Shown here piece after piece: positions 1 through 64,000 of a DNA stretch of 64,000 bases. Numbering within the stretch: position 1 is the stretch's first letter; every line of letters starts with the position of its first letter. The notes under the pieces were generated by a model. It made no database searches and was not told the DNA's origin. It worked only from the letters and a program-made list of their open reading frames with translations. This DNA is from Geosiphon pyriformis (taxonomy: Eukaryota; Glomeromycota; Glomeromycetes; Archaeosporales; Geosiphonaceae): positions 273,156 through 337,155 of the forward strand of contig JAAOMT010000494.1 of NCBI GenBank assembly GCA_016748015.1, given 5' to 3'. A program made the position numbers and the translations under genes.

Positions 1-3000
1 ATAAACTGTCTGTGTCAGTTTTGGGGCTGTATGCTGGATCATCTTTGGTGGTATGTTTCTTTTAGGCAGATGATATCAATTTTTTGATTGCAAAGGCAGT
101 AAATGAGTCTTCCTTCATTATCTTGGGTAGTGATTTCAATGAAGATGGTTCTCACAAAAGTGCCAGCTTCAGAAAATGTTTTGATTTGGGTTTGGTCAAC
201 TCCTTGGGTGGAAGCTTGTCTGGAAAGGAAGCTACGTGGGCCAATTCTCATAAAGTGGCTAAAATTATTGATTACGTGTTTGTGTCGTCAAGTCTAGTTA
301 ATGCAATTCTGGATTGTGATGTGTCTGGTGTTGAAGAGTATTTTGATACTGATCATAAAGCTGTTTCTGTTTCCATGGGTCTTGGTGGTTTGCTGGATGC
401 GCAGTTGACCTTATTGTGCAAACAAGTGAATAAAGATCGTTGGAAGTACAATTTTGTAGATGCTGGTGATACTGAATGGATCAAGTTTAAAGAGGATATG
501 TCAGCAAATGCTGCCATGTTTCATGATGAATTTTATGCTGCCAAGATGAGTTTGGACCTGGACACAATGTGAAATCACCTTCGTCAAGTGGTGTGTTTGT
601 TGGCTGAGAATGTTTTCAAAAAAAAATGGTTTAAGGGTTTTGATAGTGTCTATAATAAAGTATCATCCAGATTTCACAAATTAGAACTTTTGGTGTCGAA
701 GATTGTCAAAGCCTCTCATCTGGTCGCTCAAGAGGAGTTTGTTTCTCTACTTGATACATGGAAAGAAATTGATCCTGCTAGCTTCTGTTGTGGATTCTCT
801 GTTTCTTTTGGGTTCTCATTTTGATACCATTCATTCAGCTTTGGCCAAGATCAGGAAATCCTACCATTCATCTAAGTTGTCCGAATTAAACCGTGCCAAA
901 GAATCTCAGATCAAATTGGCAATTGACAAAAGAATGGAGAGTTTTGAGTTGAACAAAGGTCATACTGTACGTAGTGTTTTGGAGCGACCCTTTTGCAAAG
1001 TGGTTTTGGACTATTTGGTGGTGGGAGATGAGCTGGTGTTGAATCCTGCTCCAGTAAAGTCCAAGGTGGATGAAATTATGGAAGGTTGGACTAGAAAGTA
1101 AAGGGTGGTGCTCAACATTAATGATGAGTGGTCTCACCAGTATCATTCTTTAGGTTATGTTTTCGATGAAGCTTTTTTTGGTGTGATGGGTTTGATCAAC
1201 TTTGACAAACTGTTTGGGGTTGTTTCCAACCTGCCGGATGGCAAAGCTGCTGGCCTTTTAGGTATCTCAAATGAGCTTTGGAAACATTGCAATATTTTGG
1301 TCCTTAATATGCTCTTGGTGCTTTTGAACTCTTGTTTATCTGAGGAATCTGTTCCTGGCTCCTGGAGGAAAGCTTGGGTTTCAATAATTCCCAAACCATA
1401 TGAATGGGAGGGTGTTTTTACAAATACTCATCCTATTGCACTGATTGAGACGGCTCACAAGATTCTCTTCAAAATACTCTTAAACAGGATTTCTTCAGCA
1501 TGCAGCATTCATAATGTCCTTTGCAGTAACAATTTTTTGGTTTTGAAAGATACAATGACACAGTCTCCCATTTTTGCAGTTGGTTTGGTTATTGAGAATG
1601 CTCTGAAAAAGACCCGAGAACTTTAGCTGGTCTTGTAGGATATAAAGAAAGCATATAATTCAGTTGGCTGGGAGCATTTGGAGAAATGTCTGGTCAGAAT
1701 TAAAATGTGCAACAAGTTCATTTGGTTTTTTGGTGGCATTCACAAAGGTCACATTAATTGAGTCATGACAAATTTTGGTTTGACAGATGGTTATCAGGTC
1801 CATAATAGTTTAGATCAAAGAGAGGTCTTTTCCCTTTTTCTGTGGCGCATTTTTTATGGTCCCTTTTTGTGCGAAGTTAAGTGTCAAAAGAGTATGTATG
1901 AATACAAGCTGATTTTTTATTTCATTTCCAAGAGTGGTTGTGTCGAGTCGCAGGCTGGGCTTTCTTCCTGTTTTGCTGCTGGCATCTTTGTTGATGATAC
2001 AATTTGGGTTGGCAGTAGTCAGAGTGCTACTCAACACATTTTGGATGTTGTTAGCGAGTTTTTCCAGATTAATGACATTTTAATAAACAATGACAAGACT
2101 GTAGTTATTCCCATCAATTGTAGGGTTGAAAATCCCGCTCTTTTCATTAGTGGTTCACCTATTTTTGTTGCCAAAAAAGATGAATCCCATTGGTATCTAG
2201 GCATATTTCTGTCAACTGTGAGTCTTTCCAAACCTAGTTTAACTAAAGCACATTCAGACATTCATCTCTTTACAAATTTGGTTCTAAAAAAAGCTATCTC
2301 AGATAAGCAGTTTTTATATTTGGTTTCAGTAGTTCTCCAGCCTATTATTAGCTACAGAACACAATTTAGCTTTGTTCCTATTGGCATTTGTAACAAGTGA
2401 AATGCTATGATTTATAAGAGCCTGAAGCTCAAATCTGGACTTCCACTCGACTTTCTTAGTGATTCAATTTATCACCCCTCTTTTTATGATTTGAAATCTT
2501 TTCTGCAGATTCAGTCTGAAGGCAAGGTTGCTTCTTTTATTAATTTTGCCAACTCTGGTGGAATTGTGGGACGTTTGTTCTCTTATAGGTCTCATGATCT
2601 GCAGGTTTTATGTTGGCATCCTATTCATCTGTTGAGTTCTCCTGTTTGTATTTGTGTTAGCGCCTCTAATAATTTTCTGGCAGGTGTGGTTTACATGCTT
2701 TATAATTGCAAATTGTCTCTGAGTGGATTTTTTGCCAATTTCTTTTGTGTCAATAGTGGAACGCCCATGTCAACTGTTTTGGGTAAATTAGTTTTCTCCA
2801 GATGTCTTCCCTCACTTCAGTAGTATGGTGTGGTCTTTGTAGACCAACTTCGTGATCATCATGATACAGTCTTTGATTGGTCCACATTTAAGCAATGGAA
2901 GAAACTGGACTCCCGTGGCCCTATTCCTGAGTGGTTCAGGCTTTTTGCTGTGTTTCTTACTGGTGAAGATTTCTCTCCTGCTCGCACCCCAGTTCTTGCT

Positions 3001-4371
3001 AATGTTGGTCTTTTAGACATTCTGGGTTCTTCTGGCTTTGTGTCTATCTGTGATTGTCTTTTGCAGGTTAATGCAAGGGTGTTGTCTGTCTATACTGATG
3101 GGTCATTGTGAAATTTGAGTACAGTTGGCTGTAAAACAAGTGCTGCAGCTTTTTTTGAGGACATTGGTATGGGTTTGGGTGTTGGTGTGTCTGGCTTAAT
3201 GTCATCTACCATGGCTGAGTTATAGGCAATTGTGTTGGCTCTCGAGTGTGTTTCTGTTTTTAGTAATGTCCATTTGTTTTCGGATAGTCAGTCTGCTTTG
3301 GATGCTTGCAAATCGGAATTGGATATGATGGCTCCTGATTTCCGGAATTGATGTTGGATTAAGCATTAGCACATTGCCAACGTTATTTCCAGTAAGGTCC
3401 TAAATGTTACTTGGCACAAAGTCAAAGGTCATTTTGGGGTTTTGGGAAACGAGCATGCTGATGTGATTGCCGGTGCTGATTCTGTTTCTGACTGGTTTTT
3501 TCCTCATCACCTGGATGAACACTTTTTGATGGCTGATGACAACATTGTTTCTGGCAATTCAAGGCACTTTGTCCATGACACTTTTTATGTCATGTGTCAT
3601 GCACGTTGGAAAATGGGGTCTGGTTCTAAATTTTTGCCTAACAACTTGTGGGCTGATGTTGATTGGTCTCACTCTTCTTTGGTGTGGCATCCTGATTTGC
3701 ATATGGTCACCAGTTTCACTAGCAGGATTTCGGCTAATGCGCGCTCTTATTTTATGAAGGCTTTGCATCATCAGTTGCCTGTGGCTGTGCAAAAACGGCT
3801 TTATAATAGACTTTATCTCAGTGTGTTGTGTTTATATTGTGATGACGTAGAGGTGTCAGATCATGTTTTTTCTTGTAAAATCAATGATTCTGCTCAGCGT
3901 CGGTTGTTGGATTCTCACATGAACACTTGGAAGACACTTTCTGGTTCTTCTGTCTTTTTTTCATGTTTGTTGCAGTTGTTGTCATCTTGTGTTTCAGGTT
4001 CTTCAGTGTTCATGGCTCTTCATAAGGGTTTTGTTTTTGATAATTGGTTTTGTGAAGCTGTCTCCATTTTCCATAGTCCCAAGACGGCATGTTTGAAGGT
4101 TCTTAATTTCACACATTTTTTTGGCCTCGCTTTTAGGGATAAGATATTGTTGGTTTGTGCCAAACATTGTGCCTATATGGAAAAGCACAGACTGATTTTT
4201 TTAGATGGCTTGTTTCCTACTTCGGTCTCTGGTTTGGCTTTGTGTCTTTTTGCTGGTGTGGTTGATTTGCTTGGTATCGATGAAGCTTTTAGTGTGCATT
4301 TTGGTTTTCGCAGGTCTTGCATGTTTTTTTCCAGCATTGGTAATTCGGTTTCTGTCTATATAGCTGCATAG
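1..4371 (+). pseudogene. LINE ORF2 (endonuclease-RT-RNase H), copy A, inactivated
   Basis: Broken polyprotein of a non-LTR retrotransposon. In order it shows the AP-type endonuclease end (GSDFNED near 130, DTDHKAV near 345), the RT fingers motif (LPDGKAAGLLGISNELWKH near 1222), RT motif C as FVDDT near 1988, and an RNase H domain with YTDGS near 3094, an FSDSQSALDA helix near 3280 and a GNEHADVIAG end near 3448. One frameshift lies near 780-830. After it the frame runs to 4371 but is interrupted by single nonsense codons, for example TGA 570, TAA 1099, TAG 1624, TGA 2398, TAG 3223 and TAG 3367. Several stand exactly where copy B has TGG, CAG or CGA. Domain identity is secure; activity is excluded. 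Confidence 0.9.
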
Positions 4372-4510
4372 TGTTGTTCTGACTGGCCTGAGTGACTGGT
4401 CACATGTAGAAAGTGCATAATTCATGCCTAGTTTAGATCATTTCTTTGATGTATAGTACTAGGTTGTGTGTGGACCTCTTTCATTAAAATAAAAAAAAAT
4501 AAAAAAAAAA
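1..4510 (+). mobile_element. LINE-type retrotransposon copy A, cut by the window edge
   Basis: First of three copies of one non-LTR retrotransposon family. The window opens inside the endonuclease domain, so ORF1 and the start of ORF2 are not visible. The element ends with a 3-prime UTR after the stop at 4369 and an A-rich tail near 4485-4510. The UTR contains the palindrome GTGACTGGTCAC (about 4392-4404), also found at the end of copy B and, altered, of copy C. Copy A aligns with copy B throughout the coding part. No target-site duplication can be tested because the 5-prime end is missing. Confidence 0.9.
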
Positions 4511-7212
4511 TAATTTAATAATATAATTAGTCTTATAAAAAATTAAATTACTTATAATTATTAATTTTTATTTATTAGATTTTGTATTAATAATTTTTTA
4601 TAATTCTAAAAAGTTTTATTTATAAACTTTCAATAATTAAATTATTAGTTTAATTAAATGAATAATCAAGTCGTTAAATAAATATATATATATATATATA
4701 TATAATTAAGTAAATAATTAATTTTAAAAATAAAATAGTTGAAATATATAAAATTAGTAATTATTACATAATTAATATAATTAATTTCTATCTTAAAAAA
4801 ATTGAAAAATTAAATTATAATATTATTATTGCTACAAACTCTTTAAAATACTAAAAATTAATATTTCTTTTGGTATTTTTTAAAACATTTCTATTCTTTT
4901 AAAACTTGTTTTATTTTTTAAAAAATATGATTTTGGTATTTTCACTAGTTTTAACTGTTTATATTATTAAAATACTTGAACAATAACAATAATAAAATAG
5001 TTGCCAAATTAAACTTGAATTTGTTTTTAGTTATATTGTTTAACATAAGTATTTTTAACCAATTATTACTAATTTTAAAAGCAAAGCAAATTATATTTTA
5101 ACATATAATTTTAAAATTTATAATAAAACTTATTGACTTTTTAATAATTCTAATTATTTTTTATTTATTGTTAAAAATAAACTTAATACAAATTTAAATC
5201 TTTAATTATTATTTTTAAAAATTCAAATTATAAATTTTTTTAAATTAATTATTAATATGTGTTTAAAAAATTTTAATTTAAAAAAAATATATCTTATATT
5301 TATTAAATAATAATAAAATAAATAATAAAGTATTTAGTAAACTAATAATTTTTTTTTATTAACCGATTTTACGAGTGCAGCCCAACCATAATTTTTTGAA
5401 ATCATTAAAAATTAAAAATTAAATTGATTAAAAAAGTTAATAAAATATAAATAAGTTTGTTTAAAACAATAGTAATTTTAATAGTTTATTAATAAAATAA
5501 ATATACAAAAATTTATTCTTAAAATCTGATTTAAAGTAGTTTTAATTGGCTTAAATAATTAATTATATATTGTTTTTAATGTAAATAATATTTAATATGT
5601 TATAAGCATAAAAATCATAAAACTGTAAATTGTTTTGATAATTTTCAGTTATTTAATAAATTTAGTTAATAAAAAAACCCAAATATAAAAAAAAAATTAA
5701 ATAGATTTAGTTTTAATTTTTTAAACAAATTAATAATTTACTTATTAAATATATAGCTTTAATAATTTAATATGTTTTTATTTTTATTATATTTATAATA
5801 CAAATTGATTTTTTTTAAGTTATTTAAGTTATATAATTGTTTTATAATTAAAAAAATCCTTTTATTTAAGTTAATTTATGATTTTTTTAAAGAGTATTTT
5901 AATAAATTAAGAAGAAATTTAATTAGTATTAAATTAAAAAATATATTGTTTAATAAAAATATTTAAAAATTTAACAGTTTATTAAAATTCATTTCAGTTT
6001 TGCTGTTTTATTAATTGTATTAACATATAAAACTAAATGTTTTAAATAAATATACAAATTAATGCATTTTAGGTTTTTAAACAGATTTTTATTATTATTT
6101 TTGCTTTAATTTATGTTAATCTTATTAAATTTATATTGTAAAAACTAATATTCTAAATAGTTTAAACTAATTGCAAGTTTTAAAGAAAAATTATGACAAT
6201 TTATTTACAAATTATTTAGAATTAATAAAATCTTTTAACTTATTATTAAACATTATAATAATAAAAATTTATTAAAAATTTATAATATTTGTTTTTAATT
6301 TAAGATATATATTATTAACTTTTAGATTAATATAATTTTTGCTAATTTTAATCTGTTTATAAAGATCAATTTTAATGAATTTATAATAGATTTATGCATA
6401 ATTAGAAAAAAATTTATTTTGTTATAATAAATTAACTAACAAATATAATTCACTTTATTTTTGTTTAAAAGCTATATTTTTTAAAAAATGGCTTAATTAG
6501 TTTTTTATTATATAATTAATTTGCATAATTTCTTAAATAAAATTATTTCTAATTATAAATTTTAATTTTCTTTGAAATTTCAAAAACATTTTTTTAAACT
6601 TTTTAATATTAAATAAATTATCAACAAAATAATTTCAATTAATTATTATTATTAATAGAATTTATATACAACAACATTTTTTAAATTTTGATTAAAACAA
6701 AATTATTTATTGTTTAAATAAAATTTTTGGTTTAGTTTTTATAATATTAAAAATTGATGAATTTTTATGCTAAAAATATATTATTAAGATTAAAAAAAGT
6801 CAAAAAAACTTGATTGTAAAGTTTAAAAATAGTATTAAGCAGTATAAGTAAAAAACAAACTAATAATATTAAAAAACTCTAATTTTTAAAACAAATAATA
6901 ATGTATGATTTTTAAAAAACATTAAAATAATGTAATCTTGTAACAAATTATATTACAAAAGATTTGGTTTATTATAAATAATTTAACAAATTAATCTAAT
7001 AATTTATAAATTAAAGATTTTTGCATATTATAAAATTTACAAATTTTTATGTTTTATTACTAAAATTTTATGTTAAATCAATTTTTTTTTGGTCAAATAA
7101 AAAAAAATTTTTTATCTGTCTAAGTTAAAAATAATATTAAGCTCAAAGTAAATAAAATTTTAAATTCATAAAAAGTTAAAAAGCAGTTAAAATATTTTTA
7201 AAAAGAAATATA
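4511..7212. other. AT-rich gene-less spacer between LINE copies A and B
   Basis: About 2.7 kb made almost wholly of A and T, with long homopolymer runs and a TA dinucleotide microsatellite at about 4680-4705. No reading frame shows protein-like composition. A short less AT-rich patch near 5365-5390 (TGCAGCCCAACC) stands out but is too small to assign. It may be inserted junk or heavily mutated older repeats. Confidence 0.7.
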
Positions 7213-7339
7213 TAAATCTTTTTCTCGTCAATCCTCTGACTACAACAAGAGTAAAGAATAAATTTTGGAGGAATCACTTTTCTTTTTCTCTTTTCCCTAG
7301 TTTTTTTTAGTTATTTCTCTTTCTACCTACCCTTTTGTT

Positions 7340-9235
7340 ATGATGGAACTAGTGGGCTCTTCTGCTGGTGGTTCGAGTTCTGGTTCAGCGGATTTGAAGA
7401 CTCATTCTGGTATTAAATCTAAGTGTTTGGCAGGCTTCTACTTGCATGATGCATCCTATAAGAAGCCAAAAAAACCTGTTGGTGTTAGTGTAGTGGACTC
7501 ATCTGCTGGTTTATTGTGCTCAGAGGGGTTGGTTGGCTCTGGTGTCAAGCCTATAATGTCTTGGACAAGCAATGCTGGTAGTGTTGCAAGTAGCATTGGC
7601 GATCTCTCAGACTTAGATGAGTTGAAGAACATGGTTGTGGAGGAGACAAGTTATGTTGATTCTGGTGCTTTAAATGATGAGAATATAGACAAAACCACTC
7701 ACAGAAAATTTCAAACCTGGACTTACATGTTTAATAAACTGCTTGCCCAACTTTTTTTTGACAATATTGGTGATGATGACGACATCTTGGAGCTCCCTCC
7801 TTAAACGTTAAGTGGGTCTAATCAGTTGCCTCCAATTGCATCACATGTTCTGGAAAAATGACATTTTGATTTGGCAAAATCTTTTGCGATCAACATTGAG
7901 ATCTTGGCGGTTCCTGAGAAGTCACTTCTAGATAAATTAATGTTGGTGAAAAATTTTTTTTACAAGATAGATGGTTTTGGGGATGCTTTAGCTCCCTCAA
8001 AATTTTCTGGTGTAATAAGATCTATGTTCACCTCTGAATCAAGTTTAGTGAAGACGAAGGAAATGGTGATTAGTGTAAAAATCATGGTAAACAATGATCT
8101 CAAAAAGTTAAACAGCTGCTCAAATCAGGAAATAATTGTCAAAGAGATTCCAGTTGATCTTCCCAAATCAGTGATTGAGACAGTATTCTCCAAATTTGGC
8201 AAAATTATATTAATTAAGATACAATTAATTGGGCTTTGGCAAAAGACTTTGGTGGAATTTGAGTATACTGAAACTGCATGTTTGGTCGTGTCTAAATAGT
8301 CAATTCTCGTGAGTAAGGATTTTGTGCATGTTGCTATGGCCATCAGTGACAAGGAGCTATGGATTTCGAGAGACCGTTATCATGCTTTGTTGTACACCCT
8401 TCCAGTCAGTACTACTGCACATGATCTTTCTGAGTTGGTAAAGGCTTATGGTGGGAAAACATGCTTTATTGGCCAAAATTTTAGTTTATATGTTCGTGAT
8501 AGGTGTGTGGTCATTTGTTTTGAAAGTAAGGCATTCAAGTCAGCTGCTATTAGTTCTGTTTCTGTTTTCAAGAGTGTAAGTTTGTGGTGGACTGGTTTTT
8601 CTTTGGCTAGTTGTACTCAGTGCAAACAATTTGGTCATAGTACAATCAACTGTTCTTTGGGTAGAAATTCTGGTATCTATGGGAAACAAGTATTCTCTGA
8701 TCAGAATCGGGTTCGTCTGACTGGCATTTATAAGAAGAAGCTGGCTTCTATCTCCTGTCCCATATCTTTCACTGGTAAAACTTGGGCTCAAGTTGCTGGA
8801 GGTTCCAATTCTCACATGGCTTCATCATCTCCTTCTAGTAACGGTTCGCTGTTGGCCGTGATACTTCTCTCTCAATTTTCTTTGGATGTGAATAATAAGT
8901 TTGCCACTCTTGAGCACAGTCTCGCCAGCCTTGCTGAGCAGATTGATAAGCTGGCCAAGAGATTGGATGCACTCGAGCTGACAGTTTCCCAGCATGGCCC
9001 TGGATGTCAGCCATTGGTGACCTCTTCATTACAGAATCAAGGGGCAGATACAGTGATGGGTAAGGGTTTGGGTGCAGCCACTAGTGGTGGGACTGTTGCA
9101 GAGATGGTTGTTTACAATTCATTGGCAGTTTCTAAATTGAAAGATACTTTGGATATTCTTTCAAAAACTGTTATGGGCCTTTCAGCCAGGTTAGAAAATA
9201 CTGGTTTGGGTTTTGGAGCACTTTTTCCTCAATGA
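7340..9235 (+). pseudogene. LINE ORF1 (nucleic-acid-binding, CCHC), copy B
   Basis: ORF1 product of the element, the RNA-binding chaperone-like partner of the reverse transcriptase. It reads in a single frame of 632 codons from ATG 7340 to TGA 9233. Only three nonsense codons interrupt it (TAA 7802, TGA 7859, TAG 8297) and there is no frameshift. Copy C still reads Trp at the position of the third one. A CCHC zinc knuckle of the spacing C-x2-C-x4-H-x4-C is encoded at 8612-8653. A heptad-like Leu-rich stretch near 8880-8980 may form a coiled coil. The stop overlaps the ORF2 start as ATGA. The family is clear; the exact role is inferred from other LINEs. Confidence 0.85.
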
Positions 9236-12200
9236 CTGACATCATTTGGAAGATGACTACATGTAATGTTCGAAGTATAAACAATTTTACAAAACAAGAA
9301 GACATTGTGTATTGGCACAAAGATTCATGCAATTTGGTTTCCATTCTCATAGAGACAAAGTTGAAGAATAAAGCTCGTCCTTGGTTGGCTAGCAAGTTTG
9401 ATGGCATTTGTGTTTTCTTTTCTGATTTGGCCTCTGGCTACACTGGAGCTGGTGTCATAATGGTTTTGGACAATTTTTTAGCTAAGCATGTTAGTAAGAT
9501 TTCTGAGGTTTCTGGCTGTCTTTTCTGCATTAAGTTACTGTTTAAGAACAAACTTTCGGTTTCTATCTTGGAGCTTTATGCTGGTGCTTCTTTGACTGCT
9601 CAGTTTTCCCAAGCTGCCGAGATCAATTTCTTGATTGTGAGGGCTGTTAATGAATCTTCTTTTGTTATTCTTAGTGGTGACTTCAATGAGGATGATTCTT
9701 GAAATTGTGCCAGTTTCAAAAAATGCTTTGATTTGGGTTTGGTTAATTCTCTGGGGGGGAAGCTCTTCTGTGAAGTTACCTACTTGGTGCAACTCTCGTA
9801 GTGTCACTAAGACAATTAATTACATGTTTATTTTGTCTAATTTGATTGGTGTGGTAGTAGATCATAATGTGGCTGCTGTCAATGACTATTTTGATACTGA
9901 TCATAAGGCTGTTTCTGTATCCATAAGTCTTGGTGGTTTGCTGGATATACAACTGAACTTTTTGTGTAAACAGGCAAATAGGGATCATTGGAAATATAAT
10001 TTTAAGAGTGCTAATAGTGCTAAGTAAATCAAATTCAAAGAAAATATGGCTGCAAATGCTGCCATGTTTTGTGATGAGTTTGGTGCTGCTGGAAGGAGTT
10101 CAGATTTGGACTCAATATGGAATGCTCTCCGCCAAGTAGTGTGCTTGTCAGCAGAAAGTGTTTTTAAGAAGAAATGGTTTAAGAGCTATGACAGTATCTT
10201 TAATAGGGCATCCTCCAGGTTTCACAAATTAGAACTTTTGGTGTTAAGGATTGTTAAGGCCTCACGTCTGGCTTCTCTTGATAAGTTTGTTTCCCTACTT
10301 GGCTTATGAAGTGGCCTTGATTCTATCAATGCCTCTGTTGTTAGGTCTTTTTTTCTTTCGGGTTTCTATTTTGATGCCATTCGGTCAGTTTTGGCCAAAA
10401 TCAGAAAGTCTTATCCTTCGTCTAAGTTGTCAGAATTGGACTGTGCTAGGAAGTCTCAGATCAGGTCGGTGATTGACAGAAGAATGGAGAGCTTTGAATT
10501 GAACAAGGGTCATACTATTAGAAGTGTTTTGAAACACCTTTTCCGCAAAGTGGTTTTAGACCATTTAGTAGTGGGTGATGAGCTGATTTTGGAGCCTGAT
10601 CTTGTGAAGTCTAAGGTGGACATGATTATGGAGAATTGAACTCGATTACATCAGGTGGTCACTGATGTCTCTGGTGATTGGAATTATCAATATTAACCTT
10701 TGAATTATGTTTTTGATGAAGCTTTTTCTGATGTAATGAGTTCAATTAGTTTTGATGAGTTGTTTGGAGTGGTTTCTGGTCTGCCTAATGGCAAAGCTGC
10801 TGGCCTTTTTGGAATTTCAAATGAGCTCTGGAAGCATTGTGATAGATCTGTTTTGGATATGCTTTTGGTGCTTTTAAATTTTTGTTTGTTGTGTGAATTA
10901 ATGCTTTGCTCCTAGAAAGAGACATAGGTCTCAATAATCCCTAAACCATATGAATGGAAAGGTGTACTAACAAATACATGTCCTATTGCTTTGATTGAGA
11001 TGGCTCATAAAATTCTTTCCAAGATTTTCTCTGATTGGATTTTGTTGGCATGCAGCACGTTTGACGTTTTTCATGGTGACAACTTTTCAGTTTTAAAGGG
11101 TACATCTACACAGTCTCCTATTTTTGCAGTTGGTTCTATTGTTAAAAATGCCCTGGAAAAGAACCGTGAGCTCTGGCTTGTTTTACAGGACATGAAGAAG
11201 GCATATGACTTAGTTGGCTGGGAGCATCTCAGTAAATATTTGGTTAGAATTAAAATGTGTGGCAAGTTTATTTGGTTTTTTGGTAGTATTTATCAAGGTC
11301 GCACCAATCGAATTATGATAGATTTTGGGCTGATGAGTGATTATCATGTGCACAATAGTTTAGACCAAGGGGAAGTCTTTTCTCCTTTCTTGTGCGAAGT
11401 CAAGCAACAGAAGAGTGTGTATAGATACAGACTGAATTCCTATTTTATTTCTAAGAGTGGTCATACTGAGTCTCAAGTTAGATTTTTTATGTTTTTTGTT
11501 ACTGGTGTCTTTGTCGATGATACAATTTGAATTGGTAGCAGTCTGAAAGCTATTCAACATATTCTCAATGTTGCTAATGAATTTTTTCAAATCAATAACA
11601 TTTTAATTAACAATGACAAGACAGTGGCCATCTTTATTAATAGCAGGGTCAGCAATCCTTTTCTTTTTATCAGTGGTTCACCTATTTCTATTGCCAAAAA
11701 GGGAGAGTTTCATCAATACTTGGGTATTTTTCTCTCAATTAAGGGCCTATTAAAACCTAGTTTGGTTAAAGCCTATTCAGATATTCATTTTTTTACCAAT
11801 CTGGTTCTAAGGAAGGCTATCATGGATAAACAGATCTTGTATTTAGTTTCAGTGGTTCTCTATTCTATAGTTAGTTATAGAACCCAGTTTAGCTTTGTTT
11901 CTGTTGGTGCGTGCAACAAATGGAATGCCATAATTTGCAAGGCTTTAAAACTCAAATTTGGTTTACCACTCAATTTTCCTGGTGATATAATTCACCACCC
12001 TTCCTTTTATGGTCTAAAGTCCTTTTTGCAGGTTTAATCTGAGAACAAGGTCACCTCTCTTATCAGTTTTGTGAACTCCAGTGGTATTTTGGGCTGCTTA
12101 TTTTCTTACAGATCTCATGACTTACAAGTTTTGTGTTGGCATCCTGTTTACCTATTGAGTTGTCCAGTTCGTATTTATGTCAGTGCTTTTAATAACTTTC

Positions 12201-13893
12201 TGGCTGGCCTGATTTGCATACTTTTTGATTGCAATTTGTCTTTGGATGGCTTTTCGGCCAATGCATTTCATTTTAATAGTGAGGTGCCAATGTTGGCTGT
12301 TCTTGGTAAGTCAAGATTTTTTAAGTTTCTTCTATCTCTCCGGCATTATGGTATAGCTTTTGTTGATTAGCTTTGTGATTGTTATGGTTCTGTTTTTAGT
12401 TGGTATGCATTTAAGCAGTGGAAGAGGTTGGACTTCCATGGCCCTATCCCTGATTGATTTAGGCTTTCCACTGCATTTCTCAATGACATGACTTCTTCTT
12501 CTGCTCTTTTTTCAGTTTCAGATGATGTTGGTCTTTCGAATATTCTTGGTTCTGGTGAATTTTTGTCTGTCTGTGATTATCTCTCATATGTTGAAACTGG
12601 TTGTTTATTTGTTTACATGGATGGATCTTTGAGGAATTTGGATATGGTTGGCTGTAAAGCTGGCACCACTGCCTTTTTTGAAGACATTGGTTTGAGTTTA
12701 GGTGTTGGCATTTTGGGTGTGATATTGTCCACTCTGGCTGAGCTACAAGCCATTGTTTTGGCCCTGGAATGTGTCTCCCCTTCTAGTTCAGTTCACCTGT
12801 TTTCAGATAATCAATCTGCCTTGGATGCGTGCAAGTTGGAATTGGGTCTTTTGTGTCCTGATTTTCACAGTCAGTGCTGGGTTAAGCGTCAGCATATTGT
12901 TAACATAATTCATGGGAAGAATTTAAGGGTTAGCTGGCATAAAATCAAAGATCATTCTGGTGTAGAAGGGAATAAGCAGGCTGATGTGATTGCTGGTTCT
13001 GATTTTCTTTCTAGTTGGTTTCTTCCTCCTTGCTTGGATGAGCACTTTTTGGTGGCTGATGGTGTTGTGATTTCTGGTAACTCTAGATATTTTGTCTGAG
13101 ATGTTTTCCACTCCATTAGTCGTGCACATTAGAAAATAGGTTCAGGAGTTAAGTTTTTAGCAAGTAATTTGGTTTTTGAGATTGATTGGTCGCGTTCTTC
13201 GTTGGTGTGGCATCTGGATTTGCATATGGCCGCTGGTTTTACCAGCAAAGTCTCAGCTAATGTGCGCACTTATTTCATGAAGGCTTTGCATCATTGGCTG
13301 CCTGTGGCTGTTCATAAACACCTTTATAATAGGTTTTATCCTCGTGTTTTATGCTTGTATTGTGGTAAAATAAAGGTGTCGGATCATGTATTTTCTTATG
13401 GAGTCAATGATTCTGCTCGGAATTGGTTATTAAAATCCCACGTGGAGTCTTGGAAGGCATTTCTGGATTGTCTCATTCTTCATCAAGTGTGTTGTATTTG
13501 TTGTCATCTTGTGTCTCTGGTTTTTCAGTGTTAATGACTCTTCATAAAGATTTTGTTTTTAATAATTGGTTTCGCAAGGCTGTACTTGTCTTTTATAACC
13601 CAAAGATGGCTGGTTCAAAGGTTGTCAAGTTTACGCATTCTCTTGGTCTTGCTTTTAGGGATGATATTTGGTTGGTTCATGTGAAACATCATGTGTACAT
13701 GGAGAAGAACAGGTTGATTCCTCTAGATAATTCGATTCCTATTTCATTGCCTGATTTGTCTTCAAAGTTTTTTGCTGGTGTGGTCAATTTATTGAGAATG
13801 ATTGAGACTTTTAGTATTAGCTTTGGTTATCACAAGTATTGCTTATTTCTTTCTGGTATTAGTAACTCAGTTTTTGTTCATATAGCTGTGTAG
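9232..13893 (+). pseudogene. LINE ORF2 (endonuclease-RT-RNase H), copy B
   Basis: Starts at ATG 9232, sharing four bases with the ORF1 stop. The AP-endonuclease shows CNVRSI near 9262, an ETKL near 9352, GDFNED at 9675-9692 and DTDHKAV near 9895. The RT shows LPNGKAAGLFGISNELWKH near 10782, DMKKAYD near 11191, NSLDQGEVFSPFLC near 11352 and FVDD at 11510-11521. The RNase H shows YMDGS near 12615, an FSDNQSALDA helix near 12799 and GNKQADVIAG near 12969. It carries two frameshifts, one at a G7 run near 9755 and one near 13440-13530. At least a dozen single nonsense codons break it, including 9700, 10025, 10307, 10637, 10913, 10925, 11528, 12035, 12368 and 13097. Dead, but recently enough that every domain is legible. 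Confidence 0.9.
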
Positions 13894-14026
13894 TGTTGTT
13901 CTGACTGGCCTGAGTGACTGGTCACATGTAGAAAATGCATGATTTGCACCTACTTTAGATCATTTCTTTAATATATAACAGTAAGTAGTGTTTGGATCTC
14001 ACTCGTTAACTAATTAAAAAAAAAAA

Positions 14027-17000
14027 GAATATTTTATTTTAAAAACAACTTAAAAAAATATTGATTATATTTTGAATAGATCAAAATTGATACATAAATT
14101 TTATGTTTAATATTCTAATAAATCTACTTTAAATAAAAGTTATTTCTTAAATAAAAAATTTTATAATATAAAAAAGTGATAAAATTGTAAAATATTTTAA
14201 TTATCTTACAAATTTAGCTAATAAAAAGACTCAAGTTTAAAAATTAAGCAGGACCAGTTTTAATTTTTAAGCAAATTAATACTACTTTTGGGCTATTAAT
14301 TAATAAATTTGCTTTTTTTGTTTTTTTTGTTTATTTATTTTTAATTATTTCTGCTTATTTAATATATAATCTTAAAATAATAATTGTGTAATACAAAAAT
14401 AGACTGCATTAGTATTAACATAAAAAATTAATTAATTAATTAATAAAAAATAGTAACTAAAAAAATAGTAAACGAAAAAACATTAATTACACAAATTAAA
14501 ACAGTTTTGTTAACCCATTTTTAAAGAAACTTAAAATTAATAACAGTTTTTATATTAATAATAAATTGTTTTTAAATTCAAATAATTATTTATTTAATAT
14601 TGTTATTTTAAGTTGTTTATAAATTAAACATTGTTTTGTTTTATATATTTTGTAAAAAAAAGTTTATTTATTATTTTATCACTTAAATAAAACTTTTTTA
14701 TATGTAAATAAATATAATATTATATATAAAAAACATAATAACTCTATTAATAAAAATAGTATATATTATTTTTATTAATAAGATTATACATAAATTGTAT
14801 GTAATTATTAACTTATTTTTATTAGTTAATCTAATAAATTTATATTACAATATAAATTGTGCATATAAATAAATATATATACAATATATATTTTATTTAA
14901 TTAAATATTATTATAAATTAAACCACTATTTAATTAACATATTAATAAATTGAACTAATATAAAACTATATAAAATAATTATCATTATTTGTTATATAAT
15001 TATTTATTTTTAATAACACAAAATTATTGTTTTTAGAGTTCAGTATTAAAATTATCTTTTATAAAGTAATTATAAAGTTCAATCACCAAAAATATATATT
15101 TTTTTAAGTTTAAAAATTTTAATTTTTGTGTAAAACAGATTATATACATATGCCATAATTTTTAGCTTCAAAAAAACAATATTTGGATTTTAGATATATT
15201 TTAATAATAATTTAATAAAATACTATTTTATTTTTATTTCTCTTAATTAAATTATTATTGAAAACTTAAGAATTTTTTCTAATCAGTTTACAGTTAGCTA
15301 TAATTTTAAAAATTTAATAATTTTGATGAGACTTACTTACATATTTTATTTTTATAAAGCTTAATGTAAAAAAATTTATTTCATATTTTCAAATAAAAAA
15401 ATACAAATTAAATAATTGCAAAATAGGTTTAAAGAAAAACACATCAATGTTTAGATTTATTAATTAGCTTATAAAAAAAACCATTTACAACAAAAAATTA
15501 GATACAAACAATACAACATCTTAAAATTATAACAGAAATATTTAATAGAAAACAACTATTATAATTGTTACTTAAAAAACTATTTCCTATCAAAAAAGTA
15601 AATTTCGAAACCAATTCTCAGCTAATATTTAAAAAACGTTTGAAAATATTAATATATTATTTGGTGTAAAAGTTTAATGCAAATATTAAACATTAATTTT
15701 TTAATTGTGCAAATATTAATAAAATTTTAAATTTAAGCACTACTATTGTTTATGTTTCAAGTTTTTGTTTACTATTTTATAATAACCAAATACTTTTATT
15801 TTAAGCTATTATTAAAACAATAATTAAAACAATTCAGTTTTAGTTTATTAAATTAAAAACACACATATTTAAAATATTTGTGCCAAGTAAACATTATGTA
15901 TTTAATCATAAGAAAATTCAAATTTAAAGTTAAATTGTTTGAACTTTTATTAATAAAATTGCCAATATTATAAATAAACAATATGTTAAAATTATATATT
16001 AGCTTTTTTTATAATTTTATTAATTTAAAATTTATTATTAAAAACAATATTAACTTTTTTTGCATAAAGTTTGTATTTCAAAATTTTTAAATATAATTAT
16101 TAAATTAAGCTTATTAAAACATTTTTTTATTATTTTTAAGAATATAAAATTTTTTATAATATTTGTTTTTGTTATTGTAGCTTTATGTAATATTTTTTTA
16201 AAGATTATTTTTAACAAAATTAGAAATGTTTTAAGTATTTTTAATAAGATTTTAAATATTAAATTAAAGTTTATTGATTTGTAAAAATATATTATTGTGT
16301 ATTTAAAATTATTAAAATTGTTTTTGCTTATTAGTTAATTTAAATAATAAAAAATAGTATTAAAATTATTTATATTAATTAAAAAAAAGTATTGTTTTTT
16401 AAAATAAATTTAAGATTAAATTAATTAATTTTTTTTAATTTTATAACTTTTAATCAGTAATTTAGTTTTCTAAATTGGTAATTAATTTTGTTTTATTTTT
16501 TAGTTTTTTAATAATAATTTTTGTTAATAATTTAATAAAACAATTATAAAAATTATTACTTTATATAAAAGTTATATTTGATAAAAAACATTTAAATATT
16601 GGTATTATTATAAGTAATAAATTTAGATTATTTGGTTTTTATTTGTAAATTATATTTTTTGATTTTTTAAGTTTTTTGTTGTATTTAAAACTTAAATAAA
16701 TTAGTTATTTAATTTAATGCTTTATGTTAAAGCTGCTGCTTTTTTATTGCTGTTTAATTGTCTTTTTTTTAATAATTTTATTAATAAATATATAAAACTA
16801 AATTGGTTTTTTTAATATTTAAAATTAAATAATTTATTCAATATAATTAATTTTTTAATAATAAAAATTAAAACTTTAATAATTTTGAACACTTTTTTTA
16901 TAATTAACAAAGTAAATCTTAATATAATATTAAAACTTTAATTTATATTTTTAAAAAATCAAATCAAATATATTTTTAATTTAGTTATTGGTTTGCTTAA

Positions 17001-17164
17001 GTATTTAAAAATAATATATAAAAGTTTTATTAAATATATGTTATTTTATGATCTTGATAATTTTCAAATTAATTTGATTTAAAGAATATATAAATAATAT
17101 TTATTTCAAGTAATTAATTATATGTTGTTTATAGCACAAGTTATGTTTAATACATGATAATTGA
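14027..17164. other. AT-rich gene-less spacer between LINE copies B and C
   Basis: About 3.1 kb of A/T-dominated DNA with runs of A, T and TAA/TTA words. Open frames such as 16060-16284 encode only Phe/Ile/Lys/Asn-rich strings expected from composition. No gene, RNA or clear repeat boundary is visible. Confidence 0.7.
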
Positions 17165-17268
17165 ATTATAATTTCTTTCTTTTTTTTATTCCAAATTTCC
17201 AAAAAAGAGTCAATAAAATTTTTTGAAAGAAGTTTTTTATTATTCAGTATGATAAATTTAAACTGTTT

Positions 17269-19098
17269 TTGCTTAATTATGAGATTACTGTTGGCTTTAG
17301 TATTGCTGTTATGAAAAAGACTCTTAAGGATTTTGGCTCTGGTATTAGTATCAAATCTGTTATATTTAAGAAAAAAAAAAAAAAAAGTGCTTTGAAAGAT
17401 AGTATTAATAACAAAGTGGTTTTTCTTAAAAGATTAGACTGTTATTCATGGAGTTCTAAGACTGGTAACACCACTGAATCTAATAATATTAACATAGAAG
17501 AAGAGTGGTCTGGTTGAAGAAACTAGCTTTAACTATGATAAAGATAATACTCTTGCTAAAGAAGATTCTGATTAAACATTTAAAAATTTATAGATACAAA
17601 CCAAAAAAATGTTAGGAAAGCCTTTGGAAAAGATTAATTTCTTGAATAATAATAATGATGATACCCTATTGAATGCTTCTCTAACATTTTTCTCTTCTTT
17701 GAAAAATTTGGTCAATATTTTTGTTAGAAAATTATTTGTTTTGGATATCAGTTTGGATAAGATGATTGGAAAATTCTCTCAAGAAAAGCTTGTAGTAATT
17801 AGAAAAATGTTTTTGAAAATCAATGGTTTTGGGAGAATTTTTACTTTTTTAAAATTTACTGGGATCATTAAAGCTATATTTATTTTTGAATTTAGCTTGA
17901 TTCAAGCTTTTAATGTTACAAAAGTGACAATAATCTTGGTAAATACCAATCTTAAAAAATATACTGGGCATTTAGATTGGACTGTGATGTTAAAAAAGAT
18001 CCCAATTGGTACTTTGGCTGAGGCTGTGCATACTGTATTATCAAGTTTGGTATAATTAAGTCGATCAAAATACAATTGGTTGGTCTTTGGCAGAAGACTG
18101 TAATAGAATTTAAACAAGTTAATCATGCTGATTTAGTTGTTTTTAGATGGTCTATTTTGATTGGAAAAAATGCTATGTGAATAGTTAAGACAAATTTAGA
18201 CAAAAAATCATAAGATACAAAAGATTAGCATAAGATACTGCTTTATATACTGTCAATAGATACCAATGCTTATAATATTTGGGACTTTATTAGTTCTATG
18301 GATGAGAAAACATGTGTTATTAATTATTATCTAGTTATGTATGCTTAGACCAAATACACTGTTGTTTGTTTTAACTCAGTTAAGTTGCTGGATGCTATTA
18401 TAAAAACCACACCTGTTTTAAGAAGTGTCAATTTGCACTGGTCTCATTTAGGCTCTGCTAAGTATATTAAGTATGAAAAATTAGATCATACTTTATTGGA
18501 CTGTTTTATAGATAAAAAAATTTTTTCTGATGGCCTATTTTATAGAGTGTTGTTGGAAGAAAATAAAAGCAGACTGGCATCTATTTATGCTAAATATTTA
18601 ACACTAATTGCCCATTCTGTTTTTTTTGGTGGTATTTTTTAGGCTAAGATTGTTGGTAAGTTCTCTGTCTTTCCTTTTTCTACACGAAATGATTTAGTTA
18701 ATACTAATTTTTTTTCAAAGATAAAGTCTACTTTACTAGTGTCTGTGAATTTAAATAGTAGATTTACTACTCTAAAGCACAGTTTTAACAGTCTTATGAA
18801 GCAAGTTATTAAGCTGGCTAAAAAATTGGATGCACTTGAGTTAATGGTTTTCCAGCCTAGTTCTAGATATTAGCCATTGATAACCCTTTTATTACAGAAT
18901 CAAGAAGTAAATATAGTAATAAATAAGAGTTTGGGTGTGATTATAAGTGTTGAAATTATTGCAGAAATAGTAAGTTTCAACTTTTTAGTGATTTCTAAGT
19001 TAGAAAAAACTTTAAACAGTTTATTAAACATGATTATAAAATTTTTGGCCAAAGTTGACAATACTGGTTTGGGTTTGAACACTCATTTATTTCAATAA
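17269..19098 (+). pseudogene. LINE ORF1 remnant, copy C
   Basis: Degraded counterpart of the copy B ORF1. Matching islands include KINGFGRIFTFLKFTGIIKA (copy B has KIDGFGDALAPSKFSGVIRS) near 17815 and KKIPIGTLAEAVHTVLSS near 17992. The C-terminal VDNTGLGLN before the ORF1 end is at about 19060. The CCHC knuckle region (about 18440-18500) has lost the cysteine spacing. The ORF1/ORF2 junction, ATGA in copy B, has become ATAA here. Many stops and frameshifts. Confidence 0.8.
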
Positions 19099-20893
19099 CA
19101 AATTTTATTTGAAAAGTAGTTAGATGTAATATAAAGAGCATAAATAACTCTGCTAAGCAAATGAATATTATTTAATAGCACAAAGATATAAACAATTTAA
19201 TTTTAATTTTTATGAAAATAAAACTAAAAGAAAAGATTTGCCTATGGATAGTTAACAAATTTGATGGTATTTATGTATTTACTTCTGGTTTGGATTCTGG
19301 CTATTTGAGTTTTGGTGTTGTGATTATTATAAATATTTTTTTGGCAAAACATATATGTAAAATTTTTAAGGTATCTGGTTAGCTTTTTTTTGTTAGACTT
19401 TTTTTCAAAAATAAACTTTTTGTTTTGATTTTGGAGCTTTATGCTAGTGCTTCCCTAGCAACTCATTTTTTTTAAGCTAGTAAAATTAATTTTTTAATTG
19501 CAAAGGCTGTAAATAAATTCTCCTTCATTATATTAAGTGACAATTTTAATAAAGATAATTCTTATAAGTGTGCTAGTTTCAAAAAATATCTTAATTTAGG
19601 ACTGGTTAATTTATTGATTAGGAGCCCATTTGTGAAAATATTAACATAGAACAATTTTTGGGAAGTCATAAGAACAATTGATTATGTGTTTATTTTTTTG
19701 AACTTGGTTAATGCAGTAGTGAATTATAATATAGCAGAAGTTGAAGACTATTTCAATACTAATTACTAGGCTGTTTTTATTTTCATTAGCTTGGATGGTT
19801 TGTTAAATAAATGGCTAAACTTGCTGTGTAAACAAACAAATAAAAATTATTGGAAATTTAACATTAAAAGTGCTAATAAAGCAGTTTGGTACAAGTTTAA
19901 GAAGGCTTTTGCTGCTAATAGAGCTATGTTTTTTGATAAATTTGTTGCTTTCAAGAGGTTTTTCAATTTGAATGCTTTATAAGATATTGTCTAGAAAGTA
20001 GTAATTTTTTTAGCTAATGAAGTGTTTAAGAGGAAATGGTTTAAGAACTTCAATAATATATACACCAAAAAATCTTCTAAGTTTTACAGATTAAAAATTT
20101 TAGTGTCGAAAATTGTCAAGTTTTTTCATGTAAGTTTTGATAGTAAATTTTGTTTCTTTGATAGATCATTGAATCTCCTTAAATAATAATAAGACTTCAA
20201 TTATTTGGATTTTATTAAATGCTGGTGCTAGTCTTAATTATGTGCATTTTTTTTTCAGTATAAGAAAGTTGTATTGTGCTAGCAAACATGCTAAATCTAT
20301 AAGGACTAAGGAATTAAATATCCAACTTGCTATAAATAAAAAAATGGAGAATTTTAAGATAAACAAGAGTCATACTATTAGAAATATTTTCAAGTGATCT
20401 TTTTGCAAAGTGGTATTGGACTATTTAGTTATCAATAATAATTTGATTCTGAAATCTAATTTGGTTAAAACCAAAGTAGATGTAATTATAAAGGAATAGA
20501 CTAGGAAATATAGAGTGGTTACTAATATTTTTGATGACTGGTCACATTAATATCAATTATTGGAATATGTTTTTGATGATGCTTTTTCAAATATTATGTG
20601 TTTAGTCAGTTTTGATAAATTGTTCTTTGTAATTTCAAATCTGCCTGATGGCAAAGCTGCTGGTCTTTCTGGTATTTCAAACAAGCTTTGGAAATATTGT
20701 GACAAATCAGTTTTGGATATGTTTTTAGTGTTTTTGAATTTTTGTCTGTCTAGTAAATTAGTATTCAGTTCTTGAAAAAAGACTTGGATCTCAATAATTC
20801 CCAAACCATATAAATAAAAAGGTGTTCTTATGAATACTTGTCCTATTGTTTTAATTAAAACAGCTCACAAGCTCCTTTTCAAAAATTTTTTGA

Positions 20894-21795
20894 TGTTACA
20901 AATAATTATTTGAAGTTTCAAATCAAATAACAAACTTATAACTTGGTGCTTAATAGCTGATCTCATTGGCAATATCTGAAAATTTTGGTTGTTTGAAGAT
21001 TTTTGTTAGAGTTCTTTGTATAATAAACAGAAATTTAAGTGTTGTTTTTTTTAGTAGTGTTTTAAGTATCAACCCTTAAGTTAGTGTGTTTTGTTGTCTG
21101 TTACTTTCCGAAATTATAATTTCATCAATTTTTTTTTCAGCATAGTAACTGGCAATCTCTTAGTAAGCTATTCTCAAATCTAAGTGTTTACTCTTATTTC
21201 TGGGTCTTTTACTAGTGCTTTATTCTGATGTCAGTAACTTAGTGCTTAATTCTTAATCAATTAATATACAACAATAAAAGAAAAAAGAAAAAAAAAAAAA
21301 ATAAAGAGAATAAGCCAAGGCAATAAAAAGTTAGTATTCTGTCAATAGCCATAATTAAAAGCTATTGTTTTAGTATGATTAAGTATTGGCAGCTATCAAC
21401 ATGAAATGTTGATAGTTAAAATTTGATGAATATTTCTCAATCTAATAATAACAATATAGATTAGATGTAGATAAGTATTTTATTAGTAATTTGATGATTT
21501 CACTTTAGTAGATGTGAACTATCCTTGAAATAATTAGAAAATAAATAAGAAAGAAAGTTTAAAACTAAGAGATCTGTTTTTTCTGTTTCTAATACTACTG
21601 CTATATATACATATTTCTCTTTATACAAGAAATTCTTTTTTTTTGTTAGATTTCTTGTAAAATTTTTGATTTTCTGAAACATCCAGGATTTTTTAAAAAA
21701 TCTTTTTTTTCTTCTTCTTATTCTAATTGGCTAATTTATAATCATGTGTTTTTTTTTTTCTATTATGTATTATTTTTTCTTTTCTAAGTATAACA
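20894..21795 (+). mobile_element. LTR-like insertion 1 (probable solo LTR) inside LINE copy C
   Basis: 902 bp that interrupts homology to LINE copies A and B. It begins TGTTACAAATAATTATTTG and ends GTATAACA, the TG...CA termini usual for LTRs. A TATA-like stretch (CTATATATACATA, about 21600) sits in the 3-prime third, as an LTR promoter would. Flanking pentamers TTTGA and TCAGA could be a mutated 5-bp duplication of a TCTGA-like target seen in copy B. There is no coding capacity. The sequence is homologous along most of its length to the insertion at 22566-23524, in the same orientation. A non-autonomous DNA transposon is the main alternative. Confidence 0.65.
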
Positions 21796-22565
21796 TCAGA
21801 TAGAATTTTAGTGGCTTATAACACTTTTAACATACTTTATAGAAACAATTTTTTAGTTTTAAAAAATATATTAACACATTTTTCTATTTTTGTCATTGGT
21901 TTGGTAATTAAAGACATCTTAAAAAAGAACCATAAACTCTGGCTGGTTTTGCAAGACATGCAAAAAGCATACAATTCTGTTGGCTGAAAGCATTTTAAGA
22001 AGAGTTTAATAAAAATTAAGATGTGCAACAAATTTATTCAATTTTTCGATAGTATTTACAATAGTTGTATCAACAAAGTTATGATGAATTTTGTATTAAT
22101 TAGTAGGTATTAGGTGCATGATAATTTAGATCAGAGAGAGATTTTCTCATCTTTTTTATGGTATATATTTTATGATCCTCTTTTGTGTAATGTCAAAAGA
22201 CAAGAGAGTATGTATTAGTATAAGTTGAATTCTCATTTTATTTTCAAAAATGGTCATGCAGAATCTTAAGCTGGTTTGTCTTTTTTTTACTGCTGGTGCT
22301 TTTGTTGATGATACAATTTAGATTGACAGCATTTAAAGTACTACTCAATACATCTTTAATATTGCTAGTAAATTTTTTCAGGTTAATAATATCTCTATTA
22401 ATAATGACAAAATAGTGGCCATTCCTATCAATTACAAAGTTAATAGTCCTTTTTTATCAATCAGTAGTTTGCCTATTTTCATTGCCAAAAAGGGTAAATA
22501 TTATTACTACCTGGGTATTTTTTTATTCAGTAAAAGTCTGGTTAAGTCTAATTTAGCTAAGGTGC

Positions 22566-23524
22566 TGTTACAAATAATTATTTAAATAAGTAGAATAAAT
22601 AACAAACTTGTAATTTGATGCTCAATTGATATACTGGTGTTGGTTTCTGAAGGTTTTGGTGATCTGAAAATTTTGGTTTAAGTTCTTTGTATAATAGACA
22701 AAGATTCAAGTGTTGTTTATTTATAGTTTTTCAGAATTGTAATTTCATTGAATTTTTTTCTTATCATGATAATTAGTAATTCTTTTGGTAAACTATTCTT
22801 AATTTTATAAGTGTTCTACCTTTTTTTTATGGCTTTTTTACCAGTTTCTTTAACATTAATAACTTTATACATTAATTTCTAATCAATTAGTAAAATAATA
22901 GACAAAACAAAAGAACAGAAAAGAAAATAAAAAAATAAGCCAAGGCAAAAAGGAGTTAGTATCTCATAAATAGCCATAATTAAAAGCTATTGGTCCAGTA
23001 TAATTAAATATCAGCAATTATTAACATAAAATATTGATAGTAAAAGAATAGATTGCAATAATAATAAATATTTTTATTAATATTTGATGTTTCCATTTCA
23101 AGTTATAGAATACTATCATATAAAAAAATGGATATAAAATTAGAACTGGAGATTTTAAAACTAAGAATTCTGTTTTTTTTTGTTCCTAATACTTTTGGTA
23201 TATATACATATTTAATGTTTTATAAGATCTTATATATTCTTAAGCAATGCTTATATTGTTAAACAATATGCTGTAATTTTTAACAATGCTTCACATTGTT
23301 GAATAATATGCCATAATTTTCTGACAATGCTCTATATTGCTAAGCAATATGCTATAATTTTCTGATAATGCTCCACATTACTAAGCAATGTGCCATAATT
23401 TTCTGACAATGCTCCATATTGCTGAACAATATACTTACAGCTAAATACTATTTTCTTATTGGTCTATTTTTTATCTGTTTTTTTTTACTATTTTTCTTGT
23501 ACCTTTTTTTTATAAGTAATAGCA
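22566..23524 (+). mobile_element. LTR-like insertion 2, same family, inside LINE copy C
   Basis: Begins TGTTACAAATAATTATTTAA and shares many blocks with insertion 1, for example AATAAGCCAAGGCAA (about 22934), the ATAGCCATAATTAAAAGCTA block (about 22971) and TATATATACATATTT (about 23200). The end is set near TAATAGCA (23524); LINE homology restarts immediately after. A clean target duplication is not visible. It differs from insertion 1 by carrying a 41-bp tandem array downstream of the TATA-like box. The LINE sequence between the two insertions shows they are separate events and not the two LTRs of one element. Confidence 0.6.
23243..23434 (+). repeat. 41-bp hairpin tandem array (about 4.7 units)
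   Basis: Units start near 23243, 23283, 23324, 23365 and 23406; the last is partial. Each has the form ACAATGCTCCATATTGCT followed by nAGCAATATGCCATAA and an ATTTTCTG spacer. The arms ATATTGCT and AGCAATAT are inverted repeats, so every unit can form a hairpin, and several arm changes are compensated. The array lies between the TATA-like box and the 3-prime end of LTR-like insertion 2 and is absent from insertion 1. Confidence 0.85.
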
Positions 23525-25497
23525 CATTGAGATATCTGGTTTTTCACCAATCTTGTTCTAAAAAAGATCATTTCTAACAAACAGTTTTTTATTTGGTATT
23601 AACTGTCTTTTATTTTATTGTTGGCTATAAAACTCAATTCAGCTTCATTCCAATCAATGTGTATAATAAGTAAGATGTTTTGATTTGTAAAAACTTGAAA
23701 TTAAAATCCAGTTTGCCTCTCAATTTTCCTAATAATACACTTCATCACTCTTTTTTATATGACTTAAAAACTTTTAAACAGGTTCAAACTAAAAGCAAAG
23801 TAATATTTTTGGTGAATTTTGCAAACTCAGTTAGGATTTTGAGATAATTGTTCTCTTATAAATCTTATAACTTACAAGTTTTGTGTTAACATTTTTTTTA
23901 TCCTTAGAGCTTCTCAGCTTATATTAGAGTTAGGTCTTCTGATAACTTTTTGGCAAGTATAATTCATATCTTTCTTGAATACAATTTATTTTTGGATGAT
24001 TATATGAACAATTCTTTTCACTTTTGGAATGGAACTCTTATATCAACTGTTTTTAATAAGTCTATGTTTTTTAAGTTTCTTTCTTTACTTTAGCAATATG
24101 ATATTGCTTTTATAGACCAACTTTGCAGTTAAGATAACAATGTTTTTAATTAGAAAACTTTTAAATGATAAAAGAAATTGGATCTTTGTGGTCTTGTTTT
24201 TAATTGGTTCAAGCTCTTTGTAGACTTTTTTAGTAATGTGGGTTCTTTTTTTATATGCTTTTTTTTTGAGTAGTACTGGTTTTTTAAGTATTCTTGGGTT
24301 GAGTAATTTTGAGTTGATTTATGATCAATTATTAAATGTTGATGCTAATAGTCTGTTTGTTTATATGGATAAGTTTCTAAAGAACTTGGGAACCACTAAT
24401 GTAAGAACAGGTGCTGCAGTTTTTTTTGGAAACATAAACTTGAGTTTGGATATCAAGTGTTGAGTTTGCTGTTTTTTACTTTAGTAGAATTACAAGTTAT
24501 TGCATTGGCTTTTAAATGTGTTCTTCCTTTTAGCACAATTTGCTTATTTACAAACAGTCAAGTTGCTTTGAATATATGTAGTGTAAAATTAGGTTTGTTG
24601 TGTCTGAACTTTCAGAATCAGTGTTGAGTTAAATGCTAGCATATTGCAGAAATTATTCATAGTAAAAATTTGTATATTAAATGACACAAGATAAAGAGTC
24701 ACTTAAAAATTCTGGGCAATAAATGAGCTAATGCTCTTGCTGATATTGTATTTGTTTCTAATTAATATTTCCTTTTTTATTTAGAAAAACATTATATTTT
24801 AGCAGGTGATAGTATATTTTTTGATAATTTTAGACATTTTGTTCATGAGATTTTTTGGTCTGTTTATCATATATGTTAGAAAGTTGGTTCTACTTAATAG
24901 TTTGCTTTTGGACATTGACTGGTTTAGTTCATTTTTGGTGTTTTTTGTTCTACTTTATGTGTATCTTAACTGTTGTTGTTATATACTTCTAATGTTGTAG
25001 TGTGTACAGCTCTTTGTAAAAACTTTGTTTTTAATAGTTGGTGTTAAGAAACTGTTTCCATTCTTGAAAATTCTAAGGTTGCTAGTTGTATAGTTGTGAA
25101 CTTTGTGTGAAGTTTCTGTTTAGTCTTTAGAAATAAAATTTGGTTAGTCTGTGCTAAATATCAAGCTTTTATGAAAAAAAATGGACTAATTCCACATAAT
25201 GGTTCAGTTTCTATTTCAGTTTTTAAGATGTTTTCAGTGTTTTCTGCTAATGTAGTCAAATTGCTCAGTATTACTAAAGCATTCAGTATTAGTTTTAAAA
25301 TGTGTAAATCTTGTTTATTTTTTACAAGAATAAAAAACACAGTTTTGGTTTGTATAGACATATAGTGTTATCCTGATTAGCTTGAGTGGCTGGTTATGTG
25401 TAAAAAAAGCATGATTTACACCTAATTTAGATTATTTGTATAATATATTATACTAAGCAGTGTTTGGATCTCACTTATAAAACTAATAAAAAAAAAT

Positions 25498-27549
25498 AAT
25501 AATTGAGTTGTAAAAAATAATTACAATTGAATTACATTTGTAAAACATAAATCATTTTGTGTTAAACATATTAAAAAAATTATTCTTTTTTTTATTAATG
25601 ACCATTTTTTTATTAAATAAAAATACATCAAATTTAATAAAGTCTAATAAAAAGAATAAATTTTTATTTGTTTCAGAATATATTAAAGTTGATTTCACTT
25701 CACTAATTGAAAAAATATTCTTTGATAAAAAATATTATAAATATGAAAAAAGATTTATATAGTTGTTTGTTTAGATACTATAATCCCTAATTTAAAGGTA
25801 TATAACTTAAATATATTATATATAATTAAATTTATTGCTTTTTCTCTATAATTTTTTATTATATAAAATAAACAGTACATGTAATAACAAGAGCAAATAA
25901 CGATGATAACAGGGACAACTGCAATAACAATAATAATAGCTGCAATAACGACGAAAACGATTCTGTTAATCCAAAGATCACCCATCTTGAATTGTTGCAC
26001 TGATTATCATCGCTGTAAACCGAAGATACAGTTAATCTGGAGGCACAATCAACTTTTGATTAACGAAAATCATCATGTACTTGTTTTTTATGTATATTAT
26101 AACATTTGTATTAAGATAACTTGAATAAAAAAAAATTAGCTGAATTTGTTTTTAAAGTTGTTCGCCTTAACTTTTTCGCCAGAACTGTATTATACGCTAT
26201 AAATAATTTATTAAAATTACAAATAAATCTAAATAATTATTAACACATAAAATAAATTAATAATTTGATAATAAAATTATTATTGAATAATTCTCTTGAT
26301 ATTATTATATATTAATATCATTTTTTTAAATTATTTATAACCATTAATTTTGAAACTTTGAATTAAATATTATAAAAAATTATTCAAAGGATTTGGCATG
26401 TTTAACTTTTTCATAATAGTGATTTTATAAATTTCAACAAATTTTTGTAGTTTTTAAATACTAAATTTTCTCTAAATTTAAACTTTTAATACTATAGTTT
26501 GTGCACTATTTATTTTATGTATATTATAATGTTCATTATATTTTATTTCTTTTATTAATTATCGTATTCTGAAATCAAAATATTTTTTGAAACTTTTTTC
26601 TCCATTATAACCCATTTTTCCTGTTCGAAAACTTGATTATTTTTGCTTTATGTATATTCAAAATAAAGAATTTGAATAATTATTTAAATAGAAATTATAA
26701 TTGATATTAATTTTATATTTACCAAATCTTACAAAGTTATAAAGTTTTTGTTAATATCCTGAATTTCTTTAAAAGTGTACAAATAAATAGATTTTCAGAT
26801 TAGACATATTTTGAAATATTTTAATTAACAAAAAAAGATAAATATGAGCGATTCTATTTGTATTCGACAGGCTAAATCTAACCTAATAGATCTGTGATCG
26901 AAGCTATGATTTTCTATTTGGACTGATATGTCAACCAGTAGTGATTTTCCTCTTTCCCAATTTAATTTTGTGTAATCCAAATAAAAACCTAAAGTGAACG
27001 TTTTTATTGACTACTTTTCATACCTGTAACGGTTTTTCGTTTACGGTTTGCCATATGAAAAAAAAAGACACGAGGAACGCGGTCTTTCTAGCCACAAACC
27101 TTAAAAGTAACAAAGATAAAATGATGAAGATTATCTTGACGGGTAAACACTTGATATGATTGGTGTGCATGGCAATCGCGAGATAAAGAAAAACCAATAT
27201 TACAGGTGTAAAATTATCATTTTTGGAAATTGAGCGCGTGTTTAAATCAGTCGAAGGGAAGATTTGGTAAACACAAAAACTTTGGAAAAAATGAATATTA
27301 TTAACTAATTTCAGTTGATTCACTTTCTGTCACCAATCACATGAAAAATTTGGTTAACTATTAAAGTGGTCGGTCAAAAGCTTCTCATGGTAAAACTTGC
27401 GTTTTTTCAAAAAAAAAACTCCACGAGAGTTCATTATTTAAAGATTAACGTCAAACCTTCCCATTCACCAACAATCAAAGTTTAATAAAACAACAAAACG
27501 CGTTTTACGTAAAATCACGCTAAAAGACACGTAAAAATTAGAATTTATA
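25498..27549. other. Intergenic region upstream of the DUF8032 gene
   Basis: AT-rich to about 25860, then a less AT-rich patch (25900-26060) holding a possible small membrane ORF listed separately, then AT-rich sequence again. From about 26840 composition rises towards the 27550 start codon. The last few hundred bases (GC-containing words such as ACGCGTTTTACGTAAAATCACG near 27498) probably hold the promoter and 5-prime UTR. A 101-codon minus-strand frame at 27018-27323 was judged unconvincing. Confidence 0.5.
25755..25985 (-). CDS. Possible small single-pass membrane protein
   Basis: Unrecognised. From ATG 25985 the minus strand reads MGDLWINRIVFVVIAAIIIV, and then a further hydrophobic run with ICSCYY, giving one strong membrane segment of about 25 residues near the N-terminus. 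This local composition (Val/Ala/Pro/Cys codons containing G and C) is unlike the surrounding AT-rich DNA. The second half (about 35 residues) is Lys/Ile/Asn-rich and could be non-coding if an intron or a different end exists. Two stops lie in frame just upstream of the ATG. No family match is recalled. Confidence 0.25.
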   Translation of the reverse strand: MGDLWINRIVFVVIAAIIIVIAVVPVIIVICSCYYMYCLFYIIKNYREKAINLIIYNIFKLYTFKLGIIVSKQTTI

Positions 27550-30162
27550 ATGGAAACAAATAACTGTCAGAAGCCTTGCGAATTTCACCATACTTCACCA
27601 ACATTTAATATGGTCATGCTACCGCAATGCTTTGATCCACAATTCGAACAATTCTTTTCCATCTTACCACAAGATATTGGAATTGGAACGATTTTTGACC
27701 CAATCGCTCAAGCAGGTTCACAACCGATTAGCTTGGAAGAATTGATGGATCCATCACTGAAATTTCATAATCTTTTCTCAATTATGTCACCAGTAGAAAC
27801 CAGAAATGAGTTGGAACGAAATTATCTAGCTGAATTTCATGAAGCCAACTTCTTGAATGATATTAAAACTTTGACAACTATAAATAATCATCAATCGCCC
27901 GATTTCCCTGAGGTCAACTTCCTACATGATATTGGAAACGTAACACGTCCAAATAATTATCAATCACCTGACCTTCATGACGTCTGCTTTCCTCAAAACT
28001 TCAGGAACGTAACAGACTTGAATTTTTGTCAACCACCTGCACTCAATAAGCCCACCTTAGGGCAAGATTTCAGTACCGAAAAAAATAAAAAAATAAAAAA
28101 TTTCTTCGAGGTTAGCTTGCCTCAAAAAGACGGCGTAAATTATCACAATGATCCAGAGTTTCCTGACGTTACCCTACAAGATTTAATGGAGCCATCCTTT
28201 GAAGTCGAATATCTTCTTTCTAACTTATCACGAGAACAACTCGTTGCCATTGAAAAAAATCTGAATAAGGCTAAAAATAAAAAGCTCAATTTAATGAAAG
28301 TCCCTAAAGATGGTCGTGTAGAAAAAAAGGTGCGCAAGCCGAAGCCTACACCTCTTATATGTCTACCGACACCTCCCAGAACTATTCTATATCAAAATAC
28401 AGGGTTAGCCACGCCACAAGAAAGCACAGATTCTTTCCTCGCCAATTTTAGCCCTAAATCAGACACGAATTTCTATACGAAATCGGAAACACAATTCTTT
28501 GGACTTGAAACGCCCCTCACCACGCCAACCAGTATCATGAATAATTTCTGGATGGATCCTATTAATCCAAAGTTGGAAGGATCTGCAGCACAATATACAT
28601 CGCCACAAGAATCCAAACCTCACAAATATAACTTTATTAGTTCAGAATACAACAATATACCCCTTCCTAAACCAGGTTTAAATTCCTCTGATAAATTAAA
28701 GGCTGAAGCAGCTTCTGCCCACAATAAAAATACCACCATTCCAAACCAAGAATCCTCCGATATCTTGGATGGCCTTAAATTTAATACAGACCAACAGCAA
28801 CGATTTCCAATTCAATCATCCCACCAGAAACTCGGTTATGAAAATTTTAACTTTGCGTCCTCTGAACCCAAAGAAATTACCATTCCAAAGCTGGAGTTGG
28901 ACCCTTTTTCTAAATCTAAGATTCAGGAAATTTTTGGATCTATGGAAAATATGCCGGTAACCAATGAATTGGCCATGGAATATCCTGGAGTAGAATCGAT
29001 GATCTTCAGCTATTCACATCATCACGTGTTGAAGACATACCGCATTCGAACTGATATACAAAATGTGGATATCAATTTAATTGATGAACAATTCAAAAGA
29101 GACAATTGTGTAAGATATATTTTTTTCAGATTGGATACAAGTTTTACAAATTGATTCATATTTATTAATTATTAATTTCTTGCATAAAATCTATTATAAC
29201 TTTAGATCTACCCACGCGCCTTTTGTCTTCCAGAGGCTTATAATGGTAATCGTTGGATATATGAAACCGAATGTAATTCCCTTGGATGGATATTAGCTTT
29301 TCTAAACCCAGAAGAACTCGGTGGCAAACGAGGTCTCATACAAAGAGCTGTTGACTCATTTCGTAATCGACAACCAGGTTCAAAGTCACGAAGAGTAGCT
29401 CGCCAAGAAAAGGTGATGAAGGGCACATTGCGCAAGCGCAAGGCCTCATATCCTGGAGATGAAGACGCTCGTCCATTAAAGCGTAAATTAGCAATTTCGC
29501 ACAAGCCGAGAACCATCCTTCTCGAAGATATTGTTTCAGGAACGAAGATCAGGATCAAAATCAACGTTGAAGAGGTCGATTTAAATCAAGTTGACTCCAC
29601 TTTCAAAAGAAATAATTGCGTATATCCTAGAGCAGCCTTTTGTACTCGTGAACAATACACTGGACGTCGTTACGAGGAAGAAGTAGGGTGTAATGAGTTA
29701 GCTTGGAAATTGGCAAGTCCTTATAAACTGTAAAAATTTTTCTCTTTCATAAATCGGAAATATTCTAATAACAGTTTTAATATCTCCTTTTCACCTTAGG
29801 CCTGGCTAAACCCCCGTAGTTTGGCTAATAAGAAACGGCTTCTTCAACTAGCGATAGATCTTTACAGAACGAGGTTTACCAGCAATTTTAAACCTCGTTC
29901 TGCTCGACTACCAGAAGATTTCGATATCCAAGCCACCACCTTCATTACAAACCCTTGTAATAACATTGAGATGGAGACCCATGCGGCTCCAGCAGAAATG
30001 TTGACGACAAATGAGACTTTATTAGATAACCTGCCGCAAAGAAAAATATATTTTGAAAATTTGCCGCCCGAAGGTTATGATAACTTTTTACTTGGTTGTA
30101 ACCAGCCAAATGAAATGCCCCTTTGGCATTATACTGATCTCGCTGACGAGCAGCAATATTGA
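27550..30162 (+). CDS. Tandem DUF8032 protein, three exons
   Basis: Spliced model: 27550-29109, 29206-29712, 29800-30162, giving 809 residues. DUF8032 is a fungal family of unknown function; I recall its hallmark (FK-x2-NC-x-YPRA, a Tyr/Asn-Gly-x-Arg centre, ECN-x-LGW-x-LA-x-LNP, KRGLIQRAVDS-(Y/F)-RNR). Here the domain occurs twice. The first has FKRDNC at 29092-29109 spliced to IYPRAFC, then ECNSLGWILAFLNP and RGLIQRAVDSFRNR (about residues 485-585). The second has FKRNNCVYPRA, GCNELAWKL, then AWLNPRSLANKKRLLQLAID (about 620-725). Both introns cut the domains. Intron 1 is GT-AG and intron 2 uses a GCAAGT donor. The N-terminal 480 residues are Asn/Pro/Ser-rich with internal repeats and look disordered. 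A regulatory or DNA-associated role is possible but unproven. Confidence 0.85.
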
Positions 30163-33100
30163 GTTTAATGCTTCGATTTCCGGTATTCAGGGTTAAAAGG
30201 TCAAATCTCGAGCTAAAATTATTTGTATATATAGGTATTTTAAATTTTCGATCTGCCTTCAATATCGACTGTCTCGTAACCAAAATAATATTTGTCCAAA
30301 TGATGCCAAAGTCTATTGCTATTATAGTGTTCTTGTTTCACGCAACGTTTTTGAAAAAGCAAAAGGCTTTTATTATATACTCAAAAGTGTCAATTATAAG
30401 TTATCAGTTATTGTATTTGTAGATCAAGTTATCTCGTTAAGATATATTTTAAATATTCAATAAATCATGTATAGAGTTGTCTGAAATTGTCAAAAAAAAT
30501 CAAGACCCAAAAACAAATTTGGAAAGTTTTGACGTTTTTATCCAAAGTTATAATAAGTTTAAAATATTATAGTTTTCCAGAAACCTTGTTAAGTGAATTT
30601 TCTAGTTCGATTTCTTTAATCCACAAATTGAAATTAATTCTTGATCGCTAAACTTGACAAAAAAATTCTTCAGCAGTCAAAGTTGAATGCAAGGATTTAA
30701 TTTTTAACCAAAGATTCCAAGAAAAATATTTATTAATAATTGAATATGGCTACTTTCTTTAACTGAGATATATTCTTCACTGTTTCAAATTTTATAATGC
30801 GAAAATCAATTTATCACACTAAACAGATCCAAACATAAAACCATTTCCCGAAAATTTCGTTTAAAATGGTCTTAAACACTTTCCAAAAAAGTAAATGTTC
30901 TTAAAGATTAAGTTTCTCATCAAAAAAATTGAAAATATTTTTAAAAACCAAGATCTCTAAAATAAATCCTAAAACAATACTATGACAAAAATAGTCAATA
31001 ATTAAATTATTTGGTGGGCCATTTCATCAAAGTCTTTGTGATATGCTTTTAACTACATTCAATCCATACTTCCTATAGTTTTGAAGGTTTTTTCGGCAAG
31101 TGCTACTATTTTGGCCAAATATCATAGGGCCAGAAAGAAATCGTAAAAAAAGAATGTCAATATATGTTCAATATTGAAAAAATTAAAAATAATTTAACAT
31201 CGAGACATTGTTCATACTATAACCAATATTTTTTATATTCATGTCCTATCAAAAGATGACATTAATTGTTATAAGGTTTAAAAATCACAATTTGTAAATA
31301 TGAATAATCAATTATTTGAAAAAAAATTGCTTTGAAAACTTTTCATCTCTCCCATATAAAATTAATCAAAAATGTCTCTTTAAAAAATATCTTTAAAAAC
31401 TTTCAGATCTCTTAATTTATGTTGCATAAAAAAATTTTAATCTAAAATTTTTTCAAGAAGCTATATTTTTTAATTAATAATTTTTTAAGACTTTGCAAAG
31501 TTTTGAAAAATTGGGTTTCTTGTAATTCTGCTTGTTACAAATTCAATACAGTATATAATTTTACCAAATAAAAATTTCAAATTCAAAATAAGAAATGAAA
31601 ATGATAAAAACACCTTCAGATAATTTCATCTCGAAAAAGAATATTTTGTAAAAAAAAAATTCATTTGAATTGGTTAAAAAAATACAGAAACATAACTTGC
31701 TGTTTGATCCTTTAAAAATTAAATTAATAGAGCATCTTGGTTATTTACTTAAAAAATTCTCAAAACAAACTATACTTCAACTAAAAAATTAAGAAGATAA
31801 TTTTCGAACTACATAAAAACAACCACATTGTTGAATGATACATTTTTCTCATCAAAATTTTTACTCTTGACATTTCAATAAAAAGTTTCCATTATTTGTA
31901 TTTCAGTTGAATTTCAACTTAAATAATAATCTTTTTGTGAAAATTTGTCAAGTAAAAAACTTGACATATACATCTTCATAATATTTAATATTTTTTTTAG
32001 CAAACAATGACCTCCAAAGAAAAACAAATTCAATATTCTAAATTTTCATTAAAAAACAAAATTGTATTTAGAATGATATTTTTTAACATTAATATTTTAA
32101 ATTTCATTTAAAAACAAAATTGTATTTAGAATGATATTTATTAACATTAATATTTTAAATGAAAATTTAAAACAAGATTGTATTTAAAATGATATTTTTT
32201 AACACTAATATTTTAAATTTTCATTTAAAAACAAAATTGTATTTAGAATAATATTTTTTAACATTAATATTTTAAATTTTTCATATTCAAAAGTGGAAGA
32301 TCATTTTCATTTACAAAAATAATGTTTAAAAATATTTCGTTTATGTTGGTTAAATGGAATTACTTTGGTTTTGTAAGATATTTACATTTTCAGTAGTATG
32401 GTTTATCAATTCAATTTCATGTTTCTCTATAATAACATCAAGACAATCTATGGCTGTATTGGATTTATAATTGTGTGATTACTTATGGCTAATATTTAGC
32501 AGTTTCAATAATTCATTTAATTCAGCGGTCGTTTTGTTTAAGTTGGTGGTTTCAATAATTCGATAATTTATATTTATTCCATATTTTATGGTTTTAATCT
32601 TGAATTATTATATTCACAATTTAAGTTAAAAAAATTTCAAAATCCACAAATTTAACATAAATAAAAATGGATAATATTTTCAAAATCTAAATTTTTCTCT
32701 TTAAACTATTTTCAAAAAACATCTAATTGAACATTGTTATTCTATTCCACCCTTAAACCAATCAAATATTAAAACCATTAATTTATATTCTAATATGGCA
32801 TTAAAAAACACCGAAAATGATTATAGATTATTATATTTCACTTGTTTATTGTATTATTAATATAATTAAGAAATCAAAATAATAATTTTTTATTGTTTTT
32901 CATTATTAAAAATTATAATATCGTTAAATAATCTACTTAATATTTTTTATACTTTATTAAAAATCATCTTGTCAACAAAGAAATTCTTCGAAATTGTATA
33001 TTTCTTAATAATAAAATTGTTACAAATTTCAAATATACATTTTTAATCAATATTTTTAAATTAAATTGTTTTTATAATAACAAGATCATTAAAATTTTTT

Positions 33101-34340
33101 TAATATCTATAAACTTCAAATTCAATCTATTAGTAATCTTTCAAAATTCTAAAATTTCCAAAAAAATTTATTTCTAATGATAGAAAATTTGAAAGTGTTA
33201 TATAGTTTTAATTAATTTTATAATAGATTTTGATAAAAAATCTTTGGACTATCAAGAACATTAAAAAAATCTATAATTTAAATTATTACAATAATAAAAT
33301 CTTTTTTTAAAAAAATATAAATAAAATAGTTTTTTTTCATATTTGAAATTTAACCTTAAAATTTTATTATTTAAAACTTATTTACATATTATTAAATTGA
33401 GAATAATTTTTCACAAGATAAAACTATTAACATAATTCTACATTCTGACCAAAAAGAAATATAATTGTAAATTACATTACTTGATTATATTTTTTTATTG
33501 AATATAAAATTTTTAAAACAATAATTTTATTTATGTTACTGATAAGTACTGTATATGATATATCAATAAAAAAAACATAAAAAACAATTTATTGAAAACC
33601 AATTATTTGGTTTATTTTAAAAATAAAAATAAAAATACATTTTTTTCAAACTTTATACAATACAAGAATATTATAATCAAATTTAATTTATTTACAAAGC
33701 AAATATTTCATTGTAAATACTTTATAAAAATTAGTTAATACTTACAAAATTACACATAATTACAAGTATTTTATAATTTTTATAACAAAATTTTTATTTT
33801 GATCAATATTACTTATTATTCATTAATTTTTTTTATTCAAATTTTTTATTTTTGACGGTTTTATAACATTATAAACAAAAAAAATTTTTTCAATTATTAA
33901 AAAAACCAAAAATTGTCTTAAATTTTCATAATTAATATATATGGTATTTATTTCAAAAAATTATTAATCAATTTAATATATAAACTTTATAACATTATTA
34001 AACAATAAATAATCTTTCATTAGCAACAAAATTAATTATAAAAATCATTAATAATAGCATATTAATTAAATTTTTTATCAAGTTGTTTATTTTTGAAATT
34101 AGTAATTTTTTATTGTTTTATTACAATTTTTTTCCTAAAACAAAAAAAAATATAGTTTTTGGAATTAAATCACAGAATACTTTTGTGAATAGAAAGTTCA
34201 CAAATGGATTTCTCGATTATGAAAGAATTAAAAAAATTTAAGTACATCTTTTATCAAAATAATAAAATAACGTTAAAAATTTTATTTTAATAATTAAAAT
34301 TATACCAACATAGAAGAAGTTTGAATAATTTTCGCCCACC
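30163..34340. other. AT-rich gene-less region
   Basis: About 4.2 kb. The first 300 bases probably include the 3-prime UTR of the DUF8032 gene. The rest is A/T-rich with no protein-like frame. It contains a 60-bp tandem repeat (32038-32285). Words such as AAATTTTTCAAAA recur as short simple motifs without clear element borders. Confidence 0.6.
32038..32285. repeat. About 62-bp tandem repeat, four units
   Basis: Four consecutive units contain AAAACAAAATTGTATTTAGA followed by ATGATATTTTTTAACATTAA and TATTTTAAATTTTCATTT. The third unit is more diverged (AACAAGATTGTATTTAAAA) and shorter at the junction. Non-coding. Confidence 0.85.
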
Positions 34341-34384
34341 ATAATTCATAGGATATTTGCCGTAGAATTCCCTTACTATCCCCT

Positions 34385-34591
34385 CCCCACTACTAGTGAT
34401 ATATTGAGTGACGTCAACCTAAAGGTAGTAGGGATGCCATAAGCTAAGTTTGGCAAGCCAGGGACTTTGTTCTATTGTTAAAAATTTGTCTAATATCGTA
34501 AAATTTCAGTGAACTCTATTACAGATATTATACTATAAAGAACAGATAAAAAGATATTACACTTGATCTTAGCCAAAAGGTTTGAGAGGAT
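34385..34591 (-). pseudogene. U2 snRNA-like sequence, probably a pseudogene
   Basis: On the minus strand from about 34591 the sequence reads CTTTTGGCTAAGATCAAGTG, identical to the highly conserved U2 snRNA 5-prime region, then TATCTGTTCTT in the right order. However the branch-site recognition GTAGTA of U2 is GTAATA here, about eight extra bases (around 34549-34556) split the stretch before ATCTGTTCT, and the 5-prime stem is decayed (CTCTCAAACC for CTTCTCGGCC). Further 3-prime only weak similarity remains (for example TGGCATCCCTACTACC). These faults in bases that pair with introns and U6 point to a dead copy. A divergent functional gene cannot be excluded without expression data. Confidence 0.65.
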
Positions 34592-35867
34592 TAAATCAAA
34601 TAAATAGTTTTAAAAAATTATAAAAAATAATATTGTTTTTGAAGATAATTTAATTCAAAATTAACTTTGAATCATTGTTATTTAAAATATATATTACTAA
34701 ATTACTGTTATTTTGTCTTTTTAATTATATTTTTGTTATAAATCTTAATATAAAATTCCAGTATTTATTGATAAGTTTAAATAATCATAAATTTATGTCA
34801 AAATTATGTTACAATATAAAAAATGTAAAAATAATTTTTTAAACAATAAAAATAAAATATTTTAATTATAATAAGTTTTCATACTAATAATATATAAAAG
34901 CATTTTGGATTTTTACAATAAATAAGTAACAATTCATTTTCTGAAATATTTTTCTTGAGCATAATTTTTTAGAAAGCACGAATGAAATTGGGGTTTAAAC
35001 GAAAGGAAAAAATTGCAAACTTAATTTTCAAATAAAGAATTAATATTGTCTTTTTTTAATTTTAAAAAAAGTAGAATTTCATTATCATTATTTTAGTAAA
35101 CCAATTTTCAATGAAAAACCCCTATTACAGCCATGTACACAAAAGTCTATTATTACTGTTTAATTAATAATCAATTAAATTAAAAAATTAACAGTTCAGA
35201 AAATTTTTAATATAATAGCAAATGGCGTTAAAAAGTGCCAACTATAAAAGTTGACTTTTTTTTATTTGAAACTAATATTATTTTTATTTCTGTCAAAGTT
35301 TTAATAATGGATATTATTAAATATTAAGCTTTAAATGAAAATAATTATTTAAGTAAAATTCATAATAATTTTATTTGAATTTGAATTATCAATAAACTAA
35401 CCAATAATTAAACAAAACTTACCAAACTTTTTGGGTTAAAATTCAAATTAAATAAATATATTATTATCTTAATGTTACTAATAGTTTTTTATCTTTACTG
35501 TGTTTATTAATAGTGATAAAAAATGTTTTTGTCAAAAGTGTTTTTTATTTTTCTATATCTTGACAATTATTTTTTATCAAATCAATAATAAAATTATTTT
35601 TACAATAGTCATATTTAATATTAAATGAAATTTGATGGTTATAATTTTTGCTAGCTTAAAAAGTTTTTTTTTAGTTAGTTTCATTATAAGAATCTTCAAC
35701 ACTTTTTTCAGGTAACCTCTTTTTCAGACCTTAAACGAAATAATAATTAACTTTGCAAATCGATCACAATTCCTCGAAAATCGCATGGACTCGTATAGTT
35801 AAAAAGGCCAAAAGCTACTGATTTTATTAATATAAAATTTAATATGCAATTATTTTGCTTTTACTCT
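34592..35867. other. AT-rich spacer
   Basis: About 1.3 kb. No protein-like frame or RNA gene is seen. A slightly less AT-rich segment at 35700-35815 lies just beyond the C-terminal end of the transposase relic and may belong to that element's border. Confidence 0.5.
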
Positions 35868-36630
35868 GAATAATTAACTGACAATGCCGCAACATTGAAT
35901 CTATTAAATTGATTAGAATAATTTTTGACATATTTCCATTTTTCAATCATATATTGTTCCAAAATCATTCATATTTTTTAGCATTCATTTTCTACTTTAT
36001 TGCTCATAGATGTTCAATGGATTTAAATCTGGAATACACAATGGCCAGTCAATAACCTCACGTAAATTTTCTGCAAAAAACGCTTTAGCTACGCTTGGGA
36101 TTTTTATCTTGTTGAAAGTGCCATTCCTTTTCAAGTATTCCATTAACTTCTAGAACATGTTATCGCAAAATTTTAATATAAAACTTTGCATCCATGATAT
36201 CCTGGAAACAAAATAAACTGGTTATTTTTCATACAAAACCACTCCTTGCAAATATTTTTGTACAATATTTTGGTCTTGGAAAAATTGGGTGTTTTTCCTT
36301 TTACCAATTTTGAATTGTATTTGAATGGTGTTCATGAGAAAATATGTTTTTTTTAGTATTATTAAAATAAAATTTTGCCCATTCAACGCGTTTCTGTTTT
36401 TCAATTTGTGTGATCATTGACATAGTAATTGTAAGTTTTTCATATATCCAAGTGAGTCCAAATGTCTGCCAATTGTGGAATATCTAATGTCTACTTCCTT
36501 TGTATCTAGTTTAGTAACAATTTTTTGCAGAGACATGAATATATTGACCTACTTTTCTCAATATATATGTTGGTAATTTTCTTATCACAATTATTACTGC
36601 CTTTGTGCTCAATTTTTCCTATTTAATGAA
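35868..36630 (-). pseudogene. Tc1/mariner-type transposase relic
   Basis: Minus-strand translation in shifting frames gives the family blocks in the right order. These are a helix-turn-helix piece (IRYSTIGRHLDSLGYMKN, near 36470), then KRVEWAKFYF near 36385 (Tc1: RLxWAxxH). EKEWHFQQDKNPK near 36110 corresponds to the DNDPKH catalytic region. VIDWPLCIPDLNPLNIYE near 36030 corresponds to WPxxSPDLNPIExxW, and NLIDSMLRHCQLII near 35890 is the C-terminal helix. Stops and frameshifts occur in each interval, so it is inactive. Terminal inverted repeats were not found. The catalytic aspartates cannot be judged with confidence in such a broken frame. Confidence 0.8.
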
Positions 36631-38847
36631 AAATTAGTCTATATATTAGTCAAAAAAATAAAAATAATTAAGGTTGCGACTCTTAAAAAAAAGCAGATCT
36701 AAAACTATTGAATATTTGGGACCAATCAAAACTAAAAAACTTTTTAATGAAATCAAAATTGACTTCTATAGACCATTTCTAATCACAATAAAACCTGGTA
36801 TACTTTTTTTCCTGTAAATTAATTAATTATCCCAAAGCCAAGACCGTTAAAAGAGTTGATACTCAATCAATTACTAATTTTGTTTACAAAAATTTGATTT
36901 ATAACCATAAATGTTACAAATTTTTTTTAACATGTCGCCCTGCCAATTATATTTGTTGTTGCCATTTACTTATAACAAACAAAAATTTTAAAAAAAGCCT
37001 ATAAATTAATGAAAACTTTGAAAAATAAAATAAAAATTAACATTTATTATGTAAAACACTTTGAAACCATAAAAATATATTAAAGGTGACAATCCACTTT
37101 TCAAAAATTTAATTGTTTACAAAATTGGAAACAAAAATCTTATTATATTACACATAGAAAGAAATAAAAAAATTCTTTCAAGATAGAAATATTCTATATT
37201 CATCAAGTATTACAAAATTAATTTTAAAAATGATAATTTTTTAAAATTGTATTATAAACTATAATTATTATAATTAAAATCATTTTTTGTATCTTTTGAC
37301 TTATCACTTTGAAATTTAAAACCAATTATAATAAATAAATATTATTTTTATTTTAAATTTTTATTACAAAAACTCAAAAAGAAATATATAAAAAATGGTT
37401 TGTTTTTTATTTCTCGTCTTTTTACATTATAAAAATTTTTGAAATTTTTTTTTAACACTTTAAATATTACTCAAAATACTTTAATAATTAAATTCTAATT
37501 TTTAACAATTTCGCAATTCACTATATATTAAAAATCTTTTAAACAACATTGTTTTTAATTCTATAATTTAAAAACTTTAAAAATAGTGTTTGAACTATTT
37601 TTAATTATTAAAAAATCAACGATAATAAAAATATCTTAACAAATGGAAATTATTTTCAACTTCTATTAGTATGATAAATAATAGAAATTTTGAATCAAAA
37701 AACTCAAGATTGAAAACAAATATTTGTTAATTAGAAGAAAAATATCTATATTAATTTGAAATATTATTGGAAAAAACAATCAGATACACCATTTTAAAGT
37801 AACTTGTAAACTTTATACTCCATTTTAGAACTTTATATTATTTTATTGAATTAAACCATAAATTTAATTCATTAAAATTAAAAATTTTTGATTTTTAAGA
37901 CTCTTATCAACAAATTACAAAAGGTGTTATTCAATATTATTTGAAAATGATTTTCAGTTTCAATTTTGTATAAATAATCACAAGTTTCATTATTGCACAT
38001 ATGAAAATTTTAAATAAATACATAAATAAATAATGGAGTAATATATATAAAAACTGTTTTAATAGTATTAATATTAGTTTTTATCTTTTCTTAAAAAATA
38101 GTTGGTTTTATATTAATAATTTCATGTATTTATTTTAATATTATTTTAATTCTGCTCAAACCACGTATAAATCGTATTTTGAAATCGAGAAAACAAATAA
38201 AATAATAGAAAAAAATCTTTATTTATATTTATTTAAGTAAAATTTAACCATTTTACTAAAATTTTTACAAAACCAATAGTATTAAAATCTCAATAATACT
38301 ATTTAAAATTTGTTAAAAATAGTACTATTCAAAACTGTGTAAAAAATAGTTAATAAATAATTTAAGAGTTTTAACATTTGAAATAAATGTAATTTATAAG
38401 AACAATTTTTTTTGCCCAAGTCATATTCAAAAAAAAACTAATATTACTTTTGAAATCTATTTTTTTTGTTATAAATTAGTAATTCCAAAGTTGACTAGCT
38501 ACTAACTTTGTTGAATTTAATTTAGTTGTCTAATTTTTGAAACCCAAAATGAATTCACTCATAATTATTTCACAAAATAACTTATAATCTTGGACAAATG
38601 CATATAATACTCTCAAAATTACACTTGAATTACATTAGAATTGGTTGATTTAGAAACAGCCTAATAATTGGACTTTTATGAACCATGATTGAAATTGTTT
38701 ATGTTCAATTTGACAAAAAAATAAAACTAAGAAATTGTTTTTTATTTCCAAATTTTAAAGTACTCATGGGTACTTTAGAATTTTCAAAGCCAGGTTTTTG
38801 TGAAATACCCCAGGTAGAATCCCATAATTATAATTAATTATTAAATC
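36631..38847. other. AT-rich gene-less spacer
   Basis: About 2.2 kb of A/T-rich DNA. No convincing gene or RNA. Composition becomes slightly less extreme after 38680, approaching the MITE-like element and the promoter of the kinase gene. Confidence 0.6.
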
Positions 38848-38987
38848 AAAATGGCGAATTACGGTATTGTGACGTGTAAGAATAAGACACGTGAAATAAC
38901 GCCATTTCTCACTTGAACAAATGGGATATTTTATACCCTTTTATCACAAAATATTAACTTCGCCACAATACTGTATTTCGCCATTTT
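38848..38987. mobile_element. Short palindromic MITE-like element
   Basis: Near-perfect inverted repeats bound a 140-bp segment. The left arm is AAATGGCGAATTACGGTATT (from 38848, then GTGACG). The right arm, read on the minus strand from about 38987, is AAAATGGCGAAATACAGTAT, then TGTGGCG. A third partial copy (AACGCCATTTCTCAC, near 38899) and a small ACGTGT/ACACGTG inverted pair lie inside. There is no coding capacity. It sits about 500 bp upstream of the kinase gene. The superfamily is unknown because no target duplication is evident. Confidence 0.7.
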
Positions 38988-39495
38988 ACCTCATTTTCAA
39001 AAACAATAACTAAATAAATAAAAATTTTTCAGCATTTAATTTAAATAAAAATTTCATAATCCAAAGAAGTTTCCTTGCATCCAATGGATAGATATTAAAA
39101 AAAATATTTTTTACGTTTATGTTAGAATTATTAAGTAGGAAAAAGATGAATTCTTCCTGCGGCCATCATCAAATAGAGTTTATTTCTCACCGCTTCCAGA
39201 AAATGGGTCTCATTTTAAATTGAAAATCACAATGAGAAACAAATACTGTACATTCGTTTATACATGTGGTTTCAGTACAAAGTACATTCCTTCCCAGACG
39301 ATCTCTATCCGTTTAATAATCTCAATGACAGAATCTAACATTGTGGCGTCTAAGAATTATTCAAAGCGAATATGATTTAAAAAAAATCATACGTTAAAAA
39401 TCCTTATTTATTAGCCAGGTAAACTCTTTCAAGTCCTTCTTTCACCACACAAAATTTTTATAGTTTAATAATCCCTTTGTGTTTATTTAAAAATC

Positions 39496-42408
39496 ATGCT
39501 TTCAACATCATCAATTTCAATTGAAAATGTAACTTCACATTTCGGCTGGGTTGAAGGAGCATTCATTGTCATTAAAGAAAGTTTGAACAATTTTCCAAGC
39601 GACAATTATTCAAGAATTGCTGACTTTGTTAAAAAATATTTTGAACGCAATCATAAAACACCCGAAGATTTATTCGATTACTTAAACAATAAAAGTTCAA
39701 GAAGTTCAATAGACTATATTTTGCTTGGCTTTTCTTTAGAACATGGGGTTGGAACTATTCCTAATTCAAAAAAAGCATTTTTAGAATTTCAGAAAGCAGC
39801 GAATTCAGAATTTTCTTTTGGACAATTCTTCTTAGGTCGTTGTTATGATCATGGAATTGGTACTCATCCAGATCGAGGAAAAGCATTTGAATTCTATTCA
39901 AAAGCAGCCGAGATGGGAAATACCCTTGCACAAAACACTCTTGGATGGTTTTATCTAAATGGATTAGAAACAGCGAAAAATGTGGAAAAAGCATTTAAAC
40001 TCTATTCAAAAGCAGCAGAGTTGGGAGATACAATGGGACAGAACAATCTTGGATGGTGTTATCAAAATGGATGGGGAGCAACGAAAAATCCAGAAAAAGC
40101 GTTTGAACTCTATTCAAAAGCAGCAGAGGCGGGAAATATTCTTGCACAAAACAGTCTTGGATGGTGTTATCAAAATGGATTAGGAACAACGAAAAATCTG
40201 GAAAAAGCATTTGAATTTTATTCAAAAGCAGCAGAGGCGGGAAATATCCTTGCACAAAACAGTCTTGGATGGTGTTATCAAAATGGATTAGGAACAACGA
40301 AAAATCTGGAAAAAGCATTTGAACTTTATTCAAAAGCAGCAGAGGTGGGAAATACAAATGCACAAAACAACCTTGGATGGTGTTATCAAAATGGATTAGG
40401 AACAACGAAAAATGTGGCGAAAGCATTTGAATTCTATTCAAAAGCAGTAGAGGGGGGAAGTTTAATTGCACAAATAAATCTTGAACATTGTTATCATGGT
40501 GGAAATCCATGTTCAAAAAACAATCTTGAAACGTGTTATCGAAATAGATGGGGAACTATGGAAGACCTGGAAAAATCATTTAAACTCTATTCAAAAACAA
40601 CGGAGGCGGGAAATCCAAGTACACAATATAATCTTGGATGGTGCTATCAAAATGGATGGGGAACAACAAAAAACCTAGCAAAGGCATATGAACTCTATTT
40701 AAAAGCAGAGGGAAATAAATTAAGTTATCAAAGTGATTTTCCTGATTTGAATGGCCATAATCTCACTTTAAAGAATCAGGATAACCTGGAGCGTTTTATT
40801 TTGCAATTCCAAAGTCGAGGTTTTAAAGGTCAAGGTAATCCCAAAGGAGAATTTTTAGATTCTGAAGCTTTCTTTGATCAGCTGTCAGACGAATTCAAGT
40901 GTTATAAATGTGGTAACTTGGGTGTAATCATTAGTGGATCTCCTATATGTCCATTTTGCGATACTAATAAAAGTGATGATATCTTTGAAGCGGGGTTACC
41001 GAAATGTCCAGAATGCTATAGCACATTAAAAGATCCACTTTGGTGTAAATTTTGTGAATATTCACGATTTTCAAAGAGTTGGGGAATATGGAGTAGTGGA
41101 AATGATAATATTGATCAGTATATAGCAAAAACACAGGAAATTTCTGAAAGCTGCAGAGGCTGCCTGGAATGGATTTCTCCTGACGAGATTACATTTTTAG
41201 AGAAAGTGGGAATGGGAGGGTTTGGTATTGTTAAAAAAGGTAGATTGGAGAGAGGCAAAATTCTATTTTGGGACGAGAAAAATCAAAAGCATGAACGAAG
41301 CGGGGTTACGAAAGTTGCTTTGAAATTTCTCAGAAGCAGTCAAAATATAAAATATATTAATTCAGATGAGGTACTTCCTTTCAAGAAATCTATGTGATTT
41401 TTATTATTCTAATTTCTTTTTCTAACATTAGAAAACATTTTGAAATAGTTTATTGCACATCTTAAAAGTGCCTCTTGCAAATACATCCTTGAATGCTATG
41501 GAATAACCAAAGATGTTACAACCGATGAATTTATTATGGTTTTACCATTTGCGGAACATGGGGACCTTAAAGCTTTTCTCAGGATGAACGAAAACCCTCT
41601 TACTTGGAAAATGGTTCTTTGTATTCTTTTTCAAATCGTTGGTGGCCTAAGGTTTATACATGAATCAGAACTAGTGCATGGAGACTTACATCCTGGCAAT
41701 ATCCTTGTTTTGAAATCAAACCCCTTAAAAGTTGTCATTGCTGACCTAGGATTCTGTCGTCCTGCCAATTACTCTCCACAATCTGGGGAGATTTATGGCG
41801 TTGTCCAATACCTAGCGCCCGAAGTTTTTACTTTATCGTGTCATACCAAATACAGCGACATTTACAGTTTTGCTATCATTTCTTGGGAAATTATTTCAGG
41901 AGAAAGACCTTGGAATGATATTAAAGATTCTATGCATGATGTAATTTCTGGAAAGCGCCCCACAATTGAAAAGCATACACCTCAATGCATTCAAGAAATG
42001 ATCCAAAAAAATTGGCGTAAGGATCTGGATTGTCGTGATACTGCAGAACAACTTCAACAAAGAATTATTGCTGCTCGCGGTAAATGTAACTTAAATGAAT
42101 CTATCTCTAAAAAAAGAAGTGTTGCCTGTGATATGATAAGTTATAAAAGTCGATTAATCTTAGGAAGTCAATCAATGTCAAAGCCTATATATGGTAAGTT
42201 TTTTTATTTAGTATTATTTTAATAGGTAAAGAACTTGTTTTGATTAAACGCCTTTTTTTCAGATTTGGAATATCCCAATAGCTCAAGTTATCTATTTAAC
42301 TACTCAAGCTCTAATAAAGTTTACTTTGATTCCTCTAAGTGTGAGGTTAAGTGTCTCCTTATCAATGATGCTGGAACTGTTGATAATATGCTAGAAAAAA
42401 CTAATTAG
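39496..42408 (+). CDS. Sel1-repeat / zinc-ribbon / protein kinase fusion
   Basis: Three exons (39496-41370, 41449-42193, 42263-42408), 921 residues. Residues about 70-420 hold about nine Sel1-like repeats of 36 residues (core LGWCYQNGLGTTKN, KAFELYSKAAE), a TPR-like scaffold for partner binding. Two zinc-ribbon-like cysteine pairs follow: CYKC...CPFC (about 468-490) and CPEC...CKFC (about 503-520). The kinase domain has the glycine loop GMGGFG (572-577), VALK (Lys610), HGDLHPGN (Asp704, Asn709), DLG (724-726) and APE (748-750). The HRD arginine is Gly, so it is a non-RD kinase, and DFG is DLG; the catalytic Lys and both Asp are kept, so activity is plausible. This architecture is typical of the huge Glomeromycotina kinase expansions. 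Substrate and pathway are unknown. Introns 2 and 1 are GT-AG and join in frame. Confidence 0.9.
40135..40350 (+). repeat. Two nearly identical 108-bp Sel1 units
   Basis: Consecutive Sel1 repeat units 40135-40242 and 40243-40350 differ at about three of 108 bases, while other units in the gene are more diverged. This indicates a recent in-frame tandem duplication or gene conversion within the coding sequence. Confidence 0.9.
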
Positions 42409-45400
42409 GCTAGGAATTTCTTGATAAGCAAACTTCACTGCCTTTTCTACGTTCCGACTTCTAGAATAGTAATTTATATTTTAAATTATTCGAATTTTTA
42501 AATTCATTCAGCATTAAATAAAATTCTTAATTCTTACCTTTCGGATATCTTTTGTCCTAGCGCGTTTCTACTCTGTATTCCATTTTTGATATTATTAGCG
42601 TAAATATAAGAATTAGAGTAATTTATTAAATTCATCTATCTTTTGATGTCTTTTGTTCAGGTTGTTAAACAAATTAAAGATAAGTTTTTGAATGGTTTTA
42701 TTTTTTATACTATTAAAACATTAAATAAAGAAGTACGACAAACCCAAGTTTATTTAAAAAAATGAATTTTGAAATTTAATTGATAAAACAAATACGTACG
42801 AATGTTAAAAAAGGAAAGACTAAAGTGTTTAAACGCGATAGATGTAAACTTTATATTAATGGAATTTTGCCTACGGGCATTGATCTAATCCGAGAGCCAC
42901 ATTTAATCAAGCCACGGTAAAATATTACGTAACTACATGAGAAAATGAAGAATGTAGTAATTTCCTTTAAAATTTCAGTATTTTAGAAGGGTTATACACT
43001 ATAAAAACAATCTAACTTTCGACAAAAAAAACAATAATCAAACAACACCTTTTTTAAAACTTTGTATTTTTAATCAGTTAGTCAATTATTTAGTTAGTTA
43101 GTTATGTGTTTCAAGTACATGTAGTAGTAATGAAAAAAAATTTCATCTGATCGGCATATTTTAAAAAGAAATATATTCCCTTGACCCTACCTAAATAACA
43201 CTGGTCAAAAGTGATTTGAATTTCAAAATTGTGTTTTTCTAAATAAGTGGGTCCCATGATAGAAAAAGAAAGTTGGCGAATAAAACTTAATTATAATCTT
43301 TTTTAATCGTTTATCCTTCGCTTTCTTGTTTCAATTTCTAAAAATAATTCAGTTTAATCTAACGATATTTTATTTTTTGCTTTTTCAATATTGGTTTTAC
43401 TTTAACTTTAAATTGAAATAATAACTCAAATTAAAAAGTAAAGACTTAGTTTGTTATTTTTTTTAAAAATATAGTTACAAAAATTCTAACACTAAATACT
43501 TTTTTAACTCAACTTACTTAAATATCTATTGTTTTCAAAGCACACGTTGATTAAATTAAAATCTAACTAAAATTAGGCTATTAATACAATTGATAAAAAA
43601 ATTAAATACAAAAATGGGGACCAACTCTATTTATCTTGATTACCACCAGTGTCTTTTTAAAATATTTTTCAATATATTAAAATTAGATTTGAGATAAGGT
43701 AGTATGCTAAAAGAAAAAATAACTTACTCTTGTCTTAAATTAAAAAGAAACTTGTTACTCTTTTTTGATTGGACATCTGTATTAATAGAGAAGATTAAGT
43801 ATAAATAGATTTTTTACAAATGAAAATTCTTAAGAAAGCAAATTTACCTAAATTAAAGACTAAATTATTGCAATAATTAAGCAAACATACTGTTATGAAT
43901 TGAAGTAACAAGCTAATAGATAACAAAAAAAAACAAATATTGAATAATAAAAAAGAAAATTCAACTAAATAAATCAATTGAATTTGTATAAATTCAATAT
44001 GCAAAATCAGTTTTATAAATATTTCAATTACTGTTCTTTTAAAAAAATTAATAATTTGTAGTGTTAACAAAAATAAACAGCAGTCATAATTATATGTCTT
44101 ATATTAATGTTTTTGTAATTTAGTAATAAATATTATTTGTACTTTTTGGTAAATATTTTTATTTAATATATTTTACAAAAGCTAACAATATACAAATCAA
44201 GAAAGAAAAAAATAAAATAGTAAGAAAAAATAAAATTATTATATTAATTTTGCTAATTAATTATTGTCTAAATTGATTAGTATAAGATACTTTTCTATAA
44301 CTTTGGAAAGTTTTACTTTTATACTTTCAAAAAAAATCAATAATCAAATTATTAATTACACTAATAATTATATTAACAATTAATTTTTAAAATAAAGTAA
44401 CTATTATAAATAATATAAATAATTAATACTTATAATTAAGTTAATAATTATATTAACAATTAATTTTTAAAATAAATTAGCTATTATAAATAATATAAAT
44501 AATTAATACTTATAATTAAGTTAATAATTATATTAATTAATTTTTAAAATAAATTAGCTATTATAAATAATATCAATAATTAATACTTATAATTAATTAT
44601 AATTAAACAATTAATAGTAGTATTTTAAAAAATTAAGTTTAATAAGTATTTAATAATATTATTAGATATTATTTAACAAATTTTTTTTAATAAAATAAAA
44701 CTTTAATATTAAAATTACTAACTTATATAACTATTATTATAATCAGTAATTAAGTATTTTTAATATTAAAATTAAAAAAAAAACATATTAAAATATTATT
44801 TAATTAATAATTAAATATATTAACAATAAAACTACTGGTTTAAATAATTATTTGAATTTAATTATTTATTATTATAATTAGTAATTAAGTATATTTTTAT
44901 AATACTATTTAAACATAATATTATAAGCAAAAATAATATAAATTAAACTTTGTATTAAATACTAATTTAAAACTAATTAATAAAATACTTATTTTTTTTG
45001 GCTTTAAAATTAAAAATTAAAGTTTTAAAAAAAGAAAAAAGTTTGTTTAGTTAAATTTTTTATATTAAATTAAAATTTATTTATATATTTTTAATAATTT
45101 TTATTAACAATAAAACTTTATTAATTATTTTAAACTTTTTATTAATTATATTAATTACTTTTAAAAAAATATTACTAATTATGTTAATTATTTTTAAAAA
45201 AAAAACAAAAAAACACACTGTTAAGAAAACAAAAAACATATTTTTATTATATTATAAAATAATATAATTAGAAAAAGCAAGATTTAATATTAAAATATTT
45301 ATAAAATTTTATTAAATTATTAATAAAATTAAAGTAATAAAAATTAAATAATTTGAATATAAAACCAAAATAATTAATAAATTATTATAATTAACAATAG

Positions 45401-47185
45401 TTAATAAATGAATATAAAATTACATAATAATAATAAAAATTATAATATTAATAATACAAAATAATACAAAATATTATACTAATATTATATTTTATTTTAT
45501 AAGTTATTTTTTTTTATTATACGTTTTATAAGTATAATTATATAAGTTATTAATAATTAGTAAATTTTTAAAAATTAAAAAAATTAAATAGTATTTTATT
45601 TATATCTAATTTATATATTAATTTTATTATAGAAAAAATTTATGTATTATTAAAAATAATAAAAAAACAAAAATTTAAAATACAAACAAACCAAAAAAAA
45701 AGGTTATTAAATATTAAAATAATATTATTATTAGAAAACAATATAATAATTCTATTTTAAATTTAATAATATAAAAACAACACAATATTTTAATAAAAAA
45801 ATAAAAAACGAAATAACTAATAAAAATAATCTTAAGCTTTTTAAAATTTTACATAATATTTTTGTTAAGCTTTGCAAAAAAGTTAAAATAGCATAACAAA
45901 ATTATAAACAGTTAATTATATGCATGAAAATATAAAAAAAAATTTCAAGTTAATTATTAAATTATTTGTTTTTATTGTTAAAACTTGATAATTTTTTAAG
46001 ATTTGTTTTAATGTTTATGTTGTTTGACAATTTTGGTAAAAATATTACACATATTATAAAAACAATTTGTATAAAATTTTAATTTTTAAAACTTATTACA
46101 ACTCTAAAATTTACATTTTTTCTTGGTATTTTTTATAGTTATAATTTAACCAAAATTTGAGTTTTTTTATTTATTATATGTTCAAAAAACCATAAAACCA
46201 ATTTAATTTGTTTGTTAAAAGTAAAAAAAATTAGCATAATATGGAAAAAAACAATAAAACAATAACTATTTACAAGTTTTATCACATTTAAGAAAAATAG
46301 CACAAACAAATTCACAAAACAGTAAAAAATCAAGAAAATACTGTGAATGTAAAGCATTTTGAATAGAACATTGCTGTTATAATACATGAAAATTATAATG
46401 GAAATTGTTTATTATGTTTGGTTCTGTTTATTTTATATTTTATTAATTTCTTAACTCTTTTTATCTTGTGTATCTTGTCTTTACTATTTTTTTGTATAAA
46501 TTATGAATCTTTTTCTAATAAATCTGACTCTTTTATTTTTAATTTTAATAACAAAAAGAATCTCGTCTTGGCAAAAATTGTTTATAGTACAAGTAAATAT
46601 CAAATTGTATGTTTTTACAATGATGGGTGATAATTATAACATAAAAGAATATGCTGAGATTAGTGGAACAACTTCAAGACTCAAATCTTTGATACTGGTG
46701 CCACTTTATGTTTCAGCTTGACAAATTAAAAGTATTTCATGTTATTGAATAAGAACTATTTTTTTGATTAAGCTTCAGATCTGTCGAGGCTTACATCGTT
46801 ATCATATATGATGTAAAAATAGGGACGTTCATTAAAAGATGCAGGCACGGCTGAAATATAATTATTTTATAATTCACAATATATCATTCCATAATCTAAT
46901 TTAGTATTACTGAAAGTTTACAATGGTAACCTTGATCAAATCTTCTTTTTTGAACGAAAGATAATCCATAGAGCACACCTTAAAATCTCGTTCTGACAGA
47001 AGGATTGTGCATTTCGTGAATCCATCTTTGGAGATGAGATACAAAAAAGAAAATAAAACAAAGTGGGACGCACGGTTGTCTTGCCAATTTTTTTGCCAAC
47101 TGTGTATGATAAATCTCTATTTATTTGAATCAAATTCTGTTTATTAACAGCTACATTTATCTAACTTAATTTCCTATCAATTATA
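42409..47185. other. AT-rich region with coding-like scraps
   Basis: About 4.8 kb between the kinase and the GPI protein gene. It is mostly A/T. Three patches look less random. The first is a plus-strand frame at 42779-42916 ending in GILPTGIDLIREPHLIKP before a GTAAAA donor-like site. The second is a less AT-rich stretch at 46620-46740. The third is minus-strand coding-like words at 46797-47130, including KDGFTKCTILLSERDFK, which do not splice into one frame and may be exon remnants. None can be assigned. An 80-bp tandem repeat is at 44361-44596. Confidence 0.45.
44361..44596. repeat. 80-bp AT-rich tandem repeat, three units
   Basis: Units start at about 44361, 44441 and 44521. Each contains TTAATAATTATATTAACAAT, then AATTTTTAAAATAAATTAGC and TATTATAAATAATATAAATA. 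Unit 3 lacks a few bases. Non-coding. Confidence 0.85.
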
Positions 47186-47665
47186 TTAAAATTTAAAAAA
47201 TTCTAGAGCGAAAAACAGCCCAATGATCGCGAAAACATGACTAAAGTTTCCAACATTTAAAGCCAAGGCAGTTGCAGCTGAAGCTGTAGTTTTAGTTGAA
47301 CTAGAACTCGAAGCTGAAGTAGTTTGGTTTCCATTTCCTTTGGATTCAGTGGATGATGCATCAGTCGTAACGCCATCTGTCGTTTTATTCGACGAATCAG
47401 TGGATGATGTAGTTGAAACAGAAATGGACGTGTTTGGTACAAGAGTCGATAGGGTTGGGGTTGATCTGTTTATATGGTAAACATTAAATTTGAAAATTAA
47501 AAGTTTTGCTTAAAATTGGGGATCATAGTTCAAATTTGAATACTTACGTAGTGTTGGAATTAGTTTTTGTATCTGTCGAATTATTTTTAGAATTCTCATT
47601 TGTTGTGGCATTTGTTGATTTGGTTGAGTTTGGGAGTCCGGTCGAGAGGCTTTGAGTAGTAGTAC

Positions 47666-47697
<32 letters not shown>

Positions 47698-48227
47698 CTA
47701 GTAGTAGGAGTAGTACTATTATTACTTACACTGTCACTAGAGAACATTGGAAGAGATTTTGAGTTTTAATTCAAAACCAAGAACGTCATGAGTATTTTGA
47801 ATATTGAATTTGAGTCTAAAAGAGAGTAATCGAGAAGGAAACGCCAACGTTAAGAAAAGAAGAAACTGAAAAAATGGAATTTACGATAATGAAGGAAAAG
47901 GATTAATTTGAGTTGTAAATGGGATTCCCGTTATGATTGAGGAGCTTAACGGAATGCCCCCCACGGGTGGAAATATCCTTGTGTGACGATGGAAGAAAAA
48001 AAGAAAGGGAAGACGCGAATACGAAATATATTTTTTATTTTAAGAGTTAAACGAGAAAAATAATATCGTTCAAAATATAAAATTTATCAAAGTAATTTAA
48101 TTTCAATGGATTTGAATTAGTTAGCTCGATTGTTACAATACCTTGGCGTTTGAGCAAATGAGTTTTTAAAGGCGGCGAAAGCGAAGAAAGTGAGAAACGT
48201 CAAGAAAAAAAGATTCAAACGAGCCAT
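47186..48227 (-). CDS. Secreted Ser/Thr-rich GPI-anchored wall protein
   Basis: Minus-strand model with exons 48142-48227, 47548-47736 and 47186-47465, 184 residues, all GT-AG with matching phases. Exon 1 encodes a signal peptide (MARLNLFFLTFLTFFAFAAF), with cleavage likely after NSFA. The mature part is almost only Ser, Thr and Asn, including a poly-Thr run from an ACT/AGT trinucleotide repeat (about 47655-47715). It is a natural substrate for O-mannosylation and has several Asn-x-Ser/Thr sites. The C-terminus (NVGNFSHVFAIIGLFFALEF) is a hydrophobic tail preceded by small residues, the pattern of a GPI-attachment signal. Role inferred: a mucin-like cell-wall or surface protein. No enzymatic domain. 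Intron 1 is long (about 405 nt). A TATA-like stretch lies at 48320-48333. Confidence 0.75.
47655..47715. repeat. Trinucleotide (AGT/ACT) repeat in a coding exon
   Basis: About 60 bases of GTAGTAGTACTAGTAGTAGT-type repeat. Read on the minus strand it encodes the poly-Thr stretch with Ser breaks of the GPI protein. Such arrays change length easily, so strains may differ in mucin stalk length. Confidence 0.9.
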
Positions 48228-48319
48228 ATTGTGAATTTAGAGATTTTAGATATATTTGTAAAGTTTTCAATTAATCGTGTTTAGATGACATTCACGAAAA
48301 AAAAGCAAATTCCACCTGT

Positions 48320-48333
48320 CTATATATATATAC
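48320..48333 (-). promoter_or_regulatory. TATA-like box of the GPI protein gene
   Basis: Minus strand reads GTATATATATATAGACAGG about 90 bp upstream of the ATG at 48227. The placement fits a core promoter, but AT-rich DNA makes such strings common. Confidence 0.4.
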
Positions 48334-49087
48334 AAAAAAAACAATTATTTGAAGTTTTTTTTGGTTCCCTTGTTAAACAAGTAATCTTTTGACTGTTTTA
48401 CCAATGTCGTTTCATTTTAATCATTGAATTACATTTTACATATCCACTTATGTGAAATAAATCCTCATTCATACACACAGTTGTTTTGCCAGTTCTCTCC
48501 TAAATCTGCAGGAATGTGTGTTACTTTTCATTATGAATGGTTACCTTGGCTTGGCTTGGCTTCTAAAAGTTCTATAAGCAGGGGGCATGTCGTTGACTAA
48601 ATGCTATTGAAACATCATGGGAAAAAAAGGCATAAAATCAAGGTAGAATGTTGCATAAAATGTCTTTGTTATTATCATGCCCCCATGAATTACGCCTGGG
48701 TACCATTGTAAAAATCAAGAATTAATAGCTGGGATAATATATCGAGTACATCAAAGAAAAATATATTCTTTCTTCTTATGAGACCCTGGCATCAATAACA
48801 CTTCAAGTTTTTCTCTTTAGAATTTATTACCTTATCCAAGAGTTCTAAAAAGAATTTTCAGTTTACTATTGATAGTTTCGATTTTTTTCTAAATATATTC
48901 TCCCATTAAAAAAAATGATCTTTTATCTTGCTCATAATTATTTTCATAAAAACGACTTTATAACGAAAATTTAGCAATAAACTTTCTTAATTTTCTTTTA
49001 ATATTAATGCTTAAATGCTTGAAATAACAATAAAAATTCATAAATTTGTATAAATGTTTAATATATAAATTTTCTTGATTTTGTAAT

Positions 49088-49119
<32 letters not shown>

Positions 49120-51638
49120 GATTCTAATTTTTGATTAAATTAATATTAAAACCCAAATACAAACTTTAATAAATAATTTTAAAAAAAAAAGCCAATATTA
49201 GAAAATAAATAATTTTAATACCATATATGATAGATAATAAGAAATCTATTTTATGATTATCGAGCCTCTAAAATAGAAAGTTTCTTTCAGTTTTTAGCGC
49301 CTATATACTGCACCAAGTCTAGTCACAACAAAATGCTGCGTGCCGCACTGAAATTTGGGCTGCAAGTATTACATAATAAGTAATATTGATCAAAGCCTTA
49401 ATTCGGTTGTGATGTGATATATTTTATGCCAAAAAGTTCATCTAAGCTATGCGCGAGAGAAAAATAGATTGACAATAAAGCTTGAGCAACATTTTCGAGT
49501 ATTTAAAATCTAAATTTAATAAATTAGGATTATCTGCAATACAAGCCATTTTTGCAGTAAAGAAATATAAGGTCTCATAAAGGAATTTTAGAATGATATT
49601 TTAAATTAAATTATTATATTAATAATTTTTAAAAATATAATTCTATTAGTTTATTATTTAAATTAAAATTTTTTAGTAAAATTTTGAATTTTATTTTTTT
49701 AAAATTAATATATTATTGAATGCAACTAGGCTTGGTACACCATATAACAGTATAAATAATCAACAAAAAAAAAATTTATTTGTTCAAAAACTAATAACTA
49801 TTACCAATAACAATTAAAGATAATTTTACTTAAAAGTCAAAAAATATAGAAAAAATTATAAAAAACTTTAGTAATAAGATGATTTTATTTTTGAATATAT
49901 TTTTACATTCAAATAATAAAGTAGCTGTTTTTTGTATTTTTGTAAATATAAAAATTAATTTTAAACTTGAATTAAAAAAATTTGTAATAATTAATATTAA
50001 ATTTAATGCTAATAACAAAAATAAAATTCTTTTGAACTTTAAGTCAAATTAATTTGCTTTTATAATTATTAAAAAAAATTTATGCTTTAAATATTTATCT
50101 AAAAAAAAATTCAATAAAAAAAATATAAATAATTAGAAAAATGTTTTTATTAGTAAATAGTTTTTATTTTTTTTAAATTTTAAAAAATTATTAAATTTAT
50201 ATATTAGTTAAAATTTAGTTTGAAAAAAACCATAATATTAATGGTTTTAATATAAATTTATTCAAATTTTTTATTATTTACTCTAAAACTAAAAATAAAT
50301 ATGTTTAAAAAAACTTAAAATTAAATGTTTTATTTATTAAAAATAATTTATTTATTATTTAAAAATAATATTAAATAAAGTATTAATTTTAAAAATATTT
50401 AAATTTAAATTTTTTAAATTTTTTAATAAACTGTTTTATAACCAAAATTTCAACTTAATAAGTTTTATAGTCTATTATTAATTATAGAATTTAATTTAAA
50501 TTTATACTTAAAAATTTATAAAAAATAGATTGTTTAATTAGAAAAAAATCAAAATTTAATATAAATCTACTTAAAATTCTTTTTAAACAAAGTATTATAT
50601 TATTTTTTATTATATAATTTAAGATTTTTTAAACAAATACAAATTAAAAAATTGACTTTAATATTATTAATTTTTTTAAATAACTAAAAAAAGTATAAGT
50701 TATATTTAATTTAAAATACTTAATTGTTGTATTGTATTAAATTATATATAAATAATAATAAACTATATGTTTTACTTATTTTTATTACATATAATAATAA
50801 TAATTTTAAATTAAATTAAGTTTTTATAAACAAAAAACAAATAATTTTAATAATTATTTAAAAAAGATATTAATAATATTTTTTACATAATTAATATAAT
50901 TAAAAATTTAATAGTAATTTATAACATTATTATCTTGTTATTTTTAGTTAATAATTTTAAATATTAATTTATGATGCTCAGTTTTTTTAATTGATAGTTA
51001 TAAAAAATTTAACAAGAAAAAAAAAAGTATTAATTATGATATTTCTTTTATAAGAACATGTATTATTAAAACTTAAAAAAATATGAATTAATTCTGAACT
51101 TTTATCAAGTCTAAATTAAAAAATATCCTTCCTTGTAATATTATCAGTGACCCCTAATAAAATTAATTTTCTTTTATGAATTAGCTGGAATAATTCAGAG
51201 ATTTTATGAAGTGATTACCTTTAGGGATGCTAAATACCCATTAAAATTTAGTCTGCGTCAACTCAGATGGCGTAGTATCGAAAACTTATCAATTTATCTC
51301 CCCATAAAATAATTGATATTGAAACTTATAACCAATGAAAAATTTCAATCGGAGGCCACTAATAAAGAAACATGAAAATGGCAACGGCTCTACCTCAAAG
51401 AACAAAAGAATCAAAGAGAAATATCGATCGTTGATTTTATGTTTTATAATCAGAATTTTATGTTTGTCCTAAATAAAAAATACATGTTATAAAAGTTTTC
51501 TCACGTATTAGGAAGCCTCTGAAATGGGAGGGGATATATTATAGAGATCTGATTTACGGATTAAATGGTATTTTTATCTAGAACTAGTGCTGCTAATTTA
51601 ATTTAGGGATTAAAGATTTACAATTTTGTTGTTTATAT
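48334..51638. other. Intergenic region, mostly AT-rich
   Basis: 48334-48880 is of mixed composition and likely holds upstream control sequence of the GPI gene. It includes a TTGGC triplication near 48545 and the inverted words GGGGGCATG (about 48580) and CATGCCCCC (about 48680). 48900-49240 and 49590-51120 are A/T desert. 49255-49560 and 51130-51600 are less AT-rich islands without a convincing gene. The first has GCGTGCCGCACTGAAATTTG near 49340, perhaps a worn transposon border. The second probably contains the 3-prime UTR of the DM9 gene. Confidence 0.45.
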
Positions 51639-52350
51639 TTATTCGTTGCCTTCAAAGACGAGAACATCATAATCATTTTGACGAAGTTCACTTTGCTTAT
51701 ATCCAAAGGATCCACCGTCCGCCAAATGCTAAGGTTTGATTTCAAAAACTCAATTAGACAAAGAATGCAAAATTTATCAACTTGCTAAGATAATAATGAC
51801 ATATGGCTGAATTTACCCTGCCAGCTTTTCCATAAATCCAACCATGACCAGCTGGATGAGGAAATCTAGCGACATACAGTTCTTTACCATCTCTTTCGTA
51901 ACCAGCCCTGAGGGGAATATTATTTTGTGGACGAACTTCACCATGGCTTTTTATGCGTTATTTTAAATTGGAGGAAATTTAAAGATGATAAAAATCATTT
52001 CGAGATTGAATTCTCCAATTATAACAAACAAAATTGTAATTAAACAATGGGACTTACAATGCCTTCCATTTAAATTGATCCTGAGCTTGAGCTGTAGAAG
52101 AAAGACTACCGCCGATATTAGCTGAAAGAACCTTGTAATGTTTCAAAATGACCTCCTTGCCACCATAACCTATATGTAACCCTTGATTGGTGACATATCC
52201 CGGATGCAATCCACCCTCATATTCACCAACTCCAATATGTTGACCGTCGTAGACGAAAGCGTTGCCACCAGTGTGACCATCACTTTGGTCTTTCCATACA
52301 GTTGCCCAGTGATCTTGAGATACTGGCGAAGAGAGAGATTGATCTGCCAT
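51639..52350 (-). CDS. DM9/DUF3421 domain protein
   Basis: Minus-strand model with exons 52058-52350, 51817-51946 and 51639-51728, 170 residues, introns GT-AG, phases agree. Two DM9 repeats fill the protein. The first runs from WATVWKDQSDGHTGGNAFVY to about residue 82 (GEYEGGLHPGYV core); the second runs from FKWKAFHGEVRP to the end, with ERDGKELYVARFPH in the middle and a YDVLVFEG C-terminus. DM9 proteins of animals bind glycans such as mannose and can accompany a pore-forming domain; no such second domain is present here. There is no signal peptide, so a cytosolic carbohydrate-binding role is a reasonable but untested guess. A TATA-like box lies about 40 bp upstream of the ATG. Family call firm, function unknown. 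Confidence 0.85.
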
Positions 52351-52387
52351 TTTAATTTCAGGTGAGGTCCTGTAGAGAAATCACACG

Positions 52388-52400
52388 GTATATATAAAGA
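52388..52400 (-). promoter_or_regulatory. TATA-like box of the DM9 gene
   Basis: Minus strand CTTTATATATACC stands about 40 bp upstream of the start codon in locally mixed-composition DNA, implying a very short 5-prime leader. Confidence 0.45.
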
Positions 52401-54280
52401 TCACCAGTCAAAAAAAGGGCTAGACTATCAGATACAAGGCGTTTTTATTTAATCTTCCAGCCCAAAGTTGGTCAAACACACGGACCACATCCAGTATGAT
52501 GACACCATTTAAGGCCAAAGTTGCCGGATTATTTGTCTTGGCAATCTCTTTTACAAATTTTATTATAGAATAATTATTGAAATATGCTGTAAACATTACG
52601 CCATTATAGATCTGATCTTTAGATAATCAAAAATTAACAACGAAAAAATATCAATAAATTAAAAATAAAATATAATAATAATAAAAGAGTATTCTTGGTC
52701 CGGATATATTAAAAATCCACTTTTTCACAAAGTTAAACAATTTTTTTAACATATTATTAATAAATATTTAAAACAAGTAGATTTTTAAACAATCTCTTTA
52801 ATCAATAATTTATAAAATATAATGTATTATATTCAAGTTTTTACTTTTAGTTGACATATTTAAAAAATTTTAGCAAAAATTTTAAATTACAAAATCAAAA
52901 AATACAATTGTTTATAATTATTAATTTTATTATTATTGTAAATACAATTAGATTAAAAAATTTAAATTTTAATAATAATAATTTATTTAAATACAATATA
53001 TATATATTTTTTATAATAAATATAGTTTATGTGTTTTTTATATATTATTAATTACTTAAATTAATTAAAATTATATTATATAATAATAATAATAATAATA
53101 AATTTTTATTAAAAATTAATAACAAATTTGTTTATTAAATATATATTTATATTTTATTATGTTTTTAATAAAATATAATTTATTATTATCTTAAATATAC
53201 AATAAATAATTATTATATAAAAAATATGACTTATAATTTTATAATATATAATCAGTTATTTAAACCAATTAAGACTATATTATATACTTATATTTTTATT
53301 GAATATTAAAAGATTTAACAATTTTAGCAAAATTAAACTAAAATTTAAAACAAAACAATTATAACTTTTATATTCAAAAATTAATAACAAACCAAAAACA
53401 AAACCAATTAAGTAAATATTATGTGTGTTTTTTAATATTAAATAATTAATTTTATTCAAAACCACAAAATACTTATTAATTAAACTTTTTTTTACATATT
53501 TTTTTATTATAATTAAACACTAAATTTTTAAATAAAACCAAATTAAAAACTTTATATTATTTTTTAAAATCAATTTTTTAACAAAATTTATATATAAAAT
53601 ATTATTTATTTTAATTAATAAAAAGCATTACAGAATAAAAAAATTAATAACCAAAGTTTTAACATATAATTTCTATATCTTAAAAAACTTATTAATAATA
53701 AAATTTCTTTTTAATTATATAAAAAAGTAATTCAATATTTTTTTCTTTCTGTACTAAATATAAAGTTTAATAATACTTATTATATTATTTCTTTTTTGTT
53801 AATTATATTTTGAATTTGTCATATTATATTATAATTATATAAATTTAAACAATTTGTAATTTTTTTTATTAAATATATATTTTAAAAATAAACTTTTATT
53901 TTTGAAATACAAATAATAAAATTTAATTATATATTTTAATTTTATTATTTTTATAAGACCAAAAAATTATTATAACTTTTAAAAAATTTATATTTACATT
54001 ATTTATATATATTTTATATTTTATTATAATTTTAATAATACCAGGTAAAAAATTTTTAATTACAAGTTTTTTGTCATAAAACACATTTGGCTTTTGCATT
54101 TTCCAATTAAAAAAAATCATTATTACCAAGTTTATTAATAATAGCTTTTTAACTAATTTTTTTTAAACTAAAAATTTTTTATATTTTTAGTTAACAATAT
54201 TATTTCCAAATATTTATAAGTTTTCTTGGCTTTTTGTTGCTCCAATTTCTTTGCCACTAATTTTTAATTTAATAGCATTA
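52401..54280. other. AT-rich gene-less spacer
   Basis: Apart from the first about 170 bases (divergent upstream region of the DM9 gene), this is almost pure A/T with TAA repeats near 53085 and no protein-like frame. It ends sharply at the LINE-type tail at 54281. Confidence 0.65.
52496..52573 (+). CDS. Possible signal-peptide fragment or tiny secreted peptide
   Basis: A 25-codon frame starts MMTPFKAKVAGLFVLAISFT, a plausible secretion signal, and then hits a stop after NFIIE. It lies in a patch of mixed composition that ends abruptly in AT desert at about 52570. It may be the first exon of a lost gene. No continuation was found. Confidence 0.2.
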   Translation: MMTPFKAKVAGLFVLAISFTNFIIE

Positions 54281-54384
54281 ACGGGGTGGCTGGTCACACG
54301 CAGACAGCGAATGAGCTGCGCCTAATATGTAATATTCCTTGTTGCGTGTTCTTAGATCACACTTAGTTAACGCATAAAAAAAAA
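54281..54384 (+). mobile_element. LINE-family 3-prime tail fragment
   Basis: About 104 bp similar to the 3-prime ends of LINE copies A-C. It shares GGCTGGTCAC, an AGA-x-AG-x-G-x-ATGA core, a TAGATC(A/T)CACT block and GTTAAC, followed by an A9 tail. It keeps more G and C than copy C, so it is younger or from a sister family. No coding sequence precedes it, as expected of a 5-prime-truncated insertion or of a SINE that borrowed the LINE tail. It lies about 210 bp upstream of the HEI10-like start codon. Confidence 0.7.
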
Positions 54385-54596
54385 GTTTCGTGTCCATTCT
54401 ATAGTTAATCTTACATAAAAGCAGAATATAAAGAGGCGTGTCACAATATTCTATTTTTAGTGATTATCATTAGACCTGTCTTATTTTATTTACACGTTCC
54501 TGAAATTTTTTTTTGAATTTGTTTCGCTAGTCACCTTTTAGGTAGTCTTTTGGTTTAAACTGCTTTCACTAATAAAATACCTTGCGATTTCTCATC

Positions 54597-56450
54597 ATGG
54601 AAGCGGAAATTCGGTGCAACATTGTTCTATGCCGTAAAGTCCTCAGCTCAGAAGGACGTGCTTGCGTCACAACTTGCTCCCGTAATATACTGTCGCTCTG
54701 CACTGATTTCTTTGGCGATCTCTTGCTAATTCTGGATCTTATTATTTCCTTTGGCTTCCTGTTTTCCAGACATATTTTGTGGTATGCTTCTTTTTATGAC
54801 TGGATTTGAACTAGACATCATATTAACAGTCCAGCATCGATTTTTTCGTGATAGTTGACTGCGCGAATAAAGCCTTCTCTTCAGCCTTGGTATGTCCAGC
54901 GTGCGAAACTAGTTTAACAGAAAAGTATTCATTTGCTTTTTTATATTCTTTGTCAAGCTGATCTTATTCTACGTTGCAAATATATATCTGATTTATTCAT
55001 GCATTCGTGCGCTCCTATATTTTAAATAGCGATGATATTGTATTTGCAGACTTGAATCCTAATGAAGATTATAAATCTGTAGGTGATTTCATTCAATTTT
55101 TCTCTAATCTATTTCTTTGCGATAGGTTTTTATAATTTGTCCAAAAAATCATTTATGACTTGATCATAAGTCCGTTCTTTCAGGCCTTCGCCCCGATATC
55201 GTTATGGAAATCTGCACTCGAGCTCTCTCTTTCTGGACTTATCAAACTACCCAGGAAGCGTGTTTTCAGGAAATTTTATATAAAAATCTAGAGGAAAAGT
55301 ATACTCAAATCGAGAAAAATTTACAAGGAGTGATGAGAGACGCCCAAGCCGAAATCAACAGTGAGTTTTAATTATATATTAAATAAATAAAATTACCAAA
55401 TACTCAACTTTATATGTAATTCTCAGCATTGAGTGATAGAGTATCAGGTAAAGATCCTATTGATAATTTAATTCATGTCTTCCACAAAGGTCATCGCCTT
55501 AGATATCTTTCTGTTTCTACAATAAAGCCTTACAAAAAGATATTGAACTCGAAAAACGAAAAAGTCATGACCTATCGGAACAACTGCAAGAAAAAGGAAG
55601 ACAGTTTTCAAAGTTACAGGTTGATTTTATGAATATCACTCTTGATATGGGTTCCACTTTGCCAACTATTTAGATTATTTCTTAGGTGATGTATGACAAA
55701 CTCAAACGTCGAACTTTAGTTCCAGCAATGCAACAGACGATACAGAATGTGGTTAGTTCTGGCGCTGCAAATGGGGCTACCGGAAATAATCTTGGTATCA
55801 ATTGTAACTTAGGGACAAGGAAGGTCCCTATTGCTGTGGTAGGGTGATTTTTTGCCAATGAAATAGTTTTATAAATGTTTTCATTTTTCTTGATTTGAAA
55901 TATTTATTAAAACAGCAAGCCGGGATAAATCGAAGGCCATTCGCAGAAAATCTTGTTAATCGCCCCAATCATAATTCACAAATCTGGAATACTGGTTGTA
56001 AGAACGGTGGCCAAGGTATAATTCATAATATTATGGTTCTCGTTTGTATTCTAATACTGCTTTAATCAATTTACTGAGGGACCAATTTAAACAGAGAATT
56101 TGCAAGACCCGTTTTATGCCCAGCAACAAAACTGTCCCTCTAGTCTTAACCGAAATCAGTCACAGCATCCCAAAGGTTATTCCTCATACCACGGAATAAC
56201 ATCTAGCGCTAACATGGGCAATGATAGCTTTTCTACTAATCTAGCAACTGCTGGCACAAGGCGAGACTCGAATTCATTTCAACAAAAAGGTAGATATTTT
56301 GGTCTTATTAAGATTTCTACTGAAGTAGTTTTTTTAATATTCAGTTTATTTCTAATAACCTTAGCTTCTGTCGGTCAATCTCGAAATCGATTCGCCGTTG
56401 GACAAAATACAGCCATGGGGATGACACCGAACGGAGGCATGAGAGGATAA
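54597..56450 (+). CDS. HEI10: HEI10/CCNB1IP1-like meiotic crossover RING E3 ligase
   Basis: Eleven exons: 54597-54681, 54770-54781, 54855-54924, 55030-55078, 55171-55360, 55427-55447, 55528-55619, 55686-55838, 55916-56015, 56095-56289, 56365-56450. The product has 350 residues, every intron is GT-AG and the phases agree. The RING finger is complete: Cys7, Cys12, Cys27, His29, Cys32, Cys35, Cys46, Cys49, built by joining exons 1-3. The family signature follows: DLNPNEDYKS, SGLRPDIVMEICTRALSFWT at about 75-94, then a coiled coil to about 180 and an Asn/Gln/Ser-rich tail. HEI10 proteins are SUMO/ubiquitin ligases on the synaptonemal complex that coarsen into foci marking class I crossovers. The length is somewhat above the animal and plant proteins (roughly 280-300). 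Intact frame and splice sites argue for a working gene. ZIP3/RNF212 relatives are the alternative, but the order of conserved blocks favours HEI10. Confidence 0.85.
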
Positions 56451-56952
56451 AACCTCTAGTATTTCTTAAATTTTCTGCTCGTTTTTATTTAATGTAATCA
56501 TATTACTGTTTTGGGGTCGAGTGTTTGACAACTATAGTAATTTGTAGGAAACTGATTCGCTTAGCGTTTATATAGGTGTTTCATGTGATCGATTAATTGT
56601 AATTAAGACTTCATACTCAAATAAAAGGAAATAGGATGTAAATAAGATACTTGAGCAATTTTGTTCAAGCATCTTTAGAAATTCAACTTGCTTTGAAGTT
56701 TGGAGGCCAAGGAGCTATACAAATGATTTCCGAGAAATAAAGTATGTTCCTTGTTCTAATCCCTTAGATATTAATAGTCTTTCATTTGGATTTATGAGCC
56801 TAATTGGCTCATGAGGCGCGCGAAATATGAAAAAAAATTAAACATGATCTCGTTTCAACCCACTTAATCCTCAACCTATCCTTGAATGAATGCCTGGTGT
56901 AATGGGAGGTTTAGGTGAATTTTTTATTCCAGTGTTAGGTACGAAAGATTTT
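56451..56952. other. Shared 3-prime intergenic of convergent genes
   Basis: 502 bp between two convergent stop codons, of mixed composition, with AATAAA-like signals on both strands (for example CAAATAAAAGG near 56619). It probably contains both 3-prime UTRs. No further gene seen. Confidence 0.6.
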
Positions 56953-58601
56953 CTATAATATACGGTATCTTCTTTGATGCTGATCACTGGATCGTGCCTC
57001 TATCCTGTTAAGTTGCATTAAGGCAAGTAGAACAGCATTAGTGTTGGCCGTAGCACCTAGAATTTAGTAGAAAATTAGTTTTCAATGTGTATTGATGGAG
57101 AAAACCCATATCAATACCTACCGCCAACTTCATGAACTAACTCGTCATAGGTTATTTCATCATAAATTACATCTTTATATTCTGGCAAGTCTTGGTACTC
57201 TGTTGGGAGAAATTTTTAAGAAAAATATTTACTGGAAAACCAATCGAATATGATCGGTACCTCTAATCAACTCGTTGATATCATCTATAACTTGATTGAG
57301 GTACTAGATTTACGGACATAATTTATTAATAAATTCAGTGAAAAGCTCTGAAATAAATCAGTAATGTTTACTCACTTCAACTGGAACTTGAGAACGAAGA
57401 TATCCCAATGCCTCCATTTCATGTGGTTCAATAGTAGGTATTTGAACGTATCTTGGTGCGAAAGGGTCTTCAGTTTGAGAAAATAATTTTCGCTTTTGAG
57501 AAAGTGAAGAGTTGCGTTTCGGTGATATCTCATCATTCATAGTCGTCGATGCAACACGTGATGGGGTCGAAAATATTTCTAATTGAACGGAGTGATCAGT
57601 TGGAGTTTCGTCGTACCTAATGATTGAGAATACAGATATTTGTGAATTAGTATCTTTGATATGAACAGACATGTCAAAAAACAACCAGAGAACCTAATAG
57701 CGTTACGATTTTTGTTTGCACGTGCTGACATTGGAGTACCTTTTTTGAGAAAAAGGACTAAAGATCTTAGCAGTTTTCCAATAATCTCAAGATTTTACTT
57801 TTTCATATACGCACCATCCTTTAGCAATGCAAGAGCACGATTCGAAATACCGAAACTTTCAAGGGTAGGACTGTCTTGTTCTTCCATAATAAATTTCCTG
57901 GTAAATACTTTATTTACAGGAGGCGTAAGCAGTTCGAACTTTTGCGGGCGAATTTCCGGTGACACTGGAGGATCAATGCTAAGACTATCAATGGGAGCGT
58001 TAGAATAGGATATTATTTCTTTCATAGAATTTTCAGCATTTTTGTCTATGCGATTAGGAGATACTGGGATAAAAAATTTACAAAAATGATTACAGCATTC
58101 ATGATATTGTTATATGAAAAGTATCATGCCAAGAAAATTTTTACCTTCATATCCAAAGCTCCTTAATCGATTTTCTAATAATCCAATGTCATTTTGAATC
58201 TTTTTTAGCGGCAAAATCATAAATTATGATCTTTAAATTGGGTACTTTCGGAGTGTATGTATTTGTCCAAGTAACAAACCCTTAGATAAACGGCGTCAAC
58301 CGCCAAAACCATACTATTCATAGAATGTTTCATATTGGGAGTTCGCTCCAAAGCCAACGCGTCTTTCATCATCACTTTTGTTTCGGTCAAAATTTCTTTT
58401 AGGGAGTTCTCCTGATGTCCAGAGTACACAGATAGTGCGGGATTCTCAATAGTAGCTCTTAACAAAATCGTGAATTTTAAGAATGCAAGTGTTTTTTTTG
58501 GTAATGACGCGTCCAGAATTAATGGCTCTTTACCTCAGATCATAATAATCTTGTTCAAGCTTTCTGCTAAATTGACCGAGCTCTTCAAAGAATTGTTCCA
58601 T
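56953..58601 (-). CDS. SKA3-like spindle and kinetochore protein
   Basis: Nine exons on the minus strand: 58534-58601, 58280-58457, 58145-58199, 57815-58063, 57694-57739, 57376-57616, 57261-57303, 57122-57199, 56953-57056. The product has 353 residues, all introns are GT-AG, phases agree. The N-terminal about 105 residues are helical (MEQFFEELGQFSRKLEQDYY start; IQNDIGLLENRLRSFGYE end), matching the SKA3 N-terminal coiled coil that ends in a KYGY-like turn. Then come proline-rich TPP/SP sites suited to Cdk control, ESFGISNRALALL (about 166-178; human SKA3 has a similar FGIS element) and a C-terminal helical block beginning YLRSQVPVEYLNQVIDD. The SKA complex couples kinetochores to depolymerising microtubules. 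The name rests on recalled short motifs and layout, so it is moderate. The gene ends 500 bp from the HEI10-like stop, tail to tail. Confidence 0.6.
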
Positions 58602-60213
58602 TTCGCGTGTTGTGTTTGTCCGGAATGCACCTGATATAAAGACATACATAATTAGAGTCGCGAATATGTGATATGATAAAAAGTCGGTCACATGAGGCGA
58701 TCGACAGTATCAATTTCTTTTAGCTTAAATAGAGGTTTGATTTGTTGTTCTTTTTCTCTAAAGTTGTTATACTATACTTGCTCTTTCGAAGTATTTTTGT
58801 TGAGTACAGATGAAATCCTCCTCTATGGAATCAAAGCCCGGCCTATTCACCTTATTACTTTACCTTAAACATTTCATTACGTCTTTTCAAACTACAACAT
58901 ATAAACCTATACAAACGGAAATATTCAAAAAACCTCATATGACCATCACAAAAAAATTTGAATCTTAATTTCTAATATCTTAATGATCCACCGAAGATAA
59001 TGTAGATCACCGTATGTGAGAAAACTAATAAGTGTAAACTTATGAAGGAAAATTATGAATCCTTGGCAAGTTCCCTCAAGTAATTATCTTAGCAATGTAA
59101 TAAGGCCTCAAACAGAGCCCGGTCTACAACAGAACATATGAGCATAAAAGAGTAATTTAAGGCCGCTTAAAACTTACTGAAAGTACAGGAATGATTTATA
59201 TTAAATTCAGTATGTGGCTTCTTTATTTGGATAACCATTGCCATCACTGACATGATTGAAGATATCTTACAAAAGCCATAATCAAATGTCAACTTTTAAT
59301 ATGGTCCATATCTTAGGAATCTTTGACACATCGTTTACTGATAAGCTGAACTACACTGTAGATTAATCTCATTAAAATTTAGCTGCCATAAACCCAATAA
59401 ATTTTGCATACAAATCTCTACGTGGTACCTTTTTTGTAGAGCTTTCATCGTATATACTTTCCTTAATTCTTTTCTGAACTACATCCCAGTCTCCTTCATC
59501 TAATATAGAGGGTTTTTAATGATCCTTGATTAAAGATTCTTCGTTTAGTATTTGTGTAACTGTTAGTGCTTTTTTCACCACAAAAAACTTTCAATATAAC
59601 GAGGCGTAATGGGATTGAGGTGGAAATTTGGATAGGCTCAGGATCAGAGAAAGAATAGGGTAGCGAGTGAATAACTAGATTCAGAGATTTATTATTAATG
59701 AATAAGGTTAAATTTGATTCAATTTCCTAAAAGAATTTACCCTGCCCATTATATCGTTTCAACACATTTTTCTCTAATGAGCGGGACGCAGGCGCCTATC
59801 ATTGTTGCGGAAGTATGTTCCCCTTTCTCAGGAGTCAACAGGGCTCTCCAGAGCTTGCCATGCTGCCTGCCAGTGGTGATTTAAAGGAAAATAAAAAGAT
59901 GCTCGCCTCAAAAACATTAAGGAAATGTTGAACCGTTTGTTACTCTTGTTTCGATCCTGTTCTATCAAGTATTTCAAGCACTTTTAGAGTCTTTGTGCCT
60001 CCAGGCAAAAATTATTTTAAAATCATATTGGGCTTTAAAAAAGGATACATCTAAATTTATACGTTGTAAATGGTTAAAAACTATTAATTGCGAAAGTACA
60101 ATCTATGTCAGTTGCATGATACACGTGACTTATTAGCTAATTTAAACTACACTTTTTTTTAACGCATATCTTTGTTTACAAACCTATTCCCATTCAGAAG
60201 TTTTTCTTATAAT
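58602..60213. other. Intergenic region with a GC-richer island
   Basis: About 1.6 kb upstream of the SKA3-like gene. The proximal 400 bases should hold its promoter. The remainder has mixed composition and no long frame. A GC-richer island at 59770-59890 contains a 35-codon plus-strand frame from ATG 59777 to TAA 59882 (begins MSGTQAPIIVAEVCSPFSG). It is unrecognised; it could be an exon, a remnant or chance. Confidence 0.4.
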
Positions 60214-60870
60214 ATGCCAAAAGGAGGGAAACCAGAAGAAGTTTTATGCAAACTTCACTATCGTGGTATGTGTTTGTGAGTCTTTATTATGTTAATTATA
60301 CCAAATACTTTAATAACGCTAAACTCTCTTGTTAGAATATTGGGAGAAACACTATTTTAATTGGGTCAGTATTTTTCACAAGAGTGAAAAAGAGTGTCTG
60401 GTTTAACATTCCTTTCTATGATTCATGTTGTTTTTTACTGATTTAGCATTTATTGCATATTTTTTTTATCTATTAATAGGCATGTAATTCAAGGATCCGC
60501 AATTAACTTGTTCCTCATGAGTACTTAATATCTGCTTCGGATATTGCATTATACCGAAAGACGCTTGAAGAAATGCGACATCACCACACGGAAGAGCGAT
60601 CGCAACGGGGTCGGCATTTGTCTTCTATGCTCATGTCGCGAGCTGAAGAACCGTGAAACATAATCATGACCTTTAGGACGCTATGTAAGAGAAACTTGAC
60701 AAGATTCCTGCTACTTCTGTGACTATTGCTGATGTTATTCAGCCTCTGCTCCCCTCAAATAACTAATAATCAAAAAATCCTAACAGCTCACTCCAATTTA
60801 TTCACTTATGAAGCGGTCCCTCAATGTGGCAATAATCGTTTAGAATCTTCGTATTACCCTTTTAGAAATC
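60214..60870 (+). pseudogene. Decayed three-exon gene of unknown family
   Basis: A gene-like layout: exon 1 60214-60265 (MPKGGKPEEVLCKLHYR), exon 2 60336-60364 (EYWEKHYFNW) and an exon from 60480 (ACNSRIRN), with GT-AG introns and matching phases. The last exon meets an in-frame TAA at 60504, then continues with protein-like sequence (YLISASDIALYRKTLEEMRH) to a TGA. It resumes after a frameshift as HDL, stop, DAM, stop, EKLDKIPATSVTIADVIQP. Several stops are one C-to-T change from CAG or CAA. No family recognised. A functional gene with a wrong model is possible but needs three separate corrections. Confidence 0.5.
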
Positions 60871-61541
60871 TACGATAGTTGGGATTAATTCTACTTCTAA
60901 TTAAAGAAGCCGAATATTACTTGGGACTGAATTGTAACTATCAGACAAGGAAGGATATTTTTAAATTGTTCACTATCTCTTGGCCGGTACTGTGATAGCA
61001 TTTGGCATCTAAATTGCCTGCTTGAATAAATTACCTCATGATTTTTTTTAGAATGAACTTCAGCCTCAAGGAGCCCAAGTAAATCGTTTCAAATATTTGA
61101 ATCAAACCCTTCATTATAACATCTTTGAAATTTCTCATCGCAAAAGATTTGATCATCGAGAATGAGAATTGTAGAAGGCAATCACCTGGTTTTTGTGGAT
61201 TTTTGGACAGGTCAATCCCAAATATGAAGATCCTAACAAAAACAATAGTCGATACTTGCTCGCGGCTGAAAAATCTAATAGTTTTTTTGAAAATTGATTT
61301 GCTCAATGAAGAAACTAGTAAATTAGTGATACCCAAAACTTCAAAGGAAGGATTCCTCTTTATTATGGTTGCAAATATTTTTAGTCTTTACCAATTTCAG
61401 CCCATAGTCGAGAAATCATTCTTCATCCAATCAAATTGTATCCTCATTCTGCCTCTATCCAGTGGAATACTTTGTGATTCGCTCGTTGGAAGTCTAGAAA
61501 TTTGTACATACTTTCAACACTTTTTTCGCTTTGAAGACGCT
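60871..61541. other. Upstream region of the RalGAP-type gene
   Basis: Mixed-composition DNA. One frame is open in phase with the downstream gene from ATG 61125. Its translation (hydrophobic, Cys-rich, unlike the disordered Ser/Thr-rich start of the gene) looks accidental, so it is treated as promoter and 5-prime UTR. A 5-prime extension of the gene cannot be fully ruled out. Confidence 0.4.
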
Positions 61542-64000
61542 ATGGAATCTACTGAAACAGTAAAAGAATCTACCGTTGCTGCAATAAGACGTAAAGTTTC
61601 CATAAGTAGTTCCATGAAAGGAACACTGACTTCGGATGATGGTCTTGGAATAAAATCAACAAGGTCTAATACAACGACTGCTTCTAACCCTACAATCACT
61701 ACAACTACAACCACAACCAATAATTCTTCCGGAAGAACAAAGTTAGACCGTATATTTTCAAGGCGACCTTCAGTATCAGGCTCTAGCAGTACCACGAAAA
61801 ACTTTCTATCTGATATGAAGTTGACCCGTGCTGATAGTACACCAACTAAGAGATCTACTCCTCAAATTCCCAGCGAAATGACTTCGTATTCCCACCAACA
61901 ACCTCGTACAGCAGGAGCAAAACTGCGAAAACCAACTCGGCCGCCTAGTGGTCAATATTCTTCTCCGACTTTAGGTACCACCGAAGAAGAACCATCCACC
62001 GAAAGCAATGATCAGACAGTTGGGGACCACAATAATAATCATAGCATAGCTAGGAAACTCACACTTCCTGTTGGCACCTCAACAAATAATTCTAACCGCA
62101 AAACAAATAATTTATTTTCTTTGGACATTGGGAATAAAAATGATAAGGAATTAGCCAATAAAGTGAATGCCCTAAAAGATGATAGAATGGAAAAGCTTTC
62201 GAAGAAAGCAAAAATATTTTTTGATCCGAGATCAAAGCCAAAAGCTAGGGCTGCTTCGTTGTGGGGCTTTATTGGTAAATATCTTACTGAATTTCATAAG
62301 GAATGAAAAGGAGTAGGGAGAAATTAATTAGATGGCCTATCACAAAAAATTATGATTTTTTATCAACTAGATGCAGCCAACGAGTTGGATCAGGCGCAAT
62401 TCTTTCAGGACAATGCTGACGAAGTTTTTGACGTGACTTACAAAGCATATATCAGCCAGGTCGATAAAATAAAAGGTTCTAATAGAATGATTAAATCTTT
62501 CTTATTTTCTCTCAATTTATTAAATTAACTCTATTGATAATTTGATTTGGGATCAAACCATAAAAATCCAGACAAATCAGATAGGGTCCCATCATTTTCG
62601 GGGAAAGAATTTATAAATTTATATAAAATTCTTGTCTTACTACGAAAGATTTTCTTATTTTTGCCTGATTTGATAAAACAGGGCTGGCAAAAAACTCAAA
62701 TAGGTAAACCTCTTTCAAAAATAGCTTTCATCATCTCAATTTTATAACAAATCTTCACTATTCCATTTTTTTCTCTGTGCACGTATGAAATTGTACTTAT
62801 AATACGTAATCTCAATTTGTCAAATATACAAGCTGATATTCTGACGCATCTCCTTGACCATAGCAATCATCCACGTGTGCGAAGTCAAGGATTTAATTTA
62901 TTATTATTATGGCTGAATGATCAGATAATTGAGTTAACAGAATGTATAAACCTTTATAAAAATTCCATATCATTGGATTTGTTTCTGTATGATCAGATCA
63001 ATAATGTAGAGCAGGCAGTAAAAAATCATGAAAATTACGGATTATCTGAACTTGGTCAGGATTTAATCAGATGTAAGTTGTATATTATTGAAACTCTTTA
63101 TTGTATTCTCAAAAATTTTCATCCATATTTTTGATTTTAGCCGATGACCGGGGTCCATTATATCAAAACCCTTATCCACCTACATATAATGATGCTGTAA
63201 CTTTGTTGAAGATAGCTTTATCCGGTATTGCCAGATTAGCTCATGTGGCAGCAGGATCAATACTTCCTCCCGAGAATTATGATTTTGCCATGATGGACAA
63301 TAATATTCAACCCGATAATGGGATCGCGATAGGAATCGGGATTGATGCTGCGTTAGAAGCAGCAAAGTTTCAATATGATTTGCTAAAAAAGTATTATCTT
63401 GTAAAATTATTTCCTGCGTGTTCTAAGGAAAAAGGTAATTTTAATCTTTGAATTTGTGATGTAATTATTATAGTCATAATTAAATACTTTCATTTTCTTT
63501 GGATCTATTAAATATTAGTGACAGGTTTTGATTGTTGCCCGCCAACCGTTTTACGAGCGCTGATACAATTCTTCATTGATTACTGCCTGGACAATAATTT
63601 TGGATCTTCAGAACATGTTACTTCTTTTCCATCACCTGCAACCCCTATCTTAAAATCGATAGTTTTAGCACCAGAAAATCGTGAGTTTGCACATGAAATT
63701 ATACGACAAGCGTTATTATTGCCGGCGGGCATTTCATCCACAAAAGATATTGTTCGAGGAGCTGTACATATTGTTGGAGTATGGATTTTGAGCGGGGTTC
63801 GTATAAAAATTCACCGAAATCTTGGCAGTTAGATTTGAAATAATTTTTAAAATAATACTATAACAAATAGGAAGAAGAAAGACCTGCTTTCTTACGTAAG
63901 ACAATATCACTTTCACCACTACCTGTAACGAATAATTCTTCACTAGTCGGCAACTGTCAAACCATCGAAACCTCTAGTAGCACCCTTTCGTGTGCTGCGA
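61542..64000 (+). CDS. RalGAP alpha/beta N-terminal (tuberin-type GAP) protein, 3-prime truncated
   Basis: Exons 61542-62274, 62371-62475, 62572-62703, 62833-63072, 63141-63434, 63519-63796 and 63871 to beyond the window; phases agree throughout, about 637 residues seen. Residues 1-about 210 are disordered and basic/Ser/Thr-rich with a poly-Thr run. From about 225 (KKAKIFFDPRSKPKARAASL) a helical-repeat region begins, with DAANELDQAQFFQDNADEVF, LDHSNHPRVRSQGFNLLLLW and PENREFAHEIIRQALLLPAG. This resembles the N-terminal domain of Ral GTPase-activating protein alpha/beta subunits, the scaffold preceding a C-terminal Rap/RalGAP domain that switches off Ral/Rheb-like GTPases. The catalytic GAP domain would lie beyond the edge. 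Intron 6 has a weak GTTCGT donor. Start chosen at MESTETVKES, the first Met of the low-complexity leader. Confidence 0.7.

Follow-up and report, generated by a model that had tools for sequence, protein, structure and literature searches.

The gene at positions 54597-56450 on the forward strand of the window, by which we mean the whole 64,000-nucleotide stretch of DNA analysed here, is supported as a complete, single-copy fungal homologue of HEI10 (CCNB1IP1). We put a probability of about 0.8 on the reading that this is the HEI10 of a Glomeromycotina-like fungus, with a tetrameric E3 ligase core and a self-assembling tail, and with a crossover role in a meiotic or meiosis-like prophase. The coding sequence is intact, the protein belongs to the HEI10 family, and the gene co-occurs with DMC1, RAD51, HOP2 and an MSH5 homologue, all of which the analysis shows.

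Gene structure

Re-splicing by hand, checked by script, gave a gene of 11 exons and 10 introns that runs from an ATG at 54597 to a TAA ending at 56450. Every one of the ten introns begins with GT and ends with AG, at lengths of 66-105 bases, and the HEI10-like coding sequence of 1053 nt specifies 350 residues in an unbroken frame whose sole stop is the terminal one; the re-splicing thus reproduced the 350-residue, ten-intron GT-AG model without frame error of the initial annotation. Exon 1 (54597..54681) carries the start codon and the RING zinc ligands C7, C12 and C27, exon 2 (54770..54781), a micro-exon of 12 nt, carries H29 and C32, and exon 3 (54855..54924) carries the remaining RING ligands C35, C46 and C49 (VCPAC). 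The linker DDIVFADLNPNEDYKS, for which the human counterpart is DIVRTELSPSEEYKA, is encoded by exon 4 (55030..55078), and the HEI10-specific block SVLSGLRPDIVMEICTRALSFWTYQ by exon 5 (55171..55360). Within exon 5 the coiled coil begins; it occupies exon 6 (55427..55447) and exon 7 (55528..55619) and ends at VMYDKLKRR in exon 8 (55686..55838), where the low-complexity tail begins. The tail continues through exon 9 (55916..56015) and the N/Q/S/G-rich exon 10 (56095..56289) to exon 11 (56365..56450), which holds its end and the TAA stop codon. All 11 exons lie on the forward strand.

Homology to human HEI10 extends from exon 1 into the first part of exon 8, and 7 of the 10 splice junctions fall within the aligned region. 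A 347-residue model, in which intron 4 has its donor at GTAG|GTGATT and its acceptor at CAG|GCCTTC, is frame-clean, yet its alignment to human HEI10 has a 3-residue gap and reaches 135.6 bits, whereas the 350-residue model is gap-free at the junction of exons 4 and 5 and scores 146.1 bits. We prefer the 350-residue model because homology picks the junction that keeps SVLSGLRPD and because its score is the higher. From about residue 188, that is, for most of exons 8-11, the tail lacks support from homology, and the model is based on the open frame, the GT-AG sites and composition: the tail exons have a GC content of 0.43-0.50, whereas the flanking introns and the 3' flank have 0.22-0.31. For the gene overall, as computed on the 347-residue model, GC is 0.42 in exons, 0.29 in introns and 0.16 upstream. 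These data bear on whether the locus might be a decaying or non-expressed relic that looks intact by chance. We find this very improbable, given ten clean junctions, a RING in which all ligand positions are occupied, 350 codons free of stops, nearly all exons richer in GC than the introns adjacent to them, and upstream DNA near 16% GC.

Relationship to HEI10 and other crossover E3 ligases

In a phmmer search against all solved structures, the predicted protein matched human CCNB1IP1/HEI10 (PDB 9ges) with E = 1.6e-41 over residues 5-187 (183 aa), a match far beyond chance, in which 79 of 184 aligned positions (43%) are identical. The RING, the linker, the GLRPxIV...RALxFWTYQ block, which is a helix, and the coiled coil are aligned to 9ges continuously, and the question of the fold is answered by this solved human homologue. 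The claim of the initial annotation, an intact HEI10 homologue with a RING, a HEI10 block and a coiled coil, is borne out by that single alignment, by the full set of RING ligands and by the single frame. Assigned by RING spacing, the eight zinc-ligand positions (C7, C12, C27, H29, C32, C35, C46 and C49) are all occupied; the sixth is Cys here, whereas it is His in human HEI10. Pfam zf-RING_5 scored 30.7 bits on the 347-residue model, against a cut-off of 27.9. The conserved part of exon 5, used as a query, occurs once in the assembly of 124.7 Mb and 406 contigs.

RING domains are common, and those of RNF4 and BRE1 match the protein weakly, RNF4 being the sole further solved chain below 0.001 (4.2e-06), through the RING alone. 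It could be asked, then, whether the protein is another RING/coiled-coil E3, of RNF212/Zip3 type or TRIM/RNF4-like, that merely resembles HEI10. Saccharomyces Zip3 and vertebrate RNF212 do share with it the general plan of an N-terminal RING followed by a coiled coil, and both are pro-crossover factors (PMC3405992). Such an assignment is very unlikely, given an unbroken match that runs from the RING through the linker and the GLRP block to the coiled coil. A provisional RNF212 sequence gave no BLAST match to the fungal protein whereas HEI10 sequences did, comparisons that served as leads only. Arabidopsis HEI10 (At1g53490), likewise represented by a provisional sequence, has the same layout and is 28% identical over 177 aa (2e-14), a lower identity than that to human HEI10. 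In this provisional sequence the first RING pair is C-x2-C, in contrast to C-x4-C in the fungal protein; the two proteins have GRA in common at the position of human Y22, and the Arabidopsis sequence is also without Y22 and W24.

Human HEI10 is a tetrameric, self-assembling ubiquitin E3, as described in a 2026 structural preprint (PMC13174674), from which we took the list of interface and tetramer residues; the Phe-rich tail and the fibre residues were not treated as family-defining. Residues of the tetramer core are kept (P80, M84, which is a conservative change, and L91, equivalent to human P82, L86 and L93), and Y72, a cavity residue in human HEI10, is identical. The residues of the longitudinal fibre contacts and of the inter-RING contacts in human HEI10 are changed (Y22R, W24C, R63F, L105C and Y109I, with R43 absent). 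The fungal tail, of 163 aa, is longer than that of human HEI10 and rich in N, Q, S and G, with 5 scattered Phe; no C-terminal Phe-rich patches or basic tip were evident in it. Its composition is as expected for disorder, and the tail is probably disordered.

Other meiosis genes in the assembly

The best PDB matches of a 170-aa DMC1 sequence (C344) are all to DMC1, from 6e-74, with RAD51 chains from 1.5e-53, and a search for the RAD51 family found a gene that reads as RAD51 (C150), besides weaker family members. HOP2 is present (C315), with a domain E-value of 2e-11. Four MutS genes were found, which, from their motifs and from comparison with provisional human sequences, we take to be MSH6 (C352), MSH2 (C398), an MSH1-like gene (C377) and MSH5 (C286). 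The last has a DEFGKGT motif and was the best of the four MutS loci for a provisional MSH5 query; the label is the weaker because no MSH5 chain was among the PDB matches. Among the partners that the class I (ZMM) crossover pathway calls for, MSH4-MSH5, MER3 and ZIP4, the searches, which covered the first three, thus found an MSH5-like gene.

In an exon-by-exon search of the genome MSH4 was not located, a provisional MSH4 query matching only the MSH6, MSH2, MSH1 and MSH5-type genes, and MER3 was not located either. Matches to PF02889, considered as candidates for MER3, proved to be two genes of Brr2/Slh1 type, each with a double Sec63 module, and a single SEC63 with DnaJ-like frames. Genome searches with Pfam Mnd1 and with the Pfam Spo11 Toprim domain, in which exons were searched singly, returned nothing. 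Since searching exon by exon can miss genes, these results do not show that MSH4, MND1, SPO11 and MER3 are absent. We nevertheless counted the four genes not located, together with the human assembly residues not kept and the want of evident Phe-rich patches and a basic tip, against the crossover reading.

Proposed role

Ligase activity, crossover function, expression and the occurrence of meiosis are all things that we infer for this gene and its bearer. By homology, the RING, GLRP helix and coiled coil would make up the core of a tetrameric E3 ligase, and the probably disordered tail may provide for self-assembly. During the prophase of meiosis or of a meiosis-like process, the protein would accumulate at recombination intermediates, at sites of MSH4-MSH5, and would mark a subset of these intermediates for maturation as class I crossovers, for which HEI10 is required in plants (PMC3405992).

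The initial annotation confined the HEI10 family to meiotic crossover control, which is wrong as stated: in cultured somatic cells, human CCNB1IP1 has been tied to cyclin B, to progress through the cell cycle and to invasion (PMC3139512). A true HEI10 orthologue could have been kept for a non-meiotic role, for example in the control of cyclin B or of the cell cycle, or in ubiquitylation for DNA repair, within the coenocytic hyphae of a lineage with little or no meiosis. The stimulation by human HEI10 of the K63-chain E2s of repair signalling (PMC13174674) would fit such a role, as would the failure of the exon-by-exon search to locate MSH4, SPO11 and MER3. However, mouse mutants show meiotic failure and no other phenotype (PMC3139512), and the same genome keeps DMC1, HOP2 and an MSH5 homologue, which studies of these fungi treat as specific to meiosis. 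We therefore regard a purely non-meiotic role as unlikely and favour a function in crossover formation.

That an intact HEI10 is direct support for cryptic meiosis, as had been proposed for this locus, is an overstatement, because the presence of a gene is indirect evidence and because comparable genes are already known in these fungi. DMC1, MSH4, MSH5, SPO11, HOP2 and MND1 have been published for arbuscular mycorrhizal fungi (PMC6281316), for which a complete set of meiosis genes is reported (PMC6281316, PMC9453076). The intact HEI10 adds one consistent gene to the case already made, but it falls short of direct proof of meiosis and does not by itself show sex. More tentatively, and with somewhat less conviction than an even bet would call for, we suggest that an early-branching Glomeromycotina fungus has a working class I (HEI10-MSH5) pathway, and with it an undetected meiosis with interference-type crossovers, in which the assembly surfaces and tail of HEI10 are unlike the animal form.

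Our literature search on HEI10 and arbuscular mycorrhizal fungi found no paper, which is weak evidence that HEI10 has not previously been discussed in this fungal group; automatic annotations may carry the gene. Whether these ancient plant symbionts have sex has long been asked. In animals, plants and Sordaria, HEI10 serves to mark crossover sites cytologically, so that a clean gene model offers a handle for testing meiosis. Antibodies, in situ RNA detection or stage-specific RNA-seq for HEI10 could provide a more direct test than further lists of recombination genes.

Surrounding window and identity of the organism

The assembly is consistent with Glomeromycotina in the GC content of the window, which is 27% as a whole, in its Sel1-repeat/kinase genes and in its SSU rRNA. 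At 39472-42222 (forward strand), adjoining frames encode a Sel1-repeat protein and, after it, a protein kinase domain; fusions of Sel1 repeats and kinases are common in Glomeromycotina. A single SSU rRNA was found with the AML1 primer pattern (L031; G000:C320, about 1046257, reverse strand). It has 1 mismatch to AML1, 1 to AML2 and 3 to the Archaeosporaceae probe ARCH1311, and it differs at more sites from AM1, from VANS1 and from GLOM1310, a probe for Glomerales, than from AML1 and AML2, all primer and probe sequences being provisional. This pattern leans to Archaeosporales, which include Geosiphon, and the fungus is possibly not an arbuscular mycorrhizal one of the typical kind. Changes occur in this SSU rRNA at normally invariant sites, for example CCTGCGAAAAGATC for CCTGCGGAAGGATC, and because of these substitutions it may be a degenerate rDNA copy.

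Downstream of the HEI10 gene and convergent with it lies a multi-exon gene (57358-58709, reverse strand) that has SPTLESFGISNRALALL and an N-terminal EELGQFSRKLEQDY stretch; it is without a Pfam match, and has a putative resemblance to the kinetochore protein SKA3. At 52054-52380 (reverse strand), an open frame, GHTGGNAFVYDGQHIGVGEYEGGLHPGYV..., is like a DM9/DUF3421-type repeat, its PF11901 match (E = 0.0058) being below the cut-off. At 27535-29733 (forward strand), a duplicated motif (xxFKRxNCV...) occurs in large open frames that gave no Pfam match and may be akin to a transcription factor of DUF8032 type. Two degenerate non-LTR retrotransposon copies, with GC above that of their surroundings, lie at 66-4371 and 7301-13893 (forward strand); frames for an endonuclease, a reverse transcriptase and an RNase H-like domain were recognised by eye, and the two frames tested gave no Pfam match. 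A full-length U2 spliceosomal RNA gene is present at 34403-34591 on the reverse strand (Rfam RF00004, 79.8 bits).
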